Made by a program: the position numbers and the translations under genes. 64,000 nt of DNA. Origin: Chrysophaeum taylorii (lineage: Eukaryota > Sar > Pelagophyceae > Pelagomonadales > Pelagomonadaceae). Below, one piece after another: positions 1 through 64,000 of the stretch (its first letter is position 1; each line of letters begins with the position of its first letter). The notes under the pieces are model-generated. The model was given only the letters and a program-made list of their open reading frames with translations, was not told the DNA's origin and made no database searches. The DNA is taken from the NCBI GenBank assembly GCA_029834535.1, contig JAQMWT010000330.1:124001-188000 (forward strand), given 5' to 3'.

Positions 1-1212
1 AGAATAAAATGCCAACCAGATACTAGGTGATTCTGACGCACCTCGGGCAGTACCGCGGGCAAAGGAGAAAGATCCCTCATCGTCCCCCAAGAGGGATGTT
101 GACGCGCCGTACGCTGTGACCACCTGTGCCCGATTACCAATATCCTGTTGTAGGTAGTAGTCGATAAAAAAGTCGGGTAATCCAAAGTGACGTAAGGCCA
201 TCTCCTTGCCTAACCAAACGGGAACACTATTGTAGGCCTTCGAAATGTCTAGGGAAACTGCGAGCAAGGGCACATGGTCCGCATAGGCCAATTCAAATAA
301 GGACACAGCGATTGCGAGTGGCGTCTGAACGTCACTCACTACCAGCCCGTGAACCATATTGCCCGGTATCGAAAATTCTGCAATGTTTCCAGATAGGTGT
401 AATACGGCCGAAGATCACCGACCAGTAGGCCTTCATGATGGTGTCCAACAGCGTGATAGGACGCGACATCTGTACGCTCGGATTGCCAGGGATCTTCGGG
501 ATTGGAACAGTAGCCCGCTCCTTCCACTCCGGAATACATGACGCGTCGCGCAAGCAGCATTGAGTAGACGCAAAAGGTCGTCGTGTTGCTCTGGATGAAG
601 GCATTTAACCATGTCAACCGTGACACCAGAGAGGCCTGATGTTTTGCCGGAACGCCGCGTAGACCAGTAACTGTCCCACTCCTTTCGCGTAAGAGGAGCC
701 AGGACGTTTCCATACTGCGATCCATCCGCATTTGGCTTGCGGCGCAAATGGTCGAGTACGGGGGCGAACTTAGCGGGGACATCCGCAGCTGCAGAGGTCG
801 ATGTTGGAACCAAACGCCGCAATTTGTCGGCGTAGGTGTCGTCCACGAGAGCCCGGGTCGTCTAGAGCTGTAGTCTGGTACCAGAAACACCGCTTACCTC
901 CGCCCATCCAGCTGTGGAAACGGCGGACCAAAACGCGGGCGACACCCGCTTGTTCGTTATAGATCCACAAATCGTCGGCGTCACGGATGACGATCGAAGC
1001 GTATTTGTCGCCCCTTCGAAAAGCTCCTGTTCTGTAGCGTGGAGCCGTGAGCAGTACTTGGAGTCCACGTGATTGAGCTGAAGCTGCCAATGTGCGCGGT
1101 GCGGATCAAGCCGAACACGAGCGTCTGCACGTCGTTGACAGGCGACGGCATCCGCGTTGTTGAGAGGGACCGATGAGGCCTCCATGAGTTCACCCCGCCT
1201 CTGAGAGGTCAA
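1..1212 (-). mobile_element. LINE-type (non-LTR) reverse transcriptase gene, decayed 3' part missing off the left edge
   Basis: On the minus strand, pieces of a reverse transcriptase can be read in order from about 846 down to 1. The fingers segment with RPITLLDTIMKAYWSV lies near 400-450. The catalytic motif A segment LDISKAYNSVP lies near 225-260. A motif-B-like RGASESPSIW lies near 20-50. The pieces sit in different frames, with apparent shifts near 350 and between about 540 and 600, so this copy is not intact. The reading frame continues past position 1, so motif C and the 3' end are outside the window. Minus-strand ORFs between 770 and 1212 may be its upstream coding part, but I see no endonuclease or zinc-finger motif in them. 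It is unlike the GACA-associated LINE at 3378-6057, so at least two LINE families are present. Confidence 0.75.
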
Positions 1213-1944
1213 CGCACAGGAAGTTCAGTGTGAGGGCGTCCTCGCGTGCGAGTCGCGCAAACGCGCGAGCGCGGTGACCACGCCCCTCTTTACCCGACAC
1301 GATCAGCAATGTACGTAGAGCTCCTTCTAAGATCTCAAATGGTTCCACATCGGCCATGGCCAAAACGATTGCACTCTCCCTGCTTGTGGTTACAGACGCC
1401 CGCAACCCCGACACGGAACTTGTGTATCTCGCGCCAGTCCTCATGTTGGATGACTTCCGCGAGGACCTGTTCCTCCTGTCATCTGCCACTGGCCACGTCT
1501 TCAATGTGCTCATCTTCGATGCACCTTCCCCATGCGTTCCTTACGGCACTCACAAGTCAACCGCACTTGCTACTCTGCCCAGAACTATCAAGAACTTGGC
1601 GCCTCCGCCGCCGTTTTCACATGCGAGAAATCACCAAACGGGCTTATCCAACTGCCCCTGCGGCACCCCCCCCGAGTTCACGAAACTGCGTTCGTTGATC
1701 ACGTATGGCACCTTCACGTTGTCCCGTGATCTCGGTCACATCCAAGGAGCTGGGCTTGGCGACAGCCGCGTCCGGGGGGGCGCGCCCTAGCACGAAACTT
1801 TCGTGCTGGGAGGTCGCAGACCCCCCCGGGCACAGAACTTAAGCGCTGGGGGGTGGCGTGGCGCCCCCCTCGCCAAGCAAAACTATGACTCGCGCGGAAA
1901 AGAAAATGGAAAATTCTGTAAATGGATACTTCCAGACTTTTCCA
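1213..1944. other. Stretch without a supported gene
   Basis: ORFs on both strands (minus 1190-1513, plus 1356-1790) overlap and neither shows a recognisable domain. The stretch follows the 5' side of the decayed LINE and may be its 5' region or unrelated sequence. A short C-rich and G-rich pair around 1776-1862 (an approximate repeat of 'cacgaaactttcgtgctggg' and 'cacagaacttaagcgctggg') precedes the microsatellite. No function is assigned. Confidence 0.4.
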
Positions 1945-2288
<344 letters not shown>

Positions 2289-2299
2289 TGTAAAGGTCG

Positions 2300-3144
2300 A
2301 CAAGTGCAGGCCAGTAAGTTCACCAAGTCCCAATCTCTAACCCTAGTAAGTTCAGGTCTGGTCCCAGTAAGTTGCATATAAGTTCACCTGGTCAGTAAGT
2401 TCACCTAGCTCACACCAACTCCTTTGAGCTCGTCGCTCTCGCCTCCGCCAATCTAAGCTGCTTTGATCCGCACGCGCGCCAACTTTGAGTTTACTCTAAA
2501 ACCCCTGTCTCTTCCCCTGATGTAGATGCCGATCGACAGAGAGCCACGTAGAGCTGGACGTGGCAGAAGACGGGCTTGGGAAAGAGGACGCCGACCTCGC
2601 GGGGCGTCTGGCCCTGGCTCTTGTTGATCGTTTGGCGTAGGCGGGCCTTAAGCGATACAGGTTGGAGTAGCCTCGGTGACAACGACACGATCGATCATGT
2701 ATCTGGTACCGTTGCAGTGGCCGTGCGACGGGTCGAGGTTGCGAAGACATTAAGCTCGCGATCAAAGTCAGCATGCCGTTGGTTGTCAGGGAGTTGAAAA
2801 CTCTACTGTAAAGAGCGAGGCGTCGTCTTCCGACCCAGCCTAGTCAGCCGAAAAGAACTCCGACGCCTCGTCTCCGGGAAAAAAAGGCCGCGGTCATGCG
2901 CGCGTTGTCAGCATCGACAGCATCGTTTCGACGGGGCGTGAGAATGGCGCGCTGAAGAGCCGCCGCGGGTCGTGGAAATAGTCTGCGAGGTCGCCGTAGA
3001 CGGCTTGGAGGATCACTGTCTTTAAATGTCGACTGCTAAGAGGGGGGTGTGTGTGGGGAGCATGAAGGATGTCTGGCTCTCGAGCCTACCTAATCCTTAA
3101 AATCGGGCCAACCTGATCCTTACCCTAAATCGAGGGACAGACAG
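2300..3144 (-). mobile_element. Helitron remnant, copy A: C-terminal part of the Pif1-like helicase
   Basis: Minus-strand translation gives the end of a Helitron RepHel helicase: RNLDPSHGHCNGTRYMI near 2700-2745, then in a shifted frame LRQTINKSQGQTPREVGV and KPVFCHVQLYVALCR near 2535-2650 (helicase motifs V-VI). Upstream coding sequence (2900-3010) matches AILTPRRNDV-type helicase sequence better preserved in copy B. The copy is broken by at least one frame change and by two or more LINE insertions (3022-3069, 3145-3365 and 3378-6057), and it resumes at about 6091-6108. The 3' side (2300-2510) is a non-coding block with repeated AGTAAGTTCACCTGGTC units. Copy B at 53341-54200 is collinear. 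Between about 2745 and 2890 copy A carries sequence absent from copy B. Confidence 0.85.
3022..3069 (-). mobile_element. 48-bp 5'-truncated LINE tail with TGTCT target-site duplication
   Basis: The insert begins TTAAATGTCGACTGCTAAGA and is flanked by TGTCT at 3017-3021 and at 3070-3074. The collinear Helitron copy B has a single TGTCT at 54067-54071 and no insert, so both the insertion and its 5-bp duplication are seen directly. The insert is the reverse complement of the terminal bases of the LINE 3' end at 6010-6057. Confidence 0.9.
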
Positions 3145-3365
3145 CAGGACGTCACCCTTCGTCGCACATACGTCCGACGGCAGCATGCGTACGACCTACG
3201 GGCGGGGCCCGTCCTCTCTTCGCCTGCCCCACGCCTCGGCGATGACCCCGACTAGGTCCCGCGTACTTATCTCCGCCCGTCAGGCACCATCATAATCCCA
3301 CAAACCCACCCACATCCTTCATGCCCCCCACACCCCCCCCCCCCCTCTTAGCAGTCGACATTTAA
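3145..3365 (+). mobile_element. LINE 3'-end copy (about 220 bp, 5'-truncated)
   Basis: This block is about 90% alike to the 3' untranslated end of the LINE at 5858-6057: CACCCTTCGTCGCACATACG, then GGCGGGGCCCGTCCTCTCTT, a C-run, and CTCTTAGCAGTCGACATTTAA. It starts right after GAGGGACAGACAG and ends in AGACAGACAGAC, so it sits within a GACA repeat tract. No coding sequence is present in this copy. Confidence 0.85.
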
Positions 3366-3377
3366 AGACAGACAGAC

Positions 3378-6057
3378 TGACGCTAACCAAGCACCTGACG
3401 TTCGACCTATCGGCATTGGCACCGTCCGCCGCCGTGCCACTGGACGGTGCCTTGTGCGTAGCCTCCACTCCGAGCTCTCTGAGGCACTGTACCCGATCAA
3501 CGTTGCCGTCGGGGTCAAGGGCGGCCCCTCGCGCCTCGTCTTTGGCGTCCGCACCCACGCGGAGCAGTACCCCGACCAGGTCATCATCAAGCTGGACAAA
3601 CGCAACGCCTTCAACGAGCTCAAGCGCCGGACCGTCGTGGACAAACTCGCAAACCACGCCAACGCTAAGCTGCGTGCCTTTGGCCACCTTATGTTCAAGC
3701 AATTGCGGCCGGCATCCTGGGTGGCCCTCCACGCCCCACCGGCCTCGATCGCGCCCCTTCGACTCTCAAGAAGGCGGCCAGCAAGGCGACCCCACCTATC
3801 CACCGGCGTACTGTCTGGCAACGCATGACGCCGCTCAGGCCCTGACACCCGCTTACGTTCATGTGCCGGCTACGCCCGATTTGGCATGGACGACGGCGTC
3901 ATCTCTGGTTCCCTCGTGAGGTTGTCGACGCCCTCCTGCAGTACGCCCGCGACATCCAAGCTAGCGGCGAGGAGCTCCGCCTCGACAAGTGCGAGGCGTT
4001 CTGTCCGGCACTTGGCATGGGGCTTCTCGACCACCCCGATGTTCACGACCACGTCCAAGTTGCGCCTGACGGCACGCGTACTCTTGCTGGTATCCCCGTT
4101 GTCGCCGACGGCCTCGTAATCTACGGTGTGCCCATCGGCTCCCCGGCCACGCCGGAGATGCCTATGTCGAAGCTACCTTGCAACGCGAGGTTGACGCTCA
4201 GGTGAGCTACATGAGCCGTATTCGCACCAAGCTCCAGAACGTCTCCTCCACTGCATGTACTCGTTGGGCCGCTACTGCATCGCCCCGCGCATGGACTACA
4301 TCGCGCAACACTGCTACCCCACCAATGCCTTGAGCGCGCTCCGCCGCTTCGACGTTGCCGCCCTCAGCTTCGTCGCCACAGCACTTGGCGCAGATCCGCG
4401 TCAGGTTTTTGACTCCAACGGCATCGTCCTCCAACGCCTCCGTCTTCCTGCTCGAAGTGGGGGTGGCGGCATTCGCTCCTGCGCCGACCTCAGCCCCGCC
4501 GCCTTTGTTGGCACGGCGGCCCAGGCCCTCCACACCTCGTCGACCTTCGCGATCCTACGGGTGCCTTGGAGGTCCCTGGCTACCTTCCCCGCCTCGCCTC
4601 GGTCCTGGGTGCCACTTCTTTTCGCACAGGTAACGAGTTGCACCGTTGGCACCACCTCCTCGCATCCGGTTGCCGCCTGGGGCGGGCACTCGAGACTGCG
4701 TGGGACGGACTTCGGGCTGATCTCCGTACCACGCTGGCTTCCCACGGCGGCGCTGGTTCCGGCGACCCCGCCAACGTTCATCTCGTCGACGGTCCTCTCT
4801 CCCACGAATTCGTCTCCATGGGCGTCCTCGTCGACCCCACCATCTCGACACCCGTGCTCATACCCCAACTCCAGCGTGCTCTAACCTCCCAGCGCGAGAC
4901 AGCTCGGGCCACTGCACTCCAGCGCCTTGCGGCCACCCTCCCCATCACCGAAGCACTTCGAGTAGCGGCGTCCTCATGGGATCGCTTCTCGACCACGTTC
5001 ATCAGCTCGTGGCCCAGCTCTGGCCTTCAAATCCCCAACCGCTGCTGGGCTGAGATGTGTGCCCAGTACTTTGGCTACCCCTCTCCAGCTTGTTTGGGCC
5101 TCGTGGGCACTCGCATTCTGGGCACTGACGTCGTTCTCGACGCTCACGGCAAGGTGCTTCTCACGCAGGCCAACCTTGTCAACCGCGGAGGAGCGCGGAC
5201 CACCTGGCATGACGGCCAGCTCGACTGCGTCCACGGCAGCGTCAAAGAGGCCGGCATCCCAGCCCTGTCCGAGGTTTTCGGCATCTTTGCTGACGTCGTC
5301 GCCCCTACCATTCGCACGCGCCTCTACGGCCGGTACCGAGGCAATCTCGCCCGACGTCAAGTCGTCCCAGACATCCTCACCACGCTCGACAACAAGGAGC
5401 AACTCTACGACATCAAAACCCTCGCTTGGGGTTCGTTGTACACCGCCCACGCCCTCCATCCCTCCCACCCGTCGCCTGTCGATCGGCGCGCAGCGCAAGT
5501 CCACTCCGAATACCTCGCTCACGCCCGCGGCATCGACGCCATCATCCCCAGCCGGGTACAGCACCACCGCCTGGCTTCTTGGGCCCTGTCGAACAGCGGC
5601 TACGTAGCTACGGCACCGTCGCCGGCCTCGTCTTTGGTGCCTTCGGTGAGGCCAGCGCGGCGCCACGCCTCGCCCAAACATGCGCAGAGCGCCGCCGCGA
5701 ACCTGGGTGACAAGCGGCTGCGCCAACTTCACAGAGGCAAAGGCGGCCCAAACTCGCCGCATCTACCGTGAGTGGGGATCGCCAACGCATTAGGCCGGGC
5801 TCGCTGTGCCCTCACCGCCCTCACCATGTCGGGAACCCCGCCCAGGCCGCGATCCCAGCAGGACGTCACCCTTCGTCGCACATACGTCCGGCGGCAGCAT
5901 GCGCGACCTACGGGCGGGGCCCGTCCTCTCTTCGCCTGCCCCACGCCTCGGCGATGACCCGACTAGGTCCCGCGTACTGCCCGTCAGGCACATCCTCCTA
6001 CCCACCCCACCCATCCTTGCTCACACACACCCCCCCCTCTTAGCAGTCGACATTTAA
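3378..6057 (+). mobile_element. LINE with reverse transcriptase and restriction-like endonuclease, 5'-truncated, GACA-associated
   Basis: Read on the plus strand, the element starts inside the RT fingers (DVRPIGIGTVRRR near 3396-3435), then GVKGGPSRLVFGVR, motif A VIIKLDKRNAFNEL (3583-3624), motif B EGGQQGDPTYPP (about 3774) and a motif-C region with MDDG near 3889. After the thumb and connector, the C-terminal ORF 4566-5771 contains VVPDILTTLDNKEQLYDIKT (5359-5418), the PD-x12-D-x-K pattern of the restriction-like endonuclease found in R2/R4/Dong/NeSL-type LINEs. The RT lies in more than one frame, with changes near 3720-3900 and about 4200-4566, so the copy is probably dead. The 3' UTR (5772-6057) ends CATTTAA and runs into (GACA)n(AACA)n at 6058-6090, after which the Helitron sequence resumes. 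I saw no clear zinc-finger motif. Confidence 0.88.
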
Positions 6058-6090
6058 AGACAGACAGACAGACAAACAAACAAACAAACA
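6058..6090. repeat. (GACA)n/(AACA)n tract at the LINE 3' junction
   Basis: AGACAGACAGACAGACAAAC continues as AACA units up to ATCTGTCGATTAGTAG. The same tract followed by the same ATCTGTCGATTAGTAG sequence occurs uninterrupted in Helitron copy B at 54133-54190, so the tract is largely host (Helitron) sequence rather than LINE tail. Confidence 0.85.
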
Positions 6091-6111
6091 TCTGTCGATT
6101 AGTAGTTAAGA

Positions 6112-6512
6112 TTGCTAAGAGGGGTGTGTGTGTGTGGATCATGAAGTGTCTGCGTGTCTTTGAAGGTCGACTGCTAAGAGGGGGGGGTGTGTGTGGTGCA
6201 TGAAGGATGTGGGTGGTTTTGTGGGGTAGGAGGGATGTGCCTGACGGGCGTAGATAGGTATGCGGGACCTAGTCGCGGTCATCGCCGAGTCGTGGGGCAG
6301 GCGAAGAGAGGACGGGCCCCGCAGAAGTGTGAAAGGAGTAAGGAATGCCAGTGTCGTACACATTATAGTGTAGCGCTCTGGAACGACTGAAACGCTGCTA
6401 GCATTGCAATCGAAGTGAAAAAACGCAACACTCAAACAAACCACTGAGGCAACCAGCCGCATGCTCACGTTCGCACTCCCCCCCCCCTCTTAGCAGTTGA
6501 CCTTTAAAGACT
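6112..6512. mobile_element. Cluster of three LINE 3'-end fragments in opposite orientations
   Basis: A minus-oriented partial end (GCTAAGAGGGGTGTGTG) spans about 6112-6144. A longer minus copy spans about 6159-6329 (GAAGGTCGACTGCTAAGAGG through GGACGGGCCCCGC), preceded by TGTCT. A plus copy ends at about 6508 (CCTCTTAGCAGTTGACCTTT), and its upstream part resembles the 50388-50577 copy (GCTCACGTTCGCAC). The second and third ends make an imperfect inverted repeat about 350 bp apart. Confidence 0.75.
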
Positions 6513-6983
6513 TTCCTAAAACCACTGAACGCCTTGCGTGCTCACACCACCGCACTCCCCGCGCTGGTGGCGGTCGCAGGCACCTCAGCGGACACCCGCG
6601 AGTCTGTCTCTATTGAGCGTTTTAGCCACTTTGGGCTCAGTCCGCCAGGTGGCCGACAATGTCCCCTCCAGTTTCCGGAATCCTCCACGGAAATGGGAAA
6701 AACTGGACATTTCCGGACTACAGAATCGACATTGAACAAAGGAAATTCGTGAAGTTAGCTTGCTTTTCAACCAAAGGATTATTTGATTCATAGCTGTTTA
6801 TTCTATCAACAGGATATTTTTATGGCTTTAATCTTTAAAAGGGTACACAACGGGATCAATTAAAGGTAAACGGCCTTTGCTGCGCTGATAAAATAACCTT
6901 ATAAGGATCAGCCTAAGCTTCTGTTCGCGGCGGCTTGTGCAAAAAGCTACACCTAACGAAGGCACCACCACCCGACGACGAAA
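6513..6983. other. AT-richer intergenic region upstream of the receptor gene
   Basis: There is no supported ORF. The segment 6750-6930 is distinctly AT-richer than the flanks and probably holds the promoter and 5' UTR of the plus-strand receptor gene. No TATA-like or Inr element can be assigned with confidence. Confidence 0.4.
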
Positions 6984-9900
6984 ATGTGGGCGGTGGTGGT
7001 ATTCTTGGTTTTGGCCAGCAGCGTGGCGGGAGGCGTGGAGTGGAGGACGGTGAAGTTGGGTGTGATGGCCGAGGCGAGGTACGAGCTCGCCGATGCAGTG
7101 AACCTCGCCAAGCTCGCGATGAAGCACGCCAACGACGACGGCGTGCTCGCGGCGTGGAACCTAAGCGTCGATATGAAGTTCTGGAACACCGCGGGGTCGA
7201 TTGGGGGGTCGCTGGGTGGCGCGATCGAATTGCTGAAAGACCCGTGGGTCGTGGGGATCATCGGCACCGAGGACTCGGCGACGACCGAGTCGGCGGCGAA
7301 GTACGCGAGCTTAGCGGGGAGACCGATGCTGTCTCCCGGCGCGACGGGGCCCGAGCTCATCAAGAAAGAGGGCATGGAGATGTTGTTCCGGTCGTCTTCG
7401 ACTCAAGAGCGCAAGTTCAAGGTGATAGCACAGCTCGCGAGGCTGTACGAATGGAGTCAGGTCGGGGTGATCGCGGCGCGCGACGAAAACGGCTACGAAG
7501 GGGTCGACGTTCTCGACGACGAACTCAACGCTGTCGGGTCGTCGGTCGCGGCTATCGGGATGTTCGAGGTGGAAAACGGTAGAGCCATCGACGTAAAGAC
7601 GGCTCTGCGCGGGATAGAGGCGGTAGGTGTCCACGTTTACGTGTTTCTGTCCACGGACTACGCGAGAGACGTGCTCGACGGACTCGAGGATCTCGGAATT
7701 TTGGACGGTCCGAATGCCTTCGTGGGCTTGGATTTGACGGATGTTCCACGGTCGAAGCGCCGGTTGCTGAAGGGCTGGTTGTTTGTGAACGTCGTGGATT
7801 CAAGTGGTGACGACGTAAGGCTGCGCTTCGACGAGGCGTACTCGGAAGATACGACGAGGTGGAACTGCTCGCGTGGGGTGCAGAAGCTCTTTGGAAGTCT
7901 CGCGGAGGAGCCCATTATCTGGGACTTCGCGGCGGACCCCTCGAACTACCCGGACGCGAGTCCGAAGATTGTGTCATCGGACGTCATGGGCTGCGTCGAC
8001 GGCGACGGCGACCCGGATTCCGACTCGGGCGAGTACTACTACGACGCCGCGTGGATATTGATTTTCGCGCTGCGACGAGTTCTGGAGAAAGGGGGCGACG
8101 CGACTGATGGAGAGGCGCTCCGCGCCGAGCTCCTCGAGACGGACTGGTGTGGGATACGGTCTTATTACTCTTTCGATCCCAAGTCGCGAGACGCGGTCAC
8201 GCGGCTGCGCGTAGTAAACGTCGTCGTCGAAGAGGGCGGCGCCGAGGACGTCGTCACGGTATTCGAGACGACCAACCAATTGAACTACAATACCTCCCAG
8301 GCGAACGAGAGCGACTGTTTGGTAGCGGTCGCCAACGTTACGTGGTCGAACGGAAACACCCGCCCGGGCCCTCCGAGAGACGGCCGCCAGGTCTCGGCGT
8401 TTAATAGCTACTACTCGAATGCGCTCGAAGTGTACCAGACGCTCGGGAACGCGTCGTCGGTAACCGTCCACCTCTCGTCATTCTTCGAAAGAACGCCCCT
8501 CTATGGCACGCTTTTGATCTTAGAACTTTACGACCTCAGCACTGACAGCAGCAGCGAAGCTCGTGGTGGTACCCCGCGGCTGGACGACGACGACGACGAC
8601 AGCCTAGTCGCGTGGACGGACACGTACGTTGCGCCTGGCGGCGTCAACGAAGCGCAAATCCCTATTTTCCTTCCGGATTGGGGCACCTACGAGTTCGTCG
8701 CGAGAGACGCGTACGACGGAGGCATCGCGATTGGCGACACGCAGCTCCCGATCGCCGTCACCCAGCCTACCTGCTACGAAGACGACGAGGGTTACGACGC
8801 AGCGGCGGGCGGCTGTGTCAAATGTGCCGCGGGCCGCGAGAAGGCCGACAACGTCTGTACCGACTGCCAGCCCGGCAGGTATCGCGCCGACGGCTCGGCC
8901 GGGTCCTCCTGCCTTGTCTGCAGCGAAGAAGAGTACCAACCCGAATATGGCAGCACAACCTGTGAGCAGTCTTCTTCTGTATCATCATCATCATCATCAT
9001 CATCATCGACGAGTCACTCTCCTCTTCGCGTGTGCCCTCAGGTCTCAGCTGCCCCGCGAACAGCACGCGACACGATTACGAATACCAGGTCGAGTTGGCC
9101 GCTAGGGGCGTCTTGTTCTCCGAAATCGATTACTCTATCGGCGTATCGATCGAACAGTGTCTCTGTAAAGAAGGCTACTACGCGAGCACAGGACCCTGGA
9201 AGCGAGACGACGTCGTCACCGCAAAGACTGCCGGCGCTAGCTGGGGCGACAACGGCACGAGCTGCGAGCCGTGTCCGACGGGAGGGTATTGTAGTGGCAA
9301 GACGTACCCGCCCGCCAACAAAAACCAATACTGGGGCGACCCTCACAATCCCGTTGCTTTTGAGCTCTGCGATCAAGCGCGCTGCGCTCGCAACTATCGA
9401 TGCAAGGCGGGGTACCGCGGTCGCCTCTGCTCGCGACTCCGCACGTACAAGTTCTTCACGATTGGGGGTATCACGCGACATTGCTGGTTTCAAGAGAAGA
9501 AGAAGAAGAATGCGCTCAGTTTTTTTGTTTACCTTTTGCTCTTCTGCGCTATCCTCTCCCTGTGGGTTTGGGTTAACCTTTTCCTCGACTCCTTGGCGAT
9601 CACTATCTTCGTGCAGCACATCCAGTCGATCGCTATCATTTCGCAGTTTGGAGTCGATTACCCGCGACGTCCGATTGCCTACTTTGGTAAGCTACCACCG
9701 ATATACGTGTCGAGACGTGTACACTCATCCCGTATGCCGCAGGCGTTCTTTTCAACTTCGCGCTCTTCGACGCCGACATCGTCACGCCGTCGTGCATCTT
9801 CAAGTGGTCGCAGCTGTCGACGTTCTACCTCTCCATCTTCATCGCTCTCCTCGGACTCCTTTTCTACTGCGTGCCGCTCGCCGAGCTCGCCCACAACCTA

Positions 9901-11868
9901 ATCCGCAACGATTCGCTATGCCGCAGCTACTTTGGTGGTATTCCGCCATGGCGCGTTCCATACCGTCTGTACATCATGCTGCGGGTCGAGTTTTCGTACT
10001 ACCGTGGCTCGGTCGGCAAGGAGGCTGCGACCGCGACGGCGAACGCGCTGTCGCTGCTCGACGCGATCTATCCAAACCTGTGCTTCAATTTCATGCGCAT
10101 GCTGACTCGAGACAAGGATACAGCTTCTACTGCCTCGTATACGCGAATGGACGCGACGCTGCGGTGGGGGTCGCCGCGACACGTTCCAGCGGCTTTCATT
10201 GCCTTGGTTGGCTGCGTGCTCGTCGTCGTCGGCCTGCCTGTCGGCATCTTCGTCACTATCCGCAACAACTACAATTTGTACCACGGCGTCCACGAACCGC
10301 CATCGCTTGCGAGGTGGGGTTGGGCCTACGCCGATTTCCGGAGCCCCTATCACGCGACGGCCGTGATGTCGCACCTCGAGACGGTCGTGTTCTGTACCAT
10401 CGCGACAGCATTCCAGGACAGCGCGCTTCAGACCGTCCTGGCGCTCACCACGGCTACTGCCGCCTTTGCCTACGCTGCCACCGTTCGGCCGTTCGTGGAG
10501 TTTCGCTACAATATCTTCTTCGTCGTCGCCAAGCTCGCGGTGCTTATCTTCGTCGTCGCCTCGGTCCTCCTCTCGTCGCGTCGTTACCGGACAGCGTGGA
10601 CTGTGATCACAGCCGCAGAGCTCTTCCTGTTCTTCGTCGTGACTGTCAATATCTACGTCATGGAGCGTGCTGAGGGCCGCAAGCGCGCCGAAATCAAGTC
10701 GGGTATGGGGCGCGTCCTTAATCTGCCCACGCAGAGAATGTCGTTGAGGTCGCGGCCTTCGCTCGTCGTCAACGCAATGATTGGCGAGGTCCGTCGGTTT
10801 TCCAAGCGGCGGCGGTTTTCGTCGTCTTCACTTTTTCTCGGGCAGCAGGACGATAACCTACCACCGAAGGTGGTAGAGGCCCAAGCTGCTGCTGGTGCTG
10901 ACGAAGACGTCGAGAAAGCAGAGGCGACGCGTGGCCACGAGCTGGCGGCGACCGCGCGTGCAGTCAAGAACCTAACACGCGTGGTCGAGCCATGCTGCAT
11001 GATGGCGTGGTGCAACAACCCCGGGAGCCAGACCGACGATAAAAAAGACTTCGTGCAGCGCGTCGCACGGTCGACGGAGACGCTCATCAGCGCGTCGTCG
11101 CCGCTCTCGCAGTACTCTGCCGACCGCAAGGCGGCATTTTGGCGGTCCCTGACTGAAAACTATCGGGGTATCGTGGGCTTCGTCGCGAACACGCTCACCT
11201 ACAACGAGCGCGTTTTCGTCTTTGGGGTATTGGTGAAATTGCAGCGATTTCTCGGGAACCTGACTCTCGACGAGCTCGCCCTCGACGATAGCATCGCCGA
11301 AAGCCACCGGGCTTCGGTGTTATACTGCATACTCTCGGCGCCAGCCGGCGATGACTCGCTGACCCAATTCTTGCGCGACGCACTCCAAGCCCTGAAGCAA
11401 CGCGGCCCACCACCACCATTCTGCGTCGAGCGATCCATCTTTCTCCCGGCTTCGATCCGCTGTTACGTTCGAGGAAGAAACGACGGGCCGCACGACGCCG
11501 AGCTCTTGCAGGAGAAGACGTCGCGCGAAATGATAGACGAACAAAAAATGCAACGCAACCAGGCAATGCTCGCCTACGGCCGCATGCGCAGGGCTGCCAC
11601 GCTCAGACATCTCAGCCCACACCACAAGCGCAAGATCGTCGAGTTCGAGTACCGGGAAGAGGCGGCAATATTTTACATCGAGAGGTTCAATCACGAGGCT
11701 AGCTCGTTGCACGAAGTGATGATGGCCGAGCACCCAGTTTCGCCGGACGTCGACGATCGAACGGCGGCTTGCGAGGAAGAAGGAAAAATCCTCGACGAGC
11801 AGCAGCAGCGGAAGCACGACAACGACGTCTCCTCAAGAGACAGTCGTTTTCGTCTATCGGACCCGTAG
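6984..11868 (+). CDS. Receptor-like multi-pass membrane protein: periplasmic-binding-type ectodomain, Cys-rich stalk, TM bundle
   Basis: I model three exons: 6984-8961, 9042-9686 and 9743-11868 (introns of 80 and 56 bp, GT-AG, frame kept), giving about 1582 aa. It starts with a signal peptide (MWAVVVFLVLASSVAGG). Residues about 20-440 resemble the type I periplasmic-binding fold used as ligand-binding ectodomain in family C GPCRs and natriuretic receptors (GIIGTEDSATTESAAKYASL; WSQVGVIAARDENGYEG). A cysteine-rich stretch of the GCC2/GCC3 or TNFR-like type spans about 600-800 (CVKCAAGREK, CTDCQPGRYRADG) and is joined exactly across intron 1. About seven hydrophobic segments follow from residue 816 to 1185 (for example FFVYLLLFCAILSLWVWVN). 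A 400-residue basic and acidic tail has no recognised domain. A role in sensing an extracellular small molecule is inferred. The TM part looks more like the TRP-like proteins of stramenopiles than a classical 7TM. Confidence 0.8.
8962..9041 (+). other. Intron 1 of the receptor-like gene (80 bp)
   Basis: Donor gtgagcag and acceptor tgccctcag. It contains a (CAT)n run at about 8979-9007. Splicing joins ...GSTTC to LSCPANSTRHD and restores a Cys-rich motif that reading through would lose. Confidence 0.85.
9687..9742 (+). other. Intron 2 of the receptor-like gene (56 bp)
   Basis: Donor gtaagc and acceptor atgccgcag. The join gives PIAYFGVLFNFALFDADIV, continuing the membrane domain in frame. Confidence 0.85.
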
Positions 11869-11929
11869 GGAGAAGAAGGGCAATATGGTGGTGGTGCACC
11901 GGTGGTGGTGGTGGTGGTGGTGCCATCGA

Positions 11930-12058
11930 CGGATGGTAGCGGCGGCGGCGGCGGCGGCGGGGCCTTCCTTCCACCCGAGCATATATTATTGCCAGCGGCG
12001 GCGGCGGCGGCGGCGGCGGCGGGGCCTTCCTTCCACCCGAGCATATATTATTGCCAAT
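11930..12058. repeat. Tandem duplication (about 62 bp, two copies) with (GGC)n in the convergent 3' region
   Basis: GCGGCGGCGGGG followed by CCTTCCTTCCACCCGAGCAT and ATATTATTGCCA occurs at about 11945-11994 and 12007-12056. It lies between the stop of the receptor gene and the stop of the minus-strand RRM gene, so it is 3' UTR or spacer. A (GGT)n run precedes it at 11886-11922. Confidence 0.85.
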
Positions 12059-12158
12059 CCGGCGGGAAGCCAGCCCTCACGAGGAGCGACTTTAAGACCT
12101 GACCTCAGGAAGAAAATAATAAATTGTTACGGCAGCAGACGCAGCAGGAGGCCACTAC

Positions 12159-13001
12159 TCATGCGTAATCGAGGCGAATGGGGCGTCCTTTGAGGTCGGT
12201 ACCGTTGAGGGTATTTATCGCGGCGTCGGCTTGTTCGACGCTATAAAACTCGAGGAAGCCCGAGCCTCGGAAATCGCCCGAGTGCTTGTCTGTGAGCCAG
12301 CGTATCGCCTTGAAGCCGTCGGGCGCGACGGTCGAGAAGTGCGCGAGGACGTCCTCCTCTTCGGCCTCGTAGGCGACGTTTCCCAGGAAGAGCTTATTCG
12401 TACCGTCGGCGGGTCGTTGGGCCTTGGGTCGGTGGTTTTTTGGCGGCCAGACGTCGCCCGGTCTCGGGGGCGCGAACGCGACTTTGATTTGCCGGCCGCC
12501 GACTTTGGTCCCGGAAAGCGCGACGGCGTGCTCGGCAGCGGCCGTGTCGGCGCACTCGACGAAGGCCGACCCGTAGAACTGTTTGGTATCTTTGTCCGTG
12601 ATATACTTGATCACGGGCAGCGCGCACTCGAGGGCTTTCTCTAGCCCTCGGTCGTCGATAGACCACGGCAAGTTTCCCACGAACAGCCGCGTCACGCCGC
12701 TCGCCCTTACTTTTTTCGTCGATGGCTCGTCTTCTCCTTTCAATTTTTGGTCCTCCCTTTTCCTCCTCTTTGGCTCGTCTTCTCGAGTCGCGTTTTCCTT
12801 CCGTTTCTTTTCGTCGTCCTTATCTTCTTGCCCTTTTCTGCTGCTCGCGCTATCCTTCCCCTTATTCGGGTCCTTCTTCTTCTTCACGACTTCCTTGACC
12901 TCGTTATCCTGCGACACGATCACGAAGTCGACGCTACTCTGGTTGCTCTTGCGCTTCTTACTCTTCTTCTTCTTCTTCTGCTCCTCGCCAGAGGAACTCA
13001 T
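12159..13001 (-). CDS. Nucleolin/Nsr1-like RNA-binding protein with two RRMs
   Basis: This is a single-exon ORF of 280 aa. The first roughly 100 residues are a lysine- and acid-rich low-complexity region, suitable as a nuclear or nucleolar targeting segment. RRM1 starts near residue 104 with RNP2 LFVGNLPW and RNP1-like FYGSAFVEC. RRM2 follows near 200 with RNP2 LFLGNVAY and RNP1 FRGSGFLEF. This basic tail plus tandem RRMs is typical of nucleolar rRNA-processing factors (Nsr1/Gar2/nucleolin-like), although the GAR tail is missing. The protein ends directly after RRM2. It converges on the receptor gene. The start is the only ATG before the lysine block, and only about 100 bp separates it from the next gene's stop. 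Confidence 0.88.
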   Translation of the reverse strand: MSSSGEEQKKKKKSKKRKSNQSSVDFVIVSQDNEVKEVVKKKKDPNKGKDSASSRKGQEDKDDEKKRKENATREDEPKRRKREDQKLKGEDEPSTKKVRASGVTRLFVGNLPWSIDDRGLEKALECALPVIKYITDKDTKQFYGSAFVECADTAAAEHAVALSGTKVGGRQIKVAFAPPRPGDVWPPKNHRPKAQRPADGTNKLFLGNVAYEAEEEDVLAHFSTVAPDGFKAIRWLTDKHSGDFRGSGFLEFYSVEQADAAINTLNGTDLKGRPIRLDYA

Positions 13002-13102
13002 TATGACTTAGCGTGCCGTTGAGAGGCCCCGAAGCGAACGCACGAACTGAGGATATTTTAGAGGGTCAGGAGCAGAGTGTCGACGATAAGAAAAAAAATG
13101 TG

Positions 13103-14221
13103 CTAGACGATGCCCCTTTCGAGGAGCGGGGCGTTTTGGGGGATGCGGTCGAAGGCGAGGCGAGATAAGTCAAGAGTCTCGAAACGGTTGAGGTCGACGA
13201 GCTCGGCGACGGCGCGACCGACGCCCGGAGAGTGCTGGAGGCCGTGGCCCGAGAAACCCGTGGCTAGGAGAAGGTTTTTGTGGTCGGGATGAAAGCCGAG
13301 GATGCCGTTCTGGTCGAGGGTGTTGTACTCGTAGAAACCCGCCCACGCCGAACAGAGCTTGAGGGTTTCGAAGGCCGGAACGCGGCGGGCGAGGGCTGGC
13401 CAGACGGTGGAATAAAATAGGTCGTAGTCGACGTCGAAATCCGACGCGTCGGGGTCCGAGGTGGGCGAGACTCCGCACAAAAATCGTCGCGGATGATTGT
13501 CGGAGCGAAAGTAAACGCCAGACGCGTCGACCGTAAGCGGAACGTCCGGAACGTCGCGGTCGCACTCGACGGCAAAGATACACCGCTTCCGCGGGCGCAC
13601 GGGCAAGTCCGGCACGAGGTTGGCCGAGTGCGCGCCGGCGGCGACGACGACGATCCCCGCGTCGACGGGGAGTTCGAGCCCCCCCGACCCCCTCTCGACC
13701 GTCCCCCGGACGTACTCGACGCCCAGACGAATTGCTGCCTCTTTCGTCGCCCGCAGAAGCGCCCACGCATCGAAATAGCCCTCGTTCCGCGACCCCCAGG
13801 CCCCCAGGGCGACTTCATCGGTGTCTATCCACGGAAATTTTCGTTTAATCTCTCGCGGCTCCAGCAGATGGATCCAGTCTACGCCCGCGGCGCGCTGCGT
13901 GGAGTGTGCGGCCCGCAATTCGTGCTCCCCTTGCGCGAGCGTCAAGTACCCGCACTCCCTGAAATTGAGCCCGGGATCTTCCCCCGTTAGCGCGCGAAGA
14001 CCTTCTTTAATCCACCACGCGCCGTACATCGACAGCTTTATGTTCTCCATCAACGAGAACTGCTGTCGCACGCCGCCGGCGCTCAGCGCGGTCGAACTCC
14101 GCGCGTAGCTCGGGTCCCGCTCCACGACCACCGCAGAGATCGACCGCCGCGCGAGCTCGAGCGCGATCGACGTTCCAATAGCCCCGCCGCCGACCACGCA
14201 TACGTCATGAAACTTCTTCAT
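13103..14221 (-). CDS. FAD-dependent oxidoreductase, DAO family, FOXRED1-like
   Basis: The protein is 372 aa if started at MKKFHDVCVV (14221). The frame is open upstream to 14353, and the extra 44 Arg-rich residues could be a mitochondrial presequence. The N-terminus has the dinucleotide-binding motif CVVGGGAIGTSIALELARR, then an acidic residue in VVVERD. The STALSAGGVRQQFS segment and the C-terminal FSGHGLQHSPGVGRAVAEL (FAD-contact glycine motif) are typical of the DAO fold. Comparison from memory places it nearest FOXRED1-type proteins, which help complex I assembly in mitochondria; sarcosine or glycine oxidase-like enzymes are the alternative. It shares its 5' side with an unresolved 1.4-kb stretch. 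Confidence 0.8.
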   Translation of the reverse strand: MKKFHDVCVVGGGAIGTSIALELARRSISAVVVERDPSYARSSTALSAGGVRQQFSLMENIKLSMYGAWWIKEGLRALTGEDPGLNFRECGYLTLAQGEHELRAAHSTQRAAGVDWIHLLEPREIKRKFPWIDTDEVALGAWGSRNEGYFDAWALLRATKEAAIRLGVEYVRGTVERGSGGLELPVDAGIVVVAAGAHSANLVPDLPVRPRKRCIFAVECDRDVPDVPLTVDASGVYFRSDNHPRRFLCGVSPTSDPDASDFDVDYDLFYSTVWPALARRVPAFETLKLCSAWAGFYEYNTLDQNGILGFHPDHKNLLLATGFSGHGLQHSPGVGRAVAELVDLNRFETLDLSRLAFDRIPQNAPLLERGIV

Positions 14222-15604
14222 TACCCGCCGCCTACTTACTGTTGCAAAAAACTCTTGGGTAGGGTTCAAGGTTTTCGCACGGTTGCCTGCCTGCCTGCAC
14301 CTCCGCCGTGGGCACAACAGTCCACAGAGCCAAGGACCGAGGTCGATGGACATACATGGTTGGTGCGTCCCTGGAAATCAGCTCTTGGGGTCGCGGGCGA
14401 GGTTGTCGGCCTCGGTGTCGGTCACGACGGGGTGACGACGATTGCGGTGGGGGATGAGCCCGCGACGATGGGCCCATCGCTCGAAGGAAGAGTGTGAGGT
14501 AGAGTTTGTTGTTCTCCTCGGGGTGTATTATATCACCGCGCGAGTTGCGAGTCTTGAGCAACTCGAGCAGCGCAGGGACGTTCGGGCGGCGCCCCGTCGA
14601 CCGCTTTTTTTTCGAGGGTCTTATTTATCAGAGACGACGCGTTGCGGACGTCGAGCTCGGACTTCGGCGGTGTTGTTGAACCAGATGAACGGGCAATCAA
14701 TCGTTTGTGAGGTTCGGCGAGACGACGGGCTCATCGGTCGGCGGCACCGGGAGATTCTCGAACCTTTCGACCGTTTGGGCGGCCGGATCGAGCTCGTCGG
14801 AAGGAACGGCGACGCGTTCTGCTCGAAGCTTCCGGTTAGCCGTCGGCGCGGGTTCGGTTGCGGCGTCCGCGCTCGACAACTTGGGTTGTGACTCGACGAA
14901 CACGGTAGCAGTGGCGGCGCGTCGATACACTTCTCACCGAGAAGAAGATGCTGGTGTGAAGCCCGCGGCGAAAATGTCGGTAGTTGTACGGCGGCGGCGG
15001 CGGTGGTGCTGCGAGGTCAACAGCATCGTCGTCCCGCCGCTGCCGTTTGCCAACGTGGCCCTCTATTTGCGTGTCCGCATTTCCGGCTCGAGCACCGCTC
15101 GTCGCAGGCTGGCGTCGCCAAACCCGAACAAAATTCTCTTCGCTTCCTCTTCCGGCGTCGTCTCGAGTTCCGCCCAACAAGAGGACGACCGAGTCCTCTC
15201 GGCGCGCCGAAGTCTACGCGAGTCCTCTCGGCGCGCCGAAGTCTACGCTGACATGAACTTGCATAAACGCAACTATCGACGACGACTGCGGTGGAGCCAG
15301 GCATCGATGGTGGTGCGGGCGATGACGCATTGTGGGAGTATGATGCATCGGAGATCGGGATGACGTTAGTGTGTCAGTCGACTCGGAGACTCAGGGATCC
15401 GCGACCGCAGCGTCGGTGACGCGCGCGGCCTTTTGGACTGCGTCGCGGCCGAACCACTGGGCTGCTGGTCGAGCTCGGTGGGGTCGACTTGGATCGAACT
15501 TGAGGATGTCTGCATCTTCTTGACTCTTCGACCGTGGGTTGCATGCATCCACCAACGGTTGAGGATTAGGGTTACACAACGAGTTTTGCGGCCCATTATT
15601 ATAC
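14222..15604. other. Unresolved 1.4-kb stretch between divergent genes
   Basis: Overlapping ORFs on both strands (plus 14707-15363, minus 14232-14561, 14697-14930 and 14836-15180) show no recognisable domain. The minus frame around 14700-14930 has coding-like composition, but no start, splice pattern or homolog that I can defend. A 29-bp direct repeat (CGAGTCCTCTCGGCGCGCCG plus AAGTCTACG) occurs twice at about 15189-15246. The region should contain the promoters of the FOXRED1-like gene (minus) and the solute-binding protein gene (plus). Confidence 0.4.
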
Positions 15605-16312
15605 ATGAGCTGCTTAATAAAGTCGCGTCTCGCGCCGCGCGGCGTTCTTCGCGCTGGCATCAACCTGTCGAACTTTTTGCTCGTGTCTGAGCCCCCGCGC
15701 GGCGGGATCGCGCCCGAGATGGTGTCGCTGGTCGCGGCGGCGCTGGGAGCGGAGGCCTCCGAGCTGGTGCTGTACGAGCGGCCGGGGCTACTGGCGGCGG
15801 CGGCGGCGGACCGGGAGCCCCCCTTTACCGTCGGGCTCGTCGCCGACGAGCCGGGGCGCAACATGATGTTTTCGAGGCACTACGCCGAGATCGAGGCGAC
15901 GTTGCTCGTGAGGAGGGACTCGGGAGTAGAATCGTTGCGAGATCTCGACGAGGAAGGAGTTCGAATCGCCGTTGCCAAGGGAGCCGCCTACGACCTCTAC
16001 TTGTCGCGCACCCTAAAAAATGCGACTCTCGTGCGCGCCGCGGGGCTCGACGCCTCGCACGAGCTCTACGCCGCGGACCCCTCCATTTCCGCGCTAGCGG
16101 GCTTGAGGCCCAAGCTGGAGGATTACGCCGACGGTAGGGTCCTCGAGGGCCGGTTTACCACCGTCAACCAGGCGATCGGCGTTCCGGAAAGGCTCGCCGA
16201 CGACGACACGCTCGGGTTTCTGAACGCCGTCGTCGAGGACGCGCTTTTATCGGGAAAGGTGAAGGACCTCGTTCGCCGCTTTGGCGTCGAGGGAAGAATC
16301 AAGCCGGCCGAG

Positions 16313-16390
<78 letters not shown>

Positions 16391-16396
16391 TTGTAG
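15605..16396 (+). CDS. Bacterial-type family 3 solute-binding protein (ABC-transporter-like periplasmic binding protein)
   Basis: The protein is 263 aa. It begins APRGVLRAGINLSNFLLV, continues with GGIAPEMVSLVAAALGAE and GRNMMFSRHYAEIEATLLV, and then VRIAVAKGAAYDLYLSRTLK. This is the two-lobe pattern of bacterial amino-acid-type ABC substrate-binding proteins. There is no signal peptide or lipobox, so it would stay in the cytosol, unless an upstream exon supplies a leader. Such proteins are rare in eukaryotes, and with no permease nearby a metabolic, sensing or moonlighting role is more likely than import. A (TCG)n run (16315-16389) adds about 25 Ser codons to the C-terminus just before the stop, which is recent microsatellite growth. 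Transfer from bacteria is inferred. Confidence 0.8.
16314..16389 (+). repeat. (TCG)n microsatellite inside a coding end
   Basis: About 25 TCG units encode a terminal poly-Ser tract of the solute-binding protein. The minus strand reads poly-Asp, which is a spurious ORF. Confidence 0.95.
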
Positions 16397-16406
16397 CACA
16401 TAATCA

Positions 16407-18098
16407 TCAGCCCCAGGTGACGCAGTGCATCTCATCGGTGTATCCATCGACGATGGGATTGGGCTGCGGGAGCAGCATCGTCGCGAGGAAGGCGAGGTCT
16501 TTCGGGGGCGCGAGGAGCTGCTTCTCCCTTTGGTCGCACGGAAGACGAAGTACAGCATCCTCCTCGCAGGAGACGATGGCTCCCTCGGAATCGAGCGTGA
16601 GGTAAACGGTCTTGGTGTTGGCGGTGGCGAGGGTGCGCCAGCGCTCGTCGCCGGCGGCGCCGTAAAGGCGGCGGTAAAGGAATTTCGCGGGTTGAGCTTG
16701 CTTCTTCGCCGTCTCGAGGAGGCGTCGGAAGCCGAGGTTGGAGAGGGTGTGGGGCATGAAGCGGGGTGGGGGCTCGGCGCGCGGCAGGGTCGTGTGCTTG
16801 GCGGCCCAGATATACTCGCTCGGGACGCCCGCGACGTCGCGGACGAGGCGGAGCGTCCGGGGAGACGCGTGCTGGGCGAACGCGTTGCCAATCCAAGTCA
16901 AATTTGTAGCCTCGATCCTTACGACCCCGCCGGCGAAGGCGTTCGCGGGCGAAGCGTCGACGAGCCAGCGCTGGAGGAGGGCGGTCGGGAGGAGGTAGTG
17001 GTTGCTGCCGCCGTGCATCCGGAGCTGGCTAAACATGAGGCAACCGCCCTTCTCTTGGAGACCGAGCACGGGGAACGCAAAAGCATACAAAATCGCAGCC
17101 CCCACAAAAATCCTGAAGGCCTTTTTGTTGGGGTGGGAAGAATCGCGTTCTTTCTTCTCAAAAGTGGCGGCGGCGGCGGCGCGGCAGAGGACGACGGAGA
17201 GCGCCGCGTAATACGCGAGCTGGAGATCGCGGCCCGCGCCTTGGACGGTGGACACGGCGTCGCGGTGGAAGGGGTCGACGATCGCCAGCGCGATCGCGGG
17301 GGCGACCGCCGCGACCGCCAGTACCAGAGGTTCTGCGAGGGTTTCGGTTACTTGGGCGGGCATGCAGAAGAAGAGGCGCGTGCACGTGGTGACCCCGAAG
17401 CTCGAAACGTTCGAAGGCGGCGGCGTGAGACCGATGAGCAAATGGAAAGAAACCGTCGTGAAGACCCCGATCCGCACTGCCCACGGGGTTTCGATGACGT
17501 GGAGCACGGGGACGAAGGCCTCCACCAAAAGCGTGAGCCAAGGGGCGGCGGAAGCGACGAATTCGACGATCGTTTTGACGACGGAAGATTCGAACAAAAG
17601 ACGATCGGGGAGGTATTCGAAAGGTTGGACGCAGAATATCGAGGCGCACGAATACTTTGGGTGGCAGAAGGAGGTGTTGAGCTTCCAGAAAGCGCTCGCA
17701 AAGTAGAACACGGCGAGCTGCCACCGAACGATTTCGGCGCACCGGTCGACGACCTCGTTCTCGTCGGATGCCGAAAGGCGCCACTTCCGCGCGCGTAGGA
17801 GGGCCCACAAGACGGCGAGGTCCATCTGGGTCGCCCAGAGCTGGCTGTTCCCCATCCAGGGACCCTTCCGCGCGTTGGTGACGATGCGCACCGCCAAGGC
17901 GAGTCCCGAAACGAGGGTGTTGTAAGGCACGGCCGCGGCCGCCGCGAAAAGCCCCAGGAGCACCCAGACGGGCTGCGCCTGGACACTATCCTTGAGCGCC
18001 GTGCCGGGCACAAACCCGGAAATCACCCGAAGCGCGTTGGCCGCGCACCACAGCCGCACGTACGCAGCGAACACCTTCTTCTTCGGAAGTGACGTCAT
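16407..18098 (-). CDS. HTTM / vitamin-K-dependent-carboxylase-like multi-pass membrane protein
   Basis: The protein is 563 aa from MTSLPKKK (18098); the frame stays open to 18176. It has several hydrophobic segments, and the core WQLAVFYFASAFWKLNTSFC followed by a loop and VEFVASAAPWLTLLVEAFVP matches the HTTM fold (horizontally transferred TM domain, related to gamma-glutamyl carboxylase). LRMHGGSNHYLLP lies in the second half. Eukaryotic algae have many HTTM proteins of unknown substrate, so no reaction is claimed. Its ATG overlaps the ATG of the divergent hydrolase-RCCR gene by two bases, so at least one true start must lie elsewhere or the two transcripts must overlap at their 5' ends. 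Its stop is 10 bp from that of the solute-binding protein gene. Confidence 0.72.
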   Translation of the reverse strand: MTSLPKKKVFAAYVRLWCAANALRVISGFVPGTALKDSVQAQPVWVLLGLFAAAAAVPYNTLVSGLALAVRIVTNARKGPWMGNSQLWATQMDLAVLWALLRARKWRLSASDENEVVDRCAEIVRWQLAVFYFASAFWKLNTSFCHPKYSCASIFCVQPFEYLPDRLLFESSVVKTIVEFVASAAPWLTLLVEAFVPVLHVIETPWAVRIGVFTTVSFHLLIGLTPPPSNVSSFGVTTCTRLFFCMPAQVTETLAEPLVLAVAAVAPAIALAIVDPFHRDAVSTVQGAGRDLQLAYYAALSVVLCRAAAAATFEKKERDSSHPNKKAFRIFVGAAILYAFAFPVLGLQEKGGCLMFSQLRMHGGSNHYLLPTALLQRWLVDASPANAFAGGVVRIEATNLTWIGNAFAQHASPRTLRLVRDVAGVPSEYIWAAKHTTLPRAEPPPRFMPHTLSNLGFRRLLETAKKQAQPAKFLYRRLYGAAGDERWRTLATANTKTVYLTLDSEGAIVSCEEDAVLRLPCDQREKQLLAPPKDLAFLATMLLPQPNPIVDGYTDEMHCVTWG

Positions 18099-20454
18099 GC
18101 AGCTGCTGCTCGCTGCGCTCACGGCTCTCCACAGGAGTGTTCCAGTTCCGCGGGACGATGGCGTTATCTTGACCAAGGTCGTTTACCCCTTCGAAGGAGC
18201 CCCCGTTGTCCTCTTCCTCTCGGGCGCCAATTGCCCGCACGAGAGCTACTCTTGGCTGGCCACGAAGCTCGCAGCAGAGACGGGCACGGCTGTGGTCCTC
18301 GCTTCGTACGTCGACGAAACGGTCGGTTGCTTGCTGTCGGTTCCCTACGACCTCTCGCGGCTCGCGTCGCTCGACCTTTACAAAACGCAAACCCCGTCGG
18401 CGGCGGGCATTCGCGCGATCCTCGACGATCTCGCCCGGCTCCCGCTCGATATCTCGAGGGTCGCGATTGGCGGACACTCGACGGGCGGCCGCTCCGTGCT
18501 GGACCTGGTCGCCTTTGGGTGCGAAAACACCTTTCCCGAGATCAGGTGCGCCTTCACCTACGGCGCATCTTTCGTGAACGGGCCGGCGGCGTCGGGATTT
18601 GCCTCGCCCGGAACCGTCGTGCGATTCGACGCGACGCACGGCGCCTCGGTGCCGCTTTTGCTGGTGGGCGGCGACCGCGACGCCGTCAGCGCGGCGCTCT
18701 CGGAGGACGGCGACGCGACCGAGACGCTAAGGCGGACGATCGAGGAGGCCCGGCCCGACGACGCGCGCCTCGTCTTCTTGAAGGGCGCGACCCACATGGT
18801 TCTCTGCGACCCTATCCCCGTCGGTTGCGTGGATTCTTCGCCGCCGATGGAACCCAAGGCGGCGGACGAGGCGCGCGACGCCTTCGCCGATCTCGTCGCC
18901 GCCTTCCTCTCGGATCACGGCGTCCTTTCGGCGGCGGCGGCGGGGTCGTTCGAGACCGTGCTCGCCGAGAGGTCTCCGGAGATCGCGTGGCGCGACGCGT
19001 CGCCGATGGCTGCGTCGCGCGAGGATCTCGAAACCCTCGTGCGCGACGCGCAGCTGGCCGTCGCCGAGCTCGGTTCTCAGAAGAAGAAGAAGAACGACAA
19101 AGATATCCTCCGCGTCAAAGCGCGACGCCACAGCCAGCTCGGTACCTTCATGGCCTCAAAGCCCTCGCTCGAGGTCGTCGACGGCGGCGTCAAAGTCGTC
19201 ACCGCGCACTGGTTCCTCGAACCCGAATGGACCTCCTTCGACCGGCCGCTCGGCGACGGAAACGCGTGGACCTACGCGCGCGAGGCGGGCCCGCCAACCC
19301 TCGCCATAAAGCTCAAGCGCCGCGACGCAATCCGAGGTGACGCCGAGCGTCCCGACCCCGACGCGGCGACGCGGGTCAACCGGGCCGTGCTCGCGTTCGC
19401 GCTCGGGGAAGAGGCCGCGCGAATCCTCCGAGCCGCGCGCGTCGTCGTTTTGGAAGAGGAGGATCGCGTCCTCGAGGACGATCCCGACGGTCCGTTTGGG
19501 AACAAGGGAGGCAAGTACATCGAGTCGAGCTTGACCGTTTCGAGCTCGGTGCGCTCTCCGACCATCCTGACGCCCCTCGACGGCGTGCCCGAGCCGTTCC
19601 GCGCGCAGCACTACGTGAAAGTCTTGAGCCCCGCGTGGCTCCGCGAGTGGCTCGTCCGGCGCGATAAGGATGATTCGCGAGTCCTCTCCGAGGCCGACGC
19701 GTGGGCGGCGCTCCGAAGCGCTTTGAACGCGGCCGTCGCCCGAGTCGTCTCCGCGCTCCGGCTCGCGCCCTCGGCCCGCGTCCCCGAGGACCACCAAACC
19801 TGGACCGCCGGGTCCGTCCGCGGCACCATCGCGGCCTGGGAGGGCGGAAAGCTCGTCGACTGGGCGGTCCGCTACTTGAACGAAGAATTAAAAAAAACGG
19901 ATGATTCCAATATTATTATTTCGGCTGGCGAGGGCCTCAACGTATGGCTCTCCGACGCCACCGACTGCCCGCACCTCGCGTGCTACGTGAGCGTCCGCCG
20001 CGGCACGGCAACCCTGATTCTCGACCACGTCGCGCGCCGCGACGCGGCCGCCGACGCCGAGTACCGCGACCGCTTCTACGCGACGAGTCCGCCCGTGCTC
20101 GAGCGCGCGTCGCTCGCGCCGCTCGCGAGCAAGGACCCGCGCGTCCGCGCCGCGCGGTCCCCGAACGCAGTTTCCCTCACGGCCGCCGCCACCAGCGCCG
20201 ACGACGTCGCCGCCATGGCGGCCGCCCTCAACGCGCACGTCGACGAATTCCTCCGTCGCCTCCGGGAAGAAGAAGAAGAGTCAAAAACGACGACAACGGA
20301 CAACGACGAAATCCGGCGAAGGGACGCCGCGATACGCACGGCGCTCCGGGACCACGAGGCCGACGCCGGCCGCCAACTCTTCGGCTCGGAGGACAACAAC
20401 AACAACAGGGCCCTCGACCTCGCCAACACGATGGCAGGCTTCCATCGTGAGTGA
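18097..20454 (+). CDS. Fusion protein: alpha/beta-hydrolase (chlorophyllase-like) plus C-terminal RCC reductase domain
   Basis: The protein is 785 aa from MQLLLAALTALHRS (18097); an upstream in-frame start at 17992 would lie inside the divergent gene. Residues about 20-280 are an alpha/beta-hydrolase with nucleophile elbow GGHSTGGRSV (Ser128), a long lid-free core and a C-terminal GATHMVLCDP (His233), in line with chlorophyllase/PAF-hydrolase-like enzymes. Residues about 300-520 are unrecognised. Residues about 532-785 match red chlorophyll catabolite reductase: DCPHLACYVSV, TATLILDHVARRD, a YRDRFYAT block, VRAARSPNAVSL, and the C-terminal RRRDAAIRTALRDHEADAGR followed by QLFG, recalling the RRDKSFRRK...MFG end of plant ACD2/RCCR. 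In plants RCCR reduces the PaO product in the chloroplast. Combining hydrolase and RCCR in one chain is not an arrangement I know. Function is inferred. Confidence 0.78.
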   Translation: MQLLLAALTALHRSVPVPRDDGVILTKVVYPFEGAPVVLFLSGANCPHESYSWLATKLAAETGTAVVLASYVDETVGCLLSVPYDLSRLASLDLYKTQTPSAAGIRAILDDLARLPLDISRVAIGGHSTGGRSVLDLVAFGCENTFPEIRCAFTYGASFVNGPAASGFASPGTVVRFDATHGASVPLLLVGGDRDAVSAALSEDGDATETLRRTIEEARPDDARLVFLKGATHMVLCDPIPVGCVDSSPPMEPKAADEARDAFADLVAAFLSDHGVLSAAAAGSFETVLAERSPEIAWRDASPMAASREDLETLVRDAQLAVAELGSQKKKKNDKDILRVKARRHSQLGTFMASKPSLEVVDGGVKVVTAHWFLEPEWTSFDRPLGDGNAWTYAREAGPPTLAIKLKRRDAIRGDAERPDPDAATRVNRAVLAFALGEEAARILRAARVVVLEEEDRVLEDDPDGPFGNKGGKYIESSLTVSSSVRSPTILTPLDGVPEPFRAQHYVKVLSPAWLREWLVRRDKDDSRVLSEADAWAALRSALNAAVARVVSALRLAPSARVPEDHQTWTAGSVRGTIAAWEGGKLVDWAVRYLNEELKKTDDSNIIISAGEGLNVWLSDATDCPHLACYVSVRRGTATLILDHVARRDAAADAEYRDRFYATSPPVLERASLAPLASKDPRVRAARSPNAVSLTAAATSADDVAAMAAALNAHVDEFLRRLREEEEESKTTTTDNDEIRRRDAAIRTALRDHEADAGRQLFGSEDNNNNRALDLANTMAGFHRE

Positions 20455-20512
20455 TCCAGCTGGGGTAAGGATTTTCAAATCTTCGTCAACTCTTCCGAAG
20501 AAAAAAAAAAAC

Positions 20513-21733
20513 ATGATCATCATCTTCTTCTTCTTCGTGTTGTTGGTGCCTTGCGCGGCGGGGCTTCACGTAGGGGTGGTGGGGGGCGGCCTCGGGGGGC
20601 TCGCCGCGGGGATCGCCCTGCGGAAGGTGGGGTGCGAGGTGAGCGTGCTGGAAAGAAATCCGAAATTCTTGAGCGAGGGCGGCACGGGGCTGACGTTGTG
20701 GCCCAACGGGCTGTCGGCGCTGTGGGCGATCGACGAAGATCTCTACGAGGAAATTAGCCGCGTCGGGACCGAGATCGACGTGGTCGAGGTGACGGACGCC
20801 TCGGGCGCGAATCCGTTGCCAAATCCAACGGGCGACCCGCGGCGCTTCCGAGAGACTTACGGTCGGCCGATGCGCAACGCGCGGTGGTCTCGTCTTCACC
20901 AGGTCCTCGCGGCGCGGTTCGCCCAGGTTGGGGGATCGGTCCTCTACGACCGGCGTCTCACGTGGCTCGACGACGAGGGCGCGGCCCGATTTGTGAATAG
21001 CGACGGAACAGAAACTCGCGAATTAGCGTTCGACGCGATAGTCGGGGCCGACGGCCTCAAGTCCAGGGCTCGGGAGCTCCTGGTTGGCGACGCGCCGCGC
21101 GACGCCGGCCGCACCATCTGGCGCGCGGTGATCCCCTTCGATTCTCGCGTCGTTCCGGAAAAAGTGTGTTCTATGAGTGCCGGCGCCGGAAAGGTCGGCT
21201 TCGTGACCGACGTCGGCGACGGCTTGCTCTACTGGTCTGCTTTTGCGACCGACGAGGCGAGGACGGTGCTGCAGGAGGAGGACGTCAAGGCTTTGCTCCA
21301 CGCCGAGTTCGATGGCGTGGCCAAGCTCCGCCCGTGCATCGAGATGACGCCGGCCGAGCTCATTTTGGAGCGAAGGGTTGCGGACCGCGCGCCCCTCGTC
21401 GACGCCAAAGGTGACCCCGCCATTCCGTGGGGGGGGCGCGTCACGCTCCTCGGGGACGCCATGCACGCGATGATCCCTTCCCTCGGCCAGGGCGCCAACT
21501 CGGCCTTCGAGGGGGCCTACCGCCTCGCCGCCAACGTTAAAAAAACCAAGTCGGCCGGCGCTCTCCCCGAGGCGCTCCGCGCCTACGAACGCGACCAGAT
21601 GCGCCGCGTCTCCTGGATCGTCGAGTCCTCGGCGCGCCAGGGCCGGACCGTCTACGAGGATAAGGACGAGTTCATGCGGGCCCAGCAGGCGGCCCAGGAT
21701 TCCATGTGGGGTCTCACCTTCCCCCCGCTCTAA
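20513..21733 (+). CDS. Secreted or plastid-routed FAD-dependent monooxygenase (aromatic-hydroxylase/zeaxanthin-epoxidase-like)
   Basis: The protein is 406 aa. The chosen start (20513) gives a strong signal peptide MIIIFFFFVLLVPCAAG, immediately followed by the FAD motif LHVGVVGGGLGGLAAGIAL. The group-A flavoprotein monooxygenase features are present: a central DAIVGADGLKSRAREL (GD/DG motif) and GDAMHAMIPSLGQGANSAFE near residue 315. It resembles the salicylate-hydroxylase/UbiH/zeaxanthin epoxidase superfamily but lacks the FHA and lipocalin parts of zeaxanthin epoxidase. The signal peptide fits entry through the ER, as for proteins of complex plastids, though no Phe follows the cleavage site. 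It lies 58 bp downstream of the hydrolase-RCCR fusion on the same strand. A substrate among tetrapyrroles or carotenoids is speculative. Confidence 0.82.
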   Translation: MIIIFFFFVLLVPCAAGLHVGVVGGGLGGLAAGIALRKVGCEVSVLERNPKFLSEGGTGLTLWPNGLSALWAIDEDLYEEISRVGTEIDVVEVTDASGANPLPNPTGDPRRFRETYGRPMRNARWSRLHQVLAARFAQVGGSVLYDRRLTWLDDEGAARFVNSDGTETRELAFDAIVGADGLKSRARELLVGDAPRDAGRTIWRAVIPFDSRVVPEKVCSMSAGAGKVGFVTDVGDGLLYWSAFATDEARTVLQEEDVKALLHAEFDGVAKLRPCIEMTPAELILERRVADRAPLVDAKGDPAIPWGGRVTLLGDAMHAMIPSLGQGANSAFEGAYRLAANVKKTKSAGALPEALRAYERDQMRRVSWIVESSARQGRTVYEDKDEFMRAQQAAQDSMWGLTFPPL

Positions 21734-21759
21734 CTTAAATTAAACTAAAATCAAATCAA

Positions 21760-21830
21760 ATCAAATCGGCAGCATGATCATAATAATAAGAATAACCACT
21801 AGTTTTTGTATCGGTCGGTCGGTCGGTTTG

Positions 21831-21866
<36 letters not shown>

Positions 21867-21942
21867 GGTCGGAAAAAAAAATTATCATCATCATCATCAT
21901 CATCATTAAGAAGGATGGCACCACCACCACCACCACCACCAC
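21760..21942. repeat. Simple repeats in convergent 3' spacer
   Basis: (AAATC)n-like units lie near 21745-21768, (TCGG/TCGGTC)n at about 21810-21870, (ATC)n at about 21886-21907 and (CAC)n at about 21918-21942. They separate two convergent stops and produce spurious Thr-Glu and Val-Ser ORFs. Confidence 0.9.
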
Positions 21943-22995
21943 CTACAAGATTCGCGAGCCGGTCACGAGGGTCGCCCAAACTTGCTCCTTGTCGAGGTCC
22001 ATGTCATCCAATCCTTGTCGCAGCTCCTCGATCGGATCTGCCGGATCGTGCTTGATCGCGGAGCATATCGAGCTGTTGTCCGCGGTGGAATCGATCGTAA
22101 TGCAGTCGAAATCGTCGTCGTCGTCCATGCGAACGACGTTCTTGTTCTCGTCGTAGACGATCGGAGGCTGGGGGGAGCAAAAATGATCGCGACCCTTGGG
22201 GGGCGCGACCTCCTCGACAAACAGGAGGTCCGTTTTGGGCTCGTCCTCGATAATATGATGGTGGTGCTCCGCGTGTTTCCGGAGATCCTGAAGGGTGGGC
22301 GCGCGACCGACGAGAGTCGGATGATCCCTCGCCATCGCCCGAACCTCGTCGCACTCCTGGAGCCGCTGGGCGCATAGTTGCGGACTGTGGAGACTCTCGG
22401 TCCGTGGGTCGAGGTTGTTGTTGTTGTACTTGTCGAGGACGCCCAAACCCTCGAGGCTCCTGAGCGTGTCCTCGCGAATCGGCCCGTGGACGCCGACGTC
22501 GACGCACACGAAACACATACAATCGCAGGTCCTCGCGACATTGAGCCCCGCGATCCAGACCAGCTCGCCGTTGTCGTCGCGGCCCCCGAAGGGCCGCCAC
22601 CGCGCCCCGACCATACCCCCGCTCTGTTTGGCCTCCTCGGGCGCGTCGGGATAATCCTTCAAAGAGCCCGCGTGAAACGCGTCCGACGGGTTCGGGTGGA
22701 GCGCGAACCCCGTAAGGTCCACGTCGTGGCCGACCATGTACTGCGACGCGTTTTCGGTCGCCGAGAAGATTATAACCGAAGCGATCGACGCCCAGTTTCC
22801 GTCGGCCGGACCGGCCTCGACAACCCAGATTCCGAGATGTGGCGACGGTTGTGCCACGTATCGGTTCATCAGTAGGCCCTTCTTCTTCTTCCTCTTTGGC
22901 TTTCTCCTCTTCAATGCGACGTCCTCGTCGTACGCGTATCTTAACTTGGCCGCCGACGACGACGACGGCCCGGTGATCGTCCCAGCAGGCGCCAT
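21943..22995 (-). CDS. Hypothetical protein, 350 aa, no recognised domain
   Basis: The N-terminus (MAPAGTITGPSSSSAAK) is followed by a basic patch KRRKPKRKKKKG that could be a nuclear localisation signal. The central part is composition-balanced and looks like a real folded domain (YMVGHDVDLTGFALHPNPS; WIAGLNVARTCDCMCFVCV, with a cluster of four Cys). The second half carries His-rich (HAEHHHHI) and Asp-rich (MDDDDDFD) stretches, both coded by short repeats. It is a clean single ORF between the FAD monooxygenase (convergent) and the RCCR-like gene (same strand). I could not match it to a family. The CDCMCFVC group might bind metal, but that is a guess. Confidence 0.6.
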   Translation of the reverse strand: MAPAGTITGPSSSSAAKLRYAYDEDVALKRRKPKRKKKKGLLMNRYVAQPSPHLGIWVVEAGPADGNWASIASVIIFSATENASQYMVGHDVDLTGFALHPNPSDAFHAGSLKDYPDAPEEAKQSGGMVGARWRPFGGRDDNGELVWIAGLNVARTCDCMCFVCVDVGVHGPIREDTLRSLEGLGVLDKYNNNNLDPRTESLHSPQLCAQRLQECDEVRAMARDHPTLVGRAPTLQDLRKHAEHHHHIIEDEPKTDLLFVEEVAPPKGRDHFCSPQPPIVYDENKNVVRMDDDDDFDCITIDSTADNSSICSAIKHDPADPIEELRQGLDDMDLDKEQVWATLVTGSRIL

Positions 22996-23114
22996 GATGT
23001 CTGGCGTGCCTGTTGTACCACTGTTGAACTACGTTCCCACCGACCGTTGAAGTTGCGAAATGTCACAAACAAACTGATGCTGTATACTACGCACGAGATC
23101 CTCGAACCTCACCT

Positions 23115-24137
23115 TCAACTCCTCAACATTCTATCGAGATCCGTTGAGGAGGACCCACCACCAACTACGAGGGGGGTGTCGCCGGCGAGGAGATCTTTTG
23201 TCAGGGGAAAGTAGGAACCGAAGACGAGGGCGCGGTTTTCGTTGTCGGGCGACGACTCCGCCGCCACGCGCCGCACGACGGCGTCCCGCCGCGCCATCGC
23301 CTTCTGTTCCAGCGGGTCCAACAAAGGGGGGCGCGACGAGGTCCTCCCGTCATCACCGTCTTTGTCGTCTTTGTCGTCGTCCTCCGAAAGCGCCCTTCCC
23401 CACTGGCCCGCGAGCTCCATGCAAGCGGCCTTGATCTCGGCGAGCGCCGACTCGTCGGTGCTGTCGAAGAAGACCCGGACCCCGCTGGGCGCGAGGGCGG
23501 CCCGCGCGTAGGGCGACTTGGAGACGTACGGCACGAACCGCGAATCGTCTTGCATCAGCTTGAGACAAGTTTCGGAAAATCCATCGTAGTAGGTCTCGCA
23601 GTAGCGGGCGTCGCACGCGACGTCGACCCGAGGCACGCATTCGAGTCGCACGAATAGTTGCTCGGGATTTGCCGGAGATCCCGACCCAAAGTACAACGTC
23701 CAGTTCGGCGCGTCGGTGTCGACGCGCGGCCACAGCGACACCCCACAAAAGAAGGCCCCGACCCTGCGGTTCAGCGTCCGGTACGCCGTGCCCCACGACA
23801 GTTTCTCGTTCGCGACGACGCCGTACGACGCGGCCGTTTCGGACATGGCCGCCGCAAACTCGGCCTCGGCCTTGGGGAGCGCGGCAAGGGTTGCCTCGGA
23901 GGGACCCGGCGTCACGAACGCCTCCAACGCACCCTCGAACGCTCGTGTGTCGATCCGCGGGTCTCCCAGACCCGCAGCCTCCACTGCCTCCCGCACGGTC
24001 TCCCACGCCACAACGTAACGCGACGCGAACGGCTCGGGGGCCTCGCCGACGTACCTCGAGAATAGCAAATCGGACTGGGGACCAAACTGGAGGGCCTTCG
24101 CGGTCACCAGGCTGCCGATGATGATGACGAACAGCAT
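23115..24137 (-). CDS. RCC reductase / bilin-reductase superfamily protein with signal-like N-terminus
   Basis: The protein is 340 aa. It starts with a short signal sequence (MLFVIIIGSLVTAKA). The core WPRVDTDAPNWTLYFGSG, then LFVRLECVPRVDVACDARY and CETYYDGFSE, followed by DSRFVPYVSKSPYARAALAP and SGVRVFFD, follows the order of plant red chlorophyll catabolite reductase (APN.., LVLILDLPHRKDL.., Y.KEYY.., SP..). The C-terminal MARRDAVVRRVAAES resembles the RRDKSFRRK end of RCCR. The phrase VSLWPRVD also recalls the LFPR-type motif of ferredoxin-dependent bilin reductases (HY2/PcyA), to which RCCR is distantly related, so a bilin reductase is the alternative. Products would be open-chain tetrapyrroles in the plastid. 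It is one of two RCCR-type genes within 6 kb. Confidence 0.75.
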   Translation of the reverse strand: MLFVIIIGSLVTAKALQFGPQSDLLFSRYVGEAPEPFASRYVVAWETVREAVEAAGLGDPRIDTRAFEGALEAFVTPGPSEATLAALPKAEAEFAAAMSETAASYGVVANEKLSWGTAYRTLNRRVGAFFCGVSLWPRVDTDAPNWTLYFGSGSPANPEQLFVRLECVPRVDVACDARYCETYYDGFSETCLKLMQDDSRFVPYVSKSPYARAALAPSGVRVFFDSTDESALAEIKAACMELAGQWGRALSEDDDKDDKDGDDGRTSSRPPLLDPLEQKAMARRDAVVRRVAAESSPDNENRALVFGSYFPLTKDLLAGDTPLVVGGGSSSTDLDRMLRS

Positions 24138-24392
24138 TTATTTCAGTCCAGTCACTCATTGAACTATGACTACATTCTGACTCACGACTCCTTCTGCTGA
24201 GTCGACGGGACTGCCACGTCCTCATTGATTCGCTTAATAATTTGCCAAAGTGTTGCGGGTACTGGTCAGAGTGTATATGCTCGTTTTACGTCCGTTGGAT
24301 CTTCCGGATACTATTTTTTGCCTCACGATCGATCCTTCGCTCTCGAAGGAAGGACGGAAGGAAGGAAGAAAAAGGATTGGTTGGCGAGAGCA

Positions 24393-25310
24393 ATGTACAC
24401 GCATCGCGCCGTGAGCTACGTGGTCGAGGGGACGAAGGTCGCCGGAGTATTGTTCGAGCCTGCCGTAAAGAAGGCTACGACTGGCATCGTGGTTCTGGGG
24501 CCGATTGGGTATGTCAAGGAGCAGTCGCCAATGCAGTACGCGAGTCGGCTGGCGATCCAGGGGTTTACGACATTGATATTCGACCCGCGCGGCCACGGTG
24601 AGTCGGAGGGTGAGCCTCGACGCGTCGAGGATCCCGACGCCAAGTGCGCCGAGGTGATCGCCGCGGCGAAGTACCTCGAGAGCTCGTGCGCCGAGGTCTA
24701 CGGCCTCGGAATCTGCCAGGGTGTCAACTGGATGACGAAGGCTGTCGTGAGCGAAGGTTCGCCCCTCTCCAAGGTGGCTCTTGTGGCCGGGAATTACCTG
24801 ACACCCCAAGTTAACGCGATCATGACGGGCGGCAACCTCGAAAAACGTCTCGCCGAAGCGGACGCTGCCCTCGCGGCCTTCGAAAAAGACGGAACCCTTA
24901 CCTATCGGCCCATCGTCCCCGGGGGACCGGATGACATGGTCCCCTTTCTCCCGCGCGCAGAAATCGGCACGTGGTACAACGAGTGGGACACGACCGCGTC
25001 AGCTCGTTCGAGTTTCCAGCGATTCCGCGGAAAATGGGAGAACCGCCTCGCAATTCACTCCGAGGCCAAGCTCTGGCGCCACGACGTCACCCAGGACTTC
25101 CACCGCCTCACCAAGCCGACACTCCTCATTCACTCCGACGCCGCCGCCACTGGACCCAAGGTCCCGCGCGTCCTCTTCGATGCCATCGCCGCCGAAAATA
25201 AAACCCTCGTCTGGCTGCCCGACGGTGAGTCTCAGTTCATGTTCTACGAGCATCCTCTCACCATTGATACCTGCGTCTCCCACGTCGTCGACTTCTTTTC
25301 TCGCGTTTGA
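24393..25310 (+). CDS. Alpha/beta-hydrolase with Cys nucleophile elbow
   Basis: The protein is 305 aa from MYTHRAVSYVV (24393); the frame is open upstream, but that part is Lys/Arg/Gly-rich and 5' UTR-like. The fold markers are LGPIGYVKEQSPMQYASR (oxyanion strand), TLIFDPRGHGESEGEP and the elbow YGLGICQGVNW with Cys108 where most members have Ser. GICxG-type elbows occur in dienelactone-hydrolase-like members, so the Cys may be genuine. KPTLLIHSDAAATGPKVP and the final FMFYEHPLTIDTCVSHVV give the acid/His region. There is no signal peptide. It sits in the RCCR/PaO gene block and might act on phytyl or methyl esters, but nothing in the sequence proves this. Confidence 0.8.
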   Translation: MYTHRAVSYVVEGTKVAGVLFEPAVKKATTGIVVLGPIGYVKEQSPMQYASRLAIQGFTTLIFDPRGHGESEGEPRRVEDPDAKCAEVIAAAKYLESSCAEVYGLGICQGVNWMTKAVVSEGSPLSKVALVAGNYLTPQVNAIMTGGNLEKRLAEADAALAAFEKDGTLTYRPIVPGGPDDMVPFLPRAEIGTWYNEWDTTASARSSFQRFRGKWENRLAIHSEAKLWRHDVTQDFHRLTKPTLLIHSDAAATGPKVPRVLFDAIAAENKTLVWLPDGESQFMFYEHPLTIDTCVSHVVDFFSRV

Positions 25311-25536
25311 TTTTGTTGCTTACCACCGCCTAACCGAACCTAGCGCGTGCAGCACCTTACCTTTGAGAGTATCTTTTTTTTTTAATCTTCTCGTGCATCC
25401 GGATGCGGCGGCGCTCAGAATCAAATCGACGACGACACGCTCACCATTTCGCAGCACCGTATTCTAGGATGACGCCACTCACTGCAAAATTATACGAACT
25501 CCCGTAGCTAGCTTGATGATTAAGGATCCCGCGTCG
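25311..25536. other. Convergent 3' spacer
   Basis: About 225 bp between two convergent genes; a poly-T run lies at 25374-25383. No other feature is seen. Confidence 0.4.
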
Positions 25537-26079
25537 TCAATATGATGGCGTGGCAGAAGGGCGTGGGGTCTTTCGGCTCGTAATGACGTTTCTGTCGACG
25601 ACGACGACGACGACGACGACTGGCTCGAGTGACAGACACCCCGCGTTGACAATATCGTCTTGAATCGAGGAAATCGACGTGCAGCTGTAGCCCGACACTA
25701 CGGAGCGACCGTCGAGGCGAGCCGAACACACGGGTCGTGACAGATGGCTGCCGACCGGCTTCCCGATCATTGACGAGATGGTGGCAAGCATTTTCGCGTT
25801 CCTGCGCATCTCGTCTGGCGCGTAGCCGCCAGGAAGCACTGGGGAGTCGACGATGCCGAGGTCGTCGATCTGCACGTCAGATTTTACCGTCGCTCCTATC
25901 TTCCCCGTGTACTTGTGGCCGGCCCCGTGCTCGCCGACGACAAGGCCGCCTTCTTCCTCGAGCCTCGTCTCGGGATATAGGATCTCTGCATCTTCAAAGA
26001 TGTCGGCGACGAAGATGGCAATCGTTTTCCCCGCCAGCCTGCCTGGAGGGAAGGGGCGCGTCGAGAAGAACTCGACCAT
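25537..26079 (-). CDS. DJ-1/PfpI-like protein, degenerate
   Basis: From MVEFFSTRPF (26079) the protein reads about 180 aa; the frame is open to 26178. KTIAIFVADIFEDAEILYP, then PVLPGGYAPDEMRRNAKML and VSGYSCTSISSIQDDIVNAG are clear PfpI/DJ-1 family segments, ending DRNVITSRKTP. The usual nucleophile elbow (A-I-C-H-G-P after GKPV) is replaced by VGSHLSRPVCSARLDG, so the catalytic Cys-His pair looks lost or displaced. A (GTC)n run has inserted about eight Val residues before DRNV. After TSR the expected C-terminus (PKDPTPFCHAII) is found in another frame, so a late frameshift is likely. It could be a decaying gene or a divergent non-enzymatic member. Confidence 0.65.
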   Translation of the reverse strand: MVEFFSTRPFPPGRLAGKTIAIFVADIFEDAEILYPETRLEEEGGLVVGEHGAGHKYTGKIGATVKSDVQIDDLGIVDSPVLPGGYAPDEMRRNAKMLATISSMIGKPVGSHLSRPVCSARLDGRSVVSGYSCTSISSIQDDIVNAGCLSLEPVVVVVVVVDRNVITSRKTPRPSATPSY

Positions 26080-26840
26080 TTTTGAGCGAGCGGTGGCGTG
26101 TTCCTCCTCCGGACGGACGACCGACAAAAATGGCTGCTGCTGCTGCACAAGCAAGCAGCCCGAGAACCAAACCACCAAGCAGCAGCCAATTTGTGAAACA
26201 CTTGGTGGGTCTCTCAGCCAGCCCCCGCGGATGGTGACAGCATGCTGGTCTCACCACCGACGGCCGGTAGCACGCTGGACTCGTCAGCAGCGCCCAGAAA
26301 GAAACGACACCGAAAGAAAGACATGGGGTCCCATCATCAACCAAGCAATCGCATCGCGGAATCCCATTATCAACCAAATTCGATCAAGGGCTCATCACGG
26401 ACCCATGAAATGACGGCATGCGGCAACAGAAATGGAATCCCATCATCAACCAAATTCCGTCAACGACTCATCTTGGACCCATGAAGTGAGGCATGCGGCA
26501 ACAGAAGTGAACCATCAGTGTTGCATCAAGGGGATATTAATAAAGCAATCATGAGAGACGAATCGCTGCTTTTTGAACCAAGGACGAACGATCCGAAGAA
26601 GAAGTATTGAAGATCGCATAGTGTCTTGTCCCACCACCTCATCGACAACAATCTCCACTGGGGGGGTGGACTGCTCATAAGAGGGGGGTTTACTTTGCTA
26701 AGGGGGGTTTGCGAAAGCAGTAAGGACCTGCATCGTCCCGCCGTCGCGCACTCCGGCCTATCGGTCGGTCTGAAGATACAAGAAATTGAGGCGCAGAAAA
26801 AGAAGAAGAGACTCGCATCGCATCGCATCGCATCGCATCA
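26080..26840. repeat. Intergenic region with a roughly 75-bp tandem repeat and (GCATC)n
   Basis: Units starting GGAATCCCATCATCAACCAA and ending GGCATGCGGCAACAGAA occur at about 26361-26431 and 26432-26504, with a partial unit near 26326. A short (CATCG)n run lies at 26814-26838, next to the Rieske gene's stop. No gene is supported between the DJ-1-like start and 26841. Confidence 0.75.
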
Positions 26841-28536
26841 TCAAGGGGCGTGCTGGAGGGCTTTGGCTTCGTCGGTGTAGACGAATCGTGCCTCGAGGCG
26901 GGTGAGGGCGGCGTGGGCGCGGTGCGCGGCCGTGCCGAGCGCAGCCGCGGCAGCGAATGCGAGCATCTGGACGAGGAGCGGCCCTCCTGCTCGGATCGAA
27001 AGCGCGGCGAGATGGGCGACCGAAAGAGCGACCGCGGGCAGACCGAGCCAGTTAGGAATGCCGGCGTTGAGCGCGGGGCCGACCACGTAGGCTGTCGCGA
27101 GGCGCGTCGCCAGGTATGCCGAGAGAGCGAGAAGGACGAGCGCGGACGGGAGCGTCGCCGACGCAGAAAAGAGGGCGAGGGCGGGGGCGAGGGTCTCGAT
27201 CGTCTTGGCGCGGTCCTTGAGGGTTTTCGTGAGCTCGAGGGCTTCGGAGCAGACCTCGCACTTGGCCGTGTGTTGGGCGTAGCGATCGAGGAGCGCGCGC
27301 TTGTCGTGGTCGAGCTTGGGCGGGTTTAAAGGGGAGCGCCAGGGCATGGAGGGCGCGCACGCGTCGAGTCGCTTCCGGAGCCAGACGACAAACTTGTCGG
27401 CGCTCGTGGGCATCTTGTAGTCGCGCCACGCGCCGCCGTAGCCGTCGAGGCGTCTCGCCTGGAGGCGGTGTTCCTGGCCAACCAAAAATTCCACGTCCTG
27501 GTCGAAGACGACGTTGTTCTCGAGGTGCTTGGCGACGAGAGCCGCGCGCGACATTTTTGCCTCGGTCCTGAAGTTGCGGCCGCGGCGCACGAGGACGCGG
27601 GACCGGCCGCGCGCGACGGGTACGACGTAAAACGCAGCGACAGCCTGGCCAGTCGGAAGGTCGAAACTATACGTGAGGCGGCCGGGGGCCTCGAACCGGA
27701 CGCGCTGCGTGAGCGTCTTGCTCTCAAACCCCAAGCGGCTCGAGCCGTGGAGCGCGACCTCGACCTCGCCCTCGAAGCTGAGGGGATGAGGCTTGTCCTC
27801 GTCGGCCCTTAGGAGTCTCGTGGCCATGGGCCGCGCGAGGCTACGGTCGCCCTGGGACGTCCCGTGATGCGACACGGGGACGTGCGACGGATCGCACACG
27901 TTCTCCAGGAGCGTCGTGTAGTCGTACGGCAGGTCGCGCGCGTAGTCCTGAGTTGTGTGTTGATGGACGCAATAAAATTCGTGCAAACCAAACCTGCTCG
28001 TAGATCCAGCTCGGATCGTCGAACGCGTCAATCGTAGGTACGGGCGAATCGGTCGCCTTGAGCGCCACGAACACGATTCCCTGCCGTTCGGTGACGGCGT
28101 AGGCTGGAGCGCTCAGCCCAATGCCCGACGACCCTTCCAGCTGGGGCAACACGACGCACTTGCCGCAGCCGTCGAGCTGCCAGCCGTGATACGAGCACTC
28201 GATGCCCGTCGATCCGTTCTCGAGGTCGACGAGCCGTCCGTCGCTCAGAGGGGCGAGCCGGTGCGGGCACTCGTCGGCGAGAGCGACCACGTCGCCTTTG
28301 TCTCGAAACAACACCATCGGCCGTTCGAATACTTGGGCTTTGTAGGGTGTGTCCTTCCTAACCTCGTTCGAGAAGCACACGGGATACCACGCGGCGAGCC
28401 AGTCGACCGTCCTCGTCGCCTCTTCCTCGCCGATAACCGTCGCGCGCCGATGCGACGGGACTCGGGGAGTCGGTGTGTGCCGCACCCAGGCGCCGACGAC
28501 GACGACGACGACGAAAACCAAGAGGTCGATCATCAT
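26841..28536 (-). CDS. Pheophorbide a oxygenase-type Rieske non-heme iron oxygenase
   Basis: Two exons, 28536-27994 and 27947-26841, with a 46-bp intron, give 549 aa. The N-terminus is a hydrophobic anchor (LLVFVVVVVVGAWV). The Rieske motif is C90-P-H92 ... C114-SY-H117 (DECPHRLAPL; IECSYHGWQLDG). The mononuclear iron site spans the exon start: LLENVCDPSHVPVSHHGT, with N197, D200, H203 and H208. The C-terminal HTAKCEVCSEALE has the CxxC (411/414) that marks the PaO/TIC55/PTC52 group, followed by two TM stretches, as in plant thylakoid/envelope PaO. Plant PaO opens the pheophorbide a macrocycle to make red chlorophyll catabolite, the substrate of RCCR. Protochlorophyllide-a oxygenase (PTC52) or TIC55-like roles are alternatives, since the family cannot be split by eye. 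Its gene lies 4 kb from two RCCR-type genes. Confidence 0.87.
27948..27993 (-). other. Intron of the PaO-like gene (46 bp)
   Basis: Read on the minus strand, the donor is GAGCAG|GTTTGG and the acceptor CAACTCAG|GACTAC. Splicing joins SWIYEQ to DYARDLPYDYTTLLE, which is the continuous Rieske-oxygenase sequence. Both flanking ORFs lose homology where they cross this point. Confidence 0.9.
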
Positions 28537-28670
28537 CCCTTCGGCGGGTTATGTTGTTGGTTGAACCCGTACGTACATCTAGAGAGACAAATCGAATGTA
28601 GTAGTAGAGTGACGTCTCTTGGGCAAGTCCCAAGTTATTCGTAGTAGTTTAGAAGCAACAAGACACAATT

Positions 28671-29795
28671 TTAAAGCGGGAGGAGACGCCAACGCCAGCG
28701 GTCAGCCCCCGCGAGAGGGAAGGCCTTGGTCTGGTCTTCGCGGGACATGAGCTGCTGCTTGGGGTAGGCGTCGTCGAAGGTGATGATATAGTCGTGGTTA
28801 TTAGGGTCGAGGCCCTCGACGGTCGCGGCGGCCCACTTGTCCATTTCGGACCACCAGTAGGAGATGCGGCGGCCGGGTCGGAGGAGGGCGACGGCGATGG
28901 GCACGTTAGGGGGGGCGGGGCGGGGGGGTGATGTGACGAAAAGGTCCGTTTTGAGGGAGCTGAGCGCAGAAAGCTCCGCCCTGAGCGGGTCGACGAAGCG
29001 GGCGATGGCGGCGTAGCGGCGGAGCGGAGATCGGGTCGCGACGCATCTGGCGACGAGGTCCCCGGACGCGCCGGCGAGGGCTAAAAGCTGAAAGCCGAGG
29101 GTGCGGTCCGCCCTCTCGGGATCGTCCGAGGATTCGCAGGCGTCCAAGGCTAGCTGGAGGCGGTCGCGCATCGCCCGATATTCGCCGGCGGCGCGCTGGA
29201 GGCCGGCCTCGTCGACGGATCCGAGATTCGGATCCAAGGCTTCGGCGAGCACGAGGGCCTCGTCGAGCGCGCGCGCGCACCGCTCCCGCGCCGTCGCTAT
29301 CGAGACCTCGTCTTCCAACAAATCGTAGGCGGCGAGGGGGTCGTCGTCGTCGTCCTCCTCCTCGTCGAGCAACGGAGAAACGGCGGCGGCGGCGTACGGG
29401 AACTCCTTGACGACCTTCGAGACGAGGCACCGCGCGTCCGGGTCGACGCACCTGCCCACGATCGCGCCCGCGGACCCGTCGTCCGCGACCGAGGCGAACG
29501 CCACGTCCACCACGACCCCGACATCCTCCGACACGGCGTGGACGAAGGCTCCGTATCTCGACACGTCGCGGACGAAGGCGAGCTGAGCGGGCGACTCGAA
29601 GGAGTACCGAAGCTTGCGCGTCGGATCACCGGGAATCGGCGCGGGCGAATTCGGTTGCTGCGGGTCGACGTACACGGGCAGGACGCGCCGCCGCTTAGAT
29701 GGACCGTAGACACGCGCCGTCAGCGCAAGGGCAAACACGATCATACCGAGGGTAAGGGACACTACTGGGGGGCGCCGCCAAACTGTTGGTGCCAA
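28671..29795 (-). CDS. LON N-terminal-type domain protein, membrane-anchored
   Basis: The protein is 374 aa. A hydrophobic N-terminus (VVSLTLGMIVFALALTA) is followed near residue 65 by a segment RYGAFVHAVSEDVGVVVDV, an AIVGRCVDPDARCLVSKV strand and FPYAAAAVSPLLDEEEDD. That is the order of beta-strands and the acidic PY.A.V..L.DE ending of the LON substrate-binding domain. After it come alpha-helical regions rich in Asp, Ala and Leu, with no AAA+ or protease domain, so it is not a Lon protease but one of the stand-alone LON-domain proteins known from plastid and E3 contexts. The 3' end (WRWRLLPL) is clean. It is transcribed in the same direction as the PaO-like gene, and its stop lies only 134 bp upstream of that gene's start. 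Confidence 0.6.
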   Translation of the reverse strand: MAPTVWRRPPVVSLTLGMIVFALALTARVYGPSKRRRVLPVYVDPQQPNSPAPIPGDPTRKLRYSFESPAQLAFVRDVSRYGAFVHAVSEDVGVVVDVAFASVADDGSAGAIVGRCVDPDARCLVSKVVKEFPYAAAAVSPLLDEEEDDDDDPLAAYDLLEDEVSIATARERCARALDEALVLAEALDPNLGSVDEAGLQRAAGEYRAMRDRLQLALDACESSDDPERADRTLGFQLLALAGASGDLVARCVATRSPLRRYAAIARFVDPLRAELSALSSLKTDLFVTSPPRPAPPNVPIAVALLRPGRRISYWWSEMDKWAAATVEGLDPNNHDYIITFDDAYPKQQLMSREDQTKAFPLAGADRWRWRLLPL

Positions 29796-29986
29796 GTTCT
29801 TGTGCGAGTGCGCGTCAGATAGTGCGGTTCCCTATTTCCGCCCCCCCCCCCGAACTCGCGGAACTCCCGCGACGGATGTCGCCGTGGGCTAACTAACCTC
29901 ACCTTCTCGAAAGTTGCCGCGACCCAAAACCAAGACACCACCAAGGAAGTTCTCATCCTCCTCAATTCTAACGGGTGATGACCAAG
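29796..29986. other. Intergenic spacer
   Basis: A short spacer containing a C-run (29842-29852). No gene is seen. Confidence 0.4.
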
Positions 29987-30249
29987 CTAGTCTCCCATCT
30001 TCTCGGCGAGCTCGGTCCAGTTCATATCGTCGAGGAGCCAGCTTGGATATTTGGTTCGAAGCGCCGCGGCGAGATCCTCGGGGCTGAGGCCAGGGGTCTT
30101 CTTCTTGATGTCGCCAAGCGCCTCCACGACTTCGTCCGTCGTCGGAAGGTGCTTGGAGCTCGAGAGGAAAGAGGCGAAATACGCGGACCTGCGCGGCCTT
30201 CATGCATGATGACACGAGACGAGGCCTCTCACTTGACGTCGTAGATCAT
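29987..30249 (-). CDS. Small spliced ORF, unknown protein (about 73 aa)
   Basis: The minus strand holds a coding-like exon 30188-29987 reading SAYFASFLSSSSKHLP, EDLAAALRTKYPSWLLDD and MNWTELAEKMGD before a stop. It is preceded by a 44-bp GT-AG intron (30189-30232) and a stretch MIYDVK (start 30249). The open frame before it reads TDTEEVVLLEK. The intron size matches the other short introns here, and the frame is kept across it, so I take it as real. It may be a separate small gene, or the 3' end of a longer transcript that includes the RRP41 gene 60 bp upstream. The domain is not recognised. Confidence 0.4.
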
Positions 30250-30308
30250 CTTCTCCAGCAAAACAACTTCCTCGGTATCCGTTGAGCGACCGTTTGTCCG
30301 AGACTACT

Positions 30309-31064
30309 CTAGGAGGGGTCCACAACCATCTCCTGTACTGGGGGGGTTGCTGCCGTGGCGTCCCGCATCTGAATAGCCTCCCCGACGTGGTCCCTCGTCG
30401 CCTGGGCGAGGCGGTTGGCCGCGAGGGTCGCGGCATCAATGGCCCTCGAGAGGAGTTTCTCGAACGTAGAGGTTTCGAGGGGCGCGCCGTCGAGGTGCGC
30501 CGAGACGACGCGGCGCGACCGCGGGAGCACGGCGACCGTAAAGCGCGCCTTGGCCGAGGCCCGGCGCTCCTCGTCCCTCGTGAGGTCGAAGAAGACCTCG
30601 TCGGCAACCAAGCCTGCGGCCGCGGCGCCGAGGCAGTCGCGCATCGGTATGCCCGCGTCCACGAGCGCGAGCGACGCCGCGTTCAGACAGCACGCGAGGC
30701 GCGAACCCTCGTCGGCGAGGACGTGGAGGACGACGGAAATGGTTGCCCGGGGAAAGGCGTCGACGAGGACCGCCGTCTCGAGGGTCCTGACGACGGTCGT
30801 CGCCAGCTCGGGGTCCTCGCGCCGTCCCCTCACGACCGTGCAGCTCACGCGCGCCGCATCCTGGACTTCGTCGCTTCGTCTTTTCGTTTCGCTCGGACCG
30901 ATGCAGTGTGCCAGCACCGACGTCAACCCCATCCGCAACCACGCGCACCCGTCCACGTTGGGGGGCTTGGGTCCCCCGAGTTTGACGTCCATCGCCCTCA
31001 GTTCGCGGGGCTTGCGCCCATCCTTCCGGAGGCCCGACACATCGAACCACACGTCCATCAGCAA
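30309..31064 (-). CDS. Exosome core subunit RRP41/EXOSC4-like (RNase PH fold)
   Basis: The protein is 251 aa. LRKDGRKPRELRAMDVKLG, DGCAWLRMGLTSVLAHCIGP and an RTLETAVLVDAFPRATISV strand lead to VLADEGSRLACCLNAASLA, the pattern of RNase PH-family exosome ring subunits. The early RKDGR plus 'G.AW...G.T.VLA...GP' fits RRP41/EXOSC4 best; in plants that subunit has kept phosphorolytic activity. It acts in nuclear and cytoplasmic 3'-to-5' RNA processing. The last 40 residues (QATRDHVGEAIQMRD...) go beyond the usual fold. A start two codons later (MDVWFDVSG) is also possible. Confidence 0.87.
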   Translation of the reverse strand: MLMDVWFDVSGLRKDGRKPRELRAMDVKLGGPKPPNVDGCAWLRMGLTSVLAHCIGPSETKRRSDEVQDAARVSCTVVRGRREDPELATTVVRTLETAVLVDAFPRATISVVLHVLADEGSRLACCLNAASLALVDAGIPMRDCLGAAAAGLVADEVFFDLTRDEERRASAKARFTVAVLPRSRRVVSAHLDGAPLETSTFEKLLSRAIDAATLAANRLAQATRDHVGEAIQMRDATAATPPVQEMVVDPS

Positions 31065-31672
31065 GAACCCTCTCTGAGCCTGCCGAACCCTCTTTTTTTT
31101 TTTTTGTTTCGCGGCGCGGTGAGATGACCACTAAGGCCTCGCGAGGCTCACGTCGTCTGCGATCTTCTTGTGACTTTAAGGTGATTTATTTTATGCTACC
31201 GGCGGACCTTAATTAAAAGGGCCTAGAGCGGAAGATCATCAACAGCCTCTCGCCTGCGCCGTTACTGCACGCACCCAAGACGCTCAAAGCCAGCAGTCCC
31301 CGTCACACGGCGATCCCAGGCTATCGGCTTCCAATGCCGCGTCTCCATTACGACTCCTGACTGATTTCAGGAGCTGCGCGAGAACGGGCCGATGCCGATT
31401 GGCGTGCTGTCGTAATAAGTTTACGACTGTCGCCATACGCCCATCGTTTCGAAACCTGGGCCCTCGAAACCTGGGCCCTCGACATTCTCGAGCGCGCACT
31501 TACGCCAAACCGAGCATTCAGACGCCCCATGACGACGACGTTACTACCGTATTATTCGCACACGATCGAAGACGTGCGACATACTGCGCGCAATCGGGCG
31601 ACGTGCTGTGCTGAACAACCGTCGGGATGAACCAACCTCGACTCCAAGCCCGTTCGAACGGCACTCTGAAAC
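31065..31672. other. Intergenic region
   Basis: No supported gene. A poly-T run at 31091-31104 (poly-A on the RRP41 coding strand) lies just upstream of that gene's start. A 15-bp tandem repeat GAAACCTGGGCCCTC occurs twice at about 31450-31480. The right part should hold the promoter of the four-TM protein gene. Confidence 0.4.
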
Positions 31673-32263
31673 TTGAAACCCTTGTCGCGTGTCAACGCTT
31701 TTGTCCATAATATCATGCTGGATGCCGACTGGGACGCCGCGAAGGCACACTTCGACGCCGTCGATCTGCGCATTCGCGAAAAGGAACTCGCGCAGTTCAC
31801 GAGCTCCCACGCGATCGTTGCGAAGCAGGCGGCGTTTTTCACGCTCGTCGCCTACTCGGCAATCACGATGACACCACGTTGGATGTCCGACGCCGACGGC
31901 GGGAGGCCGCGGCGCTTCTTTCTCTACACATTCCTCTCCATCACCATCGGGTTCAACATGCTCTCGATGGTCATCTGCAGCTGGTGCATGATATTCGGCC
32001 CGGGCTTGGCGATTCGCGGACCACCGGGCTCGATGGCGAGAGCGATCTCGGGCATGCACAGCGAAGAGAGGGTCGTCCACGTGACCTTCGCGATGGGAAT
32101 TATCTTTCTCGTCCTCTCGGCCATCACCCTCGCCTTCACCAAGCTCGACGTCTCCGTCGCCATCGCGGTCGCGATCGTCTTGATTTTGCTCCTTATTACA
32201 AAGCACGCCTGGTTTCACACGAACACCACGCGCACCTTTAACCACGACCCTAGTAGTAACTAA
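31673..32263 (+). CDS. Small four-TM membrane protein, Orai-like
   Basis: The protein is 196 aa with a soluble N-terminus and four hydrophobic segments: AAFFTLVAYSAITM, FLYTFLSITIGFNMLSMVIC, VTFAMGIIFLVLSAITLAF and VAIAVAIVLILLLI. The TM2 end with an 'NMLSMVICSWCMIFGPGLAI' stretch, followed by a Ser/Ala-rich loop and the TM3 helix, recalls the TM2-TM3 block of Orai/CRAC calcium channels (..LMISTCILP.., ..GTLLFLAEVVL..). The N-terminal LRIREKELAQF helix would correspond to the pre-TM1 region. There is no TM1 acidic pore residue that I can align with confidence, so the channel role is tentative. DUF-type four-TM proteins are the alternative. The start is the first ATG of the open frame; a later start at 31713 is possible. 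Confidence 0.5.
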   Translation: MKPLSRVNAFVHNIMLDADWDAAKAHFDAVDLRIREKELAQFTSSHAIVAKQAAFFTLVAYSAITMTPRWMSDADGGRPRRFFLYTFLSITIGFNMLSMVICSWCMIFGPGLAIRGPPGSMARAISGMHSEERVVHVTFAMGIIFLVLSAITLAFTKLDVSVAIAVAIVLILLLITKHAWFHTNTTRTFNHDPSSN

Positions 32264-32394
32264 CCCCAAGACGCTTGCGGAAACGCCCAACGCCCCCTAC
32301 GTCTTCCGGCCGCCGCCGAGTCCCCGGCGGCGCCCGGACGCTTAGGCTAACGCCTTATCGTCGTCGTCCCCCTTACACACCCGCTCTCATTTCA

Positions 32395-32476
32395 GCTCGA
32401 CGCTCTCACCCCCGCCAATCCAAGCTGCTTTGTTTGATCAGCAGACACGTTCGCTAACCTTTGAATTTATTACTCC
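32395..32476 (+). repeat. Diverged copy of the Helitron-associated CCAAT-containing block
   Basis: CGACGCTCTCACCCCCGCCA followed by ATCCAAGCTGCTTTG and then CCTTTGAATTTATTACT parallels the block at 2428-2500 and 53468-53540 (CGTCGCTCTCGCCTCCGCCA, ATCCAAGCTGCTTTG, CCTTTGAGTTTACTCTA). It ends about 30 bp before the ATG of the SGNH gene. It could be a Helitron relic or a promoter module shared by capture. Confidence 0.6.
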
Positions 32477-32507
32477 TAGATCTGTGGGAGAGTGTGTGTG
32501 TGCTCGC

Positions 32508-33155
32508 ATGGCCAGCAGGATTTTGTGCTATGGCGACAGCAACACGTATGGCTTCGACGCGTTCACGGGGGCGGATCGGTTTGACGCAGATACGCGGTGG
32601 CCCAAGGTCCTCGCTGCGCGCGTCGCGGAGGAAATTGTGGAGGAGGGTCTCAACGGGCGCACGACAATCCACGATGATCCACTTATGAGCGAGTACTGCG
32701 TCAACGGGCGTACGACGCTGGCCGCGATCGCCCACAGCCACAAACCCCTCGCCTGCGCGGTCGTGATGCTGGGCACGAACGACCTCAAGGCGCACCTTAA
32801 CTTAAACCCGCATCAGGTCGCCCGGGGCGCGGGAGTCGTCGCGGGCGACCTCCTTAAGATCGCGCCGCGCGTCTTGCTCGTGGCGCCCCCCGTGGTGTAC
32901 GAGAAGGAGGACTGGGGCTTCGTGGGCGCGCACGCCAAGTCCAAGGCGCTCGGTCCTTTATACGCGGAAGAGGCGCGAGCTCTCGGGTGCGACTTCCTCG
33001 ACGCGTCAAAAGTAATATCTATTCCTGATCCCGAGGTCCTCCTCCAGGGCGACGGCATCCACCTGTCCCCCCAAAACGCTCGCGACCGCGGCGAGGCCAT
33101 CGCCGCCAAACTGATGGACGACATGCACGTGTGCACACCTCGTAGTCTTAATTAA
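32508..33155 (+). CDS. SGNH/GDSL hydrolase
   Basis: The protein is 215 aa. The start at 32508 gives MASRILCYGDSNTYG with the catalytic Ser in GDSN (block I) near residue 11. Block II is NGRTT, block III GTNDLK (VVMLGTNDLKAHL) and block V QGDGIHLSPQN (catalytic Asp/His). This is the small arylesterase/TesA-like SGNH type; there is no signal peptide, so it should be cytosolic. Typical activities are deacylation of small esters; the substrate is unknown. The stop overlaps that of the convergent gene by 8 bp in the palindrome TTAATTAA. Confidence 0.87.
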   Translation: MASRILCYGDSNTYGFDAFTGADRFDADTRWPKVLAARVAEEIVEEGLNGRTTIHDDPLMSEYCVNGRTTLAAIAHSHKPLACAVVMLGTNDLKAHLNLNPHQVARGAGVVAGDLLKIAPRVLLVAPPVVYEKEDWGFVGAHAKSKALGPLYAEEARALGCDFLDASKVISIPDPEVLLQGDGIHLSPQNARDRGEAIAAKLMDDMHVCTPRSLN

Positions 33156-34755
33156 AATCATTTTGTTGTTGTTGTTGTTGTTGTTGTTGTTGGTTACTGC
33201 GGGGTCGGTAGAGGTGGACGTCGGCGATGAGGGAGTGGGCCTGGGAGATCGCGTGGCTGCACCAGAGGTAGCAGTTGTGTCTCGGGGTCAGGGGGTCGGG
33301 TTGGGCGAGGAGGGTCGAGCGGCAGACATCGACGGGTTTCGTCCAGCGGCGGCCGGCGAGGTGGCACGGGAGGGCGGTCGACGTCTCGTTGGTGACGGGG
33401 TCCCTGAGGGAAAATTTACGGGTCTCGGTCCAGTAGTCGTACAACTCTTCCGGGGTCGGGAGTCGCTTCGAAAAATTTGGAGCTCCGATGCGGTCGACGG
33501 GCTGGAGACACCTCCCCGCGGGATTGAGGCTTTCTACTCGCGTCGGCCAGATCCGAGGCGTGTCGTAATCAATGAGTTCCTGCGCGAACAATCCGTTATC
33601 GTTGGAAGATCTGTCCAGCACGATCGCCTTGAGCCCGAGCAGGCAGCACAAGACGACCAAAAATCCGTCGAAGCCCGTGAAGGGCTTGTGGTGCGCGCGT
33701 TCGAAGAACGCGCCGAAGCCGCATATGCCGAGCAACCAGTCTAACTCGAGGTCCGTGGCTTGGGTGAAGTTGCGTCGTCGCAGGATCCGGTCCACCACCA
33801 TCGAGGGCGAGTAATCGCGCCACTTCTTCCACGCGGCCTTGAGCCCGTCCGTCTCGTAGCCGCTCACGTGATCGCAAAACGGCACCGTCCTATACATCGT
33901 CGCGACGAGCGCCTCGCCGCCAGACGCCTCCGGGTACCGCGTCCTTTCGGCGGCGTACGCCCGGTCTAGCCCCAAGTGCCTCGCGAGCTCGCGCACGACG
34001 CTCTCGTCTCTCTCCGAGATGAGGAGGATCATCTCCGTAATGGCCGTCGCCTTGCTCCGAGAGACTAAAGTACCGCGCTTCTCGAGCCGGATAAAGGTTC
34101 CCGTGCCGCGGTAGATGTTGGCCCACAGCCCGCACACCGGGACCCCGTGGCTCCGCGTGCAGTCGCGGACCCACGTCGGACCCCCAAAATTCTCGATCTC
34201 GTAGAACGAGCTTTCGCTAATCTTCCGCGGCGAAGCGTACCGCGCCGACCTCAAAGACTTGCGGCCGTCTTCCTCGAGGCCGAGGGGGTAGAGGGCGTAC
34301 TTGACGATGGCCATTGGGTTCGTCCAGCTGGGCGCGGGCCCGACGCGAGACCCGACGCTCGAGAAAAATGTGTTAGGGTCCGCGCGCTCGGTCACCACCT
34401 CGACCGGTCGCAAAAACCTGCTCCAGCTCGCCGCGGCCGACCACGCGGCACTCCACGGTTCCGACGCCCGAAAGTACGCCCCGGGGGGAACGTACGGCAG
34501 CCTGGGACACTCGACGATGCCGTCGATTTTCGCGAACTCGGCACTTGGTCTCATTTTCCGACCGCGTATAGCCGAACACGCGTAGTAGTACTCGAGGCTC
34601 TCGAACAGTCGCACTACCTCGCCGTGCTTGGCCTTGAGAATGCTGTTGCGCCCCGCAGGGTACACGCCCGCGAGGTACTCGCGAATGGCCTTCGTCTGCT
34701 GCTGCTGCTGCTGCTGCTGCTTCCCCAACGTCGGCAGCACAAACAACAACATCAT
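33148..34755 (-). CDS. Uncharacterised protein family, paralog 1 (535 aa, secreted or membrane-inserted N-terminus)
   Basis: The protein begins MMLLFVLPTLG, then poly-Gln. Shared blocks with the protein at 40605-41951 define a family: GPAPSWTNPMAIVKYAL, ENFGGPTWVRDCTR, CGLWANIYRGTGTFIRLE, VSRSKATAITEMIL, ELDWLLGICGFGAF and LDRSSNDNGLFAQELIDYD. YxxCW..H and regularly spaced Cys in the C-terminal part (CHLAGRRW, CRSTLL, CYLWCSHAISQAHS) suggest disulfides. I do not recognise the family. The invariant D-R-S-x-N-D-N-G, W-x-N and GTGTF segments look like an enzyme active site or sugar-binding site. The poly-Gln near both ends comes from CAA/CAG microsatellites (33163-33193, 34702-34722). Confidence 0.7.
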   Translation of the reverse strand: MMLLFVLPTLGKQQQQQQQQTKAIREYLAGVYPAGRNSILKAKHGEVVRLFESLEYYYACSAIRGRKMRPSAEFAKIDGIVECPRLPYVPPGAYFRASEPWSAAWSAAASWSRFLRPVEVVTERADPNTFFSSVGSRVGPAPSWTNPMAIVKYALYPLGLEEDGRKSLRSARYASPRKISESSFYEIENFGGPTWVRDCTRSHGVPVCGLWANIYRGTGTFIRLEKRGTLVSRSKATAITEMILLISERDESVVRELARHLGLDRAYAAERTRYPEASGGEALVATMYRTVPFCDHVSGYETDGLKAAWKKWRDYSPSMVVDRILRRRNFTQATDLELDWLLGICGFGAFFERAHHKPFTGFDGFLVVLCCLLGLKAIVLDRSSNDNGLFAQELIDYDTPRIWPTRVESLNPAGRCLQPVDRIGAPNFSKRLPTPEELYDYWTETRKFSLRDPVTNETSTALPCHLAGRRWTKPVDVCRSTLLAQPDPLTPRHNCYLWCSHAISQAHSLIADVHLYRPRSNQQQQQQQQQQNDFN

Positions 34756-34852
34756 TCTTTTTTTTTAGGGTCGCCGTCTGACTCAACACCTTCGTCGGGG
34801 TAAGTGTAACAAGGGTGGTCGTCGTTGCCATAATAATAATAAGAAGAAGAAG

Positions 34853-37800
34853 ATGGCCGCCAGTCAATTAAGGGACGCAATGGAAAAGAGGGAGCTCGTG
34901 GGTTTGTACGCCGCGATTCGCGCCGCGTGCGAGGCGGGCGTCGAGGAGACCGAGTTGGACGCGGCCCAGGCCCTCGTCGGGGAACTCCGCCGCGAGAGAC
35001 GCGCGAAGAAGGCCACACCAACCGAGTCCGCGGCAATTCGCGATGCGATCGCGCGCTGCGAGCGCGACCAATCCCCGGCCTCGCTCCGCGCGCTCAGGTC
35101 CCTCCTCGACGTCGACTCCCCGCCGCGGGCTGTCGAGTGCGCGCGCACGCTCCAGCGGCTTCTCGAGTTCCGCGGAACGTTCCAACGCGCGTGCGAGGCC
35201 GCCGACGCCGGACGCGTCGCCGAGGCAGTCGCTGGCTTCGAATCGGCCTCCGAGGCCGTCGGCCGCTTTCCGCGTCCCCACTTCCAGGGAGAGCCGCGAC
35301 CCGAGCCCCCCGAACCATCTTTCGCCTACCCCGACCGCCGAACCGTCGAGCTCGAGCAAGAGGACGAGTGGCCGCAGACCACCTCTCCCGACCGTCTCAA
35401 TCAGCAGCTCCGAGCCCTCGAGCGCACGCGTGTTCCAGAAGATGAGCATTTTGAAACAAAATCATCAAACGTCGAGGAGGTTGCCGCCGCCGCCGCCGGA
35501 CATGCCGCGACGGACGACTGGCACCGCCGGCTCCCGCCGCGACGCGCTCGGCTACCCGCCGACGCCAAAAATTCACAACAACAACAACAACAACAGCCGA
35601 AGCACGTCGTTGCCGCAACCGCCTCCTCCTCCTCCGCGGGACAGGCACCGCACCACCAAAAGCTCCCCGCGGGTGAGAAAATAGGGTGTACGAGTCGCGA
35701 TACCGACCGGCTCGCCGAGCTACTCGGAGCCGCCGTTCTTCTGCTCTTCGGCTGGGTTCCAGTGCTGCTCGAAGCAATCGCGTCGTCTTTCAAGCAGCCG
35801 TTGAAAAAGCACCACGAGCAGCCCCCCTCGACCACCGATGACGCTACGACCTTCGAACAGCCGACCACGGACGGGACAAAAGCGGAAAGTTTCGGCGGCG
35901 ACGGACCGCAGATTTTCGGGTCCGCGGCTAAAGCGAAAGGCACCGCGAGTCCACGCGACGTCTCCTCCATATCCAACCCGTTCAACATCACACTGCTCCG
36001 AGGCCTCATCGCCTGGGTGAGAGAGATGCTCGAAGCGGTCTCTTCGAGGCTTGGAATACAGACATTTTTCAAAACGCGCCCCACCACGAGTGATGACGTC
36101 CAGTACAGAGAAAAGCACGCGGGCTTCGGGCAGCAAAATCGCATGGCCAAAGTCTCGAATGATGCACCAGCAGAGCCACAGCTCGTTGTTGACAACGCGG
36201 AATCATCACCATTTGGACGCCAGATTCCAATCACCGCAACTGAAACCGCGACAAACAGCCAAGACGACGTCTTCGTCGACAAACCACTCGGCACTTGCCT
36301 CCAATACATCCTTATTCTCATTGATTGCCTCTCGGCTTTGCTGCTTCCTGCGACGATCCTTTCATGGCTAGCTAAGTTCAAGAAGCGGATCATCGCTGGC
36401 GACGACCACGATAAAGCCAACGACATAGGTTTCGGCCAGCAAAAGAATCGCATCATCATCGGATCAACATCGAACAAGGATCTCTTCGAGACGGAAACGC
36501 AGCTCGCTGAGAATAATATTGAGATGTTTGGACAGCAGATTCAAGTCCCCCCCATCAAGGCATCAAACGAAGAACGCTTCCATGCGGAGCCGCTGTTCGC
36601 TGCAGATAATCCAGAGATGTCTGGACAGCAGATTCGAACCCCCCGGGTCAAGCTATCAACCGAAGAAGTCATCCAGGCGGAACCGCTTCTCGCTGACAGT
36701 AATTCCGAGACGTTTGGAGACAAGATTGGAGCCGCCCGCGACAAAGCATCATCATCCAACGAAGTACTCTTGCAGGCGGAGCCGCTACTTGCTACCAATA
36801 ATCCGGAGACTTTCAGACAGCAGAGTGCCGGCGTCACGGCTTCGAGTGATGAACTTGTCCAGTCGTCGGCGCCCAATCTGACTCACAATATTTCCGACAT
36901 ACTTGGACAGCAGAGTCGAGCAACCCACGTCAAAGCCCCGAGAGATGAACTTTTTCAGGCAGAGCCCGTGCTTGCTACCAATGATCCCGACTCGTTTGGA
37001 CAGAATATTCGACCGGTGTCGACCGAGGAGCTCTTTAGGGCGGAGCCGCAGCTTTCTGATGAGAATATTCCAGAAACGTTTGGACAGCATATGCGTCCCA
37101 CCCGCAGCGAGGTTTGTAGCGAGAAATTCTTCAGAGCGGAGCCGGAGATTTCTGACAAGAATAATCCGAAGATGGTTGCACAAGTCATTCGAGGCACCTC
37201 CACCACTAAGCGCGATGACTTTTTCGCCAGCCTACTAACCACGCTCCTTCAAGGCCAAGGTCTTTTCAGCTTGCTGCCGGTACTTTTGGCTGCAGCTGGT
37301 ATTGTGGCTGCGTTCTCTTACAGTCGGATGACTACTACAACTTCATCGTCCAACACTTTATCTGATTTCTTGACCAGCGGCGCTGCGGCTAGGATCTTGT
37401 CCAGCGTCGTGGCTGCTGCCAACAATGTGGCCGCAGTCTTTTCGGGGATCGTGGCTATGATCTCTTTCTGCTGTACGGCTACGATCTCCTCCCTGTTAGC
37501 TGCTGCCAGCATGGTAGCTACGATAGTGTCGAGCACAGTGGCCGCGATCTTCTCAGGGGTTATGAAAGCGATTTTATCCATGATGACTGCCGTCAGCACT
37601 TTGGCAGCGGCTTTTTTCAGCATTGTGGTTGAGATCTCGTCGAGCGCAGTGGCTGCGACTTCGTCGCTGTTTGGTGCTGCCAGTTATGGTTCTGCGTCCA
37701 TTTTTAGCACACTGGGTCAGATCTCGTCTACGATGCTCGGAGCTGTGAGTTTCTGGCAGAATTGCGCCGCCGCAGAACTGGTAGAGGCGCAAGGGAAGCC

Positions 37801-39176
37801 GAAGCTCGCTGAACTGCTTGAGGTTCGGGCGGAGCCGCAGCTCACCAAAAACGCTCTTAACTTTGGTCACGAGTTGTTAGTCCCCGAGGTTGAAACCACT
37901 ATCACACGCAATGTACCTGTTCCTAGCCAGCTCAGTCCGGTCTTTCGATGCGTCCTCTTTCTCGTTGGCTGGCTGCCAATACTAGCGCTGTTGGCGCTGC
38001 TTGCTGCAGCCTTATCCAGGATAACAGTTTTCAAGCAGCACGCAGCTACAGGTGAATACGTGACTAAAGCGGACAACGTGAGCTTTGGGCAACAAAATCG
38101 CGTTGATACGGACGAAGTATCGAGCGAGGAAATCTCAAAGGCAGGGACGCAGGTTGCTATCAACTCCGAGATTTTTGGAACCCGGATTCGTGCTACTGCC
38201 ACAGTCGAAAATACCAACAGTCGCTATGACTCCGTCGCCAAGCCGCTCCGCGCGATGCTTCAATATCTCCTCGGCTGGCTACCAGCGTTAATCGCCGCAA
38301 TGCAAGCTCGGTTTGCCACTTCATCAAGCGAGGCACGAGCCACGCCGCAGGTCGCTGAGAATACTGAGCAGATCACTGCGACTGTCGACCAGCCCGAAAC
38401 AAAACTCGCGGAAAACTTCAGCGCACCCCAATCGAGGAAGATGCAAGCGGACCTGCACCTGGCGGACAATGCTGAGCAGTTCCAAGAGGGCACTAACGAT
38501 GGCATCGTCGAGCTTGAAGACGCGAGCATCGAGCAGCAGAATCTCAGCGCAAATGCATTGAACGAGCAAGAATTCTCCCCGACAACAAACAAGACTGGTG
38601 ATTCGGCTGCTCTGCTTAGGTCATTCGCCCTCGGCATCATCGGCGCTATTCGCTGGTTGCAGGCGTTGGTCACCGCAATGATGTTGAAGCGGCGCTTCTC
38701 CGACGGCGACGAGATGGAAAGTGCAGGGCTAGACGTTGGCGAGGATGCGAGGAGTCGTGCGCAGTTGGCCACGGGCAAAGAAGAAGCGCGGCCCGGCGAT
38801 CGGGAAGTCAGCAAGCTTGTAAAAGAGGGTCTGAGGGTTGTTTCGGAAGTGTTGTTCAAAAGTGAAGATGAAGAGCCCAAGGACGAGACGGTTGTGTTGG
38901 CTGCGGTTATGGCGATGGAACCATCGAGCGCGTCCGAATCTCCAGAGCTGCTGAAAGGCGAGGAAAAAGTTGCGGTGTATGCGGCGCTCCGAGCGGCGAT
39001 AAGCAAGCGAGACCTTGCTACTTTATACTCAGCGATCCGCATGGCTTATGAGCTCATCGAACCTGGCGACCGTGCACACATAGGAGTGACGCTCGACGAG
39101 GCGAGTGCGCTGCTCGAAGCACTGGAGGACGAGGTCGATACCAGTGTGATGAATACACAATGGGTTGTTGTGTGTG

Positions 39177-39232
<56 letters not shown>

Positions 39233-40572
39233 GTGTGAGTCACGCGATTGCAGAGCTGGCTGCATTTTTTCTCGTTGTGAAAACCAAACTTGAATGTGTG
39301 CGCGTCTCTTGACTTCTGAACACGACACGAAGCGACCAGGTGGAGGTGGCGAGACTCGAAGAGGAACGTTTCCACGCGCTGCGCGCCGCGGATCTCGAAC
39401 GCGAGGCGTCGGAGGATCCGTTGATGGCCGCATGCGTGTCGAATGACCTCGATGCGCTAGATGCTGCGCTGGCAGCCGCCAGCCAGCAGGCCCATTTAGT
39501 CCGAGAAACGCAGCCATCCGCGGAGGGAGCTGCGAGCCAGCAGACCCGAGAGACGCTGCCCTCCTCCCTGGAGGCGGCGCGGGCCGGACTCAAGGCTGCG
39601 ATATCTCTGGGCTCAAAGCGCGCGCTCGCACGCGCGATCGCCGACGCGCATGCTCTTGGCGACGAAGCCGATGCCATCGACGAACTTCGGGACGCAGAAA
39701 CGTTGCTCGCGAAACTGGTGAGCGACCGAAAGAAGAAAAAGAAGCGACGGCACCGCATCGACGACCGTCGAAAGGACGACCTCATGCGTCACGAGAACGA
39801 GCTCCTCGAGACCATCGGCCGGCGACTACGGTTCGAGGACGAAGAGCCTCGCAGAATAATGGCCGACGACGCGCTAACAAAAAAAGATACTCGAGCGCCG
39901 AAACAAACGACGAAAAGCGAGGAGCCCTCAAAAAAAAAACCAGGCGAGTCGGTGTGGGTGATCACCGTGCTCGCTCTCGTGGAATTCGGCTCGACGGTGT
40001 TCTTTCCGATGACCTGGCTCGCGCTCGCGCTGGCCGCGTCGGTCGGCAGACCAGCTGCCGGCTCGGTGAGCCGGCCGAACGTCAACGGGGGGCTCGCGGC
40101 TCTCATGACTGCGTCACCACTGGTGCCGGCAGTTTTCGGCATCCATGCCCTCACGCCGTTTTGCGTGGTTGTCGCCAGCCTCGCCTGGCCCCACTGCACC
40201 TTGACGTGGCGGGCCCCGGCGCTCTCGGTCAAGCCGCTCGTATTTATCTTGCCGGTTTTCGTCTTCTCGCTCCACTCGCCTCTGGCCCCCCTCTGGGCCT
40301 CGCCAAACCTCGTCGGGCTTCTGCTCGCCTGCCGCGTCGTCGACGGGAACGAGGCCCCCAAGCCGATTCTCTCGGCGCGTTTCTGTGTCGCATTTACAGC
40401 CGGATCGCTCACCGCGTACGCCGCGCGAACCAAAACGACCATCTTGCCCCAGACCCTGGCTACCCTTCGCGGCTTCGTCACTGCCTGGCTCCTCGTCCAA
40501 GACAACGCGCTCACACGCCTCAAGCTCACGCTCAACAACAAAGCCCTCAACACCATTGCCGAAAGTTACTAA
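34853..40572 (+). CDS. Very large repeat-rich membrane protein (about 1.8-1.9 kaa if the two ORFs are joined)
   Basis: ORF 1 (34853-39238) starts MAASQLRDAMEKRELVG with a helical domain, then alternates hydrophilic and hydrophobic parts. At about 36430-37200 there are roughly nine tandem repeats of 33-38 aa with the consensus AEPxLAxNNPExFGQQIR (for example AEPLLATNNPETFRQQ, AEPVLATNDPDSFGQN). Seven or so hydrophobic segments recur, several as LLGWLPALxAA. A 110-residue Ala/Ser/Val-rich stretch (37370-37760) has internal short repeats. The last part repeats the N-terminal helical motif (AALRAAISKRDLATLYSAIR). ORF 2 (39340-40572) starts in phase with acceptor gaccag|gtggag and carries a coiled coil plus several TM segments; I take it as exon 2. 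The intron (about 39135-39339) contains a (TCTG)n run; its donor is not certain. No family is recognised. Confidence 0.6.
39177..39234 (+). repeat. (TCTG)n microsatellite, probably intronic
   Basis: About 14 TCTG units. Read as coding it gives SVCLSVCLSV, unlike the flanking protein, which supports an intron ending at 39339. Confidence 0.9.
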
Positions 40573-40604
40573 TTCTACAGACGGTAGGTACCACACACTT
40601 AATA

Positions 40605-41951
40605 ATGTCCGTCGCGGCGTACCTTCGCGCCGTGTACCCCGCCATCTCGGAGCAGCACACTTTTGCCGAGGGGATCGCGTGGTTCGAGTCTTTGGACTAC
40701 TACTACGACGTGGACCCTCGGCGCGGGGCTGCCGTGTCGCCCCCCGTAGTCTTGGGGTCGGGGCCGCCGTTGCCGTATTTGCCTGTTGGTCCCTACTATT
40801 CGGCGGACAAAAAATCGTCGTCGTCGTCGTCGTGGGTCGGCGGGAGCTCGCTGCGCAGGTGGGCGCAGCCCGTGCGCGTGACGGATTCGGTGTGGTTCAG
40901 CTCGACGGGAGCGCGGCTGGGACCGTCGCCGAGCTGGACGAACGTGATGGCGATCGTGAAAGACCACGAGGTCGCGAGGCCGTTCGAAACGGACTACGTG
41001 GAGATCGAGCAGTTCGGGGGGCCGCACTGGGTCGACGAGTGCTTGGAAGGCGGCGTGCCGTGCGGGTTGTGGGCGAACGCGTGGAAAGGGACCGGAACGT
41101 TCATGCGAATAGAGGCGCCGCTCGTCGCGAGGTCCAAGGCCACCGCAATCGCCGACCTCGCCTCGAGGCTCGACGACGAGAGCGCCGAGGCCGTGGCCTC
41201 GTATTTGGGAGTGCGGCTCCCGAATCGGAAACGTAAGGGTTTCCGCCTCGGGCTCGAGGTGCTGGCGCTTCGAGGTCCTCCTTGCGCGAACGTCGACGAG
41301 GCCGCGAGGCTCGAGCGGCGCTGGGCAGGTTCCGAGTGGCTCCGCAAAGTCCGTTCCGACCCAACAGAATTTCGGGCCTTTGCGAGGAACGGCACTGGCG
41401 ATCCCGAGCTCGATTGGTACTACGGAGTCTGCGGCGTAGGTCCGCTCCGCGTTCGCGACGGACGTTTCGCCGGCTGGGACGCCCTCTTGATGATGCTCAG
41501 CTGCTTTGCGGGTGTCAAGACGATCTTGATGGATCGCTCCCCAAACGACAACGGCCGCTTCATGCGGGAGATCGTCGACTACGACTACCCCGGGGGATGG
41601 GATTCCGGAAAGAATAATCCCGCGTCCCGGTGCGTGCCGCCGGCCAACCGCTCGAACCTCCCGACCCCCGAGGCCCTCGTCGCCTACTGGCGCAACACCC
41701 GGAAGTTTGCCCTCCTCGATCCCTTCCGCCGCGCCCCCCCCAAACCCTGCCAACTCGGGGGTCTCCACCTCGGCGAGCCCCTCGCCGTCTGCCGCGCCAC
41801 CAAGCTGCGCCGGAAGCAGGTCAAGAGCCTCCTTTCCCGCCGCACCTGCTTTCTGCATTGTTCGGGGGCCATGTCCGAGGTCCACTCCAACGTCACCGAT
41901 TCCACCCTTTACATCCCCCGACGACATAACAACATTCCACCTAACAAGTAA
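40605..41951 (+). CDS. Uncharacterised protein family, paralog 2 (448 aa)
   Basis: It starts MSVAAYLRAVYPAISEQ, matching paralog 1 after its leader (AIREYLAGVYPAGRNS). The shared blocks follow in the same order: FESLDYYYD, GPSPSWTNVMAIVKDH, EQFGGPHWVDEC, CGLWANAWKGTGTFMRIE, ARSKATAIADL, ELDWYYGVCGVGP and MDRSPNDNGRFMREIVDYDY. There is no signal peptide here, so the paralogs may work in different compartments. A (TCG)n run adds Ser residues near residue 72. It lies 32 bp downstream of the large repeat protein and is divergent from paralog 1, so the two paralogs flank that gene as an inverted pair. The function is unknown; the conserved D-R-S-x-N-D-N-G is the first place to look for catalysis. 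Confidence 0.7.
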   Translation: MSVAAYLRAVYPAISEQHTFAEGIAWFESLDYYYDVDPRRGAAVSPPVVLGSGPPLPYLPVGPYYSADKKSSSSSSWVGGSSLRRWAQPVRVTDSVWFSSTGARLGPSPSWTNVMAIVKDHEVARPFETDYVEIEQFGGPHWVDECLEGGVPCGLWANAWKGTGTFMRIEAPLVARSKATAIADLASRLDDESAEAVASYLGVRLPNRKRKGFRLGLEVLALRGPPCANVDEAARLERRWAGSEWLRKVRSDPTEFRAFARNGTGDPELDWYYGVCGVGPLRVRDGRFAGWDALLMMLSCFAGVKTILMDRSPNDNGRFMREIVDYDYPGGWDSGKNNPASRCVPPANRSNLPTPEALVAYWRNTRKFALLDPFRRAPPKPCQLGGLHLGEPLAVCRATKLRRKQVKSLLSRRTCFLHCSGAMSEVHSNVTDSTLYIPRRHNNIPPNK

Positions 41952-42455
41952 GTAAGTAAGTCTCCGCGTCGTTGAATACCGAGGTCGTCTCGTCACGTTT
42001 ACTTTTTTAAAACCACCCAGCACTTTTTTTCTGGCGCGGATTGGTTGTTTTTTTTGTCACAGGCCTCTCCCTTTCTTTCCATTTTCCCTGTCGTTCCGCA
42101 ACGCGCGTACAGGCTGTGAGGAGCGTGGGTTGCCTTGCCGCCCCATCCTGATACTCATCAATTATTCTATGGGTGGTGGCGGTCGTCGTGGCGGCCCTGC
42201 TTCCACCGAACCAAGTCTGCCCCTTCTTCTTCTTCTTCTTCTGCCTTCGACGATCTGTGCTCTTCTTGCCTCTCCCTGGACATTACCTGCGACTTGGAGC
42301 CCGTGTCTTTCTTCATTCATCTCTGCCAGCGCGCTGCATGCATTAAAAAAAAGCAACCACCCCCAAGCATTCGCATTCGAATCTCGATTCGAAGAAGACC
42401 GACCCCTGGTACCCGTAACTAAAAGGGTCGACGATGGTGTTGTGAAGGGTCGACG
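41952..42455. other. Intergenic region
   Basis: Short ORFs here consist of (CTT)n and (TCA)n runs and are not supported as genes. T-runs lie at 42004-42055. It presumably holds the promoter of the secreted protein gene. Confidence 0.4.
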
Positions 42456-43877
42456 ATGGTCTTGTGGAGCCTCATCATCATCATCATCATCAATGGCGCG
42501 CGGTGCGAGTGCGGAGTGACTCTTCGGCCGCGGCTGAAGCGTAGTGTGAGCGGCGCGTTCCGGCACTACGATGCCTCGAGGCTCTGGACCTGCGACTACA
42601 ACGCGTCGCACCCGCGAACCTTCGATGAGAAGTGGGTCCTTGACCCTAACCTCGTCGCGAAGTCACAGATCGTCGCGACCCTCGGGCCCGAAATCTCGAC
42701 GAGCCGGTATATGACGGTGGCAGGGGACACCCTGTACGCCAAGGTTGGCGCGAGCGCGAGCGCGACGCCCTACGACCGTATCGTCGAATTCTCCGGTTGC
42801 GACGAATGGCTCCGAAGGTCGCGCGAGCCGTGCGTTTCCGCTGCGCGCGCCCGGACCAGCATGGACGACATAAACCCGGCACGGAACGCGGCGGTAATTC
42901 GCACCGAGGACGGAGAATGGTTGCTGGGAGGCGAACATTCGCTCAACTGCGGCGATCCCGGGGACCCGTGCGGTAAGGGGGCGACGCTCTTCAAACGCAA
43001 CGGCTCGGGCTGGGATCTCCTCGCAGACCGGATCATCACCGGTAACCACCCAGGGTGCCTCGAGAAGAGACAAATTTTTCGCGGGCAATGCGAATTCGAC
43101 GGACGATGGTCGTTGACGCAATTTAAAAGCAAATTCTTAGTCTACGGGAGAGCTAACCTCGCCCCGCGCAAGGGCGGTCGGTGGGCGACGGTCGCGACCA
43201 TCGATGCGCAACGCCGCGTCTCGCCCTTTAGGAAAATAGAGTTCGCGGAAGACCAGACGACGACCGCGGGCAAGGCCTTCGCGTCGCTCGCCAAACGACA
43301 AGCTTCCGAACTTAATTTATACTTTGTGGCTGTCAACCCCCACCCCCTCGATCCTAAAATGCTCCTCGCCTTGGTACCCATCTCCACGCGCGACTACGCC
43401 TACCTCGCCATCGCTCTATCGTGCGACGCCGTCCATTTTTCGCCACCCCACCCTCTCTTCGACTCCCAACTGGCCGTCAGGGGTCCGGGCCAGGGCCGCG
43501 GCCTCGACCACCCCATCGACGGCTTTCGTTTCGACCAAAACACGCTATACCTCTACACGCAAATCAACGTCCGGGGCATCGCGCCCGCCAAAGGAGACGA
43601 CGCTACTGATGTCGGCCGCGATCCTCCTCCTTCGCCCGCGCGCTTCGCCGCCAAGGACTACCCCCCCCACCTCGTCGCCCACGCGATCCCCTTCGACAAC
43701 CTCGCCGCTTACACCCGCACCGCCATACTTTCCCTCAAAACAGCATTCCCAAAAAGCCCGACCGCCCAATGCGCTGCCGACGCCCGCGACGACGACGTCC
43801 CTCTCCGGACTACTACTACTACCCATCGCCGACGCCGCAAAGCATCACTACCCAAGCGCAAGCGCACCCCCCCCTGA
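42456..43877 (+). CDS. Secreted protein, unknown, possibly beta-propeller / GH43-like
   Basis: The protein is 473 aa. A signal peptide MVLWSLIIIIIINGARC (partly coded by a (TCA)n run) precedes the mature part. Repeated segments look like propeller blades: VAGDTLYAKVGASAS, AAVIRTEDGEWLLGGEHS, FKSKFLVYGRANLAPRKGG, YFVAVNPHPLDPKMLLALVP and FRFDQNTLYLYTQINVRG. Conserved-looking Cys pairs (LNCGDPGDPCGKG, CLEKRQIFRGQC) suggest an extracellular fold. The layout is reminiscent of five-bladed glycosidase-type propellers, but I see no complete catalytic set, so this is tentative. The C-terminus is Arg/Thr/Lys-rich and probably disordered. Confidence 0.6.
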   Translation: MVLWSLIIIIIINGARCECGVTLRPRLKRSVSGAFRHYDASRLWTCDYNASHPRTFDEKWVLDPNLVAKSQIVATLGPEISTSRYMTVAGDTLYAKVGASASATPYDRIVEFSGCDEWLRRSREPCVSAARARTSMDDINPARNAAVIRTEDGEWLLGGEHSLNCGDPGDPCGKGATLFKRNGSGWDLLADRIITGNHPGCLEKRQIFRGQCEFDGRWSLTQFKSKFLVYGRANLAPRKGGRWATVATIDAQRRVSPFRKIEFAEDQTTTAGKAFASLAKRQASELNLYFVAVNPHPLDPKMLLALVPISTRDYAYLAIALSCDAVHFSPPHPLFDSQLAVRGPGQGRGLDHPIDGFRFDQNTLYLYTQINVRGIAPAKGDDATDVGRDPPPSPARFAAKDYPPHLVAHAIPFDNLAAYTRTAILSLKTAFPKSPTAQCAADARDDDVPLRTTTTTHRRRRKASLPKRKRTPP

Positions 43878-44030
43878 GTTTTTTTCCCCGGCCCATGATG
43901 TGAAAGGAATATAGTGGTAGTACGTAATTCGACGACGAGTTGCAATTTCTATACTTCCTTCTCCCCTTCTCTTTGCGCGGCAGCGTCTTTCAGTCAGCAG
44001 AGGGGCCGATAGATAGTCCTTCTCAATACA

Positions 44031-44067
<37 letters not shown>

Positions 44068-44280
44068 AGATCGCGCCCTGCGACTTCTTCTTCGGTTCCC
44101 CGCTCAAGGCAATTATAGTCGGTTCCCCGCTCAAGGCAATTATAGTCGCGGTGGTTCTATGCGCATTCTCGTGGTTAACTCGTTCGTTCTCCTATTTCGC
44201 GCATCAGCATCTCACACGACACGAATTCCGGTCCTTTCGGCTACTGACTGTCTTGAGTTTCCTGGAGCCCCTTATAGTCT
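43878..44280. repeat. Spacer with (GTC)n and a 27-bp tandem duplication
   Basis: (TCG)n lies at 44031-44068. GGTTCCCCGCTCAAGGCAAT plus TATAGTC occurs at 44094-44120 and again at 44121-44147. No supported ORF. Confidence 0.85.
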
Positions 44281-44333
44281 TTAAAGGTCGTCTGCTGAGA
44301 GGGCTGTGTGTGTGTGGTGCACGAATATTTATG
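44281..44333 (-). mobile_element. Short LINE 3'-end copy with a 10-bp near-identical target duplication
   Basis: The insert starts TTAAAGGTCGTCTGCTGAGA and runs through GGGCTGTGTGTGTGTGGTGC. It is bracketed by CTTATAGTCT (44271-44280) and CTTATAGACT (44334-44343), one mismatch apart. The junction again has the TCT|TTAAA form seen for the other copies. Confidence 0.8.
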
Positions 44334-44513
44334 CTTATAGACTCTAAGCGCAGTGGGTCGCGGGGGTTGACTGACCTTTTACGAAGACCCGGTCTTTTTT
44401 CCTGCCGTTGGGCTATGAAATGCTACCCCATAGTTTATAGTGACTGATAGTCTTGATAAATAAATAAAGGCTAAGCGATCCTCAGACTTTTCGCGTTCAA
44501 GTTGTTATCGGAA

Positions 44514-45116
44514 ATGGAGCCGGCGGAAATGATCGCGGCATTCGTGGACGGTATCACTCTTTCGCCGAAAGGGAATCAGCTTGACGACGTTCATGCCACC
44601 ATCACGTTCTACCCGGAGACAAGCCGTGATAGGGTTGTACGAGTTTTGTCACTGCGTGAGGCAGCACAATCTTGGTGGAGGATTGAGGTGGTGACTGATC
44701 ACGAAAAGGATCCAAATGAACTCCTTAAAGATGATGTGGTGTTTGTGACAAGGAAGGCGGATCTCGACGCGGCTGTGCACATACTCCAACCGTCGACGTT
44801 TCATAAGCTGCTAGTGCGCATTGATTTTGTTGCTGTCGTGTCTGTCGCGGGCTGGAAGAGAATTGTTTCCAAGTTCAAGTATTTCTGCGACGGTTGTGGC
44901 GATCTCAAGCGGTACCTCAGCTGCTTTCCCTCCAACGCTGGTGACCACGCCGCCATGATTTGGTACTATGGCCCGAATGCTCCCATTTCTGGGTATTGGC
45001 AGGATGTAGATTACGCCATTCAGGCCACCAAGTTCGACGAGACCTTTCAGAAAGTGAAAGAACAAGCTGCGAAATACGTCGACATTCTGCATGTCATGAA
45101 GGTTGAGAAACCGTGA
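44514..45116 (+). CDS. Hypothetical protein, 200 aa
   Basis: It starts MEPAEMIAAFVDG (44514). Codon use and base composition are less GC-rich than in the neighbours, and the protein is balanced with no low complexity: HATITFYPETSRDRVVRVL, WWRIEVVTDHEKDPNELL and FHKLLVRIDFVAVVSVAGW. Two Cys-containing segments (FCDGCGDLKRYLSC) might be a small metal site. No signal peptide or TM. No family recognised; the composition difference could mean recent acquisition or a mobile-element gene, but neither is shown. Confidence 0.5.
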   Translation: MEPAEMIAAFVDGITLSPKGNQLDDVHATITFYPETSRDRVVRVLSLREAAQSWWRIEVVTDHEKDPNELLKDDVVFVTRKADLDAAVHILQPSTFHKLLVRIDFVAVVSVAGWKRIVSKFKYFCDGCGDLKRYLSCFPSNAGDHAAMIWYYGPNAPISGYWQDVDYAIQATKFDETFQKVKEQAAKYVDILHVMKVEKP

Positions 45117-45977
45117 TTGCGAACGCTTTGGGAGCCACTGCCGAAGTTGGGGTTGTTTTGCACGCGACCGTTCACAAACTTATGTCCGCATTCGATCTAG
45201 TTAGGACCCGCGCTGATCCTCGGCAAGATTCCGATGTATACTGACATGTTTCCTCATATTCTTAGGCGAATTCGCGTGATATCCCTAGCTTCCTCCCAAT
45301 TTCCCTCACTCCACGCTTTGAGCCAACAAACTCGAAATTTTCTTTCCATTGGGCACGCTGCTAATCAGAACTACTGACGCAAGGACCATCGGTAAATATT
45401 TGCAATCATAAGACTGGTGGGTCCTCAAAGTGCGAACAATGAAAATTCTAGGGTCGTCATGCCAGGATCCGCAAGGGCCAGTACTAGTGTGAGGCGCCGA
45501 GGGTTTTTTTTTTGCCCACAGCGGCAATCATCACGCTTAGATGGCGAATGTTGGCGAGGAGCCAGCCTTGCCATGCGTCGTCCAGGCGTGCCGGCCGTTC
45601 GGTTTGCGTGCTTTTTCGCCCCCTTGCGCAACTGCGATTACGCAGAGGCCGTGATAACTGTACCGCTCTCTTCATCTACAAAGCTGCTTGTGTTTGTACT
45701 TATGTGTACGCTGCTGCACAACGGGGCCAGTTGCTGAACTTGGATCCTCTTTGCATCCCGACTGGCGGGCTGCCGGGATTGGAGAGTAGCCAGGTAATGC
45801 GAACCCCGGAAGGGTGAAGTGGGGTGCGTTTTGTGTACGTACCCCCTTTGACTTGAACCAAGACTCTTAACGATCCGCCTAACGTCCCGTCGCGTGCGCA
45901 TTTCTGTTTCGGAAAAGGGACAAGCAAAAGAGGTGAGCGATATTCGCAGTAGTGTCGTCGCTCATCTTTGCGCAGGC
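45117..45977. other. Intergenic region, no supported gene
   Basis: Overlapping ORFs on both strands lack recognisable domains. An acceptor-like ctttgcgcag ends just before the FABP-like ATG, so a 5' UTR intron may end here. Confidence 0.4.
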
Positions 45978-46403
45978 ATGGAGGCTTTCGGGGGCAAGTG
46001 GCAGACGATCAAGAGCGAGGGCGACTTCAACGGGTTCTTGACGGAGCGCGGCGTGCCGCTTCCCGTCCGCAAGACCCTTGAGCTCTTTACGTCCAAGGCG
46101 ACCATCATCCTCGGCATCGCCGATGGCATGTTCCTCGAGACGGAGGTCGGCGTCCTGAGCAACACCGAGCACCCGTCGCTTCCGCTCGACGGCGCGCCTG
46201 TTGAAGCTAAGTCCCCCGCCGGCGATGAAATCCTCAAGGCGGTCAAGTTCGACGGCACGGTCGTCGCCATCACCGAGACGTCGAAGTCCGACCCCTCGGA
46301 CGTCGTCCTCCACGAGCTCAAGCTCGAGGGTACGACGCTCGTGCGCAAGATCGTCAACGTCAAGACCGGCACCAACTTCACTACCTTCCTCCAGAAGGTC
46401 TAA
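45978..46403 (+). CDS. Fatty-acid-binding-protein (FABP/calycin)-like protein
   Basis: The protein is 141 aa, close to the usual 130-140 of intracellular lipid-binding proteins. It begins MEAFGGKWQTIKSEGDFNGF and continues LTERGVPLPVRKTLELF: the GKW-x4-SEG-FxxFL pattern followed by helix-turn-helix is the FABP N-terminal signature. Later strands (LKAVKFDGTVVAI, LHELKLEGTTLVRKIVNV) fit the ten-stranded barrel, with the Arg in LVRK in the ligand-binding position. It would carry fatty acids or retinoid-like ligands in the cytosol. FABPs are mainly known from animals, so this is an uncommon find in a protist. The start is at the ATG right after a pyrimidine-rich cag. Confidence 0.75.
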   Translation: MEAFGGKWQTIKSEGDFNGFLTERGVPLPVRKTLELFTSKATIILGIADGMFLETEVGVLSNTEHPSLPLDGAPVEAKSPAGDEILKAVKFDGTVVAITETSKSDPSDVVLHELKLEGTTLVRKIVNVKTGTNFTTFLQKV

Positions 46404-47034
46404 ACAAACAGCTCGACGCCTGACGACGATGCACGCTGCCCCTCAACGCTGCGTGCCTGCCTGTGTACCTGCCTGAACCCCCAACACACAACGCCATCGA
46501 GAAGGGCTGTGCTGCATCCATAGCCGCAATTCACACTCTCGGCGTAAGCAACCTCGATGAAACAGGAACGCGCAACAAATGGCCTCATGACCTCGCTCTC
46601 CAGGGACATCGTCCATCCTCACCCTTGTAATGGCCTCCTGACCTTACCCTGATCCCGAACCGGTTGTGATTGATTGAGGACGGTGCCTCCTTAGCCTGAT
46701 CCCTCTAGGAGGCTATCCGTCCTCCGAGCGCATAGAGACTGGCACCTGTTCGCCTTCCGGTTGGGAGCCGGAACGTTCGTACAGCGCGGGACGGGTTACG
46801 GCCGGGGGCAGAAGGAAGCGTTAACGAGGAGATGGTTGTCAGTGAACTCGCGGTCTCCGCGCCGCATGGCGACAGGCGTGAACTTCATTTTTCTGCGCCC
46901 CTCGTCCCTCGGCCCCGCGATTCTGGACCGGCTCCAGTCGGCATGCCTCCCATGCTCGGGAGATGTCTGAAGAAGTTAGTTAGACCACCTAGCTCTCCAG
47001 GGGCATCGTTCAACCAACCTCCTGGGATGGAAAT
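46404..47034. other. Intergenic region, nothing recognised
   Basis: There is no ORF with recognisable content and no tRNA-like structure by eye. Confidence 0.4.
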
Positions 47035-47370
47035 TTAAGCGAAAGACGAAGTAGAGATATCTATGGCCTCGTTTCCTTCCTCCGCAGGGACATCGTCATC
47101 CTCCTTGGGTGGAACTACGGCCTCCTCGGCCGCTTTCTTCTCAGCGAGCTTCTCCCAATAGGTCTTTCGTCGTTCGATGAGGTCGATGACGCGCCTCCGG
47201 AGATCCTTGAGATCCGCCAGCTTCTTCTCGAGTGCCGCGAGTCGCTCCTCCTCTCCCTCCTCAGTCTTCTCTTTCTTCGCCTTGGGCTCCTCCTTGAGCT
47301 CCTGCCGCCGCTTCTGGGGCGTCGGCTCGGGCCGCGCTACGAGAGTGTTTCCACGCCCATTATCAACGCA
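47035..47370 (-). CDS. 3' coding exon of an unidentified coiled-coil protein (partial)
   Basis: The minus frame from 47370 to the stop at 47035 is open and clearly coding-like: NTLVARPEPTPQKRRQELKE, then a charged coiled coil (RLAALEKKLADLKDLRRRVI; RRKTYWEKLAEKKAAEEA) and an acidic tail ending AIDISTSSFA. It has no upstream ATG in frame, and a possible acceptor lies at about 47371 (actag|tgcg), so it is probably a terminal exon. Upstream minus frames with LPDVEPAYFALPPAPPE and QVMEREERARINETS (47390-47560) may be earlier exons, but I cannot place the joins. A chromatin- or spliceosome-type coiled-coil protein is conceivable; nothing firmer. Confidence 0.5.
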   Translation of the reverse strand, partial: CVDNGRGNTLVARPEPTPQKRRQELKEEPKAKKEKTEEGEEERLAALEKKLADLKDLRRRVIDLIERRKTYWEKLAEKKAAEEAVVPPKEDDDVPAEEGNEAIDISTSSFA

Positions 47371-50300
47371 CTAGTTTCGTTGATCCGAGCGCGCTCCTCG
47401 CGCTCCATCACCTGCTTCCTGATCGCCCTACAAGCGCCTCACGACGCACAACCCGCAACGCACTCAACCACTTCGGGGGGCGCCGGCGGCAACGCAAAGT
47501 ATGCCGGCTCCACATCCGGGAGCTCATCGGGCTGCATCTCGAGGTCCGTTGAGAATATGTTTCAATGCCGTTTGAGCGTTGTGTGCCAGTCTCTGGCGTT
47601 TTTGCGGACGTCGTCGCTCCTCGCAGCTCCACGTCCGGTACCGCGGCAACCCCGCCCACGTCGTACATCCTCGTCCCGCGTGCTATTTGACGATGGGCGT
47701 GGTAGCTATCAAAGTATATGGGATGAGTCACTGCGCCGAGGTCGTCGTTGTCAAAAAACGCCGAACAACACTGACTCACACGCTGCTTGAAGTACAGCAC
47801 GATTGGCGAGATATGCGTGCGTACGTGGCGGTGGCGGCAAGATGGTGGGAATTCGTCGATGTTGTTGGGTGATGTGGTTAACACGTTTGTGACGCTGGTG
47901 ACGACGATGATCGGTGGAGTGCGGTTTGTATGCTACGCAACGACAACGCAACGCCAGGAACGAGTTTGTTTTTCCCTCATCAGATGGGCCACAGTGGCGG
48001 TTGACCTGGCAGCCCAAGGCGCGGGTTCATCCGCCACGTTTGAATTGCAGAGAGGGGAGGGCGGCGTGCAGAGGTGCAGCGTACGCGGTGGTCGAGAGGC
48101 GGCTGCTCAATGATTCGTTTTGCGCGTCGAGGTGAACTATGCGGCATTCCGTGCTCGCACGAACTGGCGCAATTTATCGAGGCCAAAGCGGAGTTTGTCG
48201 CACTGAACTGTAACCTTGACGCGGAGGTTGCGTGGCTGCGCCTTAACAGGGACAGACACGACTGCGGGTTTCTTATGGCCCTGATCCTGTCGCCTCGTCG
48301 TTGGATTCGAATGCTCAAGCGCGGAGTGGTCAATTGTACGATCCATTGCGGACCTCTCGTGCGGAGCGAGTTAGGGATGGTTTTATTGTGACGCAGACCA
48401 CAAGGCAGCTAAAATACGGCAGTGATTGTTGTGACTGGCAACGTCACACCCAAGTCTTGCTTTTGGCGTATTTTTTGACGGCTCGAGCTCGGGTATTCGG
48501 AAACACTGGTCACAGTGATGGTCACAGTGACGCAGTTGGTGAAGTCGTAATGGGTGGTGCTCACGACGTAGGTGGCGATGATGCTTAAACGGCCAGGTTG
48601 AGCCTTAACTCGTATTGAGCGAAAGCGACAGGAGCAAGAGAAGTACGAGCTAGAGAAGTATGCGGGTAAAAAAAATAGGGGCAAGCGACATTTGCTGAGT
48701 TTGTTGACTTTGGTGAGTTTGACGCTGTCGATGCTCGAATGAATGAATATAATATAATGGGTTGCCTGCTGCGGCTTCGTAGTAAACGAGTATTGATCTC
48801 GTTTTGTTAGCTCCTTGGCGGGAGTCTGAAATCGCTTTCGTGATTTGCTATATTGGCTGCTTCTTCTCTTTTTTTTCCTTCTCTTTGCCCCATTCTCCAC
48901 AGCGTGCTTTCTGTGTGCGGGGTCACATCTAACAAAGATGCAAAAACACTCGCCTGGTGCTCGAATAAGACGGCCGCAGCCATTCACCAGAGCACAATCC
49001 CACCCCGTCGACGGGCGCGCTGCGGAGTTCCACGGTTTTCACGCTAGCGACACAATGTCCTCGCGACAAAGTGACCTCCGCCGCCAACAGGGCCCCGTTG
49101 AACAACGATTGCACATCCACGCTACCGTCGATGGCATCGTCTTCGGCGCCTCCGGTGAGCATTGAGGTGTGCCACAAGTGCGCGTCACGGATCTCCGAGT
49201 CGAGGTCCGTGGCGACAGCGTAGACGTCGTTGAGGCCACCGCGGCCCAGCTCCTCGGCACTTACCGTGACGGGGCTTCGCACCTACCTTGGGTTGGGTTC
49301 GCTGCTTAATCAGCCTCAACTACCTCGCCGCCTAGGGGGGTCGAGACGCCCAGCTCCGTCGCACACGTGTCCTGCTGCAAAACCCGTACGCCCTGCGGGC
49401 GGGCCCTCTTCTTTCGCCGACAGTCCTCCGGATCGGCGGAATGTCATCCGATTTCTCTTCGAGTGCTAGCATCCAACGTCGATATCGACGGGTTCTTCCC
49501 GCTTTGCTTCCATTCCAAACCAAATCTAAATTTGGAAAGAAATCCGTTCAGAGTTCGAATCCGTCCACACTGGACCACAGGATTCTCAGTCGCAGGCGCG
49601 GAAAGCTGTTGGCAGTAAGGAGGCCTACGACGAGGCCGAAGACCCGCGTGGCGAATGCGCAAGCGCACACCATGGTGCGAGCGGATTTGCGACTGCGCGC
49701 GGAGGAGGTGACGACATAGTGCTTCCTACTGCTCTCAATGATCTCACACTCTCCAGTCAGATCCGGAGCCAACCAGCGGCTCGTTTGAAAATGGCTCAGC
49801 CATGACACGCAAGCCATAACTGCAAGAGGTAGGAAGATAGAAGGCAAGGGACTCCAGTTTGTAAACGCCCAAGCCATAACTGTTAAAGGTAGGAAGATAG
49901 AAGGACTTCGGTTTACATCTGGGCTGTCATCGACCCCGACACGACAGCAAGGAGTGGCGAGAAGAAGGCAAGTGAGGTCAACTAAAAAGGGGATCGAAGA
50001 GTAGAGTTGTGCCTTGAAAAGATGATCTTGGACGGGTGCTTGTTGCACGAACGCAATGAGCATCATTTATTGGGTGAACAAGTTATATTTTGTTTCAGAG
50101 TTTAGTTATCATTTTTGTGGTAAGCAACTCCCTCCCTGGCTCGCAGAGCAAAAATGGAGGAGCGCGGAGGAAATTTTAGAAAGATAGATTCACAGAGCAG
50201 AAAGGAAGGCGAAGAAAAAGCAAGAAAGCGCGAACGGCAGAAGCAGGGGGCCAAGGGAGAGCATAAGAGAAACAGAGAGAACAAGAGAGGACAGCAAAGA

Positions 50301-50387
50301 ATGATGAAGGAAAAGAGCAATAAAAAAGAGAGCAAAGTGGGGAGGCAGGAGAAGGATGGCTGAGAAAGGTACAAGCAAAAGGGGTGT
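47371..50387. other. Gene-poor 3-kb region
   Basis: ORFs are short and conflicting (plus 48110-48391, minus 48929-49282). The latter reads GRGGLNDVYAVATDLDSEIR and could be an exon with a donor-like gtaagt at its upstream end, but no family is recognised. A direct repeat (GCCATAACTG...AGGTAGGAAGATAGAAGG) lies at about 49815-49845 and 49873-49903. The segment near 49390-49420 (GCGGGCGGGCCCTCTTCTTT) weakly resembles the LINE 3' end. A purine-rich tract at 50150-50365 produces a Lys/Glu/Arg ORF that I do not call a gene. Confidence 0.4.
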
Positions 50388-50577
50388 TTAAAGGTCGACT
50401 GCTAAGAGAGGGGTGCGAACGGGAGCACGCAGGGCGTTCATGGGTTTGGGGGGTTGGGTGGAGACGTAAGGGATGCCTGGAGGTATGCCTAGGCCGGGTC
50501 ATCGCCGAGTCGCGGGGCAGGCGAAGAAAGGAAGGGCCCCGCGCGCATGTCATATGCATGCTGCCGCCGGACGTATG
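50388..50577 (-). mobile_element. LINE 3'-end copy, about 190 bp, diverged
   Basis: It reads TTTAAAGGTCGACTGCTAAG at 50388-50407, then GGTCATCGCCGAGTCGCGGG and GGCCCCGC, ending with CATGCTGCCGCCGGACGTAT (about 50557-50576). This is the reverse complement of the block at 3145-3365 and 5858-6057. It shares the GTGCGAACG variant with the copy ending near 6508. Confidence 0.85.
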
Positions 50578-51896
50578 TAGAAGAAAAGGTGATTCAAGAA
50601 GAGATCAAAGGAACAGAGAAGGAGGAGAGAAGAAAGCCAAGGAAGAAAAGACGCAGGGAACGACAGTGGAAGAAGTCGCTATGAAGAAAGAGAAGAGACT
50701 ACGCTAGGAGACGGTCGCAGCACGATGCCAGACTTCCCAATCAGGCATCCATAATTTGTTCCGGCTAAGCGGCCAAATGTCGCGAGAACACACGGTAGCC
50801 TCATACCATCAGCATCAACAGCACGAGCGACAAGGATGGCAATATGCTCCGCGGGCAAACGACCGCGAAGAAAAAATAAGGAGCGTCGGTGTCATATCTG
50901 CAACGGGGAGAGCAGATTAATGTCGCATACACATATCAAGAACAAGAGAAGCCTGGGGAGCTGAGAGACGAGACTACAACCAGTCCAGCAAACGCGTGCT
51001 CTTGAGAAGGAGATGATGAAGCTGCGGATTAGCCACAATCAATCTGTCACGCCGTCGTCATCAAAGTGGATGTGGGCATGAAGTCAAGAGATGGTGAAGC
51101 AACTCGGAATATTACCGAAGCAGCGACAACAGTGACAAGCGTAATCAGGGACGACAAAGAAGCCCCAGGCAGCAGAAAGCTGTCGGGTGGCTTATTGCGC
51201 CATGAGGAAGCTAACGTGCATGGCGCGTGCCATGAAAGACTTGCACTGTCCGACAAAAGACGTCCGGGCGGGCAAAGATAGATATCCGCAGGCTCGCTCA
51301 TGTGCACGAAGGCGCGCAACTCCAGTTAGTGAAGATGAAGAAAGCTCGGCATAAGATGACAATATGAGCCATGTTGCTGGTGCCACCGAAGAAGCCACGA
51401 CTGCGACACACGTGGCATTCGAATTGTTAAAGACGGCGGCGACCGGTTGTCTACCTGCTAGAACGTCGGGCGGCTTACGACAGGTACGCTTAGTTCAGAA
51501 AGGTGTTGTAACCACGCCACTTATAAGCCGAGGAATTCGTTACTCTGCCGACTTATCATAGTTCTTCGACATACTATTAAAATTGGTTCGATAGCAAGTG
51601 GATTCGAGTCAGATATCCCGCCGGTGGTCGCACGCGCGCGACGCTGACTCCTGCCACAACACCCCCCTGAAAATTGTTGGGGGACAAAGCGTCCCGCGGT
51701 AGGTAGCAACACGCAGGGTTGTGGTGGTTTTCCACGACATTTTTTTTGTTCGTACTAGGCACCGGAGTTTGTTAATGCGCACTGGGGAGGCGCCATTCGC
51801 GGCGCGTCTGTCGGTTTTTGTGCTGGGTGTCAACACGGCCCTCAGGTCGTCGTCGTCGTCGTCGTCGTCGCCGAGGGAGTCTCTCTCACACCGCGA
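50578..51896. other. Gene-poor region
   Basis: There is a purine-rich left part (50580-50710) and no ORF with recognisable content. A (GTC)n run lies at about 51848-51870 next to the hydrolase stop. Confidence 0.4.
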
Positions 51897-52736
51897 TCAG
51901 TCTCCTCCTCCGAGAAGGTTGGTGGCCCACTCGGCGGAGGCGTCGGCAGCCTGTCTTATTTGCGCGTCGAGCGTAGTCGTACGTTCGCCGTCTCGCCTCG
52001 GGAAGGTCTGCGGACCGTAGTGGGCGAAGCCGGCGTGATTTCCGCCTTTGACTGTCGAGACCGCGACCCGAGTGCCGTCGGGCTCGCAGACATCGGTGAC
52101 TATCTTATCGGCCTCGGCGACAACTTGGAGGATTCGGACGCGGTCCGGGACGTCTCGGGCGTCGCAGTACGAAGCGTGAAGCAGGAGGCCAACGGCCTGG
52201 TCGTCCTTGCTGGCCGCGGCTTTGGCCGCCGAGCCGCCGAGCGAGTGGCCCGCGTAGATCCAGTGCGCGGCGTTTGTTGTCCGCTTGGCGTCGCGCGCCC
52301 GAGAAGCGCACGAGCGCGGCGACAAGGTCGCGAGGCGCAAAGGGACAGATATCAAGAAGACGGGCGCCTTGGCGCGGGCTGCGATCCGCGCGCACAGCGG
52401 CGCGTAGGCGACGTGATCCACCAGAGCCCCGGGAAAGTAGACGATTCCAATCTTTGATTCCTTTGGGGGAACGAAGCTGAGGCCCCACGCCGTTTCAGAT
52501 ATTGCGACGCCCTTGTACCCCTTCTTGACCACTTCTCTGGCGCTCTCGAAGGCGGGCTGTCTCTGGAAGATGACGACCAAGACCACGAACAGCAAATAGA
52601 GGGCGCCCAAGCTCGAAATGCCGGCGGCGACGTACCAAGCCACCGATGCGAACGAGAACGCCATGAGCCCTTGGGTGACCGACCGGAGTATGCTGTCGGC
52701 GTACATCCCGACCTGTGGTGCGCGCTCAAGCAGCAC
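51897..52736 (-). CDS. Membrane-anchored alpha/beta-hydrolase (PF12695-type)
   Basis: The protein is 279 aa. An N-terminal TM helix (GALYLLFVVLVVIFQ) is followed by GIVYFPGALVDHVAYAPLC, the oxyanion-strand motif, then a nucleophile elbow YAGHSLGGSAAKAAA and GLLLHASYCDARD. The late GGNHAGFAHYGPQTFP supplies the catalytic His and is typical of this bacterial-type 'alpha/beta hydrolase family' with the NHAxFxxYG end. The substrate is unknown. The start is uncertain: MLLERAPQVG (52736) or the later MYADSILRSV. The frame just upstream is closed, so a spliced 5' end is possible. Confidence 0.8.
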   Translation of the reverse strand: MLLERAPQVGMYADSILRSVTQGLMAFSFASVAWYVAAGISSLGALYLLFVVLVVIFQRQPAFESAREVVKKGYKGVAISETAWGLSFVPPKESKIGIVYFPGALVDHVAYAPLCARIAARAKAPVFLISVPLRLATLSPRSCASRARDAKRTTNAAHWIYAGHSLGGSAAKAAASKDDQAVGLLLHASYCDARDVPDRVRILQVVAEADKIVTDVCEPDGTRVAVSTVKGGNHAGFAHYGPQTFPRRDGERTTTLDAQIRQAADASAEWATNLLGGGD

Positions 52737-53340
52737 CAGAAACTCGGGACGCTGATCTCCACGCCGCCCCCTATGACCGCGATGGTCACCCAGTCAATGG
52801 TTCGCGCGGGCATATAAGAATTTCGTGGTTTCTTGTGAGGAAGCTATGACACTTACCCCTGCACCACGTATCCAGTATCCTTACGTCTTTCTCTTATCGC
52901 TAGTCTAACGCCTCATTCCATTCGTAACATTTCTTTTGTGGTGCTGCTGAGGTGAGGATTTTGAATCGAGGAGGGGCGGCGGCCGGCCGATAGGCGAGGC
53001 TTGTCGCCATGTGACACAGCACCGCGATGCGATCGGCGCCAACGAACTCGTCAGTTCAATTCTCCCCTCCTGCGCCCATACCCATTGCGAATAATGAAGT
53101 TCCGGCTTGCTGCCACTGGCCCGAGGCCGGAAAGTCAGCATCCAGATCGTTCATCAAAGTAGACATGATGCGACGGACGACGACGCACTCGAGACCGCCG
53201 TGCGGAGAGAACAGGCTGCTTACGTTAAACAAACAAACCAAATTAGGGCCCGGATTCATAATAATAATAATAATAAGGTAACGACCGCCCTCCTCCAGAA
53301 CCCCTCTGTCGCAACCACCAAATGACACGGGTAGTAGTAG
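52737..53340. other. Intergenic region
   Basis: No supported gene. (AAT)n lies at 53259-53277. A short poly-GTA run precedes the Helitron-shared sequence at 53343. Confidence 0.4.
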
Positions 53341-53342
53341 TA

Positions 53343-54139
53343 CAAGTGCAGGCCAGTAAGTTCACCTAGTCCCAATCTCTAACCCCAGTAAGTTCACCTG
53401 GTCCCAGTAAGTTTCATATAAGTTCACCTGGCCAGTAAGTTCACCCAGCTCACACCAACTCCTTTGAGCTCGTCGCTCTCGCCTCCGCCAATCCAAGCTG
53501 CTTTGATCCGCACGCGCCGCCAACCTTTGAGTTTACTCTAAAAACCCTTTACTCTAAAAACCCCAGTATGTTCACACCTGGTCCCAGTTCCACCTGGTCA
53601 CTCAGTTCACCTAGTCCCAATCTCAAACCCCAGTAAGTTCACGTGGTCCCAGTAAGTTCACCTACCGTGCGCGTGTAGACGCCGGGAGGGGGCTTATCGG
53701 TATTGCGCAGCACGTGTGGGGTAGGGTGGAGTCGTCGACTCAGAAGAGGATATCCTCGGGGTTGCCGATCGACAGAGAGCCACGTAGAGCTGGACGTGGC
53801 AGAAGACGGGCTTCGCCAAGAGGACGCCGACCTCGCGGGGCGTCTGGCCCTGGCTCTTGGTGATCGTTTGGCGTCGGCGGGCCTTACGGGATACAGGTTG
53901 GAGGAGCCTCGGTGACAACGACACGATCGATCATGTCCGCGGTCATGCGCGCGTTGTCAGCATCGACAACATCGTTTCGACGGGGCGTGAGAATGGCGCG
54001 CTGAAAGAGCCGCCGCGGCTCGTGGAAATAGTCTGCGAGGTCGCCGTAGACGGCTTGGAGGATCACTGTCTGGCTCTCTCGCGCCTACCTGATCCTTACT
54101 CTCGCGCCTACCTGATCCTTACCCTAAATCGAGGGACAA

Positions 54140-54174
<35 letters not shown>

Positions 54175-54200
54175 AACATCTGTCGATTAGTAGTTAGGAT
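53343..54200 (-). mobile_element. Helitron remnant, copy B: helicase C-terminus plus 3' repeats; empty-site reference
   Basis: Minus-strand reading gives ILQAVYGDLADYFHEPRR, LFQRAILTPRRNDVVDADNA near 53950-54065, and in another frame RRQTITKSQGQTPREVGV followed by KPVFCHVQLYVALCR near 53765-53865: the Pif1/Helitron helicase motifs leading to VI. It is collinear with copy A but lacks the LINE inserts, with TGTCT intact at 54067-54071 and the (GACA)n tract intact at 54133-54175. It also lacks copy A's segment around 2745-2890. The 3' side (53343-53700) has about eight AGTAAGTTCACCTGGTCCC-like units. The Helitron termini (TC..., CTRR) were not located. Confidence 0.85.
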
Positions 54201-54220
54201 ATCTAGCTGGACAAAAGGAA

Positions 54221-55858
54221 TTAAGAGTTGCTGAGGTGTGAGAGAAAGGTGGAAGGCGTGAGAAGGCGGGTGCCCCCGAGGAGGACGAGGCGGTTGGTGG
54301 CGTTGGAGACGTCGTAGGCAGCTTTCATCTCGGAGTAGGCGCAGCCGCCGAGGACGCAGACGAGGAACTTGGGTCCAGAAAAGGTGGCCTTCTTGTTGGC
54401 CTTGCGGGCGCTCTGGGCAGGCTGTTTCGCGGGAGTTTTGCGTCCTCCGATCTGCGGGTAGGTGTCGTAGGAGAGCTTGTCGTCGACGAGGGCCTCGAGG
54501 ATGGTCTTGAGGGGCGGGACGTAGCGGGATTCGGATATGTCGACTTCCTTGGTCTTCTTGAAGATGGAGAAGGCGCTCGACTTTTTCTTCTTTGGTTCGA
54601 GTTTCTTCGCGTCGGCGTGGAGCGGGGTGCCGCGGTCGGCCATGTGGTTGGCGAAGGTGATGAGGGTATCCTGGGGAAGGTTCTGGAGCTTGGCGCGCTC
54701 GGATTCGCCGATTCTGCCGCCCTTGGCAAACAAGTAGGAACACGCGAGGCGGACGGCGTGGTCGTTCCCGATTTTTGCGAAGGCGGCGACGTCATCGAAG
54801 ACGGCGTTGGGGCTCACCGTCTCGCCGTCCTCATCCTTCCCGGTGACGAGGGTTTGCTCGAGTCGCGACGCGTCCAAGAGTTTGTGCTTGTGGAACTCGG
54901 TCAGGCACTCGTGGGCGATCGACATGTGTTTGTTGAGGGCCGCCGTCGCCGCCTGGAACTCGGGAAGCTTCTTCAAGGCGGAGGCCATGTCGCCGAGGGA
55001 CATGTCCTCGCCGCGACTCAGGGCAGCGGCAGAGTTATGCGAGAGGAACTCGGTCGTCTTGGCGCGCAGCGAATCGATGACGCGCGCGATGTGCTCGTGA
55101 CGCAGTTCCAGCCAGAGAGCGTCTTTGTCGCTCAGGATGGCCACATCCTTTGATTCCCCGGACTTTGTCGTCTTCCCGTAGCTGACCCTATCCCTCGCGT
55201 CGCCCTCGACGGCCAGCACGTCCTGGATCATCGCTTGATACGTGTACTCGTGCATCAACGGCGTCATGACGTCGTCCATTCGGTCCAGCACGAGCACGGT
55301 CAAGTCCCCGCCAGGGCCCTTCAACTCGTCTCTTAACGCGTAAGCGGCCGCCTTGGCCACCTCGCCCCGGTACCGGATCTTGGGCGACAAATCTCCAAGA
55401 GTCGCGCACACCGTCGCTAGCTTCGCGACGTCCGCCGCCACAAACACCTGCGATTCGACGGCCAAAAAGTCCAGGTTGAGTTCCGCAAAGCTCTTGAGCC
55501 GTGGGGTCAGCTCGGGGAGCGCCAGAGCGCTCATCTGCGCCTCGGACACCTTGGATAGAAAAAAAACGTGAGCCTCCGCGTAAGGCGCATCTCGGCCCTT
55601 CCAGTCGGCCGCGATCGCCTTGACGCTCTTGTCGCTCGGCGCCGCAACGTATATCACGCCCATCTCCGTGAACGGCTGACGCCGCTTCTCAAGCGACTCC
55701 ACCAGAGACACGTGCTCCTCCATCAGGTCGTACATGCCGAGCACCGGCGTCAGCACCTTGGACGCCTCGGCGTCAACTACCAGCACGTTCCATCCCGAGC
55801 CCTTCCGCACCACCTCGCGTTGCAGGATCCCGCGCACAACCTCGCGCAGATTCGACAT
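54221..55858 (-). CDS. Sec1/Munc18 (SM) family vesicle-fusion protein
   Basis: This is a single-exon ORF of 545 aa; SM proteins usually have 550-650. It opens MSNLREVVRGILQREVVRKG with WNVLVVDAEASKVLTPVLGM, the domain 1 start of Sec1 proteins. It continues with VSLVESLEKRRQPFTEMGVI, YVAAPSDKSVKAI and DLTVLVLDRMDDVMTPLMHE (the 'LDR..D..TPL.HE.TYQAM' block), then EDMSLGDMASALKKLPEFQ and the late LVCVLGGCAYSEMKAAYDV (GG.TYSE motif) and VLLGGTRLLTPSTFL. It binds syntaxin-type SNAREs and drives membrane fusion, probably at the plasma membrane. Its 5' end faces the PC-esterase gene 277 bp away. Confidence 0.93.
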   Translation of the reverse strand: MSNLREVVRGILQREVVRKGSGWNVLVVDAEASKVLTPVLGMYDLMEEHVSLVESLEKRRQPFTEMGVIYVAAPSDKSVKAIAADWKGRDAPYAEAHVFFLSKVSEAQMSALALPELTPRLKSFAELNLDFLAVESQVFVAADVAKLATVCATLGDLSPKIRYRGEVAKAAAYALRDELKGPGGDLTVLVLDRMDDVMTPLMHEYTYQAMIQDVLAVEGDARDRVSYGKTTKSGESKDVAILSDKDALWLELRHEHIARVIDSLRAKTTEFLSHNSAAALSRGEDMSLGDMASALKKLPEFQAATAALNKHMSIAHECLTEFHKHKLLDASRLEQTLVTGKDEDGETVSPNAVFDDVAAFAKIGNDHAVRLACSYLFAKGGRIGESERAKLQNLPQDTLITFANHMADRGTPLHADAKKLEPKKKKSSAFSIFKKTKEVDISESRYVPPLKTILEALVDDKLSYDTYPQIGGRKTPAKQPAQSARKANKKATFSGPKFLVCVLGGCAYSEMKAAYDVSNATNRLVLLGGTRLLTPSTFLSHLSNS

Positions 55859-56135
55859 CTATTTCGTCTCTCTGTCTTTCTTTCTGCAAACCTTGTGAAC
55901 AATAATATTTATTCGCCGCTCGCAAGAACAAGTTGGCCCATTCGCCGCCGCGGCTTCCCACTCTCGTAAACCCCGATCGCTATCCTTTGAGTTTACTCCT
56001 AAACCCTTATATCTGGGGGAGAAGGGCTTTTTTTTTTTTTTTGTAGCCCCGGAGGCCCCATATCCTGTGTGCCTGTGACGTCAAAAGCTGAAATTTTGAA
56101 TAGTCTGATAGGGACGACGGGTTGCTGGTTTTCTG
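55859..56135. promoter_or_regulatory. Divergent promoter region of the SM-protein and PC-esterase genes
   Basis: A 277-bp spacer between divergent ATGs. It contains CCTTTGAGTTTACTCCTAAA (55984-56003), which also occurs in the Helitron-linked block (53524-53541), and a T-run at 56029-56043. A shared promoter is inferred from the arrangement only. Confidence 0.45.
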
Positions 56136-57805
56136 ATGACGATGATGCTCAACAAGGCGGCTTTGGTCGTCGCCATAGCGGCCGCCGAGATCACGCACGA
56201 TCAGGCCGTGTGCATCATGGAGGGCAAGAAGGTCGCCTTCTTCGGCGATTCTGTGACGCGCTTCTGCTACTTTGGGTTTAATTATTGGCTCGAAACCGGC
56301 ACGCTCCCCGACGACGAGAACATCTGGGACGGCGAGGAGTGGGGTTTGTTTGACGAGGACCGCGACGACTGTTGCACGCGAACCACGTGGTGAGTGAGTA
56401 AGCAAGCGAGCAACACAGAGAGTCAATCGCTCGCGCGCGCAGGACGGACTACTACCTCGAGAGCTCGCAGACCAAGCACCGCCAATATTTCAAGAAGTCA
56501 GATTTTGGGTCGACGTTCTCGTCGCAGCCCTACACCGAATTCTATTTTATCCAAGACGTGTACTACGACGACGACGAGACGGACGGCGAGCCGTCGATCG
56601 AGTCGATCGGCAACGCCGTCAAGGACTACGATTATATCGTTTACAATTGCGGCTGGTGGAACCTCAAGGACAAGGACAACGGTTACTGCGGCGAGGACTG
56701 GGACAGTGGGTGTCAGTCGCGCTACGAGACAATGTGGGACGGCCTCGCGTCGACGATGTTTTCGGGCGAAGCGACCGCCGTCTACCGCGGCTCGACGTGC
56801 TGCGGCGAGGACGAAGACGTCTGGATCGACGCCATCCAGGACCAGAACGACGCGGCCAAGACATTGATCGAGGCTGCCGGTGGCTCGTTTGTCGACGTTT
56901 TCGACCTCTATGGCTACGACGAGATCCTCGACCGCTCGGCGACGTTTGACGAGACGCACGCGAACAGCGAGAACTGCCTCGCTATCAATAAAATGATCCT
57001 CCAAGCCCTCGACCTGGCCGCCAACGGTGGCGCCTGCACTACGGGGTCGTCGTCTTCCTCCGCGCCCACCCATTCACCTACCTACCCACCCTCGGTCGGG
57101 ATGTCGATGCCGCCGACTCGAGGCGCGGGCGTTCCAACGGAAACCTGCGTCGACGACGCCGCCTGGTATAAGAACCTCGAACCTTCAAAGACGTGCGACT
57201 GGGTCGACAACTTGCTCCCCACGCGGTGCCAGGTCAAGGGCTGGGACGGGCACTTCGCATATGAGGCCTGCCGAGCGAGTTGTGACACGTGCGTCGGCCT
57301 ATGCGCGGGCGACGACTCCGACGCGTGGATGCAGTCCACCAACGTCGAGAAGGACTGCGAATGGGCCGCCGACGTGTACCCGGCGCGCTGCTCGCGCATA
57401 TCGGCCAACGGCACCTTTGGATTCGAGGCGTGCCCCTACGCCTGCCGGACCTGCGTCCAAGATGCCTGTGCCGACTCGACGACCTGGCACATGAACGCGA
57501 GCACCTCGCGAGACTGCGACTGGGTCGCGAGGTCCTCGGGCGTGCGCTGCGGCAAAGAAGGCGTCGACAGCGGCGAGTCGGTCCTCGCCTTTGTCGGGTG
57601 CCCCGACGCCTGCCGCGTCTGCCCGGGCTTCCAAAGCGGCGGCGGCGAATGCGAGGACGACGCGGATTGGCATAAAACAGGAGAGCCTAGCTCGGACTGC
57701 GCTTGGGTCGCGAACAACTCCCCCCGATGCCGTGCCAAGGGCACAACCGGGGACGAGTCAACCTATGCTTTCGAGAGCTGCCGGGTTGCGTGCAACACCT
57801 GCTAG
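56136..57805 (+). CDS. Secreted SGNH / PC-esterase-like protein with C-terminal cysteine-rich repeats
   Basis: Exons 56136-56389 and 56443-57805 (53-bp intron, gtgagt...gcgcag, frame kept) give 538 aa. There is a signal peptide (NKAALVVAIAAAEIT). KKVAFFGDSVTRFCYFGFNY carries the GDS nucleophile (Ser39), YDYIVYNCGWWNLKD is the middle strand, and FDETHANSENCLAINKMI near residue 254 has the D-x-x-H pair, as in the PC-esterase/TBL-PMR5 group that O-acylates or deacylates cell-wall glycans. After a Ser/Thr/Pro linker come four to five repeats with the pattern W-x(6-8)-C-x-WV...RC...(Y/F)xxC..AC..C (for example CDWVDNLLPTRCQVKGW; CEWAADVYPARC), probably disulfide-stabilised binding modules. A role at the cell surface or wall is inferred. 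Confidence 0.82.
56390..56442 (+). other. Intron of the PC-esterase-like gene (53 bp)
   Basis: Donor acgtg|gtgagtgag and acceptor cgcgcgcag|gacgg. The join yields TTWTDYYLESS. Confidence 0.85.
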
Positions 57806-58281
57806 CTCGCCGCTGTTTCAAAAGCTTCATCGAGACTATTTCGGCAACCATCCTCCCCACTACAAATGCGGCGCTTGTTTTGCCTCCGCGAACTATCTTC
57901 CCTCGCTCGAATAGAATCTGATTCTTTCGAAATCATAATCCATGCAATCATTATTGCGCGTCGGTGGACGAGAAAAAAAGGGATAGAGGGAAGGAAACGA
58001 TCTACATTATGTTGTTGTTGTTGTTGTTGTTGTTTATTCGATGCCGACTTTGTTGTTGCGACCGACTGGTATCGCTCGTCCGCATCGTCGAAATGGACGT
58101 TTTGGCGACCATACCGACCACAAGCGATAGACCTCTTCATCATAAAGACCACACACGCGGTTTGTTGTTGAAGTACTGACGCCATCGCAATAATTGCACG
58201 GACAGGATACATCCGTACTACGATATCCCAGAGGGTGGTGGCACGCGATGGGCACGACGTGAACCATTGCACACAAAGAAT
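57806..58281. other. Intergenic region
   Basis: (GTT)n lies at 58011-58032. No supported gene; the ORFs on both strands are short or shadows of the next gene. Confidence 0.4.
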
Positions 58282-61200
58282 ATGGGGGTGGTCGGAAGAC
58301 TGCTGCTGCTTCGCGACCGCGCGGCAAATAATGGTAAAAAAACGAAAGGAGAGTCGGCAGCGCCGCCGCTCCTCAAACGATCGCGACTGAAGCTGTACAC
58401 AGAATACAAGGAGAGGCGGCAGCGCGAAAAGATGGAGAGGCTCAAATACGACGCGCTCCTGCACGAGCGGCTGGCGCAGGAGGCGGAAGTGGATTTGATG
58501 CAGGCCGAGGAGAAGCTGAGCTGGGACGCGTACGAGCTCTCGAGTCGGAACCGAGCGAGGCTCGCGCGAAGGCACGAGGAGGCCGAGCGCGAGAACAAGG
58601 AGCAACTGATTGCCAAGGTCAAGGCGGACATCTTGCAGAAGGAGGAGGGGTTCACGTTCCATAATGGCGTGTTGAAGGAGTTTATGCGGTGGAGAGACTC
58701 GCCAGCGCTCTCGATATACTTCGAGGGCCACAAGGGCGAAGTGTACGCGTTCAAGGTGTCCGACGCCTTCGACTGCGTACTGTCGGCGTCCGCAGACACA
58801 ACCCTCAGGCTTTGGGACTTGAGTACTGGCAAGTGCATTCGCGGATTGGAGGGCCACGGGAAGGCAGTTCGTGACTGCGATCTCTCGCCGGGCTTTTCGC
58901 TTGTCGAAAGCAAGGGTTTGGCCGTCTCGGGCTCGAGCGACAAGACGGTCCGCATCTGGGATATGCGTCGCGGTGTGGTGCGCAAAGAGCTGAGAGCGCA
59001 CACGGCCGTTGTGTACGCGTCGCAGTTTTCGCCCGACGGCCGCCACGTCTGCTCGGCGAGCGCCGATCGCACGGTCCGGCTCTGGCACGCGCTCCAAGGC
59101 TACCTCGTTTTCGTCTTCGAGGGCCACGCCTCGCCCGTTGTTTCGGCGGCATTCTCGAGCTCGGGTCGCTACGTGGTGTCAGCATCCGATTATGGCGAGC
59201 GCGCGATCAAGCTCTGGACCGCCGACGTCCCGGAAACCGCGAGCGTGACGCCAATGGCCTGGCGCGTGCAGTGGACGCGATCCGGGCTCGTCAAGCGAAT
59301 GACGCTCATCAAAGACCCGCCAAAGTCCCTGCTCAACGATCCGAGGTTCCTCGACCAGTCGTTCAAGAAGGACCGTATCGACCCGTGGAGAGCGATCTCG
59401 GACGGCGAAGACGAGGTTACTCCGGAAGAACGAGCTGCTGCTGCTGCCGCCGCCGCCAAGGTCGCGCGCCGCGAGAATAACAAAGTCAGCAATCCCCAAG
59501 ACGAGGATGACGAAGAGGAGGAGATGGTCCCCATCCCCGACGCGCCCGAAGCCGCCGGCTTTTCTCTTAGCGTCGTGTCCCTCGACCGGTTCGGGCGAGA
59601 AACGAGAGCCGAGTCGTACTACGACCGCATCGCACTACGCATCGTGCTCTGCGGTGTCGAAAGGATAGGCCAATTTTTTGTCGCGGTCTACAAGAAGCGC
59701 CGCATGCACGACAGTTTCTCGACCGAGTCGGGCGCGCGGTGCGGGGCGTTCGAGCGCAGCGTCCCGTTCGGAACGCGACTCACGTGTGGCGGTGCCGCCG
59801 CCGTGACCTCCGACAAGCGCTTTTCGCCGACGTCGCACGTTGCGGTGCGATGGACGGCACCCGCCTGCGGCACAGGGACCGTGGTAGTGCGTGCGACGGT
59901 GATGACGGCCGGCGAGCGCCCGGACGTCGCGAGGCTCTCGTACACGCTGCGCGAGGTCTCGCCGCCACCTCAAACGACGACCGCCGGAGTGCTGGATGCC
60001 GAGAGAGACAACGAAAACAACAATATGTTCGGATTCAAAGCCTCAGTCCTTCATCAGATATTCATCGAGCTCGTACGCAACCGACACTTTGCCGAGGCGG
60101 CGAACATGCTCGACGTGGGCGCGCGGCTCAAGGTCCGCGGTGGCGACAATAAAAACGAAGTTAATGCTGCTGCCTTGTTCTTTCGCGGCCGGGACAAGGT
60201 CATGGCCGAGGTCAAGACATACATGGCAAACGGCATCTCGATCGTCAAGGACGCCAAGGACCTCGAGCCGGGCAAGAGCATAAGTGTCGTGTTGCACGGC
60301 AGACCCTTCGAGGCGCCTCCCAACGAGCCGCTGGGTGAGGCGCCAGGCGACGAGTGGGACGACTTGACGCCCCTCGATCCCCAGACAGCGAAGAGCGAGC
60401 TAATGCTCATCGCGCGCCTAAGGAAAGCGCGTTACGCTTGTGCTGAAGAGGTCCGAACGTTGCCGAGCAACGAGTGCACCGACGACGAGCAGCTGCCATC
60501 GTCGCCCGTGCAGCCGACGTCTATGATCGCCGACGGCAAGTTTGGCGGCACGCTCCCGCATCTGCGGATGCCGTTACCGGCCGCGTACCCGCGGAGTCTG
60601 TTGAGCCCGCCGCGCCGCTCGTCGGATGCCTCGCCTCCCAAGGAACTTTTGAGGGCGCCGCCATACTACAAAGCGCTTGCTTCGTGGGTACCGAGGTTCG
60701 GCGCCAGACGCGATCGCGAGGCACTAGCGCAACTACAGAAGTTTTCCGCGATTGCCGAGACCGAAGCGAGACGCGAGTCAACCAAGCGGCGCACCGCCAG
60801 CGTCACGCTACCGGGCTTCGAAATTATCGCGTCTGATCTCGCGATCCCGCGGCAAGTACGCGCTTCGGCGGCGGCCGCAGGTGTTGGCGAGGTGGTACCC
60901 GACTCGCCGACCCTGCGCGACGTCCAGGCGCTCGGAGAAACTTCCAATATCACGCCGCAATCCGAGTTGCTTCCGGACGGCTCGTCGGAAGCAACAACAA
61001 CAACAACAACAACAACAATGGGGCTCCGACGACGGCGAAACATGAGTTTCCCGACGTTACCCGGATTTGCGGTCAAGGCTACGTCCAAGATCGCCAAGAA
61101 GCAGGCCAAAGAGCTGCAGCGCGCGCGCGTCACATCAGGGTGCCTTCGGACGTTTTGGGTAGCGACCCCGAGCAACGGCAAGGCGCACCATCACACCATA

Positions 61201-63439
61201 AACCAAGTCGCATGGTCTCTCGACGAGATGCGAATTGCTTCGTGCTCCACCGACAAGACCGTGAGGCTGTGGACGCCGCAGACTGGACGGCTTGTGCAGA
61301 CGCTCGACGGGCATGATGACGCCGTGCTCGGTGTCGCCTTCAGCGAGGACGGTCTCCGATTGGTGTCCTGCGGCATGGACAACGTCATCCTGCTCTGGAA
61401 CGTCGTCAGCGGCGACGTCGTCCGCAAGTTCCGGGGCCACGACGACGCCGTTTTCCGCTGCGTTTTGCTGCGCAACGCCTCGGCAATGCTCTCGTGCAGC
61501 AGCGACAAGACCCTCAAATCCTGGTTCCTCACGCCCAACCGCCCGGACGCACCACCGCGTTGCGTCGCCCACGACGGCGGCCAGACAGCCGCAGTCGTCT
61601 CGTGGCGCGCGCCGCCCGCCTACAACGAGGAAATTACCGCCTACAAAATCCAGTACCGCGTCGGTCTGCGCGAGCCTTTTGCCCACGAGACGACCGTGGA
61701 CGGCACCACCTTCAAGAAAAAAATCGAGAATCTCCTGCCTGGCCAGCACTACCAGTCCGTCTTGTTGTTGTCGTCGTCGTTGTTGGTCTTGTATTCGATG
61801 GATGATGATGATGTTCCCGCTTCCCCGCAGATTTCGCGTGTGCGCCGTGAACCGCATGGGCCAGGGCGAGTGGTGCGCCCCCAGCAAGCAGCATCTTACG
61901 CGCGCCGGCTTGCCCCCCCAGCTCGCGCAGCCAATCGTTCTCCGGAGAAGGTCGACGCCGACCTCGGTGTCGATGTGCTGGCGCGCGTCGACGGCCACGG
62001 CGCAAGGCACCGCCATCTACGAGTTCCATGTCGAGGGTGAGGGAATGGGCATGGCTTTTGGCGAAGGCCCGTCGAGGACTGTCGACTGGCGAGATGCCGC
62101 TACATTTGCTCTCCAAGTCGAGCCCGAGCTCGAGGCACAAGTCGCCGAGGAAGCCGACGTCTGGCGCCGCACTGGCCCCGCATCGCGGGGCAAGTGTTCT
62201 CCCGTTGTCGACGCCACCAACAACAACGTGCTTTTTCTGGAGAAAAACAGCGCCACCGCGAGACGCTCGATGCACAGGCGAGTGAGAGCGCGCAAGAGAG
62301 AAAAGGAGAAGGTGGCGGAACGCGCGCGGCGACAACAAGCAAAACGCTTGGCTGCGATGGGTCATCGCTGCGTGTTGATGGCCTTCGAGTTCTCCGATCT
62401 CAAACCAGGCTACGAGTGGCGGTTCCGAGTGAGGGCCGTCTCGGCGGTCGGCGAGGGTCCGTTCTCGCCGCCGACATACTCGGTAGCGACGCCGCCCGCC
62501 GTGCCCGATCGACCCTCGCCGCCGACGGGCGTCGCCGTCTCCATGACGACGATCCAGGTGTCCTGGACGACGCCCAGGGCGAGTGGTTCGGCCGTCGAGC
62601 GCTTCGAACTAGAAGATGGGGACAATAAACGGGCGAGTTTCGGGCGCCGGGTGAGCACGACGAGCATCGACGAACTCAAGCCAGGAAGGCGCTACACGTT
62701 CCGCGTCCGCGCGTGGAATGCCGTCGGCTCGAGTGCATGGTCCGCCTGGTGTGACCCCGTCGTCACGCTCACCGGCGTGCCAGACACCCCCGCGCGACCG
62801 GTCGTCGTCGAAGCGACCATCACCTCGCTCGCCCTCGTCGTTGCAAAGCCCGAAAACGCGGGCAAAATCCTCTCGCACCTTGTCTTCGAGCGCCGCGAAC
62901 TCAGACCAGGCGGCGTCAAGTCCGAGTGGGCCTCCCCGGTGTCCGTCGCGCCGCCGCCCGGGCCGCCGGGCCTCGACTGCCGCGTTCTAATAGACCACCT
63001 CCACCCCGACACCGTCTACCAAGTGCGCTGCGCTGCTGCCAACGCTAACGGCGTGTCGGCTTGGTCGCTTCCTTCGCTCCGGGGCCGCACGCTTCCCGCG
63101 CGACCACCGACAGCGCCCGCTGACCCCCGCCCCGCCGCGCGGTTCGCAACGTTCTGCGATCTCGTTTGGACTGGCGCCGATCCCCGCGGGGCGGCCGTCA
63201 CCGGCCACCTCCTTCACCTCAAGCGCCTCCGTCGCGCCCACACGCACTTCCCAGACCGGCCGGCCGACGCCGATGGTACGCTCAGCCATATCGATGTTGG
63301 CTACCTGCCTCGCTATCGGGTCGACAATCTCGAGCCCCCACCCATCGCATACATCTTTCGCGTTGCGGCCATCAATTCCGTCGCACAAGGACCCTTCTCC
63401 TACTGGTCCCTCCCCTTCTCCTGCGCGGACCCGTCCTGA
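58282..63439 (+). CDS. Large scaffold protein: coiled coil, WD40 repeats, FN3 domains
   Basis: Exons 58282-61754 and 61831-63439 (76-bp intron) give about 1693 aa. Residues about 30-120 are a charged coiled coil. WD40 repeats follow at about 145-310 (CVLSASADTTLRLWDLSTG; LAVSGSSDKTVRIWDMRRG; HVCSASADRTVRLWHALQG). After a roughly 650-residue middle part, more repeats lie at about 965-1085 (RIASCSTDKTVRLWTPQTG; DVVRKFRGHDDAVFRC). FN3-type modules follow: the splice joins LLPGQHYQ to FRVCAVNRMGQGEWC, then LKPGYEWRFRVRAVSAVGEG, LKPGRRYTFRVRAWNAVGSS and YIFRVAAINSVAQGPFSY. No enzyme domain is visible. An assembly role, perhaps cytoskeletal or ciliary, is a guess. The start could be upstream if 5' exons exist. 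Confidence 0.85.
61755..61830 (+). other. Intron of the WD40/FN3 gene (76 bp)
   Basis: Donor ctacca|gtccgt and acceptor ccccgcag|atttcg. It contains (GTT/GTC)n and (ATG)n runs. The splice restores the F-x-V-x-A-x-N-x-x-G FN3 signature. Confidence 0.85.
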
Positions 63440-64000
63440 CAGTGCGAACCTTGTCGTCGAGTCCGACGGTAATTCGAAATTCCCGTCGCTTCTCAGGCTG
63501 GCGGCTTCTTAGACCGGTTCTCTACATCTGTACAAAAAAGCAAAGTGGGGCAAAAATCAGCACCTGAAAAATACCCAAATGTTCCCTCCCCACTTTGGTG
63601 GAGCATTCTCTAGTTACTAAAATACCGGTATGAAAGGTCAGGGTTTAGTTTTAGTACTTCAGTACATGTTTTAAACCGGTTTAAAACCGGATTTAACTTG
63701 GATTTTACCGGTTTAAACATCTTCTTGGTGGCTCAACTCGGGGTTAGCACGAAGAGTGTACATGGTGAGTGAGCTGACGTGGCGGTTCGAAACCTGAACC
63801 CCCCAAATTCGTGCGTCGTTTTTTACCGGAAAATAAAACGAAAAAACCTACCTATGTAAAAAAACCAAGAGGAGGTATGATAAAGAAAATGGCAAGAAAG
63901 TTGGGGACCAAAAGTTGTACCAAAAGTACCAAAAATCAGCACTCATTTTTTTGGCCCACTTTGGCTTTTGGCCCACTTTTGCTCTGAAGAGAACGGGCCT
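63440..64000. other. AT-rich non-coding right edge with palindromic motifs
   Basis: No ORF is supported. TTTAAACCGGTTTAAAACCG at about 63669-63688 is palindrome-rich (AAACCGGTTT), with a further TTTACCGGTTTAAA at about 63702-63715. CAAAAATCAGCAC occurs at 63550 and 63929, and CCCACTTTGG-type sequence occurs near 63590 and 63955. It may be the edge of another repeat element continuing off the window. Confidence 0.5.

Follow-up and report, generated by a model that had tools for sequence, protein, structure and literature searches.

Linked RCC reductase-type and PaO-type genes in the pelagophyte Chrysophaeum taylorii, a candidate locus for chlorophyll breakdown

Introduction

The closest described counterpart of the locus reported here is the PaO/phyllobilin pathway of land plants, with its PaO-type Rieske oxygenase and its RCC reductase (RCCR). 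Two relatives of PaO, PTC52 and CAO, have roles in biosynthesis. Both are counted in the PaO family, as is TIC55 (PMC6898599), and the family members found in algae with red-derived complex plastids are described as having no demonstrated function (PMC6775998, PMC6898599). A 2009 survey reported that RCCR was not found in green algae (PMC2716323), and a PaO gene has been reported in a giant virus of Aureococcus, itself a pelagophyte (PMC5917014). According to one report, single-alga cultures of ochrophytes do not build up cyclopheophorbide enols, and phyllobilins were put forward there as an alternative in organisms lacking these compounds (PMC6775998); pelagophytes are not among the tested ochrophytes named in the available portions of that paper. 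Limited literature searches returned nothing on RCCR with stramenopiles, and those combining PaO and RCCR with algae or diatoms returned only work on rice.

Here we analyze 10.4 kb of the genome of the pelagophyte Chrysophaeum taylorii in which RCCR-type and PaO-type genes lie together with several neighbors. C. taylorii resembles land plants in having both a PaO-type Rieske oxygenase and RCC_reductase proteins, but here the genes are linked, one RCCR domain is fused to a hydrolase and to a further conserved domain, and Glu154 and apparently Asp291 of the Arabidopsis RCCR are replaced. The locus offers a concrete candidate for chlorophyll disposal in algae with red-derived complex plastids, and linkage of the two gene types in a pelagophyte makes the question of how phototoxic chlorophyll is dealt with directly testable.

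Results

All positions refer to the window, the 64,000-nucleotide stretch of C. taylorii DNA that was analyzed. A preliminary description, made from the letters of the window, had placed here a chlorophyll-breakdown cluster of five genes in a protist nuclear genome: a hydrolase-RCCR fusion, a second RCCR-like gene, a PaO-type gene, a second alpha/beta-hydrolase, and an FAD monooxygenase. Pfam searches and open reading frames recover all five, the proposed end points coincide exactly with the ATG codons of the fusion (18097, plus strand) and of the PaO gene (28536, minus strand), and the attribution to a protist nucleus was correct. The flanking genes are eukaryotic (Sec1, WDR3-type, ANF receptor, and RRM), on a contig of 573 kb. 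Apart from the PaO gene, the described locus genes are single open frames. They lie on both strands, interleaved with unrelated-looking genes, and the preliminary list had omitted a predicted 350-amino-acid protein (21943..22995, minus strand; no Pfam match up to E 0.1), a DJ-1/PfpI-family gene (25537..26079, minus strand), and a conserved domain inside the fusion. The DJ-1/PfpI frame matches its Pfam family at E 8.8e-17 and NCBIfam PfpI models below their cut-offs, and its product may be a bystander. No transporter or regulator family scored above cut-off among the 30 frames scanned around the locus, 14 of which matched no family.

Profile searches of the 71-Mb genome recovered three RCC_reductase matches, two of them at the locus, and five PaO-family matches, one of them at the locus; because these searches were run exon by exon, copies split by introns may escape the counts. 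With positions drawn at random from 10,810 genes, two RCCR genes and one PaO gene fell within seven consecutive genes in 37 of 2,000,000 draws, a post hoc estimate that ignores tandem duplication; the weaker event of any PaO gene lying within six genes of any RCCR gene has a chance probability of 0.018. Rare pathway families are physically linked here.

The preliminary description was to be abandoned if the RCC_reductase and PaO profiles gave no significant hit, and both gave one. RCC_reductase matched the fusion at E 9.7e-7 (28.7 bits) and the separate protein at E 2.9e-7 (30.4 bits), against a cut-off of 24.9 bits, and PaO (PF08417) matched the oxygenase at E 7.5e-14 (52.1 bits; cut-off 27). 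Of the other enzymes, the monooxygenase matched FAD_binding_3 at E 8.4e-19 and the second hydrolase matched Hydrolase_4 at E 5.9e-9.

The fusion protein (18097..20454, plus strand; 785 amino acids) has three parts: an alpha/beta-hydrolase at residues ∼1 to 280, a domain named here for its GPFGNKGG motif at ∼305 to 522 (19009..19662, plus strand), and RCC_reductase at ∼531 to 785. The hydrolase part falls below threshold in Pfam (Hydrolase_4, E 0.017, 14.9 bits against 27). It shares with chlorophyllase (PF07224; wheat structure 8fjd) an alpha/beta-hydrolase character, with a GHSTGG or GHSSGG motif and residues Ser128, Asp195, and His233 invariant in five rows, including three near copies. These residues are the likely catalytic triad, of a kind generic to serine hydrolases, but PF07224 does not recognize the domain, its best match being E 0.11 in one of the five family members and none being significant. 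The GPFGNKGG domain has 59 positions invariant in four sequences (the fusion and three relatives); comparisons gave nothing significant in Pfam (best E 0.17, in one of the four members), no match among PDB sequences up to E 10, and no prokaryotic relative. The idea of a second RCCR or bilin reductase copy found no support, as profile comparison gave a probability of 0.1 with either RCCR alignment; the two RCCR sets gave 97.2 with each other.

The fusion is its own only match in the C. taylorii genome, and no relative of it was found on viral contigs. Five relatives were found elsewhere; in a single local alignment, P0002 and P0003 each span 99% of the fusion, P0005 78%, P0004 68%, and P0006 34%. 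The last, an environmental protein, keeps the hydrolase, middle, and RCCR modules in permuted order, and this persistence of the modules together argues for a common function, subject to the caveat that P0006 is one protein on a 3,830-base contig that could be misassembled. Aureococcus encodes relatives of both the fusion and the separate RCCR protein, which bear the tags of different assemblies. The deposited model CTAYLR_000910 (1,169 amino acids) is reproduced exactly by splicing out a 127-nucleotide GT-AG intron (20447..20573, plus strand), which would join the 785-amino-acid protein to the FAD enzyme and drop the hydrophobic N terminus of the latter; P0002 and P0003 end where the 785-amino-acid protein ends, without the FAD part.

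The separate RCC_reductase protein (23115..24137, minus strand; 340 amino acids) has a hydrophobic N terminus, and its predicted structure has the RCCR/bilin reductase fold, with Arabidopsis RCCR as the best Foldseek match (2zxk, 2zxl, 3aga, 3agb, and 3agc; 17% identity in the fold alignment). Structure prediction, which the preliminary description had proposed for both RCCR-like domains, thus bore out the fold in the separate protein only: AlphaFold2 of the whole fusion from five rows gave a pLDDT of 45.6 and a pTM of 0.36, scores so low that we claim a fold for neither its middle domain nor its RCCR part. Foldseek matches to this poor model were mostly general alpha/beta-hydrolases in the 50 rows listed, with wheat chlorophyllase 8fjd at rank 34, and they were set aside as evidence. 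In sequence comparisons, a profile of the RCCR part of the fusion matched the Arabidopsis RCCR structures at E 8.4e-9; single-sequence searches of the PDB gave E 0.014 for the separate protein and no RCCR match up to E 1 for the fusion, so that the match is significant with profiles and not with single sequences. By their profile matches, both proteins belong to the RCC_reductase family (PF06405). Ferredoxin-dependent bilin reductases (PcyA, PebA, and HY2) are outscored by RCCR both in sequence and in Foldseek E value, and the single match of the bilin reductase family PF05996 in the genome lies away from the locus, on contig C262, which suggests that the RCCR-type proteins are not merely the phytobilin enzyme.

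Two residues that we take to have an active-site role in Arabidopsis RCCR are, as aligned, not kept in either RCCR type. Glu154 is Tyr in all 12 pelagophyte rows, and Asp291, which falls in a gappy column, aligns with Glu in all four fusion rows and with Ser in all eight separate rows; a literature search for the roles of RCCR residues found nothing. The two types were also considered as a recent tandem duplicate, which found no support, as each forms a separate cluster with relatives from Aureococcus and the environment (SH-aLRT 99 each) in a tree that carries a long-branch warning and omits P0004 and P0005, whose ends run into unrelated-looking sequence, and P0015 and P0016, whose ends are divergent or cut. 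The separate RCCR alignment found no relatives among viral contigs.

RCC_reductase proteins of cyanobacteria, which turned up in 14 of 386 genomes, belong to the same Pfam family as the pelagophyte proteins, and their RD...PDN-type motif resembles one near the C terminus of the separate protein. Their rows keep Glu154 in 9 of 16 cases and Asp291 in all 16, and their 16 open frames, at 250 to 292 amino acids, are too short for a hydrolase-type fusion. Within the flanks retrieved, a PaO frame lies near RCCR at just 1 of 15 loci (those of the 14 genomes and one other, with the 16 RCCR frames among them; two stretches are short, L096 at 14.1 kb and L099 at 9.6 kb). This is in Fischerella, where the two are 5.4 kb apart and a histidyl-tRNA synthetase-like frame is among those separating them. 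Such rarity does not point to an inherited cyanobacterial operon, and we rejected that idea.

The oxygenase gene (26841..28536, minus strand) consists of two frames linked by one 46-nucleotide GT-AG intron (27993-27948), and splicing yields a 549-amino-acid protein that matches the deposited CTAYLR_000914 exactly. Its Rieske match (E 2.7e-22, 78.9 bits; cut-off 20.3) and its PaO match fall in these two frames. The Rieske CxH/CxxH and mononuclear-iron ligands (C90, H92, C114, H117, D200, H203, and H208) and a CxxC motif (C411 and C414) are invariant in an alignment of 14 sequences, the protein itself and 13 chosen relatives. Hydropathy analysis shows a hydrophobic N terminus and, further along, hydrophobic 19-mers at positions 434, 481, and 504. 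A C-terminal CxxC with membrane segments is a feature of PaO, TIC55, and PTC52. With both Pfam domains, the ligands, the CxxC, and the predicted membrane segments, the protein is a PaO-family member by every sequence feature considered. In a tree of its own paralogues, environmental, and cyanobacterial rows, it clusters with environmental and MMETSP sequences and away from the cyanobacterial ones (support 100); it may belong to the PaO, PTC52, TIC55, or CAO subgroup. No Aureococcus-named entry occurs among the 120 relatives listed (of which many are nameless; there were 257 further matches), and no relatives were found on viral contigs.

The FAD-dependent monooxygenase (20513..21733, plus strand, within frame 20429-21733; 406 amino acids) has a strongly hydrophobic N terminus, its closest NCBIfam models, PRK06847 and HpxO, score far under their cut-offs, and its closest paralogue is 30% identical. 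In plants, YUCCA10, of another flavin monooxygenase family, tailors late catabolites. The second alpha/beta-hydrolase (24393..25310, plus strand, within frame 24201-25310; 305 amino acids) has a nucleophile-like G-x-C-x-G motif (GLGICQG) and one further match in the genome, at 30% identity; it and the separate RCCR gene are divergently transcribed, their start codons 255 bp apart. The preliminary description had noted signal-like N termini in several of the proteins; among the five it named, hydrophobic N termini are clear in the FAD enzyme, the separate RCCR, and the PaO protein, weaker in the fusion, and absent from the second hydrolase. These hydrophobic segments suggest that at least three locus proteins enter a secretory or plastid route.

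Discussion

The reading toward which we lean, with moderate confidence, is that the locus is a linked gene set for taking apart chlorophyll-derived tetrapyrroles with the enzyme families of the land-plant PaO/phyllobilin pathway; chlorophyll breakdown by these proteins is plausible. The serine hydrolase domain of the fusion would cleave an ester, either phytol or the C13 methyl ester, and the PaO-type oxygenase, given its family and intact ligands, would open the macrocycle of a pheophorbide-like substrate. The fusion RCCR domain, the separate RCCR-type protein, or both may then reduce the open-chain product with ferredoxin, and with Glu154 and apparently Asp291 replaced, they may reduce a different position or use a different proton path. 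More speculatively, the FAD monooxygenase and the second hydrolase might tailor the product.

This tetrapyrrole-breakdown reading is favored by the linkage of two of the three RCCR matches and one of the five PaO matches, by RCCR homology at the profile level, by the intact PaO ligands, and by the RCCR-type relatives in Aureococcus. It is weakened by the miss of PF07224, by the residue changes, by the lack of a match to the Mg-dechelatase SGR (PF12638) in a search that gave no control signal either, by genes on both strands, by the rarity of PaO-RCCR proximity in cyanobacteria, and by the report that secondary-metabolism genes of C. taylorii are not clustered (PMC10366177). The tetrapyrrole-catabolism locus of the preliminary description is supported in part: rare families are linked, the fused hydrolase is not recognized as a chlorophyllase, and Glu154 and apparently Asp291 of the Arabidopsis RCCR are replaced.

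The genes could instead be neighbors by chance, a PaO-family oxygenase of another role, like that of PTC52 or CAO, beside RCCR-fold proteins that bind or reduce a different tetrapyrrole or are catalytically dead. The breadth of the PaO family and its five members in this genome leave room for this, as do the lost Arabidopsis residues, the DJ-1 and family-less genes in between, the 14 of 15 cyanobacterial loci without linkage, and the chance probability of 0.018 for the weaker proximity event. We nevertheless think it rather unlikely, as joint linkage of two RCCR genes and one PaO gene is improbable at random and one RCCR domain is fused to an esterase-like domain in an association kept in relatives. 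A dedicated pigment or secondary-metabolite cluster, making a modified linear tetrapyrrole (a signal, sunscreen, or deterrent) in place of chlorophyll disposal, would account for the tailoring-type extras (the FAD monooxygenase and the Cys-type hydrolase) and the altered active-site positions, in a species with a large secondary-metabolite gene repertoire (PMC10366177). We judge this improbable, given that Aureococcus relatives of both RCCR-type proteins extend the genes beyond C. taylorii and that the frames scanned nearby include no recognizable transporter or regulator. Twelve single-contig bacterial genomes came from the culture assembly (PMC10366177), and the uninterrupted frames of most locus genes would suit bacterial contamination or misassembly; the spliced PaO gene with its exact deposited product, the eukaryotic neighbors on a long contig, the Aureococcus relatives, and the placement of PaO away from cyanobacteria make such an artifact very improbable.

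Within the tetrapyrrole-breakdown reading, a stronger version, which we consider quite doubtful, is that of an ochrophyte phyllobilin-type cluster in which ester hydrolysis, a tetrapyrrole-handling GPFGNKGG domain, and RCCR-type reduction are brought together in a single polypeptide, perhaps joined by splicing to the neighboring FAD monooxygenase as the four-part enzyme of 1,169 amino acids in the deposited model. If so, the GPFGNKGG domain might remove Mg in place of SGR, and the RCCR residue changes would signal a linear tetrapyrrole product new relative to plants.

As a possible bZIP-type link between the genes, the motif TGACGTC was rejected for want of significant enrichment (19 occurrences in the window against 13.5 expected, with 7 of 100 shuffles reaching 19). 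Its occurrence near two start codons, as TGACGTCA at 18090..18097, overlapping that of the fusion, and at 28610-28616, ∼75 bp upstream of that of the PaO gene, is a weak lead only. RNA reads of C. taylorii have been deposited as SRR22085759 (PMC10366177).

The linked genes

The linkage of genes in the preliminary description was borne out by Pfam searches and by the sequence, with all of them present at 18097-28536. On the forward strand, a 785-amino-acid fusion (18097-20454) combines a hydrolase part with a GHSTGG motif, a middle stretch, and a Pfam RCC_reductase (RCCR) domain; S128, D195, and H233 of the hydrolase part are invariant in an alignment of relatives. Its ATG (18097-18099, forward) shares two bases with the first ATG (18096-18098, reverse) of a divergent 591-codon frame (16407-18182, reverse), and therefore one or both of these starts are probably placed wrongly. 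The fusion is followed by a Pfam FAD monooxygenase with a hydrophobic N terminus by hydropathy (20513-21733, forward), a predicted protein for which the Pfam search gave no family (21943-22995, reverse), a 340-amino-acid Pfam RCC_reductase protein (23115-24137, reverse), and a Pfam alpha/beta-hydrolase whose sequence has a Cys-type nucleophile motif (24393-25310, forward). Next come a DJ-1/PfpI protein (Pfam; 25537-26079, reverse) and a Rieske and PaO protein (Pfam; 26841-28536, reverse), its gene having one 46-nt intron. The stretch between the DJ-1 and PaO genes contains short direct repeats at 26319-26509, 56 nt (86%) and 20 nt (95%) long with a spacing of 75-76.

The fusion and its middle domain

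The deposited protein CTAYLR_000910 (1,169 amino acids) joins the fusion to the FAD enzyme, and in silico excision of 20447-20573 (127 nt, GTGAGT donor) yields it exactly. The annotation, as described, used RNA reads and homology (PMC10366177), and a spliced four-part protein is conceivable. Two relatives of the fusion, P0002 and P0003, stop at the same point as the 785-amino-acid frame, and the removed piece contains the hydrophobic start of the FAD enzyme, which would be lost. Two separate genes are therefore more likely, and the splice is possibly a mis-annotation or alternative splicing.

The middle domain, ∼210 residues flanked by the hydrolase and RCCR parts, carries EPxW, RPL, DPxGPFGNKGG, and HYxK motifs and has 59 invariant positions among 4 aligned sequences; it had no significant match in Pfam or among PDB sequences, and no relative among the prokaryotes searched. 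The environmental relative P0006 (954 amino acids), known from one 3,830-base contig in which misassembly is possible, has the order hydrolase (42-325), RCCR (396-637), middle (648-933). That the three modules stay together despite rearrangement suggests that they share a substrate or pathway.

PaO and RCC_reductase proteins

The spliced PaO protein is identical to deposited CTAYLR_000914, and its Rieske motif, iron ligands, and CxxC are all invariant in 14 aligned sequences (the protein itself and 13 relatives chosen among matches). A quick 30-row tree places it with 11 sequences of environmental or MMETSP origin (support 100), separate from the cyanobacterial groups and from the genome's four paralogues. 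By profile it belongs to the PaO family; in this tree of the genome's own, environmental, and cyanobacterial rows, it may represent PaO proper, PTC52, TIC55, or CAO. All four Arabidopsis family members are described as having roles in chlorophyll metabolism (PMC6898599), and a PaO gene has been reported in a pelagophyte virus (PMC5917014).

Aureococcus has relatives of both RCCR types. The genome's third RCC_reductase gene (locus L006, 1150-2274, G000:C398), unlinked to the set, encodes His at the Glu154 position of Arabidopsis RCCR and Asp at 291; its neighbors resemble NmrA-type and cytochrome P450-type frames, the names coming from a reading of the frames rather than from a profile. Cyanobacterial RCC_reductase rows have Glu at 154 in 9/16 and Ala, Val, or Gly in 7/16, with Asp291 kept in all 16.

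Linkage

The assembly searched comprised 697 contigs (70.8 Mb); strain NIES-1699 is reported to have 10,810 genes on 702 contigs (71 Mbp) (PMC10366177). Two of 3 RCC_reductase matches and 1 of 5 PaO-family matches genome-wide fall in the locus. Two RCCR and one PaO lay within seven genes in 37 of 2,000,000 simulated placements, a post hoc test; for weaker events, likewise post hoc, the simulated chance probability was 0.0044 (PaO ≤10.4 kb from any RCCR) and 0.018 (within six genes). Secondary-metabolism genes are described as little clustered in Chrysophaeum taylorii (PMC10366177), which makes the PaO-RCCR neighborhood unusual and cautions against assuming co-regulation.

RCC_reductase occurs in 14 of 386 cyanobacterial genomes, and in 2 of 8 picked for carrying a PaO-family gene. 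Only 1 of 15 cyanobacterial RCC_reductase loci (Fischerella) has a PaO-family frame nearby, which makes it likely that the genes became linked secondarily in the alga. In Fischerella sp. PCC 9431 (locus L049, 9971-17479), the two genes are 5.4 kb apart, and the RCC_reductase gene continues into two further genes, one nitrilase-like and one aldehyde-dehydrogenase-like (names from a reading of the frames).

Proposed pathway

The proposed chlorophyll-breakdown role is partly supported, by the gene families, the predicted fold of the separate RCC_reductase protein, intact PaO ligands, linkage, and the Aureococcus relatives of both RCCR types; its weakest points include the altered RCCR residues and the putative chlorophyllase. 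The strongest new elements are two: a fusion of hydrolase, middle domain, and RCCR that has a relative in permuted order, and its linkage to a PaO gene. Most economically, the linked set would open and reduce chlorophyll-derived tetrapyrroles. We infer the substrates and sequence of steps; ferredoxin would be used, and the proteins may enter the plastid or secretory pathway. Roles for the FAD enzyme, second hydrolase, DJ-1, and middle domain are speculative. The FAD enzyme belongs to a different flavoprotein family from YUCCA10. The latter, a flavin monooxygenase, is reported to tailor late chlorophyll catabolites in plants (PMC12930011) and offers a precedent for such a role. Cyclopheophorbide enols are reported absent in ochrophyte cultures, pelagophytes not being named in the text searched, and phyllobilins are proposed there for organisms without these enols (PMC6775998).

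Flanking frames are eukaryotic in character by profile search (Sec1, WD40/WDR3, ANF receptor, RRM). The ANF_receptor ligand-binding domain lies in a long frame (6957-10673, forward) for a receptor-like protein, and an Abhydrolase_5 frame (E = 4.4e-23; 51897-52793, reverse) represents a further alpha/beta-hydrolase ∼23 kb from the set.
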